The translations under genes were made by a program, and so were the position numbers. From a virus: DNA of 42,232 nucleotides. Positions 1 through 42,232 of the stretch are shown one piece after another. Under the pieces are notes generated by a model. The model did no database searches. It had not been told where the DNA came from and worked only from the letters and a program-made list of their open reading frames with translations. Numbering within the stretch: position 1 is the first letter of the stretch; the number at the start of each line of letters is the position of its first letter. Location of the stretch: the IMG/VR virus record IMGVR_UViG_3300024054_000028, positions 1 through 42,232 of that record; one strand, given 5' to 3'.

Positions 1-370
1 GGCGCTGGTGCAGCGTCCCGTACTTCAGTCCGCACCTCTCGGCCCATGCGCTGACGGGGAGGGTTTCGCCATCGACGGTAAGGAGAGCGTTGTCCTTCTT
101 GTTTCTGTTCTGCTCTGTCCGCGTTGCCCAGAAGCAGTTGGCGGGGTTGTATCCGCCGTTGTTGTCCCGGCGCTCGACCGAGTGCCCCTTGGACGGGCGC
201 GGTCCCATGTCTTCTAGGAAGCTGGCGAAATCCATCCACCGATCGCAGATGGAGATGCCTCGACCGCCGTAATTTCCGTACGCTTTATTCGTCTTCAGCA
301 GGCACCGCGATTTGATGCCGAGCCAGATGCCGTATTCCGACGTGCGGCGTCCCCCATGTTTGAAGTTCAT
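1..370 (-). CDS. HNH-type homing endonuclease, 3' end cut by window edge
   Basis: The reading frame starts with ATG at 368-370 and stays open to the window edge (123 codons), so its C terminus is missing. Visible segments are YGIWLGIKSRC, YGNYGGRGISICDRW, a central VERRDNNGGYNPANCFWAT block (the HNH-like part, with N..Y.P.N..WAT) and a C-terminal helix-turn-helix-like stretch VSAWAERCGLKYGTL. The same ordered segments occur in the minus-strand gene at 40586-41320, so the two are paralogs of one phage endonuclease family. The start overlaps the NinB stop by ATGA, so it is the last visible gene of the early-left operon. Endonuclease activity is inferred from the family. Confidence 0.75.
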   Translation of the reverse strand, partial: MNFKHGGRRTSEYGIWLGIKSRCLLKTNKAYGNYGGRGISICDRWMDFASFLEDMGPRPSKGHSVERRDNNGGYNPANCFWATRTEQNRNKKDNALLTVDGETLPVSAWAERCGLKYGTLHQR

Positions 371-768
371 GCCGCGTCCTCCAACTGGTCAGAAGAGAAG
401 ACGACGCCACGCTCGGCGCCGAAGCACGCTATGAGTTCAATCAGGTCCGAGAACTCGGCTTTCGTCAGCTTCGACGTGCGGAGACCGAGCACCACGAAGG
501 AGCCGGCATCCAAGCCGGGGACGACCTTCGCCTTGCGGAGAGACGCGGTGAACACGTCCTTCCATTCTTCGGGCGTGAGTTGCTGGCCGTACCATTCGAC
601 CTGACGGGATACGTCCGTCAGACAGGCCCAGAGCTTGGCGTTCTGATCGAGCGAGCGCGACGGCGGCTTAAACTCGACTTTGGTGCCGACCGGCAGGCCC
701 TGTATCCAGCGGATAGCGCGGGCACGAACGGTCTCATTGGCGAGCGTGAGGACGTGACGGGCGCTCAT
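367..768 (-). CDS. ninB: NinB-family recombination protein
   Basis: This 133-residue protein resembles NinB/Orf, the lambda recombination mediator that helps strand-annealing proteins load on SSB-covered single-stranded DNA. Recognisable NinB features are an N-terminal beta segment followed by SLDQNAKLWACLTDVSRQV, then LTPEEWKDVFTASL and the terminal LSDLIEL-type helix, here EFSDLIELIACFGAERGV. I place the start at 768 because its ATG overlaps the stop of the upstream gene by ATGA; a start 15 bases further up is possible. It sits in the leftward operon beside a probable annealing protein, which fits a recombination module. The family call is from recognition of the sequence, not a search. Confidence 0.8.
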   Translation of the reverse strand: MSARHVLTLANETVRARAIRWIQGLPVGTKVEFKPPSRSLDQNAKLWACLTDVSRQVEWYGQQLTPEEWKDVFTASLRKAKVVPGLDAGSFVVLGLRTSKLTKAEFSDLIELIACFGAERGVVFSSDQLEDAA

Positions 769-1097
769 TCCGCGCGCTCCCAACGGGCCGTATAAACTCC
801 GGCATGCCGCCCCGACCGCGTGCGCCGCTTAGCGCCGCTCAGAGCGATGGCGCCCTTGATCGCGAGCCCCCGGATTCGGGCGCTGGCCGTCTGATGCGGA
901 AGGCCCGTGGCCGTCTCGCACTCCTCGCAGGTTGCCCCGTGCTGGCCGCGCGACTTGATCGCGTCGAACACCACCCGCTCCAGATGCGGGAGGATATGAC
1001 GGATGCTCTCGGCGGCCTGCTTCGAGGTCTCGCTTCCACGGACGAAGGGGATCGTCTCAGGGTCGCGGGTGGGGATGTGGTCGAAGAGGTCGGTCAT
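765..1097 (-). CDS. small winged-helix-like DNA-binding protein
   Basis: This 110-residue protein has a helical segment SKQAAESIRHILPHLERVVFDAIKS, then GATCEECETATGLPHQTASARIRGLAIKGAI, which has the spacing of a MarR-like or phage winged helix (recognition helix around LPHQTASARIRGL), and an Arg/Lys-rich end that could be the wing. Similar proteins are common in phages of alphaproteobacteria and usually have no assigned role. It overlaps the neighbour on each side by 4 bases. A regulator or a DNA-metabolism accessory are both possible. Confidence 0.65.
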   Translation of the reverse strand: MTDLFDHIPTRDPETIPFVRGSETSKQAAESIRHILPHLERVVFDAIKSRGQHGATCEECETATGLPHQTASARIRGLAIKGAIALSGAKRRTRSGRHAGVYTARWERAE

Positions 1098-1801
1098 GCC
1101 GCCGCCCTCCGGCTGTCGTCGCCATCCGAGCCGCGGCCGATGACTTGAAGCCGGGCCGTCACGGCGTCCCTGAGGGCATCAATCTCGGCTTGGCTCAGGC
1201 CGAAGTCGCGACGGGCGGCCTTCTCGTCCGCCGACATCCACCAAACCTGAAGCAGCTTGCCTTCGGTGGTCGCCGCGATCGTGCGCTTGCAGGCCGCGAT
1301 GTACTCGGCCCGCTGGTCGGCCTCGCTGCGCTCTGGGCGTTCTTCCGCCTGCTCATCGGCTTGGTCGATCGCCTCGCCGCGCGCCTTGAAGTCGTCGGCC
1401 TCCTCCTCAGAGTAGGCGAGGCCGTGCAGAGCGAGGAGCTTCAGGATCACCCGATCCTTCGCCCGCTTCTCGGCCATGGCGTAGACGTAGGCCGCCTGGC
1501 GGCCGGAGACGCGGTAGTTCACGTTCACGACGCATTCGCCGATGGACCACTCCCGCAGGTCGCCGCGCGTGCCGGCAACCAGCATCACAGCTTCGTCACG
1601 CTCGGCCCGCAGGATGGTTGGCAGATCGAACCGGATGCCGACGCGACCGGCGATGCGCTCAAGCGCCTTGTGGGAGATTACAGCAGTCCCCTGCACCCTC
1701 CAGACGGTAGAGGCGTTGGCCTGCTCGCCGTGCTCTTCGAGCACCTTTTTGATCGCCAAGTCGGCTGCGCGCTTGGCTCCTGCATCCTGATCGCGGCTCA
1801 T
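1094..1801 (-). CDS. probable phage DNA-annealing or recombination protein, family uncertain
   Basis: This 235-residue protein has an N-terminal alpha/beta part (VWRVQGTAVISHKALERIAG) and a central segment AYVYAMAEKRAKDRVILKLLALHG. That Lys/Arg helix ending in a KLL-L-G motif recalls the 'EK.A...AL.RA...G' helix of Rad52/Sak- and ERF-type annealing proteins. After residue 150 comes a charged linker and a small helical C-terminal domain. The position next to NinB and a coiled-coil protein supports a recombination role, because NinB-type mediators partner annealing proteins. I do not recognise the exact family; a single-strand binding protein is another option. It overlaps both neighbours by 4 bases. 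Confidence 0.55.
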   Translation of the reverse strand: MSRDQDAGAKRAADLAIKKVLEEHGEQANASTVWRVQGTAVISHKALERIAGRVGIRFDLPTILRAERDEAVMLVAGTRGDLREWSIGECVVNVNYRVSGRQAAYVYAMAEKRAKDRVILKLLALHGLAYSEEEADDFKARGEAIDQADEQAEERPERSEADQRAEYIAACKRTIAATTEGKLLQVWWMSADEKAARRDFGLSQAEIDALRDAVTARLQVIGRGSDGDDSRRAAA

Positions 1802-2535
1802 CGGGCAACTCGCTCGTCATGAAAGGCAAGGCCGGACACGCCGCGCACGCGCTGCGCACAGAGCGTCTGGGCGAAGGTGTCCAGCATGCCGCGGAGGGCT
1901 TCGGGCCGGTTCTCCGCGATCCACCGCAGGAAGGCGCGATAGTCCGTCACCTCGGCTCGGGTGACGGCGCGGAGGCCAGTGGCGGTCTGTTTGCTGGCCT
2001 TCTTCGCGGCAGCCTCGGCAGCCTTGGCCTGAGCAGCCAGTTCCTCGGCGCGCTCACGGCCCTCGATGTCGTCGCTGCGGGTCACGTCGAAAGCGAAGTC
2101 GGCATCGCTCTTCGCGTCGGCAGCAGCCTTTCGAGCCGCCTCAGCCGCAGCTTGCCGCTCCGCCTCGACCTTTTCGCGCCAAGGCGTCAGAGCCTTGCGG
2201 CAGGCGTCCCGAACGAGGATGGCCCGGCCGGTGACGCTCTTCGTCTCACCGATCAGCTTGCCGTAGCGGGCCTGGACCTCGGCCTTGCCCTCATCAAAGG
2301 GCTTGTTCTCGTCGCGGCGGCGCTGCTCGGCGGTCTTGATCTCTTCGCCGATCATGTCGAGCAGCTTCGACACGGCATCGGCTTCCTCTTGCGAGGTGAT
2401 GGGCTCGCCGGTCAGCCAGTGCTTGGCCTCGCCGTAGATTTCTTCGATGCGGTCGCGTGATACCTCGAACGGCGTCGGCTCGGCGTTCTGCGAGTTGTGG
2501 CCGATCACGGCCAGGGCAGGGGAGGCAGCCATCAC
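1798..2535 (-). CDS. alanine-rich coiled-coil phage protein
   Basis: This is a 245-residue protein (GTG start) or 244 residues from the ATG at 2530-2532. Residues 25-100 are helical and charged, residues about 110-190 are a long Ala/Lys/Glu coiled coil, and the last 55 residues form a compact domain (TEVTDYRAFLRWIAENRPEAL type). This architecture is frequent just upstream of annealing or recombination genes in phages (DUF1351-like context), but I cannot assign a family. The position suggests a structural or accessory part in recombination or replication. The start is ambiguous because GTG and ATG are adjacent and both overlap the upstream stop. Confidence 0.7.
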   Translation of the reverse strand: MMAASPALAVIGHNSQNAEPTPFEVSRDRIEEIYGEAKHWLTGEPITSQEEADAVSKLLDMIGEEIKTAEQRRRDENKPFDEGKAEVQARYGKLIGETKSVTGRAILVRDACRKALTPWREKVEAERQAAAEAARKAAADAKSDADFAFDVTRSDDIEGRERAEELAAQAKAAEAAAKKASKQTATGLRAVTRAEVTDYRAFLRWIAENRPEALRGMLDTFAQTLCAQRVRGVSGLAFHDERVAR

Positions 2536-2768
2536 GCGGCCTCCGCACTGAGATCGGACCAGAACTGATTGGCAAACCGGCTCAGCGTTTCAGAATGAGC
2601 GCGAAGGAGCATGGCGACGTGTGCCATCTCTTCGGCTCGATCTGCGCTCGGCGTGGTATGCTGCGCACTGCAGACGATCGTTCCGACAAAGGTGCTGAGC
2701 AGAACTTCCGTGTCATGCGCGGCTCGGAGGGAGCGGTCGAACACGGGGCCGGCGTCGTGGGTGTTCAC
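2532..2768 (-). CDS. hypothetical small helical protein
   Basis: This 78-residue protein starts with GTG and overlaps the upstream stop by GTGA. It is mostly helical, with segments AEEMAHVAMLLRAHSETLSRFANQFW. I see no motif that gives a function. It belongs to the early-left operon by overlap on both sides. Confidence 0.6.
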   Translation of the reverse strand: MNTHDAGPVFDRSLRAAHDTEVLLSTFVGTIVCSAQHTTPSADRAEEMAHVAMLLRAHSETLSRFANQFWSDLSAEAA

Positions 2769-2902
2769 GGCTCGTCTCCGTAGGTGATGAAGGAGGGAGG
2801 GATGCCGTCGCGGTCGTTGTCAGCGAGGACGGCGAACTCAGCGGCGACGATGATGGCGATGGCGCCAGCGACACCGCCGAGGATGACAGCCAAGGCGATC
2901 AT
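2765..2902 (-). CDS. 45-residue membrane protein
   Basis: This short frame runs ATG at 2900-2902 to TGA at 2765-2767. It begins MIALAVILGGVAGAIAIIVA, a single strong transmembrane helix, followed by a polar tail with several acidic residues. Stop/start overlaps on both sides (TGATG upstream, GTGA downstream) make it part of the translationally coupled operon. Function unknown; small early phage membrane proteins are often host-takeover or exclusion factors, which is only a guess here. Confidence 0.6.
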   Translation of the reverse strand: MIALAVILGGVAGAIAIIVAAEFAVLADNDRDGIPPSFITYGDEP

Positions 2903-3492
2903 CACCAGAAGCTCCCGACAGCAGGCAGGCGGGGCTCAAGGCAGTCGGCGGGCGTCAGGCGTTGCTCATCGTTCGCGGCTCGGCCTGGATGCTCGGCGTA
3001 GGCTTGGCCCGGTCGGCGGCCGAGTTTCGGATACCGGACGACTTCGATTTTGAAGGTCGGGTAGTGCTGGCCAAACCGAGCCGCAGCGTTGTCCGCGAAC
3101 TCGTTGGCAGCATCCTCGCCCTCGAAGGGGCCGAACGTGGCCTCTTCCTCGACCGGCACCACATCGAGGCCGGTCATCTCGCGCACCACGTTGAACGACA
3201 GGGCGGTGCGCTGGCGGACGATGAAGCGAACGGTCGGCTTGGGCGATGCCAGCTTCTTGGCGATCTCGGCCAGAACCTCGCGGGTTTCAGGCCGAGCCGG
3301 GATGGTGTCGAGCAGTTGCCGGGCGTCCGCCTCGGAAACCGTGATCTCAGCAGTGCCGCCGTCTCTCGACCAACTGGCGCCGCAGACGAGGCGCTGATTG
3401 ATCCGGCGAACCGCGTCGTCAGCCATTTCACCGACGACGGTGCGGAAGTCGTAGAACGCGACTGCGGATGTCTTGAGAGCGAGGCCGGTCAT
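2902..3492 (-). CDS. hypothetical protein
   Basis: This 196-residue soluble protein has mixed alpha/beta character, with segments TVRFIVRQRTALSFNVVREMTGLD and ANEFADNAAARFGQHYPTFKIEVVRYPKL. The C-terminal third is proline- and arginine-rich and may be disordered. I do not recognise the family. The start overlaps the stop of the DUF6197 gene upstream by ATGA, and the stop overlaps the next small membrane gene. Confidence 0.65.
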   Translation of the reverse strand: MTGLALKTSAVAFYDFRTVVGEMADDAVRRINQRLVCGASWSRDGGTAEITVSEADARQLLDTIPARPETREVLAEIAKKLASPKPTVRFIVRQRTALSFNVVREMTGLDVVPVEEEATFGPFEGEDAANEFADNAAARFGQHYPTFKIEVVRYPKLGRRPGQAYAEHPGRAANDEQRLTPADCLEPRLPAVGSFW

Positions 3493-3806
3493 CGTCCCGC
3501 CTCCGCCTCTGCGGCAGCAATGGCGGCGTCGAAGACGGCCAGCATGGCTTCATGACCGCGCTTGTCGTTGACGCTGCCGATGGATGCCCCGTTGAAAAGG
3601 TCCGAGGCCGCCTTTCTAAGAAGCTGATCGCAGTTGAAGCATCTGCTCTCGGCGACGAGGGCTCCGTATCCGCACCAGCAGACAGCTTCATCCGCCATCG
3701 CGTTGCACGGCTCGCCCAGGTCATTCCGAGCCGTGGTATGGGTCGTCCAATTCTTCGGATCTTCAATCCGAGCGCGCGCGGCGCGGAGGATGTCGGCGGA
3801 GGCCAT
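3489..3806 (-). CDS. DUF6197 family protein
   Basis: This 105-residue protein matches the pattern I know for DUF6197: an N-terminal helix LRAARARIEDPKNWT, then the signature block AVCWCGYGAL, a helical middle, a SVNDKRGHEAMLAVFD block and a C-terminal helix. The family is widespread in phages and actinobacterial and alphaproteobacterial genomes and has no known function. The cysteines around CWC and CFNC could bind metal. It lies 3 bases after the preceding gene in the leftward operon. Confidence 0.75.
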   Translation of the reverse strand: MASADILRAARARIEDPKNWTTHTTARNDLGEPCNAMADEAVCWCGYGALVAESRCFNCDQLLRKAASDLFNGASIGSVNDKRGHEAMLAVFDAAIAAAEAEAGR

Positions 3807-3809
3807 GGA

Positions 3810-4100
3810 TCAAGCCTCCTCGCCGAGAGCTTTGGCGATGGCCGCTCGGGCCAAATCAAATTCCGCAGTCTTCCGATCGGCGACGCGGACCACAGCCCGC
3901 AGCGCCTCCAGCAGATCCGGGGCGGCAGCAATCAGACGAGCATTGCGTTTGGCCTGCGCCTTCGGGATCTCGTCCCCATCCGCCGAGATCTGGGCGACGT
4001 GCCGCCAGTCGTACGGCTCCTTGCCGACGACGATCGACAAGATTTCCGGTCCTAGCGGATCCTCAAACGCCCACGGGCCAGGGGTATGCTGACCAGCCAT
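3810..4100 (-). CDS. conserved phage protein of the HTPGPW / NARLIAAAPDLLEAL type
   Basis: This 96-residue protein starts with the HTPGPW motif and contains AKRNARLIAAAPDLLEALRAVV, a pair of signatures shared by a very common family of small phage and prophage proteins. Function is unknown. The N-terminal half looks beta-rich and the C-terminal half is one long amphipathic helix region. The start codon overlaps the stop of the upstream small membrane gene (TAATG). Confidence 0.75.
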   Translation of the reverse strand: MAGQHTPGPWAFEDPLGPEILSIVVGKEPYDWRHVAQISADGDEIPKAQAKRNARLIAAAPDLLEALRAVVRVADRKTAEFDLARAAIAKALGEEA

Positions 4101-4231
4101 TAGAGAACTCCGAGATGAAAGAGGCAGACGATCACGACCACGGCGCAGGCCGGGATCAGCGAGAGGAAGAAGACGGCGTTCGCCTTCTCAGTGTGGCTCA
4201 GCGGCTCGTGATCGTTCGCGGGTTGAAGCAC
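4100..4231 (-). CDS. 43-residue single-span membrane protein
   Basis: I place the start at the GTG of 4229-4231, with a GGAG about 9 bases upstream; longer frames would run into the next gene. The protein has a polar N terminus and a C-terminal transmembrane helix FFLSLIPACAVVVIVCLF. The TAA overlaps the following ATG. No family recognised. Confidence 0.5.
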   Translation of the reverse strand: MLQPANDHEPLSHTEKANAVFFLSLIPACAVVVIVCLFHLGVL

Positions 4232-4265
4232 GGCTAGGCACTCCGGTTCGGTAGGCGGGGAAGGG

Positions 4266-4433
4266 TCAGGCGGCGTCGGCCATCTCGGCGGCGTCAGCCT
4301 GCGCGTGCAGCCGCTTCGCCTGCGCCCAAAGCCGAGCCGCATCGTCGTGGCGCTGCTCGTTCCAAGCATTCGCGCCGGCCTCATCATTCCAGAGGGCGCA
4401 GGCGCGGAGACGGCGGGCGAGGATGGAGGACAT
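4266..4433 (-). CDS. small hypothetical protein
   Basis: This 55-residue helical protein begins MSSILARRLRACALWNDEAG. I chose this ATG because AGGAGA lies a few bases upstream, and rejected a 25-codon longer frame that has no such site. The tail is Ala/Gln-rich and helical (DDAARLWAQAKRLHAQADAA). No function can be assigned. Confidence 0.55.
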   Translation of the reverse strand: MSSILARRLRACALWNDEAGANAWNEQRHDDAARLWAQAKRLHAQADAAEMADAA

Positions 4434-4465
4434 GACGGTCTCCTGAGTGTCGTGCGGGGAGGGGA

Positions 4466-4807
4466 TCAGTGCGCAGCCGAGCGGCGCTGAGCGCGGGCGT
4501 CGGACCATGCGAGCCGCAGAGCGAAGCGGAAGAGATCGGCGAACGAACGCTTGTCGCTGGAAGCGCGGAGGCCCTTCGCCTTGGCGTGGGCGAGCTTCAT
4601 CACAGCGGCACGGTCGAACGAGCCAGAGACGAAGAGGGGAGAGGACTTGGCAGCCGTCAGAGCGGCGCGGGCAGCATCGCGGGCCTGAGCCTCAGCGAGC
4701 TTCTTGGCGTTGAACGCCGCGATGGCGACCTTGCGAGCGTCGCCGCTGATGCGATCAGCCTGGAGCGCCGACCGGAAGGTGAGGTTGCTGATCTGGCGGC
4801 GGGTCAT
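4466..4807 (-). CDS. first gene of the early-left operon, hypothetical
   Basis: This 113-residue basic, helical protein begins MTRRQISNLTFRSALQADRIS and contains many Lys/Ala and Arg residues. It is the first gene after the predicted leftward promoter at 4843-4871, about 29 bases from the expected transcription start, with GGAG upstream. In lambdoid phages this place often holds an early regulator such as N, but I see no N-like motif, so I do not call it an antiterminator. Confidence 0.6.
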   Translation of the reverse strand: MTRRQISNLTFRSALQADRISGDARKVAIAAFNAKKLAEAQARDAARAALTAAKSSPLFVSGSFDRAAVMKLAHAKAKGLRASSDKRSFADLFRFALRLAWSDARAQRRSAAH

Positions 4808-4842
4808 CGGGGCGGCTCCATCGCGTCGCTGCGATGAAACCG

Positions 4843-4871
4843 TTGTAGCGATAGGCGCTACGTCCCGTCAA
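4843..4871 (-). promoter_or_regulatory. early-left promoter (PL-like)
   Basis: On the minus strand there is TTGACG (4871-4866), a 17-base spacer and CTACAA (4848-4843). The -10 box overlaps the operator at 4845-4861 and the -35 lies between that operator and the one at 4878-4894, so a bound repressor would block polymerase. It drives the minus-strand genes from 4807 down to 1. Confidence 0.65.
4845..4861. promoter_or_regulatory. repressor operator, left site 1
   Basis: GTAGCGATAGGCGCTAC is an inverted repeat of GTAGCG half-sites around a 5-base centre. The same 17-mer pattern recurs at 4878, 5591 and, imperfectly, at 5533 and 5558. It covers the -10 of the leftward promoter. Confidence 0.75.
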
Positions 4872-4877
4872 TCCCGC

Positions 4878-4894
4878 GTAGCGAAGAACGCTAC
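4878..4894. promoter_or_regulatory. repressor operator, left site 2
   Basis: GTAGCGAAGAACGCTAC has the same half-sites and 5-base centre as left site 1. Its start is exactly 33 bp from left site 1, about three helical turns, which suits cooperative repressor dimers. It sits just after the repressor stop codon. Confidence 0.75.
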
Positions 4895-4896
4895 AA

Positions 4897-5523
4897 TTAT
4901 TTTCCGCGACGCCCGGCGCTCGGGCCGATGTCGAGCATGGTGCGATAAACCCGGCCCACTACGCGAAAGGGGCCATCCACAAGAACCGGCCCGTGATCCC
5001 GATTAGTGCTGTAGGGGGCAAAGTGCTCCGGCCTGGACCGATAGCGCTTGTATGTGGTGCCATGGTCGCCATCCGCCGCGACCACATAGAAGCCGCCGTC
5101 GATCAGCCGAGTATCAGCACGATTGACGAAGATGATCGACCCAGGCGGGGATACGAGATCCATGCTATCGCCCTCGACGGATAGGGCAATCCAGTCTCCA
5201 GGCGGAAGATCGCTCGCGGCGATGTATCGCTCAACGTCCTCGGCCTTCACAGCTTCGCGCGCCGACAGATTGCTGGCGCTCACGAGGCTATCCAGCATGG
5301 GGACTTTTACGAGGCCGTCGGCATTCTCAAGAGGAGCCGGGAAGCCCGTGATCTCCTCGATAGCAATCATTTCGTCGCCCGCTACAGCTCGCTTGCCGAG
5401 CGTCATTTTGTTGACGGCGGCACGATCAATAGCGCGGTGCAAATGAGCAGTTAGCCGCCTCGCAAGCTCTGCCTGCGAGAGCTTCGAGTGCTTTAGCGCG
5501 TCTGTGACCCACTCCTGTAACAT
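4897..5523 (-). CDS. cI-like: LexA/CI-type phage repressor (HTH plus S24 peptidase fold)
   Basis: This 208-residue protein should keep the lysogen silent by binding the GTAGCG operators. The N-terminal HTH includes LSQAELARRL (residues 15-24). The C-terminal S24/LexA-like domain carries VEGDSMD with the catalytic-type Ser120 and Lys159 in TTYKRY. I place the start at the ATG of 5521-5523; a frame reaching 5862 exists, but it would run across all the right-hand operators and the Cro-like gene. I see no clear Ala-Gly or Cys-Gly cleavage site before Ser120, so RecA-stimulated self-cleavage is not assured. Its gene is flanked by operators on both sides, and its stop codon lies next to left site 2. 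Confidence 0.85.
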   Translation of the reverse strand: MLQEWVTDALKHSKLSQAELARRLTAHLHRAIDRAAVNKMTLGKRAVAGDEMIAIEEITGFPAPLENADGLVKVPMLDSLVSASNLSAREAVKAEDVERYIAASDLPPGDWIALSVEGDSMDLVSPPGSIIFVNRADTRLIDGGFYVVAADGDHGTTYKRYRSRPEHFAPYSTNRDHGPVLVDGPFRVVGRVYRTMLDIGPSAGRRGK

Positions 5524-5532
5524 AGGTTCGGC

Positions 5533-5549
5533 GTAGCGCGTATCGCGAC
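5533..5549. promoter_or_regulatory. repressor operator, right site 3 (imperfect)
   Basis: GTAGCGCGTATCGCGAC keeps one perfect half-site and differs by one base in the other. It lies 10 bases upstream of the repressor start, where binding could control the repressor's own promoter. Confidence 0.55.
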
Positions 5550-5557
5550 GCGCGTCC

Positions 5558-5574
5558 GTGACTAAGTTCGCTAC
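5558..5574. promoter_or_regulatory. repressor operator, right site 2 (one half-site degenerate)
   Basis: GTGACTAAGTTCGCTAC has a perfect right half-site and a degenerate left one. Its distance to right site 1 is 33 bp, the same as between the two left operators, which supports it as a real cooperative site. Confidence 0.55.
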
Positions 5575-5580
5575 ACCCGC

Positions 5581-5609
5581 TTGCAAACTCGTAGCGATAT
5601 GCGCTACAA
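5581..5609 (+). promoter_or_regulatory. early-right promoter (PR-like), predicted leaderless
   Basis: TTGCAA (5581-5586), a 17-base spacer and CTACAA (5604-5609) mirror the leftward promoter, with the operator at 5591-5607 in the spacer and -10. The expected start of RNA is near 5616, right at the ATG of the Cro-like gene (5617), so the first message is probably leaderless. TTGCAA is its own reverse complement, so it could also serve as the -35 of a repressor promoter on the other strand, but a good -10 there is not obvious. Confidence 0.65.
5591..5607. promoter_or_regulatory. repressor operator, right site 1
   Basis: GTAGCGATATGCGCTAC is a perfect GTAGCG-N5-CGCTAC site inside the rightward promoter, equivalent to left site 1. 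Confidence 0.75.
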
Positions 5610-5616
5610 GCGGCGC

Positions 5617-5847
5617 ATGGAACCGGCTGCCTCGATAGTCAGGGCCCTCGGAGGGCCATCCAAAGTCGCCGAGATTGTCGGTGTCCATCGGACGCGCGTC
5701 TCGAACTGGATGCGTCCCCGCTCGAAGGGCGGCACGGGAGGCTTCATCCCTCAGAAGCACGTCAGCAAGCTCCTCGGGTACGCCATCAAGCACGACAAGC
5801 CGGTCAGTGCGGCCTCGTTCATCCCAGCACCTGCGGAGGCGGCATGA
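5617..5847 (+). CDS. Cro-like HTH regulator
   Basis: This 76-residue protein is transcribed away from the repressor and is the first gene of the rightward operon, the standard place for Cro. The HTH spans about residues 12-34 (GGPSKVAEIVGVHRTRVSNW), followed by RPRSKGGTGGFIPQKHV, which is typical of small Cro/YdaS-like proteins of alphaproteobacteria. I chose the ATG at 5617 because earlier in-frame starts fall inside the operator and promoter. No Shine-Dalgarno is visible, in line with a leaderless message. It overlaps the next gene by 4 bases. Confidence 0.75.
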   Translation: MEPAASIVRALGGPSKVAEIVGVHRTRVSNWMRPRSKGGTGGFIPQKHVSKLLGYAIKHDKPVSAASFIPAPAEAA

Positions 5848-6479
5848 GCACAACCCCCACATTCATCTACCTGATCGAAGCGGCCAACGGCCTCGTGAAG
5901 ATCGGCGTCGCTCAGAAGGTGCGTGACCGCTTCCAGGCGACGCGCCTTCACAGCCCTGTTCTGACGCGCCTGATCGCATGCTGGCCCGGCTCTCAGGTTG
6001 ACGAGCACGCTCTGCATGAGCGGTTCCGTTCCTACCGCGAGCATGGCGAGTGGTTCGTGCTGCGCGGTGAGTTCGCTGCGTTCGTTGAGCGGTCGCGCGG
6101 CGTTGGGGTCGATCACATCCCGACTTGGGGCGATCTGAAGTTCAACAACCGACCGGCTTACGTGCTCAGGCGCAACCTTGAGCGCACGAAGGCTCGGCCG
6201 AAATATGCTGGCGCCGTCGCGTGTGAGACGAAAGTCGGCATCACTCCGCAACAGCGGCGCGTGCTTGATTACATCAGCGGCTACCTTGCCGAGCACGGCT
6301 GCGCCCCGAGCTACCAAGAGATCGGCGACAGCATCGGCGTGCTCAGCAAGTCGGGCGTCCACCGTCTCGTCCATGGCCTCGTCAGTCGTGGTCATCTGAG
6401 CCTTTCGCCGGGCCGTGGGCGCACCATCACTCTGTCAGAACAGCCCGCTGCGTCTGTGGCGAACGGAGTTGCGGCATGA
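5844..6479 (+). CDS. fusion of a GIY-YIG/T5orf172-like domain with a LexA-type winged helix
   Basis: Residues 8-85 look like a T5orf172/MUG113 (GIY-YIG-like) domain: FIYLIEAANGLVKIGVA, then the Arg-rich QATRLHSPVLTRLI, an HALHERF helix and GEWF. After a linker, residues about 133-197 match the LexA N-terminal DNA-binding domain: ITPQQRRVLDYISGYLAEHG, CAPSYQEIGDSIGV, SKSGVHRLVHGLVSRGHL and a GRGRTITL wing. No S24 peptidase domain follows. The combination suggests a DNA-binding protein, perhaps a nuclease directed to SOS-box-like sites or a regulator of phage or host genes. It overlaps neighbours by 4 bases on each side. Domain assignments are by eye. Confidence 0.7.
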   Translation: MSTTPTFIYLIEAANGLVKIGVAQKVRDRFQATRLHSPVLTRLIACWPGSQVDEHALHERFRSYREHGEWFVLRGEFAAFVERSRGVGVDHIPTWGDLKFNNRPAYVLRRNLERTKARPKYAGAVACETKVGITPQQRRVLDYISGYLAEHGCAPSYQEIGDSIGVLSKSGVHRLVHGLVSRGHLSLSPGRGRTITLSEQPAASVANGVAA

Positions 6480-6622
6480 GCCCGCGCGATCTCCGCCTCT
6501 GCTGCGTCATCGGCAGCTTCGCCCTCGCTCTCGTTCTGGCGACCTTCGCCGTCTGTGGCGGGCTCGCAGTAGCGGCAGCCAAGCGCGGCGATCTTTTCCC
6601 TCAGATGCATTGGAGCCGGTGA
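6476..6622 (+). CDS. 48-residue membrane protein
   Basis: This frame starts with ATG overlapping the previous stop (ATGA) and ends TGA at 6620-6622, overlapping the next ATG. It has one transmembrane helix (GSFALALVLATFAVCGGLAVA). No family recognised. Confidence 0.55.
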   Translation: MSPRDLRLCCVIGSFALALVLATFAVCGGLAVAAAKRGDLFPQMHWSR

Positions 6623-6780
6623 TGGATCTCGCATCGCTGTGGTTTGCATCCCTTGCCGCTCTGTTTGCTCAGCGTGCCGCTGTGGTCGGCAGCTTTGAGC
6701 GTGAAGAGCGCGGCATCGTCATCGCCATTCCCGGTTCGCTTCTGGCCGTCGGCTTCGCCCTCCTGCTGGTGGGGCGCTGA
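6622..6780 (+). CDS. 52-residue membrane protein
   Basis: It begins MDLASLWFASLAALFAQRAA and has a second hydrophobic stretch (IVIAIPGSLLAVGFALLLVG), so two membrane segments joined by a charged turn (FEREERG). It overlaps the preceding stop as TGATG. Function unknown. Confidence 0.55.
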   Translation: MDLASLWFASLAALFAQRAAVVGSFEREERGIVIAIPGSLLAVGFALLLVGR

Positions 6781-6781
6781 G

Positions 6782-7000
6782 ATGGCTGTTCGGTGGGTCT
6801 CGAACCAAGACGTCAGGCGCTGGCAGGCTGCGGCCGATGCGGGCGTCTCCGTTCGCGGGATAGCTCGCAACGAAGGCCGGTCGTGGACGACGGTGAGGCA
6901 CTACATCTCGGAGCCCATCGCTGGGCTGCGTCGTCGCGCTCTTCGTGACGAGCGCCTGTTCGCGTCCTGCAACCGCGTCCTCGCCGAGGTGCGGGCATGA
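6782..7000 (+). CDS. small HTH DNA-binding protein
   Basis: This 72-residue protein has a homeodomain-like HTH: WQAAADAGVSVRGIARNEGR followed by SWTTVRHYI, the pattern of transposase or resolvase-type DNA-binding helices. It probably regulates or binds phage DNA. The start follows the upstream TGA by one base, and the stop overlaps the next gene by 4 bases. Confidence 0.65.
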   Translation: MAVRWVSNQDVRRWQAAADAGVSVRGIARNEGRSWTTVRHYISEPIAGLRRRALRDERLFASCNRVLAEVRA

Positions 7001-7167
7001 CCACGTTTTGGCGATGCATGACCGTGTTCAACGCGCTCGCTGCCTTGATGGCAGCCGGCATGCTCGCCGCAACCGACGATGCCTCGCTCGGGCTGTCGCT
7101 GGCAGCCAATGGGAGCGTCTTTCTCGCCTCCCTCTGGTTTGATTTGGCACCGATGGGTCAGGCATGA
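6997..7167 (+). CDS. 56-residue hydrophobic protein
   Basis: This frame starts MTTFWRCMTVFNALAALMAA and has two moderately hydrophobic helices, possibly membrane-spanning. It overlaps the upstream gene (ATGA). No family recognised. Confidence 0.5.
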   Translation: MTTFWRCMTVFNALAALMAAGMLAATDDASLGLSLAANGSVFLASLWFDLAPMGQA

Positions 7168-7175
7168 CTGCCCCC

Positions 7176-7376
7176 TCAAAACTCATCCTCGCCTGCCAGA
7201 TGCGCCCAATACGGATGCATCTGCATGAAGCGCGGATGCGGCTCCGCCAGGGCTGCGAAGCCAAGGGTGGCCTGCACCTGTCGCAGCTCGCGGCGGACGG
7301 CCTGCCAGTAGGCCCGCTGTCTCGCGGCTCGGTCTGGCATCGCTCGGGCGAGGCTGCGTGATGTCGCCCGCCTCAT
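7176..7376 (-). CDS. possible minus-strand gene, hypothetical 66-residue protein
   Basis: The predicted protein looks natural: an amphipathic helix ARQRAYWQAVRRELRQVQAT, then FAALAEPHPRFMQMHPYW and an acidic end. The stop of the next minus-strand frame (7373-7600) overlaps its ATG as ATGA. However, a plus-strand frame at 7164-7361 has equal third-position GC (about 77 versus 76 percent by my count) and is coupled by ATGA and TGATG overlaps to its neighbours, but has an odd Met/Arg/His/Cys-rich composition. I favour the minus strand on protein character only. Confidence 0.4.
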   Translation of the reverse strand: MRRATSRSLARAMPDRAARQRAYWQAVRRELRQVQATLGFAALAEPHPRFMQMHPYWAHLAGEDEF

Positions 7377-7600
7377 TGCCCTTTCACCATCAGCCCGCCG
7401 TGCATCCGCACGAGCCGGGCATTCATCTGACGACCTCGCTTGCCGGCGGTGTCGTCTCTCACCTTCGCCATCGGTCTTGCCGGACCTTTGGCGCCTTCAC
7501 CTTCGCATTTGTGTCCCGCGTCCTCACCGGTTGCCGCCGGCTGGCCGCCCTCTGTCGCGTTGAGTCCTTCGCCTCTCCGATCCGTCCTTTCTGTCCGCAT
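7373..7600 (-). CDS. possible minus-strand gene, hypothetical basic protein
   Basis: This 75-residue frame is rich in Gly, Lys, Arg and Glu, and a shorter start at 7471 would leave 32 residues (MAKVRDDTAGKRGRQ...). A GAGGGG lies upstream of the longer start. It would form a two-gene minus-strand island with 7176-7376. The competing plus-strand frame 7361-7684 has unusual His/Phe/Cys content but links neatly to its neighbours. Which strand is used cannot be settled by reading. Confidence 0.25.
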   Translation of the reverse strand: MRTERTDRRGEGLNATEGGQPAATGEDAGHKCEGEGAKGPARPMAKVRDDTAGKRGRQMNARLVRMHGGLMVKGQ

Positions 7601-7641
7601 CTGCCGAACCCCTCTGTGACGCTCGCAAGCTCACACGGAGG

Positions 7642-7682
7642 ATTGTTCAAGTGCGGACAAAAATTGCCCGGAAACGAACAAT
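7642..7682. repeat. inverted repeat around the start of the next gene
   Basis: ATTGTTC at 7642-7648 and GAACAAT at 7676-7682 are perfect inverted copies 27 bases apart. The right arm includes the first two bases of the ATG at 7681 and the left arm follows a GGAGG. It may be an operator or an RNA stem that hides the start codon. Confidence 0.35.
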
Positions 7683-8073
7683 GACGACCGCTGCCGATCT
7701 CGCGTTCCCTCGCGTCGGTGCTCTCGTTGATCTCGCAGAGCGCCGCAGCGGCTCGCGGATGACTGCATACGGCGATGTCGGCCGGCGCATTGGCGCCACC
7801 GGCTCATGGGTGCGCAAGTTCCTCGGACGTCAGCCGATCCGGCTGGACGCCGACACCTTCCTGAACATTCACGCCGCCTACCGCGCCGAGTGCGACCGGT
7901 TGGAGGCCCAAGCCGAATTGGAATGGGCGCGCTTCCGCGCGCTCGGAGAGGGCGACGATGCGATGGCTTACGAGGCGGATCGATCTCTGGATGGCCCGAC
8001 AGGGGGTCGCTCATCGCACGGCAAGGAAGCCGCTGCCCTGGTGGCTCCGCTGGTGGATCAGGGCGCGAAGTGA
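7651..8073 (+). CDS. hypothetical DNA-binding-like protein
   Basis: From the GTG at 7651, with GGAGG 9 bases upstream, the protein has 140 residues; from the ATG at 7681 it has 130. The region TAYGDVGRRIGATGSWVRKFLGR reads like an HTH, followed by a helical DADTFLNIHAAYRAECDRLEAQAEL segment. Proteins of this style are common in phages of Hyphomicrobiales, without known function. The stop overlaps the RusA start as GTGA. The choice of start matters because the inverted repeat at 7642-7682 spans it. Confidence 0.65.
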   Translation: MRTKIARKRTMTTAADLAFPRVGALVDLAERRSGSRMTAYGDVGRRIGATGSWVRKFLGRQPIRLDADTFLNIHAAYRAECDRLEAQAELEWARFRALGEGDDAMAYEADRSLDGPTGGRSSHGKEAAALVAPLVDQGAK

Positions 8074-8504
8074 CTAGCGCCGCTCGCCTCCGCGCTGCGA
8101 CGACGCTCGCCGCCTTTAACCAGCGCCAGGACGCCGATCGCGTCGTCCTGCGCCTGCCGGTGCCGGTGAGCGTCAACGACATGCACGCGCCTCGCAAGGG
8201 CGGTGGCATCCGGCGGTCTGATACTTACACGGCTTGGATCGACGCGGCGGGCTGGCGACTGACGGCTCAAAGGCCCGGCCGCATCGCCGGCCGCTACACG
8301 CTGGATCTCGGACTGCCGCGCGAGCGCAGCTTTGATCTCGACGCCTGCATCAAGGCGGCAAGCGACCTCCTCCAGCTTCACGGCGTGATCCGCAACGACC
8401 GCGACGCCGAGCGCATCGGCCTGTGGTGGCAGGACGAGACCGCAGAGGCGGTTGTCGTCGTCGCCCCTGCGGCTGGCCCCATCAGCATGCCGAGGGACGC
8501 ATGA
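8070..8504 (+). CDS. rusA: RusA-family Holliday junction resolvase
   Basis: RusA cuts four-way DNA junctions during phage recombination and replication. The 144-residue protein shows the family core: VSVNDMHAPRKGG near residue 34, DLGLPRERSFDLDACIKAASDLL with metal-binding-type Asp89 and Asp91 and Lys95, then GVIRNDRD with Asp110/Asp112. The usual DxDN motif reads DLDA here. The start is GTG, overlapping the previous stop (GTGA). It belongs to the early-right replication and recombination operon. Confidence 0.85.
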   Translation: MTSAARLRAATTLAAFNQRQDADRVVLRLPVPVSVNDMHAPRKGGGIRRSDTYTAWIDAAGWRLTAQRPGRIAGRYTLDLGLPRERSFDLDACIKAASDLLQLHGVIRNDRDAERIGLWWQDETAEAVVVVAPAAGPISMPRDA

Positions 8505-8764
8505 GCGCCCGCCCGAAGCTTGTTGGCGACCCCGAGTGGATCGATCCTCTCTTGATTCGCGCTGGTTCTCAGCCCGCACCGGAGCCCGGTGTTCAAGAGC
8601 ATTGCCACGTCTGCGGTCTCGTCAACGGCGGCTGCTTCGGCTTCGGAGCTTTCCGTGGGCAGCGAGGCGTGTGGGCGTGCACGGATGCAGACTGCAAGGC
8701 CGAGGCGGAAGCGCGATCCCGGCTAGATAACACTTCACCATCCGCCCGCATGGTGGCGGCATGA
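8501..8764 (+). CDS. small zinc-finger-like protein
   Basis: This 87-residue protein has a four-cysteine arrangement (Cys35, Cys38, Cys60, Cys65: CHVCG ... WACTDADC) expected to bind zinc. The rest is low in motifs. It overlaps RusA upstream and the next gene downstream by 4 bases each. Function unknown; a nucleic-acid-binding accessory is likely. Confidence 0.6.
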   Translation: MSARPKLVGDPEWIDPLLIRAGSQPAPEPGVQEHCHVCGLVNGGCFGFGAFRGQRGVWACTDADCKAEAEARSRLDNTSPSARMVAA

Positions 8765-9033
8765 TCAAGCTCCCGACCACCATTTCCGACATCCTGAACA
8801 AGCAGGAGCAGAGCCGACAGGCTCTCTTCCGCACGTACACGGATCTCCGGCGCCAAGCGCAGGACAGCGAAGACTACGAGCTGCACCGGCTCGTGGGCGA
8901 AGCCTACACGGCGTTCATGCGGGCCTTCCTGCATCAAGACGAGCGCCGCTTCCTCGAACTCGAAGATGAGAACGTGCGCCTTCGTGCTGAGCTTCAGCGC
9001 TGGCGCTCCGGCATCGACAGGAGCGAGCCATGA
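8761..9033 (+). CDS. small coiled-coil protein
   Basis: This 90-residue, wholly helical protein ends in a leucine-zipper-like segment (RRFLELEDENVRLRAELQRW), suggesting a dimer. No enzymatic motif. Coupled by 4-base overlaps on both sides. Confidence 0.6.
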   Translation: MIKLPTTISDILNKQEQSRQALFRTYTDLRRQAQDSEDYELHRLVGEAYTAFMRAFLHQDERRFLELEDENVRLRAELQRWRSGIDRSEP

Positions 9034-9452
9034 GCGATGGTCAAGAGCATTACGTCTACCTCATTGCTCGGCGTGACGGCGTTCGGCTGACCGCGCCGGT
9101 TAAGGTCGGGATCACGAACAATCTCGGCTCGCGTCTGAGTGTGATCCAGACTTCGTGCCCGTTCCCGATTTCGCTCGTTCATTCGCTCCGGTTTCCGCAG
9201 CGTGACATGGCGCGGCACGTGGAGAGCGGCTTCCACCAAGCTCAGAGACCGAGCCGCGCCTATGGCGAATGGTTCGATATGGAGCCGCTGAACGCTCTCT
9301 CTATCCTGTGCCTGATGGTCCGCATGGTGCTGCATGCCAATGGCATTGCCAGCGACGACGAAGACCGCGCTGCCGAGATCTTCAACGCCGGCCAATCCGC
9401 GCAAGCGGTACTGGAGGCTCTTCGGGCTCAAGCTAGCGGTGACGAGCAATGA
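9030..9452 (+). CDS. GIY-YIG/T5orf172-like nuclease-domain protein
   Basis: This 140-residue protein carries YVYLIARR, a second strand VKVGITNNLGSRL with the family's Arg, a His/Glu helix (MARHVESGFHQ) and GEWFDM, matching the domain order of the GIY-YIG-related T5orf172 group. It is the second such protein in this operon, after 5844-6479, and has a helical C-terminal extension instead of a LexA domain. Possible roles are a nuclease or a DNA-binding regulator. Confidence 0.7.
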   Translation: MSDGQEHYVYLIARRDGVRLTAPVKVGITNNLGSRLSVIQTSCPFPISLVHSLRFPQRDMARHVESGFHQAQRPSRAYGEWFDMEPLNALSILCLMVRMVLHANGIASDDEDRAAEIFNAGQSAQAVLEALRAQASGDEQ

Positions 9453-10243
9453 GCAGCTTTCCAAGCCTCCCCCTCTTCACCGACGCCTTTATTGCCGACA
9501 CGGGCCATCTGAGCGCGCAACAGACCGGCGCGTACATGATGCTGCTCATGATGGCGTGGCGCTCTCCTGAGTGCCGGCTTCCTGATGATGACGACAAGCT
9601 GGCTCGTTGGGCGCGTGTCGATCGCCGGACGTGGCTCAAAATCAAGCCGGCCGTCATGGAGTTCTGGACCCTCGCAGATGGCTTCTGGGCGCAGAAGCGG
9701 TTGAGCAAAGAGCGCGATGTCGTCAGCAAACGTGCTGAAGTCGCGCGCGAGAACGGAAAACAAGGCGGTCGTCCTAAGTCATTGGAAAACAATGATGCGG
9801 GCAACCCGGCGGGTTCCGCGCGGGTAGCCCAGCAGAAAGCTCCTAACCCTATCCCTAACCCTATACAGGATATAGCTCCTGTAGAACCGACAGAGTCTAA
9901 TCCTGAAAGACCTGAGGACGACATCGGCGTGCCCGCGGCGCCAGCGCCGCGGAAGTCGTCGCGGACGTATTTTTTCGAGAGCGGTGTCATCCGACTGACC
10001 GAGCCGGATTTCAGGAAGTGGGAGGAGGCGTTCGAGCACATCTCGCTTCGCGCCACGCTCATCGGCCTGACCGGGTACGCGCAGGAGCAATACGAGAAAA
10101 CCGGGAATTGGTTTTGGCCGGTCCAGCGCGCCTGCAACAAGCGCAACGATGAGGCTCGGCTAGCAGTCGAGAAAATCAAGGCTGATGCCGTGGCTGCGGC
10201 CAACGCGCCGGCCCCTAAGAAGCCGGCCTACCTCGGGCCATGA
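9449..10243 (+). CDS. DUF1376 (YdaU-like) replication protein
   Basis: This 264-residue protein has the DUF1376 domain in residues 1-95: PLFTDAFIADTGHLSAQQTGAY and the winged-helix-like LARWARVDRRTWLKIKPAVM, as in phage replication-initiation proteins related to YdaU and O. A Pro/Asn-rich linker (residues about 130-160) is followed by a C-terminal helical domain. The linker DNA holds short tandem repeats and an inverted repeat at 9841-9883, a layout like lambda O, whose gene contains the origin. It precedes the primase-helicase genes, which supports a role in replication start. Confidence 0.75.
   Translation: MSSFPSLPLFTDAFIADTGHLSAQQTGAYMMLLMMAWRSPECRLPDDDDKLARWARVDRRTWLKIKPAVMEFWTLADGFWAQKRLSKERDVVSKRAEVARENGKQGGRPKSLENNDAGNPAGSARVAQQKAPNPIPNPIQDIAPVEPTESNPERPEDDIGVPAAPAPRKSSRTYFFESGVIRLTEPDFRKWEEAFEHISLRATLIGLTGYAQEQYEKTGNWFWPVQRACNKRNDEARLAVEKIKADAVAAANAPAPKKPAYLGP
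9841..9883. other. candidate replication origin inside the DUF1376 gene
   Basis: The repeat CCTAACCCTAT occurs twice in direct succession (9842-9864), followed at once by TACAGGA (9864-9870), a TATAGC centre and TCCTGTA (9877-9883). The stretch is much less GC-rich than its surroundings. Iterons beside an inverted repeat inside an initiator gene recall lambda ori in gene O. It may also simply encode the Pro-Asn linker. Confidence 0.4.
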
Positions 10244-10554
10244 GGTCCGCCGGGGATCTCCTCCACGAACTTGGCGTGGAGCTTCGATCCCAATCCCCAG
10301 GCCGGCACGCGGCCATCTGCCCGCACTGCCGGGACAACGCCAAGCACCCCGCCAATCGCCGCCGGAAGTCTCTCGGCGTCACCATCGACGCCACGGGCGT
10401 CGGCATCCGCTGCTTCAACTGTGGCCTGACAGACGGACGGTTCTACGATGCTCAACCCAAAGGCCATCGACTTTTTGGAAAGCCGAGCGATCGAGGCGGA
10501 GACCGCGTCCGATACGCGGACTTACATCGCCAAGCGCGGAACGCTTGGCGGTAG
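10240..10554 (+). CDS. primase zinc-finger domain protein
   Basis: This 104-residue protein has a zinc ribbon with CPHC (Cys27, Cys30) and CFNCG (Cys58, Cys61), the hallmark of bacteriophage T7-type primase N termini, which read the DNA template for primer synthesis. The TOPRIM and helicase parts are encoded separately at 11072-12613. Its last 35 codons overlap the start of the HNH gene in another frame by 107 bases, unusually long for this compact operon. This may be a remnant of rearrangement or a frameshift site. Confidence 0.75.
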   Translation: MRSAGDLLHELGVELRSQSPGRHAAICPHCRDNAKHPANRRRKSLGVTIDATGVGIRCFNCGLTDGRFYDAQPKGHRLFGKPSDRGGDRVRYADLHRQARNAWR

Positions 10555-11062
10555 ACCTGATCCGAAGCATTTGCGGGCGCTGCTTGATTACGATCCTGGC
10601 ACTGGGGAATTGACGTGGCGCCCACGCGGTAACCCCACCTTCGACAAGAAGCACGCTGGCAATCGAGCAGGCACCCGTAACAGTGCCTCTGGCTATTGGG
10701 CGCTGCCAATTGGTGGCAGGACGCTGGTCGCCGGTCCCGTCATCTGGGCGTGGATGACCGGTGAGTGGCCGCCAACGGGCATGCAGGTGGACCACAAGAA
10801 CGTGACGCCGGACGACTACCGGTGGGAGAACCTGCGTCTCGCCACTCCCTCACAGAATACGGCGAACCGGAACAGGTCGGCTCGTAACAAGTCCGGCTTC
10901 AAGGGCGTGTCCTGGGATCAGCGTCGCAGCACTTGGAGCGCAGCCATCTGCTTCGAAGGCAAGCAGATGCGGATCAAGGGCAGGTTCGACACTGCCGAAG
11001 CTGCATATGCCGCGTACTGCGCCGAAGCGCGCCGCGTGCATGGCGATTTTGCTCGCGTCTGA
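10448..11062 (+). CDS. HNH-AP2 homing endonuclease inserted in the primase-helicase locus
   Basis: This 204-residue protein has an HNH nuclease part (MQVDHKNVTPDDYRWENLRL, residues 112-131, then NTANRNRS) and a C-terminal AP2 DNA-binding domain from residue 150 (GFKGVSWDQRRSTWSAAI). The first about 30 residues (NPKAIDFLESRAIEAETASD) are not typical of HNH enzymes but resemble the N terminus of the next protein ([20 protein letters not shown]). The endonuclease therefore seems to have captured the start of the helicase gene, with a second copy of that start at 11072. Overlaps the zinc-finger gene by 107 bases. Confidence 0.8.
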   Translation: MLNPKAIDFLESRAIEAETASDTRTYIAKRGTLGGRPDPKHLRALLDYDPGTGELTWRPRGNPTFDKKHAGNRAGTRNSASGYWALPIGGRTLVAGPVIWAWMTGEWPPTGMQVDHKNVTPDDYRWENLRLATPSQNTANRNRSARNKSGFKGVSWDQRRSTWSAAICFEGKQMRIKGRFDTAEAAYAAYCAEARRVHGDFARV

Positions 11063-11071
11063 GGTGCTGTG

Positions 11072-12613
11072 ATGAGCTTGAGCCAAAAGGCTATCGAGTG
11101 GCTGGGGTCGCGCGCCATTGAGGCCGATGTCGCGGTGAAACACGGGATTTACACCGCTCGGCACGTGCCGGGTGGCGAGCCTAAGGCGGACGTCGCCGGC
11201 AACATCCTCGTGTTCCCTTACGTCGAGCGTGGCGAAGAGGTGAACGCCAAGTACCGGACCCGCGACAGGGACGGCGGGAAGAAATTCTGGCAGCGCTCGG
11301 GCGCCCGGAAGACGTTCTTCAACGCCGACGTACTGGACGATCCTGCGCTTGAGGCCGGGCAAGCGGCCCTTGTTATCACCGAAGGTGAATTGGACACGCT
11401 GGCAGCGATCCAGGCTGGGTATCCGTTTGCCGCTTCGGTTCCGGACGGCGCCCCGCCGGCTCGTGACGATCAGGGCAACCTTATCGCCGTGCCGGAGACG
11501 ACCGACGACATCGACCCGCAGCACGACGAGAAATACCGGTACGTCTTCAACAACTGGGACCGGCTAAAGCGCATCAAGCGCTTCGTCATCGCTACGGATG
11601 GCGACGAGCCGGGCCAGCGGCTTGCCCAGGAGCTTGCGCGCCGTCTTGGCCGTTCGCGGTGCGCGGTCATCACCTATCCGCCGGAGCCGACCGTGCCCGA
11701 TGCAGATGGCGTGCTGCGGCCGGTCAAAGACCTGAATGAGGTGTTGCAGCACTACGGCCCGGATGCGGTGCTCGCGTGCATTCATCGCGCCAAGCCGTTC
11801 CCGCTGAAGGGGCTCTACAAGCTCTCTGACTTTCCCGAGCGCCCGCCGCTTCAGGCGCTTTCGACTGGCTTTCACGCTCTTGATGAGCACATGCGACTTT
11901 ATCGCGGCGCCTTCGTCGTCGTGTCCGGCCTTCCTGGCGGCGGCAAGACGGCTCTGTTCACGCAGATCGCGATGAACATGGCGAAGATGCACAGCTGGCG
12001 GATTGCGATCGCCTCCTTCGAGATGCCGGTACGCCCGGTTCTCGAAAACATGCTGATCGGCTTCCTGCTGAACAAGCCTCGCTCGCAGTGGACCCGCGCC
12101 GCTTGCGATGAGGCTCGCGCCTTCATCGACGAGCATTTTGTGTTCATCTCCCTCTCGCCGGAGGACGACGACACGGAGAGCGACGTCCAGTGGGTGATCG
12201 AGCGCGCTGAGGAAGCGGTGATCCGCGATGGTGTGTCGATGCTGCTCTTGGACCCGTGGAACGAGGTCGAGCATAAGCGCCGGCCCGGCGAAAACGTCGC
12301 GGATTATACGAACCGAGCGGTGCGTTCGCTGAAGCGCTTCGCCATGGTCTACGACGTTTGCACCGTCGTCGTGGCGCACCCGACCAAGGCAGCCGGCGTC
12401 GCGGTGCGCAGCGGCGATGCCCTCTCCCTCTACGACATCTCGGATGGCGCCACCTGGGCGAACAAGGCCGAGTTGGGCGTGATGATACACCGTGACCCGA
12501 TGATGCCGGGCGGCGCGAACGTCGGCATTCGCAAGGTCAAGTTCCACGAGACAGGCAAGATCGGAGACGTCACGCTCGTGTTTGATACCGAGTTGCGGGG
12601 GTTCCTGCCATGA
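11072..12613 (+). CDS. TOPRIM primase-helicase (T7 gp4-like, lacking its zinc finger)
   Basis: This 513-residue enzyme should make primers and unwind DNA at the fork. TOPRIM motifs are ITEGELDT (Glu104) and ATDGDEPG (Asp176, Asp178). The DnaB/T7-type helicase has Walker A GLPGGGKT (286-293), Walker B MLLLDPWN (390-397) and an AHPTK segment like motif H3. The zinc-binding domain is encoded by the separate gene at 10240-10554. The ATG at 11072 follows GAGGTG; a GTG three bases upstream is also possible. The HNH gene lies directly in front. Confidence 0.9.
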
Positions 12614-12948
12614 ACCGGTGCCCCTCCTGCAACTCCCGCAAAAATCAGGTCTACGACAGCCGCCCACATGACGGGACGGTCAAGCGTCGCCGCCGCTGCC
12701 TCTCCTGCGACAGTCGATGGTCCACGTTCGAGGTGAGCGAGTCCACCTACGCCGCGATCCTCGAACTCGATCAGGCGCTCGCTGGCGTCGGCAAGACGCT
12801 CTCCACTGCCATGGATGCCATCGGCATCGCCCGCAACGAAGGGCTCCTGCTTCAGCAGGACTACGACCTTGAGAGCAACGGACATCGGAAGCTTCGGAAG
12901 CGCCGTGCCTTGGCTCGGTCCACCGCCCCCGCCTCACCCAACCCGTAG
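12610..12948 (+). CDS. NrdR-like zinc-ribbon protein
   Basis: This 112-residue protein starts with a zinc ribbon (CPSC at 4-7, CLSC at 30-33) and the NrdR signature elements VYDSR and KRRRRC...RWSTFE. NrdR represses ribonucleotide reductase genes in bacteria, but this protein lacks the ATP-cone domain and has a helical C-terminal part instead. It may be a phage DNA- or RNA-binding factor. It overlaps the helicase stop by 4 bases. Confidence 0.65.
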
Positions 12949-12966
12949 CCTTCGGAGGAAAGCCGC

Positions 12967-13713
12967 ATGACCGACGCTTCGACCACGACAGGCAAGCTCC
13001 ACAAGACCAAGGCCGGCGCGAAGGCCCGCAAATCGCGTAGGGCGGCCCGCGAGCGGCGTTCTCGCCAAAAAGCAGCCAACCCCTACGCCAGCGCGTCGAG
13101 GCCGTCAGGCGGGCGCGTGAGGCAAAATCGCAAGGCAGAGCGGTTCGACGTGGATCAGGGCCGTGGCTGGCTCATCGTTCGCGCGCAGCTCGGGCGGTTC
13201 TCTCAGGTGGTCGAGGGGCTGAAGCAGGCGGGGTGCCCGGTGTTTGAAGCTCGCCGCGAAATTCGGGTGCAGACGGAGGGCAAGCCGAAGGTGACCAACG
13301 CCCCGATGATGGGCCGCACCCTGTTCGTCGGCGTGGAAGAGCCGGAATACGCCTGTCTGCTCGCCGGGCTCGACTACGTGCATGGCATCTTGTGCCGAGG
13401 GGAGGGCGTGTGGATCTGGGCGGACGAGATTGCAATCCAGGGCGCCCGTCCGGCAGTCATCCCGCCGAAGATGATGACCGAGTTCGCGGACCACATCACG
13501 GGTCACAAGAAGGGCGGCAAGGGTGTGCAGGATTTCGTTGAGGCATTGTTCGCCGTGGGTGACGAGGTTCGGATCGCGGACGGCGCCTTTGCTACCTTCA
13601 TGGCCAAAATCGAGGGAGTTGACGTGAAGCGCGGGAGGTATACCGTTGCCGTCGATGTCTTCGGCCGCCCCGTTCCTTTCGAAATCGCCGAAGAAAGCTT
13701 AGAGGCCGCTTGA
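12967..13713 (+). CDS. NusG-family antitermination factor with arginine-rich N terminus
   Basis: This 248-residue protein has an NGN domain at residues about 66-180 (GWLIVRAQLGRFSQVVEGL, MMGRTLFVGV, then a helical end) and a KOW domain at about 194-242 (FAVGDEVRIADGAF, VDVFGRPVPFEI), the order of NusG/RfaH/LoaP proteins that ride RNA polymerase. In front lies a basic tail of about 50 residues with RAARERRSRQKAAN, very like the boxB-binding segment of lambda N (RRRERRAEKQAQWKAAN). The start has GGAGGAAAG upstream. It is the last early-right gene, directly before a strong promoter, a structured leader and a terminator, so I infer a late-gene antiterminator. Confidence 0.8.
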   Translation: MTDASTTTGKLHKTKAGAKARKSRRAARERRSRQKAANPYASASRPSGGRVRQNRKAERFDVDQGRGWLIVRAQLGRFSQVVEGLKQAGCPVFEARREIRVQTEGKPKVTNAPMMGRTLFVGVEEPEYACLLAGLDYVHGILCRGEGVWIWADEIAIQGARPAVIPPKMMTEFADHITGHKKGGKGVQDFVEALFAVGDEVRIADGAFATFMAKIEGVDVKRGRYTVAVDVFGRPVPFEIAEESLEAA

Positions 13714-13738
13714 CATCTCTCGCGGCTTGCTAACTTAT
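13710..13738 (+). promoter_or_regulatory. strong sigma70-type promoter (late promoter candidate)
   Basis: TTGACA (13710-13715), a 17-base spacer and ACTTAT (13733-13738). The -35 overlaps the last codons of the NusG-like gene. The expected start is near A13745, so the RNA begins AGGACACCCGAAG, whose GGACAC can pair with GTGTCC at 13855-13860. Confidence 0.65.
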
Positions 13739-13819
13739 GTCCTCAGGACACCCGAAGTGGCTGAGCGTTTGCGCCGCCCTGTCTGCCCCGAGCGGGAAAA
13801 GACCTTCGGCCCCTGCATG

Positions 13820-13840
13820 GCCCGCTGAAAAATGCGGGGC
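13820..13840 (+). promoter_or_regulatory. boxB-like hairpin in the leader
   Basis: CCCGC (13821-13825), TGAAAAAT, GCGGG (13834-13838) resembles lambda nutR boxB, GCCC-TGAAAAA-GGGC, including the purine-rich GAAAA loop. It competes with the longer stem GCCCC-GCAT/ATGC-GGGGC that uses the same 3' arm. A clear boxA is not visible nearby. Confidence 0.35.
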
Positions 13841-14315
13841 TGCCGCTAGGGGAAGTGTCCGCAAAATTTAAGGTTCGATGGCAGGCGGACGAGGCTAAGG
13901 CCCGTGAGCAAGTAGGCCCTACGGTGGGAGGGTGGTCGGCGGTCCTCACGACAGGAGGCCGTGTTGATGCCCCTGAGAACCACCGCAGCCGAACGCAAGC
14001 CGGGGTGGGAAGCGAGCGGCCTAGTCCATCGAAACAGTTTGGTGCGGCGACACGGTGAAAGGGCTTCGGCTCTGAGAGCGCACATAGACCCGCGCTCAAT
14101 CTGCTGGCCGTAGGACGAGGCACCACCGATGCTCCGGCTCGGATGACACGTCTCGGTTCGCGTTGTGGGGTTTTGTAGCAGGCCCCACCCGCATCAACAT
14201 CCTGTCTTAGCCGCGCCGGAGGGCCATTGACGCGGCGAGGCGATCAGCCAGGGCGTATCCTTCACCGGACGCAGCGGGGATGCCTCCTTCCTCCTGGCAC
14301 CAAGAAATCCGCCCA

Positions 14316-14351
14316 GGCTCCGGTCAGCGTCTCACGCCGCAGAGCCTTTTT
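14316..14351 (+). terminator. intrinsic terminator at the end of the leader
   Basis: GGCTC (14316-14320) pairs with GAGCC (14342-14346), an inner GCGT/ACGC stem stacks inside, and TTTTT follows at 14347-14351. It lies about 600 bases after the late promoter and about 60 before the first late gene, where an antiterminator would act. Confidence 0.6.
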
Positions 14352-14412
14352 GCACCCGAATGCCTGACGGTCTGGGCGGCCCCTTTCCATGCTCATTCCG
14401 GGAGACGAAGCG

Positions 14413-14718
14413 ATGAGCCGCGACGAAGCCACCATCGAGAAGATGATTCAGGATAAGGGCAAAACCGCCCCGCGCCTGACGCCCTCGCACATTGACGAGC
14501 AGATCGTCGGCGAGGCCTTCCACGTCTTTCCTGGCACCAGCCTCACTGTCTGCGCGCTGACCCTGCGCAACGGCTTTCAAGTGACGGGTGAGAGCGCATC
14601 GGCAAGCCTGGAGAACTTCGACGCCGAGATCGGCCGGAAGATCGCCCGTGACAATGCCCGCAACAAGATTTGGGCTCTCGAAGGTTACCTGCTTCGGTCG
14701 AAGCTCGCGGCGGCTTGA
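14413..14718 (+). CDS. Gp49-like protein (N4 gp49 / Sf6 gene 66 family)
   Basis: This 101-residue protein is the first gene after the terminator. It shows the family pattern: DEQIVGEAFHVFPGTSLTVCALTLRNGFQVTGES and the C-terminal IGRKIARDNARNKIWALEGYLL. The family is common in phages and has no firm function. I chose the ATG at 14413 with GGGAGA upstream, 8 codons inside a longer frame. Confidence 0.8.
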   Translation: MSRDEATIEKMIQDKGKTAPRLTPSHIDEQIVGEAFHVFPGTSLTVCALTLRNGFQVTGESASASLENFDAEIGRKIARDNARNKIWALEGYLLRSKLAAA

Positions 14719-14754
14719 CGACCGCCATCGAACCTCTCTCGCAGGACAAGCGCC

Positions 14755-14919
14755 ATGACTGAGCGAACCTGCGGGTGCCGCGCTTGTACGCCAGAGCCGT
14801 CGACATTCAGATTTGGCAGCCCGATGCGGTTTTTCGCCTGCCCGAAGTGCGGGAACAAGCGCTGCCCACACGCGACCGACCACCGCCTGCGATGCACCGG
14901 ATCGAACGAGCCGGGTTAA
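14755..14919 (+). CDS. 54-residue zinc-ribbon protein
   Basis: Starts MTERTCGCRACTPEP and contains FACPKCGNKRCPHATDHRL and GSNEPG, a pattern shared by a very common small phage protein. Its cysteines (CxCxxC, CPKC, CPH) probably bind zinc. Role unknown. It follows the Gp49-like gene by 36 bases with a weak AGGACAAG upstream. Confidence 0.7.
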   Translation: MTERTCGCRACTPEPSTFRFGSPMRFFACPKCGNKRCPHATDHRLRCTGSNEPG

Positions 14920-14993
14920 ATCGGCTCGGACTACGGCGTGCGGCTCTCTGAGGCCGAAATCGTTTCGCGGCTACGCTTCCGCAACAAAGCGAC

Positions 14994-15167
14994 ATGACCG
15001 AAGCCGATCGCCCCCTCAGCCTCTCTCAATCCCGCCGAGAAGCCAACGAGCGCATCACGGCTCGGATCTCTTCCTCCCACGGACTCACCCGACACACAGG
15101 CGAAGACAAGGCCGTGAGAGAGCAGAAGGGGAAGCCGAAGGGCGATCGGATGGCCGTGGGGGAGTGA
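14994..15167 (+). CDS. 57-residue charged protein
   Basis: Starts MTEADRPLSLSQSRREANER and ends in a Lys/Arg/Glu-rich tail. It is probably largely disordered. It is in line with its neighbours: the next gene starts two bases after its stop. No family recognised. Confidence 0.45.
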   Translation: MTEADRPLSLSQSRREANERITARISSSHGLTRHTGEDKAVREQKGKPKGDRMAVGE

Positions 15168-15168
15168 G

Positions 15169-15546
15169 ATGATCGGCATTGATGCGCTGCTCGGCAAAAC
15201 GCTTACGCGCGCCGAAGTCCGCAATGAAGATACCGAGATCACCTTTGAAGCGGAGGATGGCTCCTGCTTCCTGATGTACCACTATCAAGACTGCTGCGAG
15301 AGCGTGTACGTCGAGAGTGTGGTAGGCGATCTGTCTGACCTGATCGGATCTCCTATCCTGCAGGCCGAAGAGGTCGTTCAGATGAGCGGGGATGACGCCT
15401 CGCTTGAGGGCAGGGGCGATGAGAGTTTCACCTGGACCTTCTACAAGCTCGCCACGATTAAGGGCAGCGTGACGATCCGCTGGTATGGCGGCTCGAATGG
15501 CTACTATTCCGAAAGCGTGACGTTCAAGCAGCTTGAGGCCGCCTGA
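15169..15546 (+). CDS. DUF7448-like phage protein
   Basis: This 125-residue protein follows a well-conserved phage pattern: LLGKTL, FLMYHYQDCCESVYVESVVG, DLSDLIGSPILQAEEV, then TWTFYKLATIKGSVTIRWYG and SNGYYSESV. The family is found in phages of many hosts with unknown function. It sits between early and packaging genes. Confidence 0.75.
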   Translation: MIGIDALLGKTLTRAEVRNEDTEITFEAEDGSCFLMYHYQDCCESVYVESVVGDLSDLIGSPILQAEEVVQMSGDDASLEGRGDESFTWTFYKLATIKGSVTIRWYGGSNGYYSESVTFKQLEAA

Positions 15547-15547
15547 C

Positions 15548-15784
15548 ATGCTCCCCTCCGGCCTCGCCTCCATCTCCTCCCGCCTAGACGACTCCCCTCA
15601 GGTGAGGGCCGCTGTCGATATGGCGAAGAGGCTTCGCCGGGCCGAGGCGCTGTCGAAGCTGGCTGAGATGGATGCGCCGCTGATGTGCTCCGAGGGTGTG
15701 AACTACGAACCCCTCGGCTCGGCCATCGACCGTCACGCCGCTCTCGCCATCGGCTCGGCATACAAGGGCAGGGATCAGCGGTGA
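15548..15784 (+). CDS. small hypothetical protein
   Basis: This 78-residue helical protein has its start one base after the preceding stop and its stop overlapping the next ATG (TGATG). Segment AAVDMAKRLRRAEALSKLAEMD is a clear helix. No function assigned. Confidence 0.55.
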   Translation: MLPSGLASISSRLDDSPQVRAAVDMAKRLRRAEALSKLAEMDAPLMCSEGVNYEPLGSAIDRHAALAIGSAYKGRDQR

Positions 15785-15990
15785 TGGAGATCCTGTTCGG
15801 CATCCTCTCGACGCTGGTCTATGTTCTCGGCGTCACGTGCGCTGCCTTCCTTGGCGCGTTCGCCGCCTTCGTCGCGATCCTGTTCGTCGTCTCGGCCGTC
15901 AATGGCTTCGTGAAGGGCCGCCCCACGGAGCGATTTGGATCGGCTCCGCTTAACCCGCCGACCGGCGGCTCGTCAGGAAGCAAGCGGTAG
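15784..15990 (+). CDS. 68-residue membrane protein
   Basis: Two hydrophobic helices (FGILSTLVYVLGVTCAAFLG and AAFVAILFVVSAVNGF) are followed by a polar Gly/Pro/Ser-rich tail. It overlaps the gene before it as TGATG. A holin-like or exclusion role is possible, but nothing in the sequence decides. Confidence 0.6.
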   Translation: MEILFGILSTLVYVLGVTCAAFLGAFAAFVAILFVVSAVNGFVKGRPTERFGSAPLNPPTGGSSGSKR

Positions 15991-15994
15991 CGCC

Positions 15995-16231
15995 ATGCAG
16001 GCCTGTGAGACGTGCCGGCATTGGGCGGACGGCGGCTTCTCCCTTGAGACGGCGCGTAGGCTCGGTCTGATCGCAGCGGATGCACGGATTGCTTCCTGCG
16101 AGCGTGCCCACAGTGAGGCAGATAGCACCGCTCCTCTGATGGTTGCGTACGATGCAGCCGGTGGCGGCAACGACTCGTTCTTCACCCGCGCCGACTTCGG
16201 CTGCGTCGCTCACGAGCCCCGCGATGACTGA
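15995..16231 (+). CDS. small cysteine-rich protein
   Basis: This 78-residue protein begins MQACETCRHWADGGFSLETA and ends FFTRADFGCVAHEP. CxxC plus later cysteines suggest a zinc-binding fold like that of other small phage rubredoxin-type proteins. Function unknown. Confidence 0.6.
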   Translation: MQACETCRHWADGGFSLETARRLGLIAADARIASCERAHSEADSTAPLMVAYDAAGGGNDSFFTRADFGCVAHEPRDD

Positions 16232-16445
16232 CGTTTGGGCTGTGTGTCGCCTTCTGCCCGAGCAGGGCAAGGATGCCTGGGAGTTGAACGGCATCTACGC
16301 GACACAGGAAGCTGCGCTGGCAGCGTGCGTTGATGACCGTACCTCTGCGGCGCGCTTCGCCCTCGACAGGGACTACAGCGCCGAGAAGGTGTTCGATTGC
16401 ATCTGTCGCGCGCAGCCTGAGCCGCAGCCGTGGTCCGCTGGTTGA
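16224..16445 (+). CDS. small hypothetical protein
   Basis: This 73-residue protein starts MTDVWAVCRLLPEQGKDAWE, overlapping the preceding gene by 8 bases. The middle IYATQEAALAACVDD resembles short phage proteins described as having a two-strand, one-helix fold; no role is known. Confidence 0.55.
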   Translation: MTDVWAVCRLLPEQGKDAWELNGIYATQEAALAACVDDRTSAARFALDRDYSAEKVFDCICRAQPEPQPWSAG

Positions 16446-16522
16446 ACACCCTCGCCCTCACCTGGGCTCTCATCCTCGCCGCCAACCTCGCAATGGCTCT
16501 GACGGCGAATAGGCTTCCGTAG
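16430..16522 (+). CDS. possible 30-residue membrane peptide
   Basis: A GTG start and a single hydrophobic helix (LNTLALTWALILAANLAMAL), ending 7 bases before the small terminase gene. Too short for confidence; the hydrophobic pattern and position argue for it. Confidence 0.35.
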   Translation: MVRWLNTLALTWALILAANLAMALTANRLP

Positions 16523-16529
16523 TCACCTC

Positions 16530-17117
16530 ATGGCACTTAACCCGCAGCAGCAGAGGTTCGTCGAAGAATACCTCGTTGACCTCAACGCGACCCAGGCTGC
16601 GATCCGCGCCGGGTACAGCGAGGACACGGCGGGCTCTCAGGGCGGGCGCCTGTTGAAAAATGTTGAAATTGGAAAGGCGATTGCGGATGCGATGGCCGAG
16701 CGCTCCGTCCGCACTCGCGTCACCGCTGACCGGGTGTTGACTGAGCTTGCCCGTATCGGCTTTGGCGACATCCGCAGCGTCGTCGCGTGGCGGGCGAACA
16801 CCGCTGAGACCGGCAAGGAAGACGAGGACGGCGTGCCCGAGACGCGCGCGTTTAATGAGGTCGAGCTAATCGGCAGTGCGGAAATCGACCACGACGCGGC
16901 GGCGGCGGTGGCGGAGATCAGCCAGTCCAAGGACGGCGCGCTGAAGGTGAAGATGCACAACAAGGTCGCCGCCCTTCAAGAGATTGGGCGGCACCTCGGC
17001 ATCGCGCAGAAGCACGAGCACTCCGGCGCGGAAGGCGGTCCGATCCAAGTGACGGACATCGAGGCGGCTCGGCGCATGGCCTTCCTCTTGGCAAAGGGCA
17101 CGCGCGGTGCTGCTTGA
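16530..17117 (+). CDS. terS: terminase small subunit
   Basis: The small terminase subunit recognises the packaging site on phage DNA. This 195-residue protein has the Terminase_2 opening (NPQQQRFVEEYLVDLNATQAAIRAGYS), then RVLTELARIGFGDIRSVV and the family's KMHNKVAALQEIGRHLGI. A His/Glu linker and a C-terminal helix follow. It overlaps the large subunit by 11 bases, as is usual. Confidence 0.9.
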   Translation: MALNPQQQRFVEEYLVDLNATQAAIRAGYSEDTAGSQGGRLLKNVEIGKAIADAMAERSVRTRVTADRVLTELARIGFGDIRSVVAWRANTAETGKEDEDGVPETRAFNEVELIGSAEIDHDAAAAVAEISQSKDGALKVKMHNKVAALQEIGRHLGIAQKHEHSGAEGGPIQVTDIEAARRMAFLLAKGTRGAA

Positions 17118-18672
17118 TGATCTCTTGGCCCGGCTCTCTGTGTTGGACGACAAGGATCAGGCCGAAGCTCGCGACCACGCTGTTGCGGCGACTGCGGACA
17201 TGCCGTGGGTGCCCAACCCTGGCCCGCAGACGGATGCGTTCTTTACGCTCGCTGATGAAACGTTCTACGGCGGACAAGCTGGCGGCGGGAAGACTGATCT
17301 GGCCGTTGGGCTCGCGCTGACGACGCACAAGCGCAGCTTGATCCTTCGTCGCATCAACAAAGATGCACTCAAGATCGTCCCGCGGTTTGAGACGATCCTT
17401 GGCCACCGGGATGGCTACAACGGCCAACTCCAGCGCTGGCGTCTTGGCGACAAGCAAATCGACATCGCCGGCTGCGAGCAGGAGGCCGACAAGCAGCGCT
17501 TTAAGGGCGATCCGCACGACCTCATCGTGTTTGATGAGGGCACGGACTTCCTTGAAAGCCAGTACCGCTTCATCATCGGCTGGAACCGCTCGACCGATCC
17601 TGGCCAGCGTTGCCGCGTGCTGGTGACAAGCAACCCTCCGACGACCTCTGACGGGCTGTGGGTGATCCGGTATTGGGCGCCCTGGCTCGACCCGCTGCAC
17701 CCGAACCCGGCTAAGCCGGGCGAGTTGCGCTGGTTCACGACGATCGGCGGCGTGGACACAGAGGTGGAAGGGCAGGGGCCGCACGTCATTGAGGGCGAGC
17801 CGGAGCCGGTCTATGCTCGCTCTCGCACCTACCTGCCGGCCTCTCTGGCAGACAACCCGGACCTAGCCCGCACGAACTACGCCTCGGTGCTCGCCGGCAT
17901 GCCCGACGAGCTTCGTCGCGCTTACCGCGATGGAGACTTCAGCGTCAGCCTGAAGGATGCAGAATGGCAGGTGATCCCCACGGCATGGGTGATCGCCGCT
18001 GAGAAGCGCTGGAAGCCCGATGGCGGGCATGATGCGCCGATGACTGCCCTGGCCGTTGACCCAGCCGGCGGCGGCAAGGACAGTGAAGAGATCGGAGCGC
18101 GGCATGGCAACTGGTTCGCTCCCATTACGACGGAGACGGGGCCGCAGACCGCCGATGGCTCGGAAGCTGCGGCTCGGGTCATCAAGAGGCGCCGCAACCG
18201 CTGTGGTGTCATCGTGGACGTTGGCGGCGGCTATGGGGGCGGCATCACGCTGCGTCTGAAGGACAACGACATTCACCGCGTGCCTTTCCTCGGTTCGAAG
18301 GAGAGCACGAAGCGCACGAAGGATGGTCAACTCTCCTTCGCCAATAAGCGGGCGGAAAGCTGGTGGTCGCTTCGTGAAGCGCTCGACCCGGATCAGGATG
18401 GCGGCTCGCTCATCGCTCTGCCTCCGAATGCCGAACTCCGCGCGGATCTGTGCGCCCCAACGTGGAAGCTCACACAGCGCGGCATCCTTGTCGAGAGCAA
18501 GGAAGACCTCCGCAAGCGGCTCGGGCGCTCAACCGGCAAGGGCGACGTGGTGACGATGGTTTGGTCCGAGGGCGAGCGCGCCCTTGAGCTTGCCGAGAAA
18601 GAGCGCTCCGCGCGCAAGCCGAAACTTGTCATGCCGTCCCACGGGGCGTCGCAGACCGCTTGGATGGGGTGA
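17107..18672 (+). CDS. terL: terminase large subunit
   Basis: This 521-residue packaging motor has the ATPase Walker A GGQAGGGKT (55-63), Walker B DLIVFDEGTD (138-147) and a VLVTSNPP coupling motif near 171. The nuclease domain has ALAVDPAGGGKD with Asp318 and VIVDVGGGYGGG with Asp371, both of the RNase H-like type. It starts with GTG. A headful or cos mechanism cannot be told from the gene alone; P22-like relatives package by headful. Confidence 0.92.
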   Translation: MLLDDLLARLSVLDDKDQAEARDHAVAATADMPWVPNPGPQTDAFFTLADETFYGGQAGGGKTDLAVGLALTTHKRSLILRRINKDALKIVPRFETILGHRDGYNGQLQRWRLGDKQIDIAGCEQEADKQRFKGDPHDLIVFDEGTDFLESQYRFIIGWNRSTDPGQRCRVLVTSNPPTTSDGLWVIRYWAPWLDPLHPNPAKPGELRWFTTIGGVDTEVEGQGPHVIEGEPEPVYARSRTYLPASLADNPDLARTNYASVLAGMPDELRRAYRDGDFSVSLKDAEWQVIPTAWVIAAEKRWKPDGGHDAPMTALAVDPAGGGKDSEEIGARHGNWFAPITTETGPQTADGSEAAARVIKRRRNRCGVIVDVGGGYGGGITLRLKDNDIHRVPFLGSKESTKRTKDGQLSFANKRAESWWSLREALDPDQDGGSLIALPPNAELRADLCAPTWKLTQRGILVESKEDLRKRLGRSTGKGDVVTMVWSEGERALELAEKERSARKPKLVMPSHGASQTAWMG

Positions 18673-18674
18673 GC

Positions 18675-18947
18675 ATGCCCACCGAAGCCGACTTCGAACA
18701 GGCCCGCGATGGCATGATCGGGATGCTCAAGTCCTCGGACGAGCGCGTCCGGGGCGTCGCATGCCGATCCATCTTGAGCGCGTGGCTCGCCGCGCAACAG
18801 GCTTGTGCTGAATTGGCCAACGAGCACGTCGTGAATTTCCGGTGGGGCGATGAGCGCGTCCGCATTCGGCAGGGCGGCCGGGAATGGCTCGTTTCTTATG
18901 ACGGTCTCGTGGACGAGTACGTCTGCCGTCCGGTCAGGGACGCCTGA
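18675..18947 (+). CDS. small hypothetical protein between terminase and portal
   Basis: This 90-residue protein has a helical first half (DFEQARDGMIGMLKSSDERV) and a beta-like end (FRWGDERVRIRQGGREWLVS). The stop overlaps the portal ATG by one base. No family recognised. Confidence 0.6.
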   Translation: MPTEADFEQARDGMIGMLKSSDERVRGVACRSILSAWLAAQQACAELANEHVVNFRWGDERVRIRQGGREWLVSYDGLVDEYVCRPVRDA

Positions 18948-21148
18948 TGCCTCGCGAGACCAAAGAAGAGCGCGAGATCGTCCGCCGTGCGCAGAAGCGG
19001 TTCAAGGCTGCCCAGGATTGGGAGAGCGGAGCCCGTCAGCGTCTCGTTGAAGACCTGAAGTTTGCCGAGGCCGACTCGGACAACCTGTATCAGTGGGACC
19101 GGAACACCTATAACTCGCGCACCAACGATCCGAACGGCGCCCGCCCGTGCCTGACCGTCAACAAGGTCCGCCAGCACAACCTTCAGATCCTCAATGACGC
19201 GCGTCAGAACAAGGCGTCGATCGACATCCGGCCGACCGGCGACGGCGCGACCTACGACAGCGCCAAGATTTTCGAGGGCGTGGTTCGCCACATCGAATAC
19301 CGCTCGAACGCCACCGAGGCGTATGAGGCCGCGTCTCATTCGCAGATTTACGGGGGCTGGGGGTACTGGCGCATCCTGACCGAGTACGCGGATCAGGACA
19401 GCTTCGATCTGGACATCAAGATCCAGCGCGTTTCTGACACGCTGTCGATCTACCTTGACCCGGACATCGAGGATTTCGACGGCTCGGATGCGCGGTGGGG
19501 CTTCGTGTTCCGCGATGTGCCGAAGGAGCGGTTCGAAGCCGAGTACCCGCAGTGGAAGGACGTCGTTGGCCGCAACGCCCTCTGCGACGAGGGAAAGTCG
19601 TGGGATGATGGCGATCACGTCCGCATCGCGGAGTATTACGAGCGGGAGGAGGTGGCCGACCGCCTCTACTCGCTGGTTGATGGCAGCACGCTCCTGCGCA
19701 GCGACATTCCCGAGGATCTGCGCGAGACCTTCGACAGCTTGAAGGGCATGCCGGGACCGGACGGGGAGCCGATCCTGATCCGCGCCGAGCGCCGCACGAC
19801 GCGCTGGCGGGTGAAGTGGTACAAGATCGCCGGCAGCCGCATCGTGGATCGCAAGGACTGGCCGGGCCAGTTCATCCCGATTGTTCGCGTCATCGGCGAA
19901 GAGACCGTTATTGACGGCAAGTTGGACCGGAAGGGCCATACCCGCGCGCTGAAGGATGCGCAGCGGATGTACAACTTCTGGACTTCGGCGGCAGCTGAGT
20001 TTGGCGCCCTTCAGGGCAAGACGCCCTACGTCGCCCCGGTTGCGGCGATTGAGGGCTTCGAGAACTACTGGAACAACGCCAACAAGGTGAACTACTCGGT
20101 CCTGCCATACAACCACATGTCGGATGACGGGCAGACGATCCCGCCGCCGCAGCGTGCGCAGCCGCCGGTTCAGTCCACCGCCTACCTCACGGGCATGCAG
20201 ACCGCGGCCCAAGAACTCATGCTCGCCTCTGGCCAGTACCAGAGCGAGATGGGCGCCCCTTCCAACGAGCGCAGCGGCGTCGCGATCCAGCAGCGTCAGC
20301 GCCAGGGCGACAACGCGACGTATCACTACATCGACCACCTCGCGCAGGCGATCCGCTTCACCGGCCGCATTCTGATCGACCTCATCCCGAAGGTCTACGA
20401 CACCGAGCGCGTCGTGAAGATCATGGCCGAGGACGGGAGCCTGACCGACATTCAGGTGGACCCAGCGAGCAAAGAGCCCGTCACGAAGATGGTCGATGGT
20501 CAACCAGTCGATGACGAGCAACTGAAGGCTGCGCAGGCTGACCCGGATCTGCGCGACAAGGTGGCGACGATCTTCAACCCGAACGTCGGCAAGTACGCCG
20601 TCGAGAGCGACATCGGCCCGGCCTACGCGACCCGCCGTCAGGAGGCGTTCGCAGCCCTGTCCGACATGCTGAAAACCAACAGCGACCTCGCCAAGATCGC
20701 GGGCGACATCCTGTTCAAGTCGGCGGACTTTCCCGGCGCGGATGAGGTGGCGGAGCGCATCAAGCGCACCATCCCGCCGAATATCCTCGGGCAGGGCGTT
20801 CCGCCGGCCGAACAGCAGCTTCAGGAGCGCGTCCAGCAGCTCACGGCGCTGCTTCAGCAGATGGACGCCGCGCTCAACGAGAAGCAAGCCAAGGAGGCAT
20901 CCGAGGCCGAGAACCGCGACGATCGGCACATGCTGGACAGCTACCGCGCCGAGACGGATCGGATGAAGGCGCTGGCTGCCTCCGATCCGGAAGCATTCCG
21001 CCCCGTGATCCGCCAGTTGATCGGCGACGCGCTCGGGATCGACCTCAACAGCGTCATGGCCCGACAGGCTTTTGGCGACGCTCTCCGCGGCGCGATGCCC
21101 GGAGCCGTGAATGGGGCGCTGTCGCCCCAGGTTCAGGCCACAGCCTGA
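18947..21148 (+). CDS. portal protein, P22 gp1-like
   Basis: The portal forms the ring through which DNA enters and leaves the head. This 733-residue protein has the P22-type layout: a helical start, DNLYQWDRNTYNSR, RPCLTVNKVRQHNLQILND near residues 67-85, then IYGGWGYWRILTEYAD, IYLDPDIEDFDGSDARWGF, and a long helical barrel C terminus with Gln-rich coiled coil (QLQERVQQLTALLQQMDA, about 625-650). The size agrees with P22 gp1 (about 725). It follows terminase directly. Confidence 0.88.
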   Translation: MPRETKEEREIVRRAQKRFKAAQDWESGARQRLVEDLKFAEADSDNLYQWDRNTYNSRTNDPNGARPCLTVNKVRQHNLQILNDARQNKASIDIRPTGDGATYDSAKIFEGVVRHIEYRSNATEAYEAASHSQIYGGWGYWRILTEYADQDSFDLDIKIQRVSDTLSIYLDPDIEDFDGSDARWGFVFRDVPKERFEAEYPQWKDVVGRNALCDEGKSWDDGDHVRIAEYYEREEVADRLYSLVDGSTLLRSDIPEDLRETFDSLKGMPGPDGEPILIRAERRTTRWRVKWYKIAGSRIVDRKDWPGQFIPIVRVIGEETVIDGKLDRKGHTRALKDAQRMYNFWTSAAAEFGALQGKTPYVAPVAAIEGFENYWNNANKVNYSVLPYNHMSDDGQTIPPPQRAQPPVQSTAYLTGMQTAAQELMLASGQYQSEMGAPSNERSGVAIQQRQRQGDNATYHYIDHLAQAIRFTGRILIDLIPKVYDTERVVKIMAEDGSLTDIQVDPASKEPVTKMVDGQPVDDEQLKAAQADPDLRDKVATIFNPNVGKYAVESDIGPAYATRRQEAFAALSDMLKTNSDLAKIAGDILFKSADFPGADEVAERIKRTIPPNILGQGVPPAEQQLQERVQQLTALLQQMDAALNEKQAKEASEAENRDDRHMLDSYRAETDRMKALAASDPEAFRPVIRQLIGDALGIDLNSVMARQAFGDALRGAMPGAVNGALSPQVQATA

Positions 21149-21196
21149 CGATTGCCCGACCGGCCGGGATAGCCGGGCACCATCTTGGGATCACCC

Positions 21197-22042
21197 ATGC
21201 TTGAGACCGAACAGAACGCCCCTCAGGGCGAGAATGATGCTGCGCGCACTCAGGAGCCCGGCCAGGGCCAGGAAGCCCGTCAGGAGGCCGCAGAGGGCGC
21301 GCGAGAGGAAGGACAGGAAGGCGCCGCAGCCGAACCCGAAGGCGAAGCCGCAGAAGGCGCAGAGGGCAGCGAGCGAGCCGAAGAGCAGACCGAGCCGGAA
21401 GCGGATCAGCCCGACCTTCCCAAGTGGGTACAGCGGCGCATTGATGAGCTGACGCGCAGGCGCCACGAGGCCGAGCGCAAGGCACAGGAGCTTGCCGACC
21501 GACTGTCGCGGTTCAACCAAGGGCCGGGCGAAAGCGGCGAGGGCGCCCAAGCCGAAGCTGAGCAAGCCATCCGGCAGGAAAACCCAGCCCTGTCACAGGA
21601 GCAGGTGCGGGCCGAGGCGCAGCGCATCGTCTCCGAGCAGCAGTTCAACAACGACTGCAACGCGGCGTTCGAGGCCGGGGCCTCCAAGTTCCCCGATTTC
21701 GAGAAGACGGTGCAGAAGTTCCAGAACCTCGGCGGCCTGCCGCAGGACTTCATCACCGACGCGCTCTCCGCCGGCAACGCCCACCTGACGCTGTACCACC
21801 TCGGCCGCAATCTGGACGAAGCGGATCGCGTCATGTCCCTGCCGCCGCGGCAGCGCATGGCCGCTCTGGCCCGGCTGTCCGACAAGCTGGCGGCCCCACC
21901 GCCGCCCAAGCCCATTTCCCGCGCCCCCGCGCCGATCGAGCCCGTCAACGGAGCCGGTCGCCCGAGCGCGCTGAACACCGATCCCGACGCCCTCTCCACC
22001 GAGGAGTGGATGCGTCGGCGGAATGCCGGCGAAATCCGGTAG
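21197..22042 (+). CDS. scaffolding / capsid assembly protein
   Basis: Lying between portal and coat, this 281-residue protein has an extremely acidic, Glu/Gly/Ala-rich N terminus (residues 1-75), a coiled-coil stretch (RRIDELTRRRHEAERKAQEL), a helical middle and a Pro-rich tail ending in EEWMRRRNAGEI. This is typical of scaffold proteins of P22-like and T7-like phages, which guide coat assembly and then leave. Assignment rests on place and composition. Confidence 0.75.
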   Translation: MLETEQNAPQGENDAARTQEPGQGQEARQEAAEGAREEGQEGAAAEPEGEAAEGAEGSERAEEQTEPEADQPDLPKWVQRRIDELTRRRHEAERKAQELADRLSRFNQGPGESGEGAQAEAEQAIRQENPALSQEQVRAEAQRIVSEQQFNNDCNAAFEAGASKFPDFEKTVQKFQNLGGLPQDFITDALSAGNAHLTLYHLGRNLDEADRVMSLPPRQRMAALARLSDKLAAPPPPKPISRAPAPIEPVNGAGRPSALNTDPDALSTEEWMRRRNAGEIR

Positions 22043-22053
22043 CCACCCCTAAC

Positions 22054-22146
22054 AAGCCCTCTCGGCGGGTCAAAGCCGTGCCCCGCGTGTCTGCCGGATC
22101 TAACGCACCCGGAACTTCTAAGCCTTCTCGGCAGGCTAAGCCGTGC
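22054..22146 (+). repeat. two imperfect direct repeats in the scaffold-coat gap
   Basis: The 224-base gap 22043-22266 has no gene. It holds AAGCCCTCTCGGCGGG-TCAAAGCCGTGC (22054-22081) and AAGCCTTCTCGGCAGG-CTAAGCCGTGC (22120-22146), spaced 66 bases apart. Each can form a short stem (AGCC/GGCT in the second copy). They could shape mRNA before the highly expressed coat gene. Confidence 0.5.
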
Positions 22147-22266
22147 ATCTCGCCACGCTCCGGATCGAGACCGGAATTCGCCGCGGACGAAAGGACCGCG
22201 CCCTGATCTCGCCCGCGCGCCGAGCCTGAGAGCCGCGCCGGGGGCAAATCCGAGGCCCATCACGCT

Positions 22267-23487
22267 ATGGCCAATTCGCTCCTTACCACCCAGGCGATCA
22301 CCCGAGAGGCGATCCGTCTGTTCAAGAACTCCAACCGGTTCCTTCAGTCGGTCGATCGTCAGTACGACGGCCAGTTCGCCCGTACCGGCGCCAAGATCGG
22401 CGCGAACCTGAACATCCGCCTCCCCAACGATTACGTCGTGCGCCGCGGCCCCACCGCCGCCCCGCAGGACACGGTGGAGAAGCAGACACCGGTTGCCATC
22501 GCGAACCAGACCGGCGTGGACATCGCGTTCTCGACCGCGGATCGCGCGCTGTCGCTGGACGATTACTCCCGGCGCGTTCTCGCCCCGGCGATCAACGTCC
22601 TGGCCGGCGCCGTCGCGTCGGACGTGATGGGCCTCGCCGAGACCATCCCGAACGTCGCCCGCAATGCGGACGGCTCGAACAACACCATCTCGCCGAACAT
22701 GGCCACCTTCCTCACGGCGGGCGCCATTCTCGACCGCTTCGGCGTCAGCCGTGCGCCGGGTCAGCGCATGGTGACTTTCGACCCCACCACCCAGGCTCGC
22801 ACCGTCGCGTCGTTCTCGACCCTGTTCAACGACCAGAACAAGGTCTCTCAGCAGTACCGCGAAGGCGTGCTGCGCAACGACGTGCTCGGCTTCGACTGGC
22901 AGATGGATCAGACGGTCATTCTGCACACGACGGGCGCCTATGGTGCTCTGCCGACCGTGGCAGGCGCCAACCAGTCCGGCTCGGCCATCACCGTGTCGGC
23001 GCTCGCCGGTCCGCTCAAGAAGGGCGACTTCGTTTCCTTCGCGGGCGTCAACTCGGTCAACCGCATCACCAAGCAGAACGACGGCGTGCTTGCGCGTTTC
23101 GTTGTGACCGCAGACGTGGCAGCTGGCTCGACCTCGATCCCGATCTATCCGGCGCTCATCCCGCCGGTGGGTGGTGTCGCGGTGCCCTACCAGACCGTTT
23201 CGGCTTCCCCGGCCAACGGCGCGGCTGTCACCAGCCCGTTCCCGGCCGGCGAGACCTACCGCAAGAACGTCGTGCTCTCGCCCGACGCGCTGACGATGGT
23301 TTCGGCCGACCTGGAGATCCCCGGCGGCGTCCACGAGGCCCATCGCGAGAGCTTCGACGGCATCTCGATGCGTTTGGTCACGGCCTACAACATCATGTCT
23401 GATCAAATGGTGACAAGACTTGACCTGTTGTATGGCTTTGCCCCGGTCCGGCCGGAATTTGCTGCAATCGTAGCGGATGCGGTCTGA
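22267..23487 (+). CDS. major capsid protein, P22 coat-like
   Basis: This 406-residue coat protein follows the P22-coat pattern: NSLLTTQAITREAIRLFKNS at the start, IGANLNIRLPNDYVVRRGP, VDIAFSTADRALSLDDYSRR near 90, an insertion domain of beta strands around 235-325 (KKGDFVSFAGVNSVNR) and a final segment AHRESFDGISMRLVTAYN...LDLLYGFAPVRPEFAAIV. The length fits the HK97-fold P22 coat (430). Confidence 0.88.
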   Translation: MANSLLTTQAITREAIRLFKNSNRFLQSVDRQYDGQFARTGAKIGANLNIRLPNDYVVRRGPTAAPQDTVEKQTPVAIANQTGVDIAFSTADRALSLDDYSRRVLAPAINVLAGAVASDVMGLAETIPNVARNADGSNNTISPNMATFLTAGAILDRFGVSRAPGQRMVTFDPTTQARTVASFSTLFNDQNKVSQQYREGVLRNDVLGFDWQMDQTVILHTTGAYGALPTVAGANQSGSAITVSALAGPLKKGDFVSFAGVNSVNRITKQNDGVLARFVVTADVAAGSTSIPIYPALIPPVGGVAVPYQTVSASPANGAAVTSPFPAGETYRKNVVLSPDALTMVSADLEIPGGVHEAHRESFDGISMRLVTAYNIMSDQMVTRLDLLYGFAPVRPEFAAIVADAV

Positions 23488-23498
23488 GGAATACTGAT

Positions 23499-23966
23499 AT
23501 GAGCGAATATCCCCGCATGCTCTATCACAGCGATGGCCGCATGGCCGTTGCTGAGAGCGCCTACCACGAGAAGCATGAGTTCGGCGAAGGCTGGTCTCGT
23601 GAGCCTCAGGACGCGCACCGTCGCGAGCCGACTGACGGTCGCTGGAATACGTCGGAGCCCCTGGCCCCGGTCGAGCCCGGCACTGTCCCCACCATGCCGC
23701 GCGACACGCCCGGCCCGGTCGATGCCGGCACGGTTCGCGCCATCATCCGGCAGGAGATGCAGGAGCACCCCGGCTTCGACCTGTCGGGCGCGGCCTCTCA
23801 GGAGGACGTGGACGCTCTGCACGACAAGCTGGACGTCCTGCTGAAGCAACTCGGCGTCGAGATGCCGGCCAATGAGGGCGATCAGCCGCGCAAGCGCCGT
23901 GGCCGTCCGCCGAAGACCCCCGACAACAAGCTGACCGGCTCGGCCGGCAACGGCGCAGAGGAGTGA
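23499..23966 (+). CDS. hypothetical head-region protein with AT-hook-like motif
   Basis: This 155-residue protein is polar and likely mostly disordered, with a short helix (EDVDALHDKLDVLLKQLG) and, near residue 130, PRKRRGRPPKTP, which matches the AT-hook DNA-binding motif. Located between coat and tail adaptor genes. It might bind packaged DNA or act during injection; this is inference. Confidence 0.6.
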   Translation: MSEYPRMLYHSDGRMAVAESAYHEKHEFGEGWSREPQDAHRREPTDGRWNTSEPLAPVEPGTVPTMPRDTPGPVDAGTVRAIIRQEMQEHPGFDLSGAASQEDVDALHDKLDVLLKQLGVEMPANEGDQPRKRRGRPPKTPDNKLTGSAGNGAEE

Positions 23967-23972
23967 GCCGCC

Positions 23973-24329
23973 ATGGCTGAGAAAGACACCAAGGAGCCGA
24001 TCCGCACCGAGGCTGCGGCGGTCATGTCCGGCAACGCCAACGCGAGCTTCGCGGGCTATCCGGCGACCAAGTATCACCCGGTGCTGGGCGCCAAGACCGC
24101 CAAAGACCCGAACGAGGCGGCCAGCCTGTTCCAGCCGGAGCACGACTGGTTCCCGACCGCGGCCGAGGCGGACATGCATCGCACCGAGCGGGAAGCCCTG
24201 CTGGTGATGCACCACAACCAGCGCGCCAAGCTCGACGGCATCGCCGAGTACCAAGACGGCAACGCCCCGGTGCGCAACAGCGTCCAGGCCCAAGAGAGCC
24301 TGGATCAGGGCGGCTCCGAACCCCTCTGA
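23973..24329 (+). CDS. hypothetical head-region protein
   Basis: This 118-residue polar protein contains YHPVLGAKTAKDPNEAASLF and DWFPTAAEADMHRTE. No family recognised. It starts 6 bases after the AT-hook protein, so the two are co-translated. Confidence 0.55.
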   Translation: MAEKDTKEPIRTEAAAVMSGNANASFAGYPATKYHPVLGAKTAKDPNEAASLFQPEHDWFPTAAEADMHRTEREALLVMHHNQRAKLDGIAEYQDGNAPVRNSVQAQESLDQGGSEPL

Positions 24330-24349
24330 CGCCGCTTCGGTGGCCATTG

Positions 24350-24387
24350 ATCCCCGCGCGTCAGCCTAACCGCAGGCGCGCGGGGAT
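24350..24387 (+). other. strong RNA hairpin before the gp4-like gene
   Basis: ATCCCCGCGCG (24350-24360) and CGCGCGGGGAT (24377-24387) pair perfectly over 11 bp around a 16-base loop. No T-run follows, so it is not a classical terminator. It may be a processing site or attenuator separating head from tail gene expression. Confidence 0.55.
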
Positions 24388-24405
24388 TGCGGCTGGGATA
24401 AACGC

Positions 24406-25287
24406 ATGACCCCTCACGACCTCATCACGCTCGCGCTGAAGCAAGCCAATGTGGTCGGCGTCGGCCAGACCGCGCTCGCTGAAGACGTGAACGACGCCCT
24501 GACGCATCTCAACATGATGCTCGGGCAGTGGAACCGGAAGCGCTGGCTGATCTACCATCTCGTTGAGGCGACGGTGCCGGCTTACGGCGCTGCGTCCTAC
24601 CGCATCGGCCCTGGCATGGACATTGACGTGAAGGGCCGCGTCACGGGCATCGCGAGCGCGTTCTATCGCTTGGCGCGCGTGCGCGAGACGAACGACGATT
24701 TCTCGCTCGACTTCAGCCCAGATTTCGGCCCGCCGCACACCATCGGCGCGGGCGCGATCGACATTCCCCTCGCCGTGCTGACGAGCCGTGAGGATTACAG
24801 CCGGATCGGCATGAAGGGCTTAGGCACGTACCCGTCCGCGGTGTGGCTCGATGCCGATTACCCGGTGGGCAACCTCTACGTCTGGCCGTCGCCCTCTGTC
24901 GGCGAGATACACATCGTTGTGCAGGAGCAGCTAGGCCGGTTCACGGATCTGACGGCCAATATCGAGCTTCCCGACGAGTACCACGACGCGCTGTTCCAGA
25001 ACCTCGTGGTGCGTCTGCGCTCCGCCTACGGCCGCCCCCGCGACCCCGTCGTGGAAGTGCTGGCCAAGACCGCGCTCAACACCATCCGCAGCGCCAACGC
25101 GCAGATCGGCACGCTCGGGATGCCCCGCAACATGCCGCTCGGCCGCTTCGGTGGCGACATGAACAGCTATTGGGCAGGCGGCGGCGTGATGCCGGCACGA
25201 GAGATCGTGGACCGGACTGTCAACGTGCCCGTGCTCACGCCGGTTGATGAGCCGGACACCATCAAACCCGTTCCGGGGACTTTCTGA
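24406..25287 (+). CDS. P22 gp4-like head completion / tail adaptor protein
   Basis: This 293-residue protein has the order expected for P22 gp4 family proteins: an N-terminal helical part (DLITLALKQANVVGVGQTAL, DALTHLNMMLGQWNRKRWL), then strand-rich segments, and PDEYHDALFQNLVVRLRSAYG followed by TALNTIRSANAQIGTL. gp4 binds the portal after packaging and closes the head; in P22 it also has muralytic activity, which I cannot judge here. Confidence 0.8.
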   Translation: MTPHDLITLALKQANVVGVGQTALAEDVNDALTHLNMMLGQWNRKRWLIYHLVEATVPAYGAASYRIGPGMDIDVKGRVTGIASAFYRLARVRETNDDFSLDFSPDFGPPHTIGAGAIDIPLAVLTSREDYSRIGMKGLGTYPSAVWLDADYPVGNLYVWPSPSVGEIHIVVQEQLGRFTDLTANIELPDEYHDALFQNLVVRLRSAYGRPRDPVVEVLAKTALNTIRSANAQIGTLGMPRNMPLGRFGGDMNSYWAGGGVMPAREIVDRTVNVPVLTPVDEPDTIKPVPGTF

Positions 25288-25289
25288 TC

Positions 25290-25808
25290 ATGGGGTTTCT
25301 GGTCGATGGCGAGGCGCGCGTCGCCTTCACGAACGAGCCGGGCGCCGTGCCGCAACCTCCCGACAACGGCGAGGTAAAGGTTCAGCAGGCCGACGCGCTC
25401 CTGATTACGCGCAAGGCGGACGGCACGCCCCGGTTCACCGATCTGCGCCCCATGGAAGAGCAGTTAGAAGTTGGCCCCCTCGCCAATGCGCTCGCCAACG
25501 CCGTTCCTGCGACACACACATCGGTTTCGGACGCAAATTATCAGTGCCTCTCTAGCGATGCACAGGTCGGCATGATCACGCTGACGGCTCCGCGGGTGAT
25601 CTCGCTGCCGGACGTGGACACGTTTCCCTTCCGCGATCTCGTCATCGCCGACGAGAGCGGCGCCTGCTCAGACACGCTGACGATTACGATCCAGCCCGGC
25701 GCAGGCACAGGCGATACGATCGCGGGCGCGACATCCATCGTCCTTTCCAGCCCATATCAAGGTCTGCGCTTTCGCCGCGGTGCCGCCAATCTTTGGATAC
25801 GCCTGTGA
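25290..25808 (+). CDS. hypothetical virion-region protein
   Basis: This 172-residue protein starts MGFLVDGEARVAFTNEPG and has beta-rich repeats of the kind LTAPRVISLPDVDTFPFRDL and SIVLSSPYQGLRFRRGAANLWIRL, typical of phage fibre or baseplate folds. Its stop overlaps the next ATG (TGATG). Its place next to a beta-helix tail spike suggests a tail part. Confidence 0.6.
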   Translation: MGFLVDGEARVAFTNEPGAVPQPPDNGEVKVQQADALLITRKADGTPRFTDLRPMEEQLEVGPLANALANAVPATHTSVSDANYQCLSSDAQVGMITLTAPRVISLPDVDTFPFRDLVIADESGACSDTLTITIQPGAGTGDTIAGATSIVLSSPYQGLRFRRGAANLWIRL

Positions 25809-27598
25809 TGAAGCGCCCCCTCCTTATCATCGCCGCGCTCCTCGGTCTGTCCGCGCCCGTGCTCGCACAGACCCGCGCGCTTCCGCCCGGCGAGATCCGC
25901 GCCAACGGCGACATCACCTTCGGCAACGCCCTGAAGCTCGGCAAGCGCGAGGGCAACCGGACAGTCATCACCCCCGACACGCTTCAGATCCTCGGATCGG
26001 GCTCGACCGGCGATGCATCCGATCTGAGTGCTCGCCTGCGCGGGTCCACTAAGGCTCTCGCGCTCGGTCAGGACACCAGCATCGGTCATTCGGTGGCGCG
26101 GTTCGGTACGCCGGGTGTCGAGACCTGTGCCGGCAACGATGCGGTGGACGATAGCGTAGCGATCAACGCCGCGATCACCTACGTAGCGATCCTCGGCGGC
26201 GGCAAGGTCACGTTTCCGCAGAGCGCGGACTGCCGCGTCGCCAATCCGGTCTATCTCAAAGATAAGGTGCAACTCTGGGGCCACGGCGGCGTCGGCCCAG
26301 ATGGCGGCGGGCAGACGAGCAAGATCAGCCCGTCCGTCAGTATGGATGCGGTGGTCACGCAACCGGCTTCGCCTGTGCTCTTGGGTGCCGCTGGGATATT
26401 CAACTTGACGCTTGACGGGCGCCGTCCAGGGTCTCCCAATGCGCCCTCTGGCCGCACCATCAATGTTGGTCGGCTACTCGATGTAACGCCAATCGGCATT
26501 CGCATTGAGCATAGTGGGTTCTTCTACTCATCTGGTGATGGCGTCTATCTGCGCAACATCCCGGAGTCATTCGCCTGGATCAACTGGATTACAAACAGCC
26601 AGTTTTCTCAAAATCTCGGTTGGGCGCTCCGTATGGAGAGCACCGACAGCATTGTAGCGATGAACTACATCGGCGTGAACGGCGTGAAGGGGGTGGCAGG
26701 CGGCGGCAAGACTGCCACTGAAAACGGATCGGGTGGCTGCATCTTCACGCAGAACTACGGTAATATCCGCTTCTTCGGCAATCAGATCGAAGTATGCAAC
26801 ACGGGTGTTCTTGAAAAGAGCGTCGATAGTGGTATCGCTTCGGCCTACGGGAACAATTGGACAGGCAACTTTTTCGACCTAAACAACACGGCATTTGAGT
26901 TTCGCCGCGGCCTCCTCGATGCAGGACAGACCATCCGATACAACGGCATTTTCACCGGCAATCGGTTCGGCGGCTCTGAAGACAACGACATCCTGATCGA
27001 TGACCGGCTGGCTGACGTCGCTATCGAGAACTCGCTTTTCGGGCCGATGGGTGCGGGAAAGTACAACGTTCGGTTCAAGGGCGCCAACGCCTCGGGCTGG
27101 TCTTTTTCGGGCCGCTTTCTCTCGCCGACCGCACAGCGTTTCCAGAACGCGCCGCAGGATACCGTAGTCCGCGTTTCCGGCTACGAGGCACAGAACAAGC
27201 TCGACCGCCTTACTGTTGGACCCGACGTGAACGGGGCGGGCGTGTTCGGCATCAACGCGGGGCCGGGCAATGTTCCGACGCTGGAATGGCAGGTACAGGG
27301 TGAGACCAAGTACCGCCAGCGCATCAATCCGGCGGATGGCTCCCTCCTCCTCTCGAACGTACAGTTCAATGCGGAGGCGTTCAGAGTGATCTTCGACGGC
27401 ACCACGCAGTTTATTAAGCCGGCGATGCCTCCCTATGTCCCATCCGGAGCGCTTCCGCAGTGCGACACTGGCCATATCGGGGCTCAGATCACAGTCGCAG
27501 ATAATTCTGGCATTCCGGCTCGGGGCGGCCCGCCGTCTTCTGGTGGCGCGACGGCATGGCCATTCTTCTGCAACGGGGCGAGTTGGTCCGCCCTCTAG
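25808..27598 (+). CDS. tail spike-like beta-helix protein with signal peptide
   Basis: This 596-residue protein starts with a textbook export signal: MKRPLL, a hydrophobic core and APVLAQ at about residue 21. After a short domain comes DDSVAINAAITYVAILGGGKVTFPQ, which is a pectate-lyase-like beta-helix entry, followed by repeated strand-turn units up to about residue 450. The C terminus has two cysteines (QCDTGHIG ... FFCNGASW). Such proteins bind or cut host surface sugars. A signal peptide on a tail spike is unexpected because virion proteins assemble in the cytoplasm. Confidence 0.75.
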   Translation: MKRPLLIIAALLGLSAPVLAQTRALPPGEIRANGDITFGNALKLGKREGNRTVITPDTLQILGSGSTGDASDLSARLRGSTKALALGQDTSIGHSVARFGTPGVETCAGNDAVDDSVAINAAITYVAILGGGKVTFPQSADCRVANPVYLKDKVQLWGHGGVGPDGGGQTSKISPSVSMDAVVTQPASPVLLGAAGIFNLTLDGRRPGSPNAPSGRTINVGRLLDVTPIGIRIEHSGFFYSSGDGVYLRNIPESFAWINWITNSQFSQNLGWALRMESTDSIVAMNYIGVNGVKGVAGGGKTATENGSGGCIFTQNYGNIRFFGNQIEVCNTGVLEKSVDSGIASAYGNNWTGNFFDLNNTAFEFRRGLLDAGQTIRYNGIFTGNRFGGSEDNDILIDDRLADVAIENSLFGPMGAGKYNVRFKGANASGWSFSGRFLSPTAQRFQNAPQDTVVRVSGYEAQNKLDRLTVGPDVNGAGVFGINAGPGNVPTLEWQVQGETKYRQRINPADGSLLLSNVQFNAEAFRVIFDGTTQFIKPAMPPYVPSGALPQCDTGHIGAQITVADNSGIPARGGPPSSGGATAWPFFCNGASWSAL

Positions 27599-27658
27599 GT
27601 AGCCGGCCCGCTCGCCGCGCCACCCGGCCCGAGCGCGACACCCGTCTCGGAGAAGCTC

Positions 27659-29137
27659 TTGCCCCGCATAGCCCTCACAGGCGGCGCCTATCAGTCGCGC
27701 AGCGTGATCGCGTCGGCCCAACGTTCGCTGAACTTGGTGCCGGAGACGAACCCCGCAAATGGCGACCAGCAGGTGCCGGTCACGCACTATCCGCGCCCTG
27801 GCCTGCGCAAGGTGGCAACGCCGCCGATCGCGGGGCAGGCGCGCGGGCTCTATGCGGCCTCGAACGGCGATCTCTACGAAGTGGTGGCCGGCCGGGTCTA
27901 CTACGTGAACCGGGATTGGGCTTACACAGAGGTGGGGCGCCTACCCGATGGTGTCGGGGCCATCTCGTTCGCTGACAACGGCGACGTGATCGCGTTCTGC
28001 GACGGCGTGCGCGGCTACGCCATCGACATGAAGACCCGCCAGTTCGGGCAAATTGCGGACGCGGCCTTCCTCGGCTCAGCCTCCGTGGTCGGCTTGGACA
28101 CGTACTTCATCTTCCACGAGCCCGGCACGGCGAAGTTCTACATCAGCCTATCGCAGCCGTCGTTCGACAATCTCGTCAACGGCGTGGTTGAGCAGACATC
28201 GACCTATGCCGCCTTCGATCCGCTCGACACGTCCCGCAAGGCCGGCGCTGGTGACAGGATCGTGGCCCTGGCCGCGGTTCACCGCGAACTCTGGCTGATC
28301 GGCGACCGCACATCTGAGGTTTGGAGCAACACGGGTGCGGCTGACTTCACGTTCGGCTCGGTGCCCGGCGCCTTCATCGACCATGGGTGCGCGGCGCCGG
28401 CCTCCGTGGCGACGCAGGACATCTCGGTGTTCATGCTGTCCCGAGACGCGCAGGGGCAGGGCATCGTTGTCCAGGGCGCCGGCTATTCCGTCACTCGGAT
28501 CTCCACGCACGCCATCGAGGCCGAGTTCCAGTCCTACAAGCGCATTGATGACGCGCAGGGCTACACCTTCCAGCAGCAGGGCCACGTCTACTACGTCCTG
28601 ACGTTCCCGACCGCAAACCGCACGTGGGCCTACGATCTCAACACGAAGCAGTGGGGAGAATGGTCTTGGACGGACGATAACGGGGGGCAGAACCGGCACC
28701 GTGCTCGGACAGCGGCCTTCGCCTACGGTATGAACCTCTGCGGCGACTGGCAGAACGGCACGCTCTACGCCTTTGACGGCAACGTGTTCACGGACGACGG
28801 CAAGCCGATCCTGTGCCTGCGCACATTCCCGCACCTCGTTCAGGACGGCAATCGCGTCTTCTATCAGCGGTTCATCGCCGACATGCAGGTTGGCACGCTG
28901 GAAGGCACGACGACCGACGATCCTCCGATGGTCTCGCTGCGCATGTCGGACACCCGTGGCGCGTCCTACGGCAACCCGGTCGTGCAATCACTCGGCGCGG
29001 CTGGCCAGTACGATGCCACGCCCACGTGGAACCGGCTCGGCATGGCGCGTGATCGAGTGTTCGAGATCTCGTGGTCCGTCCCGATGCGGACAGCGCTGAA
29101 CGGTGCGTTCGTGGATCTTCAGGTGGGGCAGAGCTGA
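27659..29137 (+). CDS. P22 gp10-like packaged DNA stabilisation protein (tail hub)
   Basis: This 492-residue protein starts at a TTG with GGAG 6 bases upstream. It has the gp10 pattern: GGAYQSRSVIASAQRSLNLVPE, THYPRPGLRKVATP, then beta-propeller-like repeats (TSEVWSNTGAADFTFGSVPG, ANRTWAYDLNTKQWGEWSWT) and a beta-sandwich end. gp10 binds gp4 and carries the needle and spikes in P22. Confidence 0.85.
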   Translation: MPRIALTGGAYQSRSVIASAQRSLNLVPETNPANGDQQVPVTHYPRPGLRKVATPPIAGQARGLYAASNGDLYEVVAGRVYYVNRDWAYTEVGRLPDGVGAISFADNGDVIAFCDGVRGYAIDMKTRQFGQIADAAFLGSASVVGLDTYFIFHEPGTAKFYISLSQPSFDNLVNGVVEQTSTYAAFDPLDTSRKAGAGDRIVALAAVHRELWLIGDRTSEVWSNTGAADFTFGSVPGAFIDHGCAAPASVATQDISVFMLSRDAQGQGIVVQGAGYSVTRISTHAIEAEFQSYKRIDDAQGYTFQQQGHVYYVLTFPTANRTWAYDLNTKQWGEWSWTDDNGGQNRHRARTAAFAYGMNLCGDWQNGTLYAFDGNVFTDDGKPILCLRTFPHLVQDGNRVFYQRFIADMQVGTLEGTTTDDPPMVSLRMSDTRGASYGNPVVQSLGAAGQYDATPTWNRLGMARDRVFEISWSVPMRTALNGAFVDLQVGQS

Positions 29138-29463
29138 TGGCGCAGCCTCCGAACAGCAATGTGCCGATCGCCGAGCCGCAGTCAGGTCGCTGCACCATCG
29201 CTTGGCAGGCGTTCTTCGCCGCGTTGTCGGGGCAGGGGGCGGCAAAGAGCACCATCATAGCCCCGGACGGCAGCCCCTACACATACACGGCGCCTTCGGG
29301 CGGGCACTTGGTGGTTCAGGGCGAGATCACGGGCCTGGCCCTGATCCGCGGACGCGATCCCATCGCCCTAGCGCCATCCCTGTCGATGATCCCGCTATCC
29401 AAAGGGGATCGGGCGGTTCTGACCTACACGGCCGCCCCTGGCTTGGTGTTTCTGCCGGCATGA
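29137..29463 (+). CDS. small hypothetical tail-region protein
   Basis: This 108-residue protein starts MAQPPNSNVPIAEPQSGRCT and carries beta-rich segments (GGHLVVQGEITGLALIRGRD). It sits where P22 has the needle gene 26, but it is too short for a needle and has no coiled coil. Both ends overlap neighbours (TGATG, ATGA). Confidence 0.55.
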   Translation: MAQPPNSNVPIAEPQSGRCTIAWQAFFAALSGQGAAKSTIIAPDGSPYTYTAPSGGHLVVQGEITGLALIRGRDPIALAPSLSMIPLSKGDRAVLTYTAAPGLVFLPA

Positions 29464-29912
29464 TCCGCTTCGACGTGGAGCCGCTGGCGTCGGTGGCGGA
29501 CGAGATCGCACCGCTATGGGAGCGCCACTACGAGGAAGGCGCCGAGGACCGCGAGATAGCGCCGTTCGCTCCGGACTGGCGGCGCTACTTCATGTTGGAG
29601 GAGGGCGGCAACCTGCTCCTCCTCACGGCTCGGACGGATGACGGGACGATGGTCGGCTATCTCATGGCGATCATCGACACCCATCTGCACTTCTCCCGCA
29701 CCGTTTTCGCTGGCGTCGATGTCTACTGGCTTGCCCCGGAGCACCGCGGCGGCAGGACCGCGCTTCGGATGCTCAAGACCGCGGAAGCCTGCTTCAAAGC
29801 CATGGGCGCACACGTCGTCCTTCAGCACGCATGGCACGTCCGAGGGCAGGAACGACTTCTTGCCCGCATGGGATACGCGCCGATGGAAACCGTCATGAAG
29901 AAGGTGCTCTGA
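29460..29912 (+). CDS. GNAT-family acetyltransferase
   Basis: This 150-residue protein has a GNAT fold: strand pairs at LLLLTARTDDGTMVGYLMAI, VFAGVDVYWLAPEHRGGRTA with the acetyl-CoA loop around residues 96-105 (RGGRTALRML), and VVLQHAWH. Such enzymes occur just before the ejection-protein genes of many podoviruses; the substrate is unknown. Starts with ATG overlapping the previous stop. Confidence 0.75.
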   Translation: MIRFDVEPLASVADEIAPLWERHYEEGAEDREIAPFAPDWRRYFMLEEGGNLLLLTARTDDGTMVGYLMAIIDTHLHFSRTVFAGVDVYWLAPEHRGGRTALRMLKTAEACFKAMGAHVVLQHAWHVRGQERLLARMGYAPMETVMKKVL

Positions 29913-29913
29913 G

Positions 29914-30636
29914 ATGGGAGCAGCAGCAGCCATTGGGCTGGGATCTGCCGCGAGCGCAGGCGCGTCGCTGTTCGGCGCCAACTCAGCCGCCAATGCGTCC
30001 AAGAAGGCCGCACAGATCGCGGCTGCGACGCAGATGCAGATGTACAACCAGACCCGCACGGATCTGGAGCCGTTCCGTCAGGTTGGCGAGTACGCGGGCG
30101 GCCAGCTTACCAACCGCCTCACCGAATTGACCTCGCCCATCGTCATGGATCAGGCCGCGCTTGAGGCCACGCCCGGCTATCGGTTCACGCTCAATCAGGG
30201 GCTCAAGGCGGGGCAGAACTCGGCTGCGGCCCGCGGGCTCGGCCTGTCAGGGGCTGCGATCAAGGCGGCGACGAACTACGCCGCGGGCCTCGCCGATCAA
30301 ACGTACATGAACCAGTTCAACGTCGCGAATACGAACCAGTCGAACGCCTTCAACCGGCTACTTCAGGCGACGCAGCTCGGGCAAGGTGCCGCGGCTCAGA
30401 CGGCTGCGGCCGGCACGACGACTGGCCAGGGCATCGCCAACAACATGATCCAGTCGGGCAACGCACAGGCGGGCGCTGCCATGGCCGGCGCCAACGCGAT
30501 CGGCGGCGCGGCGAACAACCTCGCCAGCCTCTATGCCTACTCGCCGCTCATCAACAAGCTGACCGGCTCGGCCGGCGGCGGGGGCAACTACTTTAGCAAC
30601 GCCCTATTTGGCGGCGGCGGATGGGGGGGCGGCTGA
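29914..30636 (+). CDS. ejection (DNA-transfer) protein, P22 gp7-like position
   Basis: This 240-residue protein has an Ala/Gly-rich start (GLGSAASAGASLFGANSAAN), then TRTDLEPFRQVGEYAGGQL, TPGYRFTLNQGLKAGQNSAAARGLGLSGAAI, helices rich in Ala, Asn and Gln, and a Gly-rich end. This is a common podovirus internal virion protein that helps DNA cross the cell envelope. The order gp7, gp20, gp16 matches P22. Confidence 0.78.
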   Translation: MGAAAAIGLGSAASAGASLFGANSAANASKKAAQIAAATQMQMYNQTRTDLEPFRQVGEYAGGQLTNRLTELTSPIVMDQAALEATPGYRFTLNQGLKAGQNSAAARGLGLSGAAIKAATNYAAGLADQTYMNQFNVANTNQSNAFNRLLQATQLGQGAAAQTAAAGTTTGQGIANNMIQSGNAQAGAAMAGANAIGGAANNLASLYAYSPLINKLTGSAGGGGNYFSNALFGGGGWGGG

Positions 30637-31931
30637 TGGCTGCGGGCTTCGACACGTCCATTTATAAGGTGCCCGAGCAGCCTGACCCGCTGAACCGGCT
30701 CACGGGGCTCCTTCAGATGCAGGGCGCCCTTCAGAGCCAGGAAATCCAGCGCGAGACGCTGAACCGACTTCGCTCGGAGCAGGCGGTAGGGCAAGCCTAC
30801 CAGCAGGCTGTCGGCCCTGACGGGCAAGTGGACATCAACAAGCTGGGTGGCATCATCGCGAAAGACCCGCGCGCGGCCTATGGCGCGTCGGCGGGGCTTC
30901 GGGATGCGATCACGGCTCGGGGCAATCAGATCGGTAATCAGCAGGCCGGCACCAGCCTCGGCATCACGCAGCAGGGACAGATTGCCAATGGCCTCGCCGG
31001 CCTCGTGACGAAGCCCAACTTAAGCCTCAACGACACCAATCAGTTCGTGGACCAACAGGTTGCGGCTGGCGTGATCCCGAAGGAGCGAGGCGACCAGATC
31101 AAGGGCGAGATGGCGGGTCTCAACGGACGCCAGTTGCGCCAGTACACCCTAAACCACTTCAACACCGTGTCCGGGATTAAAGCCGCTGATGCAGCGACTG
31201 TCGGAACGACGCCTGAGGGAGCCCCGGTCGTTGGTACGCAGGGCCAGCGGCTCGCTAAGACGGTGGAGCAGGGCGGCATTGTGCCTTCACTGGCGCCGGG
31301 GCAAGCCGAAGCGCAGGCGGTTGATCTGGAGGGTGCGGCCAAGCGCGGTCAGGCGCTCAATGAGCAAGCCGATCAGGTGCCGCAGCGCAAGGCAACGCTC
31401 AACAACATGCTCGGGCTGCTCAACGAGTTCAGTTCGGGCAAGGGGGCCAAGACGGAGGCGAACTACCGCTCTGCACTCGGCCGCTTCGGGCTCGACCCTG
31501 GAGCGAGCGTCACGGGCGCAACGGAGGAGTTCGCTAAGCTCGCCAACCAGATTGCGGCGCAGCAGGCGAGCCAACTCGGCACGACGGACCAGCAGCAGCG
31601 TACCGTCATGGGCGCCAATCCCTCGACCGAGTTCTCAAAACTCGGCAACGAGCGCGTCATCGCCGTGCTGAAGGGCAACGAGGACGCCATCGCGGCCAAG
31701 CGGGATGCGTTCCAGCGGTTTAAGGCTGCGAACCCGCAGGGCTCCTACGACCAGTTCTCCGCAGCCTTCAACCGCGACTTCGACCCGCGCGTGTTCCAGT
31801 ACCTGAACATGGGGAAGGCGCAGCGCGAGGATTTCCGCAAGAGCCTGTCTCCGACGCAGCAGGAGGTGTTCTCCCGCGCGGCAAAGACGGCGATTGCCAA
31901 CGGCTGGATCGGTGCCCCGAATGGCCAGTGA
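30636..31931 (+). CDS. ejection protein, P22 gp20-like position
   Basis: This 431-residue helical protein is rich in Gln and Ala (RLTGLLQMQGALQSQEIQRE, QIAAQQASQLGTTDQQQRT). The start ATG overlaps the gp7-like stop (TGATG). Position and composition, not sequence identity, suggest the second ejection protein. Confidence 0.7.
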   Translation: MAAGFDTSIYKVPEQPDPLNRLTGLLQMQGALQSQEIQRETLNRLRSEQAVGQAYQQAVGPDGQVDINKLGGIIAKDPRAAYGASAGLRDAITARGNQIGNQQAGTSLGITQQGQIANGLAGLVTKPNLSLNDTNQFVDQQVAAGVIPKERGDQIKGEMAGLNGRQLRQYTLNHFNTVSGIKAADAATVGTTPEGAPVVGTQGQRLAKTVEQGGIVPSLAPGQAEAQAVDLEGAAKRGQALNEQADQVPQRKATLNNMLGLLNEFSSGKGAKTEANYRSALGRFGLDPGASVTGATEEFAKLANQIAAQQASQLGTTDQQQRTVMGANPSTEFSKLGNERVIAVLKGNEDAIAAKRDAFQRFKAANPQGSYDQFSAAFNRDFDPRVFQYLNMGKAQREDFRKSLSPTQQEVFSRAAKTAIANGWIGAPNGQ

Positions 31932-34410
31932 CGACATGGATCGCGATTTCGCGATCCGGACCATGCTCGGTGAAGCGCGCAACCAGGGTGATGCCGGCCT
32001 CGCAGGCGTGGCGAGCGTCATCCTGAACCGTGCGGCCTCGGGCAAGTACGGCGGCTCGACCGCGACCGACGTCGTGCTCGCGCCTAGCCAATTCGAGCCG
32101 TGGCAGACGCGCCGAAGCGAGCTGCTGGCCATCAAGCGCACAGACCCGATGTATCAGCGGGCCGGGCAGATTTACGACATGGTGTCGTCAGGCGAGATCC
32201 CCGACATCACGGCCGGCGCGACACACTTCCTCAACAAGAAGGTCGTCATGGACCGCTCCGGCAAGCTGCCGAAGTGGGCTCAGGGCGAGGGTCAGGACAT
32301 CGGCGCGCACACCTTCCTCAAGCCGAACGGCGCGGTGAAGCGCGGGGCCTCCGCGCCGACTGCGGGCGACCTGTCGGGCTTCGACGCTTTGGATGCGCTT
32401 GCTGGCGGCGGAGAGAAGCCTGCTGCCCCTGCCGCTCTGGCTGCGACTGGTGGCGTACGGGTCTCTCTGCCGAACGCACCGACCGGCGAGAGCGGCGGCC
32501 TGGACGGGTTCGACGCGCTCGACAAGATCGCGACGGCCGGCGAGACGATCACGACCAAGCCGGAGCCCGGCTCATCGGCCGCGGCGGTCGGCGCTGGCAT
32601 CATCAGCGGCATTCCGGTCGTCGGCCCGACTGTCATGGACAAGGTGCAGCATGGCCTTGCTCATGTCCGCGCCTATTCCAGCGGCAAGCCCTACGATCAG
32701 GAGCTTGAGAACGTTCGGCAGTTCACGCAGGGCACCGCCGCAGAAAGTCCAAACGCCGAGACCTTCGGCAAGGTGCTCGGCGGGGTCGTCGGCCTCGCTC
32801 CTATTGCCTCGACCGGAGCGGGCGCGGCGGCTCTCGGCATGCGCGGCAACATGCTGACGCGCGCTCTGGCTGGCGGCGCGAGCGGCGCGGCTATCGGCGC
32901 AGCGGATGCTGCGGCACGAGGTGAGGATGCCGGCCGAGCAGCCGCAATGGGGTCGTTCATTGGCACTGGCACGCCGATTGTCGGCCGCGCCATTGGCATG
33001 GCTGCGGCGCCGGCCATTAACCGCCTTACCACCGCGGCTCAGAATACCTTCGGCGGCACCTCGCGGGCGAACAACGCGCTCTTGGCCGCGGTAGAAGCTA
33101 GCGGCCAGGACATCAGCGCGCTCCGTGCCGAGCTGGCCCGCAATCCGAATTTGGCGCTCGCTGATCTTAGCCCCGCTCTTCGTGAACAGGTCGTGGGATT
33201 GGCGCAGGGCGGTCCTCAAGCCGCAAAAATTCAGAACTGGGTTGCTGCTCGTCGGGGGGCGCAGGCAGGCCAACTTCGCGACTCCTTTGACGACGCGATC
33301 GGTGCCGCCCCAGACCCCGTTGCGCTCCGCGAGCAACTGGCCGGCGTCGCGAAGACGAACGCCGATGCGGCGTTCCGGCCGATCCTGAAGACCGCCAAGC
33401 CGGTTGATCTTGAGGGGCTGTCAGAGTCCACCCGCGCCCAAATCGCTCAAGCTCGGGAGCGTGTGCTGGCCCCCATGACGGACGATGCGCGAGCGGCACT
33501 ATCTGAGGCTGAGCAACTTCACCTCACTCAACAGCAATTGCGCAAGGAGGCGACTACGCTCGCGAGCAGCTCTACCGGCTCGGATCGTCTGGCGGCTGAT
33601 GGCATCCGGACCGTTCGCCAGCAACTCATCGACAGGATCGATACGGCTACGGGAGGCAAGTTCCGCCCTGCGCAAAAGCAGTTCGCCGACGACACGGCTG
33701 TACGCGAAGCGTTTGACGACGGCATGCAGGCTCTTGACCGTGTCAGGAGCGGTGCAAAAGGGCTTGAAAGCCGGCCAGAAGCGCTCCGCCGTGATTGGGC
33801 GGGAATGAGCGAGGCGCAGCGCGAAGCCTACCGAGAGGGCGTTCGGACGCAATTGGCGGCCACCATGAGTGCCAATCGCAACCCCGCCCGAGCCGGCGAG
33901 GCAATCACCGACGCCGATTTCAGCCGGCAGAAGCTCGCCATCATCTTCGGCGATGACGAGGCTGGCCGGCTCCTCCGAGCGGTGGAAGACAGCCGTCGCA
34001 TCGCGGATACGAACAACCGAGTGTTCAGCGGGTCTGATACGGCACAGCGACAAGCCGCGCGTGAAAGCGTGCGGGTGCGTGGTGATAGTGCCCCCGCGGC
34101 TGGCCTTGAAATGCCGGCGCTCGCCGGGATCGTTGGCGGACCGCAGGCCGCAGGTGTTTCCCTCTTGGCGAAGGGAGGCAACAAGCTGCTCGGCGCGATG
34201 GGAAGGCGCTCAGATTTGGCGCGTAACCGGATGCTAGCCGATGATCTGACGGCGGCCGGGCAGGGCGGTGAGGATGTGCTGAACCGCCTTGAAGCCTTCC
34301 TTGCCTCGCGTAGGGGCAACCCGATGAGGGTGCAAGGCGCCATCGAGCGCAGCGCGCCGCTCAATCTGTTGGTTCGGTCGGCGTCGCCGCAGCTAATCAC
34401 CGTACCGTAA
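31921..34410 (+). CDS. large ejection protein with N-terminal cell-wall hydrolase domain
   Basis: This 829-residue protein has a SleB/Hydrolase_2-like domain in residues 1-130 (RDFAIRTMLGEARNQGDAGL, VASVILNRA, FEPWQTRRSEL, ITAGATHFLNKKV), then a hydrophobic Gly/Ala region around 215-390 and long helices after it. The order matches P22 gp16, the last ejection protein, here joined to a muralytic domain that would open the peptidoglycan during DNA injection. It overlaps the preceding gene by 11 bases. Confidence 0.75.
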   Translation: MASDDMDRDFAIRTMLGEARNQGDAGLAGVASVILNRAASGKYGGSTATDVVLAPSQFEPWQTRRSELLAIKRTDPMYQRAGQIYDMVSSGEIPDITAGATHFLNKKVVMDRSGKLPKWAQGEGQDIGAHTFLKPNGAVKRGASAPTAGDLSGFDALDALAGGGEKPAAPAALAATGGVRVSLPNAPTGESGGLDGFDALDKIATAGETITTKPEPGSSAAAVGAGIISGIPVVGPTVMDKVQHGLAHVRAYSSGKPYDQELENVRQFTQGTAAESPNAETFGKVLGGVVGLAPIASTGAGAAALGMRGNMLTRALAGGASGAAIGAADAAARGEDAGRAAAMGSFIGTGTPIVGRAIGMAAAPAINRLTTAAQNTFGGTSRANNALLAAVEASGQDISALRAELARNPNLALADLSPALREQVVGLAQGGPQAAKIQNWVAARRGAQAGQLRDSFDDAIGAAPDPVALREQLAGVAKTNADAAFRPILKTAKPVDLEGLSESTRAQIAQARERVLAPMTDDARAALSEAEQLHLTQQQLRKEATTLASSSTGSDRLAADGIRTVRQQLIDRIDTATGGKFRPAQKQFADDTAVREAFDDGMQALDRVRSGAKGLESRPEALRRDWAGMSEAQREAYREGVRTQLAATMSANRNPARAGEAITDADFSRQKLAIIFGDDEAGRLLRAVEDSRRIADTNNRVFSGSDTAQRQAARESVRVRGDSAPAAGLEMPALAGIVGGPQAAGVSLLAKGGNKLLGAMGRRSDLARNRMLADDLTAAGQGGEDVLNRLEAFLASRRGNPMRVQGAIERSAPLNLLVRSASPQLITVP

Positions 34411-34563
34411 GGTTATGTAGGCGGCGCTGATGATTGCCATGACAGCGCCGCCGACACCAAATCCGATGCCGAAGTCGCGGCTGTAGCCATAAACCATGTG
34501 GTGCGCGAACCAGACGAACGCACCGAAGCCGGCAAGGCAGAGCAGGACGTAGAGAACGCGCAT
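34393..34563 (-). CDS. 56-residue membrane protein in a minus-strand cassette
   Basis: ATG at 34561-34563 overlaps the stop of the upstream small gene (TAATG). Two transmembrane helices: VLYVLLCLAGFGAFVWFAHH and GFGVGGAVMAIISAAYITL. Its 3' end overlaps the end of the ejection-protein gene by 18 bases, tail to tail. See the second cassette gene at 34563-34730. Confidence 0.65.
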   Translation of the reverse strand: MRVLYVLLCLAGFGAFVWFAHHMVYGYSRDFGIGFGVGGAVMAIISAAYITLRYGD

Positions 34564-34730
34564 TATAGCTTGGAAAAAATTGCGTTGATTAAATACAGCG
34601 CAGTCATAAGCGTCGAGTGCATGACCCATAATACAACGCCGGCGATGACTATAGCGTAAGCTGTCCGCCAAATGTCGGGGTCGGTGATCCCGCCCCATGT
34701 CGCGACCGTCTGAACGAAACCCGCGATCAC
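34563..34730 (-). CDS. 55-residue membrane protein in a minus-strand cassette
   Basis: From a GTG at 34728-34730 this frame encodes a protein with one or two membrane helices (WRTAYAIVIAGVVLWVMHST, LMTALYLINAIF). The coding DNA is less GC-rich than its surroundings (runs such as TTGATTAAATACAGCG on the complement), a sign of separate origin. In P22 the same place, between gene 16 and the tail spike, holds the membrane exclusion gene sieA in the immI region. Confidence 0.5.
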   Translation of the reverse strand: MIAGFVQTVATWGGITDPDIWRTAYAIVIAGVVLWVMHSTLMTALYLINAIFSKL

Positions 34731-34742
34731 CTTGAGGCCCCC

Positions 34743-36092
34743 ATGAACCGCATCTTCGCGGCGCTCCTCGCGCTCGTGTGCTTCTGCACGCCCTCATATA
34801 GTGCGACATTGCTGCCTCCTGGCAAGGTGACGTTCACCGACGCCAACGGCAAGCCGCTCTCCGGTGGAACCGTCGCCTTCTACCTGCCGAACACCACCAC
34901 GCCGAAACAGACGTGGCAGGATGCCGGGCAGACGGTGCTCAACACCAACCCGGTGAGGCTCGATAGCGCTGGCCGAGCCACTGTGTACGGCTCGGGAGCA
35001 TATCGCCAAATCGTCAAGGACGCCGCTGGCAACCTGATCTGGGATCAACTGACGGCCGACACGTCGTCCTCGCAAATCGCGTGGGGCGGCACGAGCACCG
35101 GGACGGCCAATTCGCAGTCGGTCTCGGCGACGAACTTTACCTCTGCCGATGGGCAGATTGTGGGGTTCATCGCCGGCTTTACGAACACCGGCCCGATGAC
35201 GGTTGTCGCGAATGGGTCCGCTCCGATCCCGGTACTGGTGGACGGGCAATCAGGCTCCGTCAGCCTCTCGGGTCAAGAGATCCGCCAAGGCGCCGCAATT
35301 CTCTTGATCTACGATGCGAGCCGTGGCGCTTTTCACCTTGCAACGGGAGCCGGCGGCTCATTCGGCTTCGGCGCACGCCAAAATTTGCCCGCCGCCAACG
35401 TCACGGATTTGGGGCTCATTCCGACCCACAACGTGCTGATTACCGGCAGCGCGACGATCACCTCCTTCGGCTCGTCCGCAGACCAGAACATCCCCCTGTA
35501 CGCCCTGACTTTCGGCGGGCCCTCAACCCTTGTTGGAAGCAACAGCCTGATCGTTCCGAGCGGTCGCTTGAGCGTCAATCAGGGCGACACAGCGTTCGCG
35601 ATGTACATTGGCTCGGGCTTCTGGGTTTTGCTGGCCTATCAGCCCGTCATCGACACCCGCAGCCCGCCGGGGATGATCATGGCCTATGGTGCGCAGAGTT
35701 GCCCTGCGGGCTGGCTCAACGCCGATGGGTCCGCACTCTCGCGCAGCACCTACCCCGCCCTCTTTGCCGCTATTGGCGGGGGATGGGGCGGCGGCGATGG
35801 CTCCACAACCTTTAACGTACCCGATCTACGCGGCTACTTCCTTCGGGGGCAGGATGGGGGCGCCGGCCGAGATCCGGGCAGAGACTTCGCCTCGGCGCAG
35901 GGCGATAGCGTCGGGCCGCACCAGCACGCCGTCCCGATGGCGACCGCAACGGCCGGATCGGGAACCACAAACGTGTTCGCCTATCCCCTAACCGGTGGGA
36001 CGCCATCCATCACAACGGTGGGTCAAGATCCCGTGTCCCTAGGCGAAACACGCCCGAAGAACGTCGCCGTTTGGTACTGCATCAAGTCATGA
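34743..36092 (+). CDS. tail fibre with collar domain and signal peptide
   Basis: This 449-residue protein starts with an export signal (MNRIFAALLALVCFCTPSYS, then A) and continues with a beta-rich particle-binding-like domain (TDANGKPLSGGTVAFYLPN ... RLDSAGRATVYGSGAYRQ), like the N terminus of phage fibres. Residues about 315-380 form a Tail Collar domain: PPGMIMAYGAQSCPAGWLNA, STYPALFAAIGGGWG, FNVPDLRGYFLRG. It ends NVAVWYCIKS. The second tail protein here with an apparent signal. Confidence 0.8.
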   Translation: MNRIFAALLALVCFCTPSYSATLLPPGKVTFTDANGKPLSGGTVAFYLPNTTTPKQTWQDAGQTVLNTNPVRLDSAGRATVYGSGAYRQIVKDAAGNLIWDQLTADTSSSQIAWGGTSTGTANSQSVSATNFTSADGQIVGFIAGFTNTGPMTVVANGSAPIPVLVDGQSGSVSLSGQEIRQGAAILLIYDASRGAFHLATGAGGSFGFGARQNLPAANVTDLGLIPTHNVLITGSATITSFGSSADQNIPLYALTFGGPSTLVGSNSLIVPSGRLSVNQGDTAFAMYIGSGFWVLLAYQPVIDTRSPPGMIMAYGAQSCPAGWLNADGSALSRSTYPALFAAIGGGWGGGDGSTTFNVPDLRGYFLRGQDGGAGRDPGRDFASAQGDSVGPHQHAVPMATATAGSGTTNVFAYPLTGGTPSITTVGQDPVSLGETRPKNVAVWYCIKS

Positions 36093-37675
36093 GGATGAAC
36101 ATGGTTTTCGCCCGCCGCGGAGTCCTTGCGGCCTCCTTTGCGCTCGGCTTGTCCGGCTCTGCTCTGGCGCAGTCCAAGGACGACGTTGCCGAAAGAATTA
36201 ATTCAACGCTTCCCGACAACGGGCGCGGGCAAATCACGGCTGCTGGCCTGCGGGGGCTTCTGACCTCGTTTAACGGGGCGAGAGGCGTTCCGAACGGTAT
36301 CGCTGAGTTGGGGCCGGATGGGCGCATCGTGCCGTCGCAGGGGCAGAGCACCTTCGCTCAGATGAAGCTGGGGCCGTCACTCTCGCCGCTCGATATGACG
36401 TTTGCCGGCACTCAGAACCCCAACGCCATCATGCTGGGCGTCGGCAATCAAGTTTCCTTCTGTCCGGCTCTGTCGTGCATCAAGGGCTCTTCCGACGTAG
36501 CGGACGTGCCGTCGTTTTACGATCATCAGCGCGCGTCGCTGCTTGTCTCCGCCCAGACGCAGGATGACGCCCACAGCGAAGAGCAGACCCTAGCCGTCAC
36601 GACGACGATCAATAAAGGGTTCATGAAGGAATACGCCGCGAACACGGCGTATTCGTTGGGCGACAACGTGAAGGTCGGCTCGGTCGTTTACCGCGTGGTT
36701 CAAGCCGGGACTACGGGCGCGAACTCGCAGCCTCAAGGCACCCGCCCCAATGCGGCCCAGAGCGGCCAGTACCAAGCGCAGGACGGCTCGGTCCGCTTCC
36801 TCTGGATCAACGACATCCCCATTGCGGGGAAGGTCGGCAGCTACTTTGAGACGAAGGTAGACGAGGGTGCCGGCGGCGCTTGGGGTGCGGCCTTCAACTA
36901 TCACCTGAACGCGGCGCCGAAGCCCGGCAACTTTTTCCAGGGTGTCGAGATCGATTATACCAATTCGGGTGGCAACTGCCCGATTGGCATTGACTGCACG
37001 GGCGTTCGGCTCGCCCTCGGCGGCAAGCAGATCACCCACGGCTTCTACCTCGAAGGCAGCACAACCGAGAACCCGACCTCAATCTGGGGCTTCCGGACAG
37101 CCGGCAGCAACCTTGCTCAGTTCGCGGCCATCGCAGAGGACAGCGGCTCGCCTGTCGGCCTCGGGTTCAACATTGGCGATTACGGCAGTCGAGCGAAAAA
37201 CACTCCGAGCGTGCATCATGAAGTTGCGGCTATTCAGGACAACTCCATCAGCCCGTTCGGGCTTTGGATCACAGGAAACAAGACCAACGCTGAAATCAAC
37301 CTCAATGGTGCCAGCCCGAAGGGGCTGACGATTTCGAACACGAAATCGTCCTCGGCTATCGAAGACACCAGCACCGCAAACGTTGGTATTCTCGTTGGTG
37401 GAACTAAGTCCCTCTCGGGCTTTCGTGACAGCAGCACGGCCCCGGTCGGAATGGCCCTCGCCGGCACCTACAGCACGGCGCAGATTGCGGGGAACGGCTT
37501 TTCCATCTCTCCTGATGGTTCCCTCGTGGTGCCGCGGATCAGGGAGACGGCACCACGAACCATTGCCTCTGCGACAACCGCTTGCACGCAAGGTGAGCGG
37601 GCCTATGACGCAAATTACGAATACCGCTGCGTCGATACAAACACTTGGAAGCGCGCCGCCCTCTCAAGCTGGTAG
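36089..37675 (+). CDS. second tail fibre-like protein with signal peptide
   Basis: This 528-residue protein starts ATGA-overlapping the previous gene. The N terminus FARRGVLAASFALGLSGSAL with AQ after it looks like a Sec or Tat signal (ARRGVL). Then comes INSTLPDNGRGQITAAGLRGLLTSF, a short domain often seen in tail fibres, a long beta-rich middle and a C-terminal CTQGERAYDANYEYRCVDTN pair of cysteines followed by Trp, reminiscent of the tail-spike end. It is probably a receptor-binding or virion surface protein. Confidence 0.65.
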   Translation: MRMNMVFARRGVLAASFALGLSGSALAQSKDDVAERINSTLPDNGRGQITAAGLRGLLTSFNGARGVPNGIAELGPDGRIVPSQGQSTFAQMKLGPSLSPLDMTFAGTQNPNAIMLGVGNQVSFCPALSCIKGSSDVADVPSFYDHQRASLLVSAQTQDDAHSEEQTLAVTTTINKGFMKEYAANTAYSLGDNVKVGSVVYRVVQAGTTGANSQPQGTRPNAAQSGQYQAQDGSVRFLWINDIPIAGKVGSYFETKVDEGAGGAWGAAFNYHLNAAPKPGNFFQGVEIDYTNSGGNCPIGIDCTGVRLALGGKQITHGFYLEGSTTENPTSIWGFRTAGSNLAQFAAIAEDSGSPVGLGFNIGDYGSRAKNTPSVHHEVAAIQDNSISPFGLWITGNKTNAEINLNGASPKGLTISNTKSSSAIEDTSTANVGILVGGTKSLSGFRDSSTAPVGMALAGTYSTAQIAGNGFSISPDGSLVVPRIRETAPRTIASATTACTQGERAYDANYEYRCVDTNTWKRAALSSW

Positions 37676-38626
37676 GGGCGCGCTCCATTCGCACTGCTTC
37701 GTCAGGGCAGCGGCGAACACCGCATTGAGGCGCAGCCGTTCCGCTTCAACGGGCGGGCCGTGGACGGCTACCGGGCGGCAGCGGCCCTTCATCTCTCGCT
37801 CGATGAGATCTGGGCTGACCAGCGCGCCGGTCGCCCCGTCGAACCAGGGGCGGGTGCCGAGATCGATGTAGCTTTCCGCGGGCAGGCCTTCGGCGAGCAG
37901 GATGTCGTGGGCGTCGAGTTCGACGTGCCAGTAGGTGACGCTCGCCACCTCGATGCGGGCGATGGAGGTGCCGTTGATCAGGCACATCACCGGCACGAGC
38001 ACGCCGCCTTCGTTCTTGGCATCGGCTCCTACCAAGACGGGGTGCCCTGAGGAGAGGAGAAGGCCGCGGGCAGGAAGCCCGCCGCCGAAAGCGCCTGCAC
38101 GGACGCGCACCGGCCGCTGATCGTATCCCGGTTCGTTGAGATGGCGACTGCCGATCCAAACGATGGGGCGGCAGCTACCCGAGGCCGTCACGGCGATGTC
38201 GCCTATGCGCAGGCCCTCAACGGCAACCTCGCCGCGCACGGTGCGGATCATCGTTCCGGTTGCGAAACAGACGCCGATGATGGTCAGATCGGTAAAATCA
38301 GCCGCCTCGGTTCGGTTGCCGAAAGTGCTGGACCTGAGAGTGGACACGCCATCGTTGCGACTGATGTTGTAGTTGGCTCCGCCCGCTTCAAATCCGATGC
38401 CCGCCCCACTGGCGACGTAGGAATAGACATTCCGCAATTGCGTCGCGAACAGAAGCCTGTTGTCGGCGCCGCCGAAGTTGGACAGGCCCGTGATGGGCTG
38501 GCCATTCACCGTTCCCGTGACGCCCGTGACGAACTGCTCGTTCAGCGTGCTTGTGGTGTCATCAGTCGTGAACGCTCCGGCAGCCGTAACAGTCGGCGTC
38601 GAGATCGTGAACGTGTGCTGAGCCAT
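37664..38626 (-). CDS. Hint-domain protein (Hint_2 type)
   Basis: This 320-residue minus-strand protein begins MAQHTFTISTPTVTAAGAFT with a beta-rich N half, then the Hint core: CFATGTMIRTVRGEVAVEGL with Cys120, LRIGDIAVTASGSCRPIVWIG, SSGHPVLV with His195 and HDILLAEGLPAESYID. Hint domains self-cleave or rearrange in hedgehog and intein proteins; Hint_2 proteins are common in alphaproteobacteria with unknown role. Longer starts exist at 38695 and 38779. Its minus orientation inside a plus-strand late operon marks it as an added gene, perhaps expressed in the lysogen. Confidence 0.75.
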   Translation of the reverse strand: MAQHTFTISTPTVTAAGAFTTDDTTSTLNEQFVTGVTGTVNGQPITGLSNFGGADNRLLFATQLRNVYSYVASGAGIGFEAGGANYNISRNDGVSTLRSSTFGNRTEAADFTDLTIIGVCFATGTMIRTVRGEVAVEGLRIGDIAVTASGSCRPIVWIGSRHLNEPGYDQRPVRVRAGAFGGGLPARGLLLSSGHPVLVGADAKNEGGVLVPVMCLINGTSIARIEVASVTYWHVELDAHDILLAEGLPAESYIDLGTRPWFDGATGALVSPDLIEREMKGRCRPVAVHGPPVEAERLRLNAVFAAALTKQCEWSAPLPA

Positions 38627-38744
38627 CGCCGAGTCGCCTGATCCCGTCAGAGGGGATGCAGTCTCGGCGCGAATGCTCACTAGAGTCGATGACATAAGCG
38701 CCACACCTGCGCGCCTACCCTTCCTGACAATCCGGAGAACACGA

Positions 38745-39356
38745 ATGGACCTGTCGCCCATCGGGCGCGCGGCTCTCAAGTCGCGCGAAGGCGAGGTGCT
38801 GACCGCCTATCTCGACACCGAGAAGGTTTGGACGATCGGCGTCGGGATCACGACGGCCTCGGGGCTGATCAAGGTGACGCCGGGGCTGACGATCACGGCG
38901 GCGACCAGCGACGCGCTCTTCACCGAAGCCGTGAAGGCATATGCCAAGCCGGTGAGTGCCCTCGGGCTGAAGCTCGAACAGCACCAGTTCGATGCGCTCG
39001 TGTCGCTATGCTTCAACATCGGCCAGGGCGGCTTTTCAGGCTCCACCGTCGTGCGTCGGCTGAAGGCGGGTGACATCTCGGGCGCGGCCGAAGCGATCCT
39101 GATGTGGAACAAGCCATCGGCGATCATCTCGCGCCGGCAGGGCGAGTACGACCAGTTTCGCACGCCCTATGCCGTAGCCCTGCCGAAAGCCCGGCGCGGA
39201 GACTGGTCGCCCGTGAAGGCGCCGAACTTCATGGCGCCCGTACCTGCCCCGGCGCCCGCTGTTCTTCCGAAGCCCGTCCCGCCTGTCGCTGAGGCGACCG
39301 TGAAGACCGGCGCCCTCGGCGGCTGGCTGTCCTCGCTGTTCCGGTGGGCTTCGTAA
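38745..39356 (+). CDS. endolysin, T4/P22-type lysozyme (GH24)
   Basis: This 203-residue enzyme cuts peptidoglycan at lysis. The catalytic triad order of T4 lysozyme is visible: Glu15, Asp24 and Thr30 in SREGEVLTAYLDTEKVWTIG, with the same spacing as E11-D20-T26. Then HQFDALVSLCFNIGQGGF and a Pro/Ala linker (APVPAPAPAVLPKPVPPV) lead to a short hydrophobic end (GGWLSSLFRW). No N-terminal signal, so it would need a holin. Confidence 0.9.
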   Translation: MDLSPIGRAALKSREGEVLTAYLDTEKVWTIGVGITTASGLIKVTPGLTITAATSDALFTEAVKAYAKPVSALGLKLEQHQFDALVSLCFNIGQGGFSGSTVVRRLKAGDISGAAEAILMWNKPSAIISRRQGEYDQFRTPYAVALPKARRGDWSPVKAPNFMAPVPAPAPAVLPKPVPPVAEATVKTGALGGWLSSLFRWAS

Positions 39357-39538
39357 TGGGCTGGGCTGCTCTCGTCCTTCTCGTCATCGGCTGTGCTCTG
39401 TTTTGGATGGCATGGAGCAACAACGCTCGCCCCACCAGTGCAGACGAACGGCTCGGGTCCGCGATCTTTGCCATCCTCGGGGCCGCCTGCCTCGGCTTGG
39501 CGTTCCTACTCTGGATGGCGTGGGTATCGTTTCGCTGA
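39356..39538 (+). CDS. holin-like two-span membrane protein
   Basis: This 60-residue protein overlaps the endolysin stop (TAATG). Two membrane helices (AALVLLVIGCALFWMAW and AIFAILGAACLGLAFLLWMA) are joined by a charged loop (NNARPTSADERLGS), which is a class II holin-like layout. No direct evidence of function beyond place and form. Confidence 0.6.
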   Translation: MGWAALVLLVIGCALFWMAWSNNARPTSADERLGSAIFAILGAACLGLAFLLWMAWVSFR

Positions 39539-39552
39539 GCCTTTGCCCCTCA

Positions 39553-39571
39553 CCCGCTGAACACAAGCGGG
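39553..39571 (+). other. hairpin in the lysis-region gap
   Basis: CCCGCT (39553-39558), loop GAACACA, AGCGGG (39566-39571): a 6-bp perfect stem in the gap 39539-39654, which otherwise shows no gene. Its left arm plus loop start, CCCGCTGAA, is identical to that of the leader hairpin at 13821. Confidence 0.45.
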
Positions 39572-39654
39572 CTTGCCTCTCACAAATCGGCTTTCGTTGA
39601 AGACAAGCCCCGCCGCCGGCCGGTTGCCGCGCACCTCCAGAACGAGACAACGAC

Positions 39655-39855
39655 ATGACCCGTTTGCTTCTCGCGGCGCTGGCGCTCGCCTGTGCCTGCT
39701 TCCCCGCTCTCGCCGCAGAGGCCGCAGAGCCCGTCACTTGGGGCGCGCTGGGCGCCATCTTCGGCTGGATCGGCCTCGGCCTGATTGCGCTCGTGGTGGG
39801 CGGCATCGCTCTCGCCGTGATCGGCGGCATCATTCTTAAGGCATGGAGTCACTGA
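39655..39855 (+). CDS. small protein with signal peptide and membrane segment
   Basis: This 66-residue protein starts MTRLLLAALALACACFPALA with an AEAAEP cleavage-site-like region, followed by a Gly/Ile-rich transmembrane helix (GWIGLGLIALVVGGIALAVI). It may be a holin accessory or spanin-like factor, without a family match. Confidence 0.55.
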   Translation: MTRLLLAALALACACFPALAAEAAEPVTWGALGAIFGWIGLGLIALVVGGIALAVIGGIILKAWSH

Positions 39856-39856
39856 C

Positions 39857-40162
39857 ATGCCGCAGGAGCAATTGCCGCCTATCACTGTTGCCACGCCCGC
39901 CGCGGCTGCGACCGTCACAACGACCATCGTCAAGCGCCGGCCGTTCAAGATCGTCCTGCTGAACGCCGTCAACGCGGTTGCGACGACCGCCCTTGCCGTG
40001 CTCGGCTATCTGCAAACGATAAATCTCAACGGCATTGTCTCGGCTGAGAACGCCCTGTGGTGGATGGTCGGCGTCAACGTTCTGACGATCATCTTGAGGC
40101 AGTGGTTCTCGCCCTCGGAGACCGTGCAGACGACGGTGCAGCCCTCGCATGAGGGGCCGTGA
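39857..40162 (+). CDS. small membrane protein of the lysis region
   Basis: This 101-residue protein has a Pro/Thr/Ala-rich head, then two hydrophobic helices (IVLLNAVNAVATTALAVLG and ALWWMVGVNVLTIIL) and a polar tail. It resembles holin-like or anti-holin proteins of alphaproteobacterial phages, but I cannot place it in a family. The stop overlaps the 3TM holin start as TGATG. Confidence 0.6.
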   Translation: MPQEQLPPITVATPAAAATVTTTIVKRRPFKIVLLNAVNAVATTALAVLGYLQTINLNGIVSAENALWWMVGVNVLTIILRQWFSPSETVQTTVQPSHEGP

Positions 40163-40602
40163 TGCTCGCGCTGATCGGAAGCTTCCTCGTCAAGCTGCTC
40201 GGCTCGGGCATCGCAGAGCCCGTACTGGCCTACTTCCGCCAGCGTGACGCGAGCGGCAGAGACATCGCTGTCGCCGGCATCGAGGCTGACAAGCAGCGCG
40301 ACCTAGCGACCCTTCAGGGCGTCGTTGATGCCAACCGGTACCGGGTCGCTCAACAGACCACCTTCTGGCCGCTTGTCTACATCATAGCTCTGCCGCCAGC
40401 GATCCACGCTGGGGCCGTCTATTTCGATAGCATGCCGATTTGGCTCCCCTTCCTCGGCCAGCACGTCGTCGGATCATGGGGTGTCGCGCTACCGCCCGGC
40501 GACTATGCAAAAATGCAGACTGACGTGCTCACCAGTTTCTTCTACGTCGCGCCAGCGATTGCCGCCGCCAAGGTCGTAGGGAGCATCATTTCGCGGCGGT
40601 GA
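40162..40602 (+). CDS. 3TM holin (GTA_holin_3TM-like)
   Basis: This 146-residue protein has an amphipathic start, a coiled-coil middle (EADKQRDLATLQGVVDANRY), then TTFWPLVYIIALPPAIHAGAV and VLTSFFYVAPAIAAAKVVGS, the pattern of the three-span holins known from gene transfer agents and alphaproteobacterial phages. Holins make the inner-membrane holes that release the endolysin. The HNH gene runs into it tail to tail and overlaps by 17 bases. Confidence 0.82.
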   Translation: MLALIGSFLVKLLGSGIAEPVLAYFRQRDASGRDIAVAGIEADKQRDLATLQGVVDANRYRVAQQTTFWPLVYIIALPPAIHAGAVYFDSMPIWLPFLGQHVVGSWGVALPPGDYAKMQTDVLTSFFYVAPAIAAAKVVGSIISRR

Positions 40603-41320
40603 CAGCCCGCGGCTTGCGAGGCCCGCTGTCCTTACGGCCCCTTGGCCGCCCGACCAGGACGCCTGATCTCCCCTCAAGCCCAAGGGCCTGTGCGACGGGC
40701 CAGCCCTTGGCGATGCGCTGATATGTACGGCTGTAAGGCAGCCCAAGCTCGTCGCACCATTGAGGCAGCGGCTGAGACTTTCCGCAAACCGTGACCAGCA
40801 CGTTGTTGTGGCGGTTAAAGCTTTGCTCTTTCGCCGTGGCCCACCGAACATTGCTCGGCTCGTAATGCCCGTCATTGTCGATGCGATCTAGCGAAGGGCC
40901 AAGCCGCGGCAGGCGGGCAATGTCCTCTAGAAAGCACTCGAATGGCCGCTGTCCGCCTTCGCCGTGCAGCCAGCGGTCACACATCTGAATGCCGCGCCCG
41001 CCGTAGCGGTCATAGTGAGGGCTCGAAGGGTCTGTGACTCTGGTTTTGATGCCCTTCCAGATGTTGTATTCACGGCGAACGCCGCGCTCGACCAGCCAGC
41101 CCGCGCTTACCTTGGACATCGCCTCCCGGCGCAGGCATCCGCAGGATTGAGCCCGGCCAGTGCGTAAGGCCGATTGTTCTATGGTGGCTTCACCACCGCA
41201 ATCGCAGACACAGGCCCAGAACGTTCGGCCATGATCGCGTCGTTCCGCTCGGCCCTGAACGGCTAGCCGCCCGAACCTTTGCCCCGTCAGGTCGTACCTG
41301 AAATGTCCTTTGAGCGGCAT
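40586..41320 (-). CDS. HNH-type homing endonuclease with zinc motif
   Basis: This 244-residue protein begins MPLKGHFRYDLTGQRFGRLA, followed by a zinc motif (CVCDCGGEA ... AQSCGCL), the YNIWKGIKTRVTD and YDRYGGRGIQMCDRW blocks, an HNH-like DRIDNDGHYEPSNVRWATAK region and a final HTH-like part (LPQWCDELGLPYSRTYQRI). The central and C-terminal blocks align with the truncated gene at 1-370. It has its own promoter on the minus strand and sits tail to tail with the holin, as a free-standing mobile gene would. I chose the start at 41320; a longer frame to 41473 would cross the promoter. Confidence 0.8.
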   Translation of the reverse strand: MPLKGHFRYDLTGQRFGRLAVQGRAERRDHGRTFWACVCDCGGEATIEQSALRTGRAQSCGCLRREAMSKVSAGWLVERGVRREYNIWKGIKTRVTDPSSPHYDRYGGRGIQMCDRWLHGEGGQRPFECFLEDIARLPRLGPSLDRIDNDGHYEPSNVRWATAKEQSFNRHNNVLVTVCGKSQPLPQWCDELGLPYSRTYQRIAKGWPVAQALGLEGRSGVLVGRPRGRKDSGPRKPRAVTAAK

Positions 41321-41326
41321 ACGCCT

Positions 41327-41354
41327 AGTATGACGAAAACAGAAGAAAAAGCAA
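41327..41354 (-). promoter_or_regulatory. promoter of the HNH gene, predicted leaderless
   Basis: On the minus strand: TTGCTT (41354-41349), 16 bases, CATACT (41332-41327). The region is AT-rich against a GC-rich background. The expected RNA start, about 7 bases on, falls on the ATG at 41320. Confidence 0.5.
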
Positions 41355-41436
41355 TTATCTCGTTCTTTGTTGTCGCCCCCGTGGTCCAGGCCATCCGGAC
41401 GGGTGCCGCCGCCGCTGCAAGGCGCTGAGAGATGGC

Positions 41437-41892
41437 ATGCCGCATAAAGACGAGGTGCCGATTGATGTCGCACGCAGGTTGCTACGGTCCCTTGAGGCGC
41501 AGATGCCGGATCGGGTGCCGACTCCTCCGAACACCGTATTAGGCGAAACCTTTGATCGTCAGTTGATGGAGGCTCAGGGACGCCGCGACGGCCGGGACAT
41601 CCACATGTTCCCGGCCCACCTGCGAACGTGGTTCGACACGCTCAGCGAAGCCGACGTGAAGAAGCTGCAAAAGCTGATGGATGTGAAGGCCGAGACGGTC
41701 GCGTGGATCGACGCGAAGAACGATCGCGAGCTGCGTAACCTCGATGGAGCGGTCGAATTCATCACTTCCTCGCGCACGGCCGCCAAGGTGCTGATGTGGA
41801 TCGGCGGCACGGCTGTCGCCTTCGTGGCCGGCGTCGCAACCCTAGCCACGAAGGGGCTTGACCTGTTCGCGCTATTCAGAGGGGGGCGTTAA
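41437..41892 (+). CDS. hypothetical protein with C-terminal membrane anchor
   Basis: This 151-residue protein has an N-terminal soluble part (VARRLLRSLEAQMPD, FDRQLMEAQGRRDG, LSEADVKKLQKLMDVKAE) and one membrane helix near the end (VLMWIGGTAVAFVAGVATLA). It resumes the plus-strand order after the HNH gene. It may be a late membrane or lysis-related factor; no family recognised. Confidence 0.6.
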   Translation: MPHKDEVPIDVARRLLRSLEAQMPDRVPTPPNTVLGETFDRQLMEAQGRRDGRDIHMFPAHLRTWFDTLSEADVKKLQKLMDVKAETVAWIDAKNDRELRNLDGAVEFITSSRTAAKVLMWIGGTAVAFVAGVATLATKGLDLFALFRGGR

Positions 41893-42232
41893 TGGGCCTG
41901 CGGCTCTTCGGCTACGCCTGCCTTGGCATCATCTCGGCGGCTATCCTCACGACAGCGGGCACGCTGGCATGGTTCATTGCGGACCGCGGCTTGCCGGTGG
42001 AGGTGTCAGAGACGACGGTGCTGACCCCTGTCGTAAAGCCCGGCGGCAAGCTCGTGATTCGTCAGCGGCTCGTCTACATGCGCAATTGCAGCGCCTACGT
42101 GGACCGCGCCTTATTCGACGCCCATACGCATCGGGCAATCCTCCCGCCGGTCCGGTACGAGCGTCCGCCGCAAGGGCTCGGGCAGCGCACCATCACCTTT
42201 TCGGTGACGGTGCCGGAAGAGTTCGAGCGGGG
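41892..42232 (+). CDS. membrane-anchored hypothetical protein, cut by window edge
   Basis: The ATG at 41892 overlaps the previous stop (TAATG) and the frame stays open to the edge (113 codons). An N-terminal membrane helix (GYACLGIISAAILTTAGTLAW) is followed by a soluble beta-rich part (VEVSETTVLTPVVKPGGKLV, MRNCSAYVDRALFD), probably in the periplasm. The C terminus lies outside the window. Confidence 0.65.
   Translation, partial: MGLRLFGYACLGIISAAILTTAGTLAWFIADRGLPVEVSETTVLTPVVKPGGKLVIRQRLVYMRNCSAYVDRALFDAHTHRAILPPVRYERPPQGLGQRTITFSVTVPEEFER

Follow-up and report, generated by a model that had tools for sequence, protein, structure and literature searches.

Antitermination and specialised NusG paralogs

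In phage lambda, late transcription starts constitutively at pR'/qut, a promoter located beside the last early gene and followed by the terminated tR' leader, where the Q protein, which is not a NusG homologue, binds the promoter DNA in a process involving sigma-dependent pausing. The N protein of the same phage reads the nut/boxB RNA hairpin through a basic N-terminal arm, contains neither NGN nor KOW domains, and works together with the host NusG. A third solution is found in HK022, whose put element, an RNA that folds at the 5' end of the transcript, makes the polymerase resistant to termination with no need of a phage protein. On the bacterial side, specialised NusG paralogs are known from capsule, LPS and antibiotic operons; RfaH with its ops element and UpxY are NGN+KOW paralogs devoted to specific operons, the former having a fold-switching C-terminal domain, and paralogs of this kind can act by displacing NusG and evading Rho. 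To our knowledge, the activation of late genes outside the lambda group of phages is mostly unknown. A further case, LoaP of Bacillus velezensis, is a NusG paralog that needs the dfn RNA hairpin within a terminated leader, promotes read-through in vitro on its own, and binds the UNCG hairpin of dfn with both of its domains (PMC12691694). Here we describe a phage locus in which the last early gene encodes a NusG paralog and is followed by a predicted promoter and an untranslated leader, gene and leader probably forming an antitermination switch for the late genes.

The NusG paralog and its genomic context

The locus comes from a 42,232-bp IMG/VR virus record, the whole of which is called the window hereafter. 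The presence of a CI-like repressor gene (4897–5862, minus strand) indicates a probably temperate phage, and the late genes that a preliminary description had announced after the leader were recognised as follows, together with the paralog itself:

12967–13713, plus strand: NusG paralog, last early gene, 248 aa (basic N-terminal arm, NGN domain, KOW domain)
13000–13137, plus strand: Arg/Lys-rich N-terminal arm of the paralog (about residues 12–57), missing from housekeeping NusG
14413–14718, plus strand: gp49_66-like protein, first late gene (ORF listed from 14389; likely start ATG 14413)
16530–17117, plus strand: terminase small subunit, late region
17107–18672, plus strand: terminase large subunit, late region
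18947–21148, plus strand: P22-like portal, late region
22267–23487, plus strand: major head protein, late region

Two other plus-strand genes were observed in the window. One (5844–6479) is divergent from the CI-like repressor gene and overlaps its start; in its 211-aa product, a T5orf172/MUG113 domain of GIY-YIG type precedes a DNA-binding domain of LexA type. The other (12610–12948) immediately precedes the paralog gene and codes for a zinc ribbon protein resembling NrdR (PF22811, E 4e-12).

The NGN-KOW architecture initially assigned to the product of 12967–13713 is borne out by profile searches. The protein matches PHROG 6386 'transcription antiterminator' (E 5e-22) and TIGR00922 (E 1.2e-11), its C-terminal KOW resembles NusG chains of the PDB (about 1e-7), and the Pfam KOW model reaches 5e-4, slightly short of the Pfam cut-off. 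Moreover, a profile of the window family built from nine relatives (A4) aligns over both NGN and KOW with residues 7–180 of E. coli NusG (E 7e-19); KOW was found in all nine A4 members, and in the window protein NGN and KOW follow each other with the order and length typical of the NusG/Spt5 superfamily. Judged by its sequence, the product is a NusG paralog of this superfamily. It fails as a housekeeping NusG against the NCBIfam nusG equivalog (44.7 bits versus a cut-off of 135.7), a separate housekeeping NusG being also listed in most paralog-bearing genomes, and it fails the UpxY model NF033644 (32.2 bits versus a cut-off of 100), UpxY being the second-best NCBIfam model for A4 proteins, with E values down to 1e-14. 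The NCBIfam antiterm_LoaP model does not list the window protein at E 0.01 and matches five of the nine A4 relatives (best 1.6e-7); the window protein is also unlisted for the RfaH model, matched again by five of the nine relatives (best 1.3e-7). The family most likely represents a NusG lineage distinct from LoaP, with leader RNAs of its own.

A particular trait of this family is the N-terminal arm. The A4 profile reaches PDB NusG only from position ~51, and the window protein is therefore extended by ~57 residues at its N terminus; housekeeping NusG genes align from position 53. The mean Arg plus Lys share among 77 family proteins is 31% in the 45 residues preceding NGN versus 13% elsewhere, and most members carry the basic arm. 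An AlphaFold model obtained with three sequences showed a pLDDT of 37.5, too low for use, and placed a helix at 15–37; in a PDB search, no known RNA-binding arm matched that of the family in sequence. As for the idea that this protein takes the place of Q, the paralog itself is confirmed and no Q- or N-like PHROG match appeared among the early ORFs scanned (a subset of the early ORFs); the replacement as such belongs to the mechanism proposed below.

Relatives and conserved gene order

Searches with A4 revealed 76 paralogs in 53 of the 111 genomes of one Methylobacterium-like genus, covering about half of its sampled species and set apart from housekeeping NusG by score (housekeeping E about 1e-22) and by the N-terminal arm. 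The genus is probably Methylobacterium itself, as suggested by a plasmid of Methylobacterium indicum that matches the leader at 78% and by the sharing of modules. The wider family gave a paralog in only three of 179 sampled genomes, near relatives of the window protein were essentially absent from the phage and plasmid records, and single-protein scans of genome contigs yielded no useful relative. The closest relative is a 60.5-kb virus record (L001/L007), whose NusG is 94% identical to that of the window; another candidate, L005, was discarded as an independent relative because it is 100% identical to the window.

Altogether, 79 loci were examined (77 from genomes, the window and L007). The largest ORF within 6 kb downstream, scanned at 57 loci, was mostly a terminase large subunit or a portal of several unrelated families (TerL_nuclease 15, Terminase_6C 7, GpA 3, Phage_portal_3 9 and Phage_portal_2 3), which indicates that the gene-promoter-leader unit has been joined to different late modules. 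The preliminary description had staked its reading in advance on a link between gene and leader in relatives, and we find that in many unrelated prophages the gene is accompanied by a structured leader and by a promoter at the gene's 3' end, the whole unit preceding packaging genes; this link is real.

A different NusG-like gene, encoding 184 aa without the basic arm, was observed after a primase gene in L009 (3312–3866; also in L010 and L011). This related phage has a portal 74% identical to that of the window and the NusG-like gene at the same place, with a TTGACA near its stop codon and a gap of ~230 nt to the next gene.

A predicted promoter overlapping the stop codon of the gene

The 3' end of the paralog gene contains the following element:

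13710–13738, plus strand: predicted promoter (-35 TTGACA 13710–13715, N17 spacer, -10 ACTTAT 13733–13738; start about 13745)

The TTGACA-N17-ACTTAT reported to overlap the last codons is thus present, the nusG stop codon TGA (13711–13713) sitting within the -35 box. The site scores nine of 12 consensus positions and is omitted by a generic promoter scan, which demands an A at the second -10 position. The preliminary description had noticed no comparable plus-strand promoter in the late region; one further plus-strand 9/12 site occurs at 30829 within the scanned interval 14400–34000. Generic promoter and terminator scans of the window gave nothing beyond the chance level of shuffled sequence, and the entire leader folds like its shuffles (z 0.49). 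Since neither promoter, whole fold nor terminator rises above chance in the window alone, the case rests on comparison.

In this regard, CTTGAC overlaps the stop codon at 18 of the 79 paralog loci versus 13 of 1350 control ORFs, which were the other long ORFs from the same DNA (Fisher p 4e-16, for loci that are related and not independent). These 18 loci are spread over eight of the 13 protein clusters defined at 50% identity. Moreover, the motif CAGGWYAY (CAGG[A/T][T/C]A[T/C]) begins exactly 31 nt past the stop at eight loci from three clusters, including the window.

A folded RNA element at the start of the leader

The 5' portion of the leader shows this predicted organisation:

13744–13868, plus strand: 5' leader RNA element (CAGGACAC motif, P1, P2 with two hairpins, branched hairpin)
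13746–13751/13855–13860, plus strand: stem P1
13752–13757/13804–13809, plus strand: stem P2, enclosing two hairpins
13821–13825/13834–13838, plus strand: stem of the branched hairpin, after P2

The first 125 nt of the leader fold better than their shuffles (z -2.15), versus a mean of -0.27 (sd 0.85) for 19 coding windows of equal length. The promoter and leader of L007 match those of the window up to 13868, where similarity ends abruptly. Over this 5' stretch the two sequences show nine differences in 155 nt (5.8%), versus 26% at third codon positions of the gene. Seven of the nine differences fall within the predicted transcript and none breaks a pair: four of them make up two C-G to U-A pair exchanges (13751/13855 and 13823/13836), and the other three lie in loops. 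The structure is a joint prediction for both sequences, and each one alone gives the same result, plus one extra pair in L007. Such a pattern of substitutions indicates that the first ~125 nt of the leader are a folded RNA under selection on its fold. A boxB-like loop, GCCCGCUGAAAAAUGCGGGGC (about 13819–13839), was considered as a target for the arm and rejected, as no common GNRA-type loop is kept across relatives.

A perfect palindrome, TGTCCTCAGGACA (13738–13750), spans the predicted transcription start in both the window and L007 and is a possible operator. The whole element could then be an autoregulatory or operator site for its own promoter, with the paralog acting elsewhere, for example on host transcription. 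We regard this as very improbable: the palindrome does lie right over the predicted start, yet most relatives lack it while having CAGGWYAY and the stems, and both compensated pairs map outside of it.

Leader RNA types and protein subfamilies

Two covariance models were derived from the leaders of relatives, R1 from one leader type and R2 from 20 matches. R2 describes the motif, a P2 stem enclosing two hairpins and then another hairpin. Its 20-sequence alignment has 97.2% of cells paired and two-sided changes in 21 of 29 pairs, one P2 pair occurring as GC, AU, CG and UA; none of 500 shuffles reaches this covariation and slid structures give at most four two-sided pairs, the figures being favoured by an alignment that was fitted to the structure. 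A search of 110 whole genomes (about 0.7 Gb) with R2 returned 33 matches. In 27 cases a paralog on the same strand lies at most 2.4 kb upstream of the match, a count that is not fully independent because the 20 model sequences came from beside NusG paralogs. The remaining six comprise three partial promoterless copies in one genome, a weak match, and two complete promoter-leader units (L226 4106 and L227 4674, on the leader strand) with no paralog in the few kb examined around them; these may be orphan targets on which a paralog encoded at another place in the genome acts in trans. The three partial type A copies (L223, L224 and L225, genome G1275), two of them at contig ends, are found in a genome whose NusG locus also stops at a contig edge, perhaps through the spread or interruption by a repeated element.

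A second leader, type B, is unrelated to type A and shows two-sided changes in 10 of 23 predicted pairs. Type A leaders accompany 18 of the 20 members of one protein cluster, and type B leaders 13 of the 22 members of another and both members of a small one, so leader type tracks protein subfamily. A good share of the paralogs have no recognised leader. The leaders of most relatives fold no better than shuffles; folding energy being uninformative for whole leaders, covariation alone was used as evidence. Rfam searches on the leaders of 14 relatives detected only tRNAs, and five leaders (L112, L163, L174, L182 and L197) have a tRNA gene between promoter and late genes, the window having none.

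The window leader was excluded from the building of R2. Within 13600–14500 (901 bp), the best match of the model is 13744–13883 (14.4 bits, E 5e-4); the alignment sets in precisely at the motif and includes P2 with the two hairpins inside it. When the search covers the whole window, two other positions come out slightly ahead (15.8 and 15.7 bits), so that membership of the type A family is not proven. The window element likely shares its architecture with type A leaders, its link to the type A covariance model being weak.

These data bear on a rival explanation, in which phage transcription uses the paralog as a general processivity or anti-Rho factor, independent of any leader element. The leader would then be conserved for some other purpose, such as mRNA stability, tRNA carriage or ribosome loading, and its position beside the gene would simply reflect that no early gene comes after this one. 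The ability of NusG paralogs to displace NusG and avoid Rho, the tRNAs in several leaders and the paralogs without a recognised leader would all fit. Such a factor, however, would not account for leader type tracking protein subfamily, for the many subfamilies whose promoter runs over the stop codon of the paralog gene itself, nor for the several loci where 1.6–2.3 kb of DNA are inserted between gene and leader and the leader is still kept downstream on the same strand. We consider this explanation unlikely.

The rest of the leader

Beyond 13868, the leader contains the following features:

14035–14197, plus strand: central noncoding module, 92.6% identical to part of the L174 leader
14206–14305, plus strand: 3' noncoding module, also present at 78% identity before an HNH endonuclease gene of the Methylobacterium indicum plasmid
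14309–14318/14370–14379, plus strand: long hairpin, CCGCCCAGGC, kept in the window, L173 and L174, enclosing the terminator-like stem
14316–14320/14342–14346, plus strand: terminator-like stem GGCTC/GAGCC with a 21-nt loop, followed by TTTTT at 14347–14351

The absence of a convincing gene over ~600 bases is corroborated: 13714–14412 has no coding signal, its GC by phase being 69/64/60, where the NusG gene has 66/49/78 and the gene after the leader 61/45/77. A hidden gene was also rejected because the substitutions between the window and L174 are not codon-spaced. No Rfam match above the gathering threshold and no tRNA match were found in the window leader. Comparison of the central module with its L174 counterpart reveals one double-compensated pair (14166/14187). 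Further downstream, part of the L173 leader matches 14307–14392 at 85% identity, and L174 matches 14296–14379 at 75%. The 3' module occurs alone in the M. indicum plasmid (L004 12001–12095, NZ_AP024147.1), before the HNH endonuclease gene, and may be a mobile or separately functional RNA; the plasmid was discarded as a second NusG locus, the upstream gene there not being NusG. By these comparisons, the leader beyond 13868 is a chain of exchangeable noncoding modules. Of the ~600-nt structured leader originally claimed, the ~125-nt 5' element (13744–13868) stands, and the single 600-nt structure gives way to such modules.

A similar nuance applies to the GGCTC/GAGCC plus T5 terminator, whose sequence is present but with a loop of 21 nt. 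The terminator scan does not list it, and its stem and T-run are lost in L174, being roughly kept in L173. The enclosing hairpin wins in the minimum-energy fold (-32.7 kcal/mol for the region versus -9.2 for the terminator stem alone), although termination at 14351 would still be possible during transcription, since the downstream arm of that hairpin is made later. Altogether, an intrinsic terminator at 14351 is weakly supported, and Rho-dependent loss in the untranslated leader is at least as plausible.

A folded, conserved leader with a predicted promoter and a possible terminator near its end, whose modules are swapped between phages as units, also brings to mind a separate late noncoding RNA with a trans-acting role, comparable to the lambda late 6S RNA region or to phage sRNAs, for which the fold would be conserved. 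This is very unlikely in our opinion, as such an RNA would hardly explain the conserved association with one protein family, the fixed distance of the element from the promoter, nor the fact that only the first ~125 nt are common to the window and its closest relative.

A proposed switch for phage late genes

The evidence directly supports the protein family, the recurring gene-promoter-leader-late-gene order, selection acting on the fold of the RNA, and the correspondence between leader and protein types. Building on it, we infer promoter activity, default termination, recognition of RNA or DNA, and antitermination, in the following way. The last early gene would yield the NusG paralog, with the late promoter held in the 3' end of the gene. 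The late transcript would open with the folded element 13744–13868, followed by several hundred untranslated nucleotides, and polymerases would be lost by default in this leader through Rho or weak intrinsic sites. The paralog would join RNA polymerase near the leader start through its NGN domain, and the basic N-terminal arm and/or NGN probably contacts the 5' element, as RNA or as non-template DNA; the compensated pairs point to RNA, which we favour. The paralog would then displace host NusG, and the polymerase would keep elongating across the leader and the ~28 kb late operon. We hold it rather probable that gene and leader work as such a late-gene antitermination switch.

A broader version of this model, which we put forward tentatively and to which we would give somewhat less than even chances, is that one arm-fused NusG paralog replaces N/Q and NusG by recognising its cognate 5' RNA, and that subfamilies and at least two unrelated families of leader RNA have diverged as matched pairs, insulating the late switches of co-resident prophages.

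The accessible parts of the NusG-paralog reviews mention plasmid and prophage copies of rfaH-like genes, and those parts describe no phage late-gene system of this kind. Our literature search, whose coverage left out most subscription papers and all bioRxiv preprints, found no phage late switch operated by a NusG paralog. The recurrence of the gene-promoter-RNA unit, with protein and RNA types matched, suggests a mode of late-gene activation in phages that had not been described before. For one bacterial genus it offers a concrete answer to late-gene activation, a protein of NusG lineage with matched leader RNAs, and, if true, the realm of specialised NusG paralogs would extend to the late control of phages. 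It would also add at least two leader RNA families outside Rfam, and would offer naturally occurring pairs of protein and RNA with which to examine target finding by NusG paralogs.

Comparison with known systems

Like lambda N, the paralog has a basic N-terminal arm, a likeness seen by eye only and for which the PDB search gave no sequence match. A folded RNA at the transcript start recalls HK022 put, which in contrast works without a phage protein. The proposed arrangement resembles that of lambda Q, with a constitutive late promoter by the last early gene, a terminated leader, an antiterminator loaded near the start and a very long late operon, but here we find a NusG-family protein and a conserved folded leader RNA, with no Q homologue among the early ORFs scanned. 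RfaH and UpxY are likewise NGN+KOW paralogs, from which the window protein differs in its phage late-gene context and in not reaching their curated cut-offs. The nearest working parallel would be LoaP, by analogy of a NusG paralog acting on long operons whose leader has a recognition hairpin and a terminator. We know of no basic N-terminal arm in LoaP, the nine A4 proteins are far from the NCBIfam LoaP model (five of nine match, best E 1.6e-7), and LoaP serves bacterial antibiotic-synthesis operons, whereas the paralog described here would serve the late genes of a phage.

What the first reader, a model, noticed from the sequence alone, without database searches (positions are those of the whole stretch)
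25808..37675. Three tail spike or fibre proteins with apparent export signals
The proteins at 25808, 34743 and 36089 each begin with positively charged residues, a hydrophobic core and an Ala-X-Ala-like site (APVLAQ, TPSYSA, GSALAQ). Two also end in a Cys pair, which could form disulfides outside the cytoplasm. Virion proteins normally are made and assembled in the cytoplasm. Perhaps the signals are kept uncleaved as head-binding parts, or the products are surface proteins of the lysogen.
Basis: partly seen in the sequence, partly recalled or inferred. Interest (0 to 1): 0.75.

Follow-up and report, generated by a model that had tools for sequence, protein, structure and literature searches.

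The report
Exported tail spikes that meet virions
The three receptor-binding proteins of this tailed phage carry real secretion signals, and sequence evidence from about 100 relatives suggests that the phage sends its spikes out of the cytoplasm to fold with disulfide bonds and joins them to new virus particles only when the cell bursts, which is not how tailed phages are thought to be built.

Summary
Proteins at 25808, 34743 and 36089 have Sec-type signal peptides (SPs); among the 27 genes of at least 150 aa called here, only these three do. They are tail spike/fibre proteins, probably not lysogen surface proteins. The 34743 protein's first domain, starting exactly after its SP, is homologous to solved tailspike head-binding domains (7eeq, 9vyg), and SP-less homologues start with Met at that point. 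The 25808 spike is encoded with an overlapping stop/start behind a small SP-less 'socket' protein. The socket's C-terminal domain recurs on unrelated anchors in sipho-, myo- and podo-like phages; in 11 of 13 socket loci an SP-bearing spike follows. Mature SP-bearing fibres have even cysteine numbers (37 of 40 with Cys) against 25 of 54 in SP-less homologues, the mark of oxidative folding outside the cytoplasm. Best explanation: spikes are exported, cleaved and oxidised in the periplasm, and dock on finished virions at lysis. Export and cleavage are well supported; docking at lysis is inferred. The searched literature shows no precedent. Not measured: processing, virion content, host. SP calls used a home-made scorer, not SignalP.

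The parts
25290..25808 (+). SP-less anchor/socket protein (172 aa): phage-type-specific N-terminal part plus shared C-terminal 'socket' domain (25515-25805)
   Evidence: Socket domain recurs at the C-terminus of unrelated proteins directly upstream of SP-bearing spikes in other phage types; no SP
25808..25867 (+). signal peptide of the tail spike, MKRPLLIIAALLGLSAPVLA
   Evidence: SP score 8.2; present in all relatives with varying sequence; ATG shares its A with the stop of the socket gene
25868..26032 (+). mature N-terminal docking domain of the spike, QTRALPPGEIRANGDITFGN...
   Evidence: Near-invariant from the residue after the predicted cleavage site across otherwise unrelated spikes
25808..27598 (+). 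tail spike protein (596 aa), 6 Cys in the mature chain
   Evidence: (weak PHROG tail hit E 5e-4)
34743..34802 (+). signal peptide of the collar-domain fibre, MNRIFAALLALVCFCTPSYS
   Evidence: SP score 5.4; SP conserved in the syntenic relatives L027, L028, L029
34803..35063 (+). head-binding module, ATLLPPGK...TADT (87 aa)
   Evidence: Profile match to PDB 7eeq tailspike head-binding domain E 1.9e-10 and 9vyg/9vyh tail spike E 3e-7
34743..36092 (+). collar-domain tail fibre (449 aa); collar domain at about 35670-35840; 2 Cys in the mature chain
   Evidence: Pfam PF07484 E 2.7e-22, PHROG tail collar fibre families; Cys count
36089..36169 (+). signal peptide of the third fibre (start 36089 or 36101), ...ARRGVLAASFALGLSGSALA
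   Evidence: SP score 6.55-7.25; Sec-type SP in relatives L027, L028, L029, L014-L016, L188
36089..37675 (+). third tail fibre/spike protein (528 aa), 6 Cys in the mature chain
   Evidence: weak PHROG hits: tail protein at C-terminus E 1.7e-4; phrog_3614 from position 2 aligned to residue 27, i.e. at the SP end; C-terminus shared with phage structural proteins
24406..25287 (+). head-tail adaptor (Ad3-like), core tail gene without SP
   Evidence: PHROG 637; no SP
27659..29137 (+). head closure Hc3 (P22 gp10-like), core tail gene without SP
   Evidence: PHROG 578 E 7e-100; no SP

Best explanation
The three proteins are the receptor-binding spike and fibres of a P22-like short-tailed phage, and their signal peptides are functional. 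During late expression they are exported through Sec and cleaved by signal peptidase. The mature N-terminus this creates is the virion-docking end. They fold as oligomers in the oxidising periplasm with all cysteines paired. Meanwhile capsids and short tails, including the SP-less socket/anchor protein, assemble in the cytoplasm. At lysis the two pools mix and the ready-made spikes dock on the finished particles. Shown by sequence: the SPs, their exact placement before the docking domain, their gain/loss in homologues, the socket-spike pairing and the cysteine parity. Inferred: actual export and cleavage, presence in virions, and docking at lysis.
For: (1) SPs are far above chance and confined to the fibre genes among the larger genes; the same in the core structural region of syntenic relatives L027, L028 and L029. 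(2) Natural experiment: in about 90 distinct loci the 34743 head-binding module occurs with an SP (26 rows with the window) or without (65). Without it, Met lies usually 1-2 residues before the module; with it, the predicted cleavage usually falls 0-2 residues before it. Both forms occupy the same place after the ejection-protein genes. (3) The module is a solved tailspike head-binding domain; module position 12 aligns with chain residue 13, so chain Met1 sits at our cleavage site. (4) Socket-spike cassette: the same socket domain on different anchors, followed by an SP-bearing spike normally overlapping the stop codon in 11 of 13 loci, across lambda-J-type, baseplate-type and P22-like phages. 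(5) Mature SP-bearing fibres with Cys: 37 of 40 even, against 25 of 54 in SP-less homologues (Fisher p 2e-6; one per 50%-identity cluster 19/22 vs 16/35, p 0.002), with equal Cys content in the 34743-module family. Some SPs carry Cys that would make the whole chain odd, which fits cleavage. (6) In L148 a relative of the window's anchor N-terminus is fused in one SP-less chain to a long body with 7 (odd) Cys.
Against: No virion proteomics or localisation data. The SP scorer is home-made and six SP labels were set by eye. At looser clustering (35% identity) the Cys contrast is no longer significant (p 0.12). Three SP-bearing members have odd Cys counts. The tree has few columns: 8 SP gains/losses are inferred, but well-supported branches force only one. 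Docking after lysis would dilute spikes and has no precedent found in the papers searched. AlphaFold models failed, so the spike fold and the socket-spike interface are untested.
Confidence: 0.6

Rival explanations
1. The signals are real but the proteins are lysogen or infected-cell surface/periplasmic proteins (receptor masking, superinfection exclusion, decoys) built from fibre modules, not virion parts.
For: SP-bearing fibre-like proteins displayed on cells exist: Bdellovibrio MAT proteins (PMC10769870); phage lambda Lom has an SP and lies beside the tail genes (PMC12309495).
Against: The 34743 protein keeps a head-binding domain and the same locus holds SP-less fibres in sister phages; the 25808 spike is tied to a virion-type socket in three tail types; no other clear receptor-binding candidate was recognised in the window.
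Confidence: 0.2
2. Dual fate: the SP is inefficient or timed, so one pool stays in the cytoplasm and is built into virions while another pool is exported for a second task.
For: Would satisfy both the virion-type domains and the SP; the SYS|A site is weaker than consensus.
Against: The predicted mature N-terminus coincides with that of SP-less virion forms, and the even-Cys bias suggests that the functional form is the oxidised one.
Confidence: 0.12
3. The hydrophobic N-termini stay uncleaved and serve as the tail-binding or membrane-tethering part.
For: All spikes of the 25808 family keep a hydrophobic N-terminus.
Against: SP sequence varies more than the adjoining docking domain (60% vs 87%); SP-less homologues lack it while keeping the docking domain; Ala-X-Ala-type sites are kept; Cys in some SPs would break even parity.
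Confidence: 0.06
4. The N-termini are chance hydrophobic stretches without function.
For: None beyond the absence of experiments.
Against: Chance rate 0.6% per N-terminus, yet three of three fibre genes in the window pass, and SPs are retained in relatives whose docking domain has diverged widely.
Confidence: 0.02

Closest known systems
P22-type tailspikes; tailspike head-binding domains in PDB 7eeq and 9vyg/9vyh
   Same: Homologous head-binding domain in the 34743 protein; P22-like portal, coat, adaptor, Hc3 and gene order.
   Different: An SP stands before the domain; even-cysteine, apparently disulfide-bonded bodies. The solved chains align so that residue 1 falls at our cleavage site.
Bdellovibrio MAT (mosaic adhesive trimer) fibres, PMC10769870
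   Different: Cellular surface proteins of a predator, many ending in an S74 domain; ours lie in phage late operons and show no S74 match in Pfam.
SAR endolysins and other Sec-exported phage lysis proteins (e.g. JG068, PMC3765740)
   Same: Phage late proteins that use host Sec.
   Different: Lysis enzymes with an uncleaved SP, not virion receptor-binding proteins.
Lambda Lom-type outer-membrane proteins encoded among tail genes (PMC12309495)
   Same: SP-bearing product encoded within a tail-gene region.
   Different: Beta-barrel membrane protein; ours are fibre/spike proteins with docking domains.

Membership tests
Tail spike/fibre of P22-like podoviruses | N-terminal virion (head)-binding domain | tested here: met
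   34743 protein: 7eeq E 1.9e-10, 9vyg/9vyh E 3e-7. For 25808 and 36089 only by conserved N-terminal domains.
Tail spike/fibre of P22-like podoviruses | encoded in the late structural operon with P22-like head and tail genes | tested here: met
   Terminase, portal, scaffold, coat, Ad3, Hc3 by PHROGs; synteny in L027, L028, L029
Tail spike/fibre of P22-like podoviruses | trimeric beta-helical or collar-tipped body | tested here: inconclusive
   Collar domain in 34743; AlphaFold model of 25808 failed, pLDDT 33
Tail spike/fibre of P22-like podoviruses | present in purified virions | not testable with these tools
   needs mass spectrometry
Sec/signal peptidase I exported proteins | positive n-region, hydrophobic h-region, small residues at -3 and -1 | tested here: met
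Sec/signal peptidase I exported proteins | even-cysteine bias of the mature chain (described for E. coli and B. pseudomallei exported proteins, PMC7678975) | tested here: met
   37/40 vs 25/54 in SP-less homologues
Sec/signal peptidase I exported proteins | measured export and cleavage | not testable with these tools
   no experiment
Lipoproteins | Cys at +1 after a lipobox | tested here: not met
   +1 residues are Q, A and Q
Bdellovibrio MAT fibres | S74 chaperone/protease C-terminus (S74 subfamily) | tested here: not met
   no S74 match in Pfam for the three proteins
Bdellovibrio MAT fibres | shared ~130-aa beta-rich domain after the SP | not tested
   no MAT sequence was compared directly

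The most novel reading that the evidence does not exclude
A transferable 'socket and exported spike' cassette, shared by short-tailed, contractile and lambda-like phages, in which the two partners are deliberately made on opposite sides of the inner membrane: sockets on virions in the cytoplasm, disulfide-bonded spikes in the periplasm. The receptor-binding step of virion assembly then happens only at lysis.
Probability: 0.5. Interest if true: 0.88.

Novelty: new variant of a known kind. Interest (0 to 1): 0.75.

Why it matters
Tailed-phage virions are taken to be fully assembled in the cytoplasm. If receptor-binding proteins can be Sec-exported and added at lysis, then (a) a virion part can be built by the oxidative folding machinery, which widens the proteins usable as spikes; (b) an infecting phage's own spikes are kept away from its assembly line until release; (c) particles seen inside cells would be spike-less; and (d) host DsbA and Sec become assembly factors. 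It also gives a practical rule: an SP on a phage fibre gene should not be trimmed, dismissed or read as evidence against a virion role, and recombinant versions may need oxidising expression.

Tried and rejected
P0001 (the 25808 spike), its N-terminal domain and the socket domain have no relatives in 50,697 named phage genomes, and the socket none in plasmids, so no isolated, proteomically studied member could be named. The host was not identified: one genome-collection scan gave only SP-less loci among its five hits, and two searches of 385 genomes of one class, for the spike N-domain and for the socket, found nothing. Collar-domain proteins of that class proved mostly unusable as a control because N-termini could not be assigned. 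AlphaFold models of the spike and the socket were too poor to use (pLDDT 33 and 39), so no fold search was run. Tat export was considered for 36089 (ARRGVL) but relatives lack the twin arginine. Lipoprotein was rejected (+1 is Q/A). Overall Cys content does not differ between SP-bearing and SP-less homologues (p 0.76); only parity does. Internal start sites giving a second, SP-less product: none evident at the SP end of the window's proteins. Promoter/terminator scan before 34743: nothing. Literature searches found no report of signal peptides on tail fibres of tailed phages; the library holds open-licence papers only.
Full report
WHAT WAS CLAIMED AND WHAT IS THERE. The window is an IMG/VR virus record of 42,232 bases. 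PHROG matches show terminase, a P22-type portal, scaffold, major head protein, Ad3 adaptor and Hc3 head-closure protein, so the phage is a P22-like short-tailed one. I called 58 genes and scored every N-terminus for a Sec-type signal peptide (SP) with a rule-based score (charge, hydrophobic core, -3/-1 residues) that accepts 11 of 12 textbook E. coli SPs. The proteins at 25808, 34743 and 36089 pass; so do two short ORFs (48 and 66 aa). Of 27 genes of at least 150 aa only these three pass. Shuffled N-termini pass at 0.6%, internal windows at 0 of 6680.

WHAT THE PROTEINS ARE. The 34743 protein has a Tail Collar domain (Pfam E 2.7e-22) and matches tail-collar fibre PHROGs. Its first mature domain (34803-35063) is homologous to solved tailspike head-binding domains: 7eeq at E 1.9e-10, 9vyg/9vyh at 3e-7. 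Profile position 12 aligns with chain residue 13 in 7eeq, so the Met1 of that chain falls on our SP cleavage site. The 25808 and 36089 proteins have only weak tail-protein matches, but they sit in the same operon, and their relatives are mosaic: a constant N-terminal domain on variable bodies (25808), or a body carried behind different N-termini (36089).

NATURAL EXPERIMENT 1: THE SP COMES AND GOES AT ONE EXACT POINT. In about 90 distinct loci with the head-binding module, 26 (with the window) have an SP and 65 do not (six SP labels set by eye because the rule is strict). SP-less genes start with Met, MT or MS directly before the module, often with an in-frame stop just upstream, so no hidden SP is possible there. 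In SP-bearing genes the predicted cleavage usually falls 0-2 residues before the same point. SP-less isolates include Rhodoferax phage P26218 and spring-water podoviruses. SP-bearing and SP-less fibres lie in the same place, after the ejection-protein genes. A tree of the module needs 8 changes of state (7-8 in bootstrap trees), but its well-supported branches force only one, so the number of switches is uncertain.

NATURAL EXPERIMENT 2: SOCKET AND PLUG. The gene just upstream of the 25808 spike (25290-25808, no SP) ends in a domain of about 97 residues that is 65-88% identical to the window's in relatives although the rest of the protein is unrelated. It recurs on different anchors in lambda-J-type phages (L011, L187, L192), baseplate-type phages (L009, L194) and the P22-like window. 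In 11 of 13 socket loci the next gene, normally starting inside or at the socket's stop codon, is a spike with an SP. One other locus (L186) has a truncated spike gene and one distant locus (L195) has none. The spike's constant domain begins at the residue after the predicted cleavage. In the diverged members L190, L193 and L194 that domain has changed much while a clear SP remains. In L148 a relative of the window's anchor N-terminus is fused directly to a long body in one SP-less chain with 7 cysteines. The simplest reading is that the socket is the virion side and the spike's mature N-terminus is the plug.

INDEPENDENT EVIDENCE OF EXPORT: CYSTEINE PARITY. [quoted passage not shown] Among SP-bearing fibres with cysteines, 37 of 40 mature chains are even; among SP-less homologues 25 of 54 (Fisher p 2e-6). 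Taking one per 50%-identity cluster the numbers are 19/22 and 16/35 (p 0.002); at 35% clustering the contrast is no longer significant (p 0.12) because few SP-less clusters remain. Overall cysteine content is the same (p 0.76). Other SP-less genes in these loci: 40 even, 31 odd. In several cases the SP itself carries one cysteine, so evenness appears only once the SP is removed (L028 34743-type; L190 25808-type; L027, L014, L015 and L016 36089-type). This argues both for export and for cleavage.

WHY NOT AN UNCLEAVED ANCHOR. In the 25808 family the SP is the variable part (60% mean identity for residues 4-20, 51% for the hydrophobic core, against 87% for mature residues 21-50), Ala-X-Ala-type sites are kept, and homologues of the 34743 binding domain do without it. 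A structural part would be expected to be at least as conserved as the domain it serves.

MECHANISM. Most likely the spikes are exported by Sec, trimmed, folded and oxidised in the periplasm, and dock on completed virions when lysis joins the compartments. Late, independent addition is plausible because tailspikes are very stable trimers that refold alone in vitro (P22; PMC9576892), and spikes are generally the last part added (established knowledge of P22, not tested here). The SP-less socket and the SP-bearing spike would then be kept apart by the inner membrane until release. Export and cleavage I rate at about 0.85, virion membership about 0.8, docking at lysis about 0.55-0.6. Rivals: proteins of the infected or lysogenic cell surface; dual localisation; uncleaved anchors.

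RELATION TO KNOWN SYSTEMS. As virion parts they are spikes/fibres of known type. As exported fibre-like proteins they resemble Bdellovibrio MAT proteins (SP followed by a conserved domain; PMC10769870), which are cellular. Using Sec late in infection is known for lysis proteins such as SAR endolysins (PMC3765740). I found no paper describing SPs on tail fibres of tailed phages, with the limit that only open-licence papers are searchable.

LIMITS. No experiment; a home-made SP scorer; host unknown; structure predictions failed; small, partly related samples; only 80 of 501 confirmed module loci could be retrieved.

Noticed in passing
window 37664-38626, minus strand: A Hint_2 (intein-like autoprocessing) domain protein (PF13403 E 7e-40) lies against the direction of the late operon between the third fibre and the lysozyme; a relative sits in L014 11859-13082.
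   Followed up: no
window 34393-34563, minus strand: A 56-aa membrane ORF on the opposite strand in the gap before the 34743 fibre; short hydrophobic minus-strand ORFs occur at the same place in L027, L028 and L029, and in a similar place in L006.
   Followed up: partly
L006 9757-10095 and L007 9733-10071: A small SP-bearing protein that looks RlpA-like by eye (EIASWYGPGF...) directly after the exported spike.
   Followed up: no
L028 126-1631: Three consecutive small SP-bearing proteins of unknown function upstream of the terminase/portal region.
   Followed up: no
L127 6739-7932 and L059 7584-9890: Further SP-bearing proteins with 8 cysteines downstream of the fibre gene; in L059 the fibre itself is SP-less.
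   Followed up: no
window 39655-39855: A 66-aa protein with a strong SP (MTRLLLAALALACACFPALA) just after the lysozyme region; no PHROG match.
   Followed up: no
window 31921-34410: The gene before the 34743 fibre (ejection-protein position) carries a Cell Wall Hydrolase domain (PF07486 E 2e-14) at its N-terminus, presumably a virion lysin for entry.
   Followed up: no
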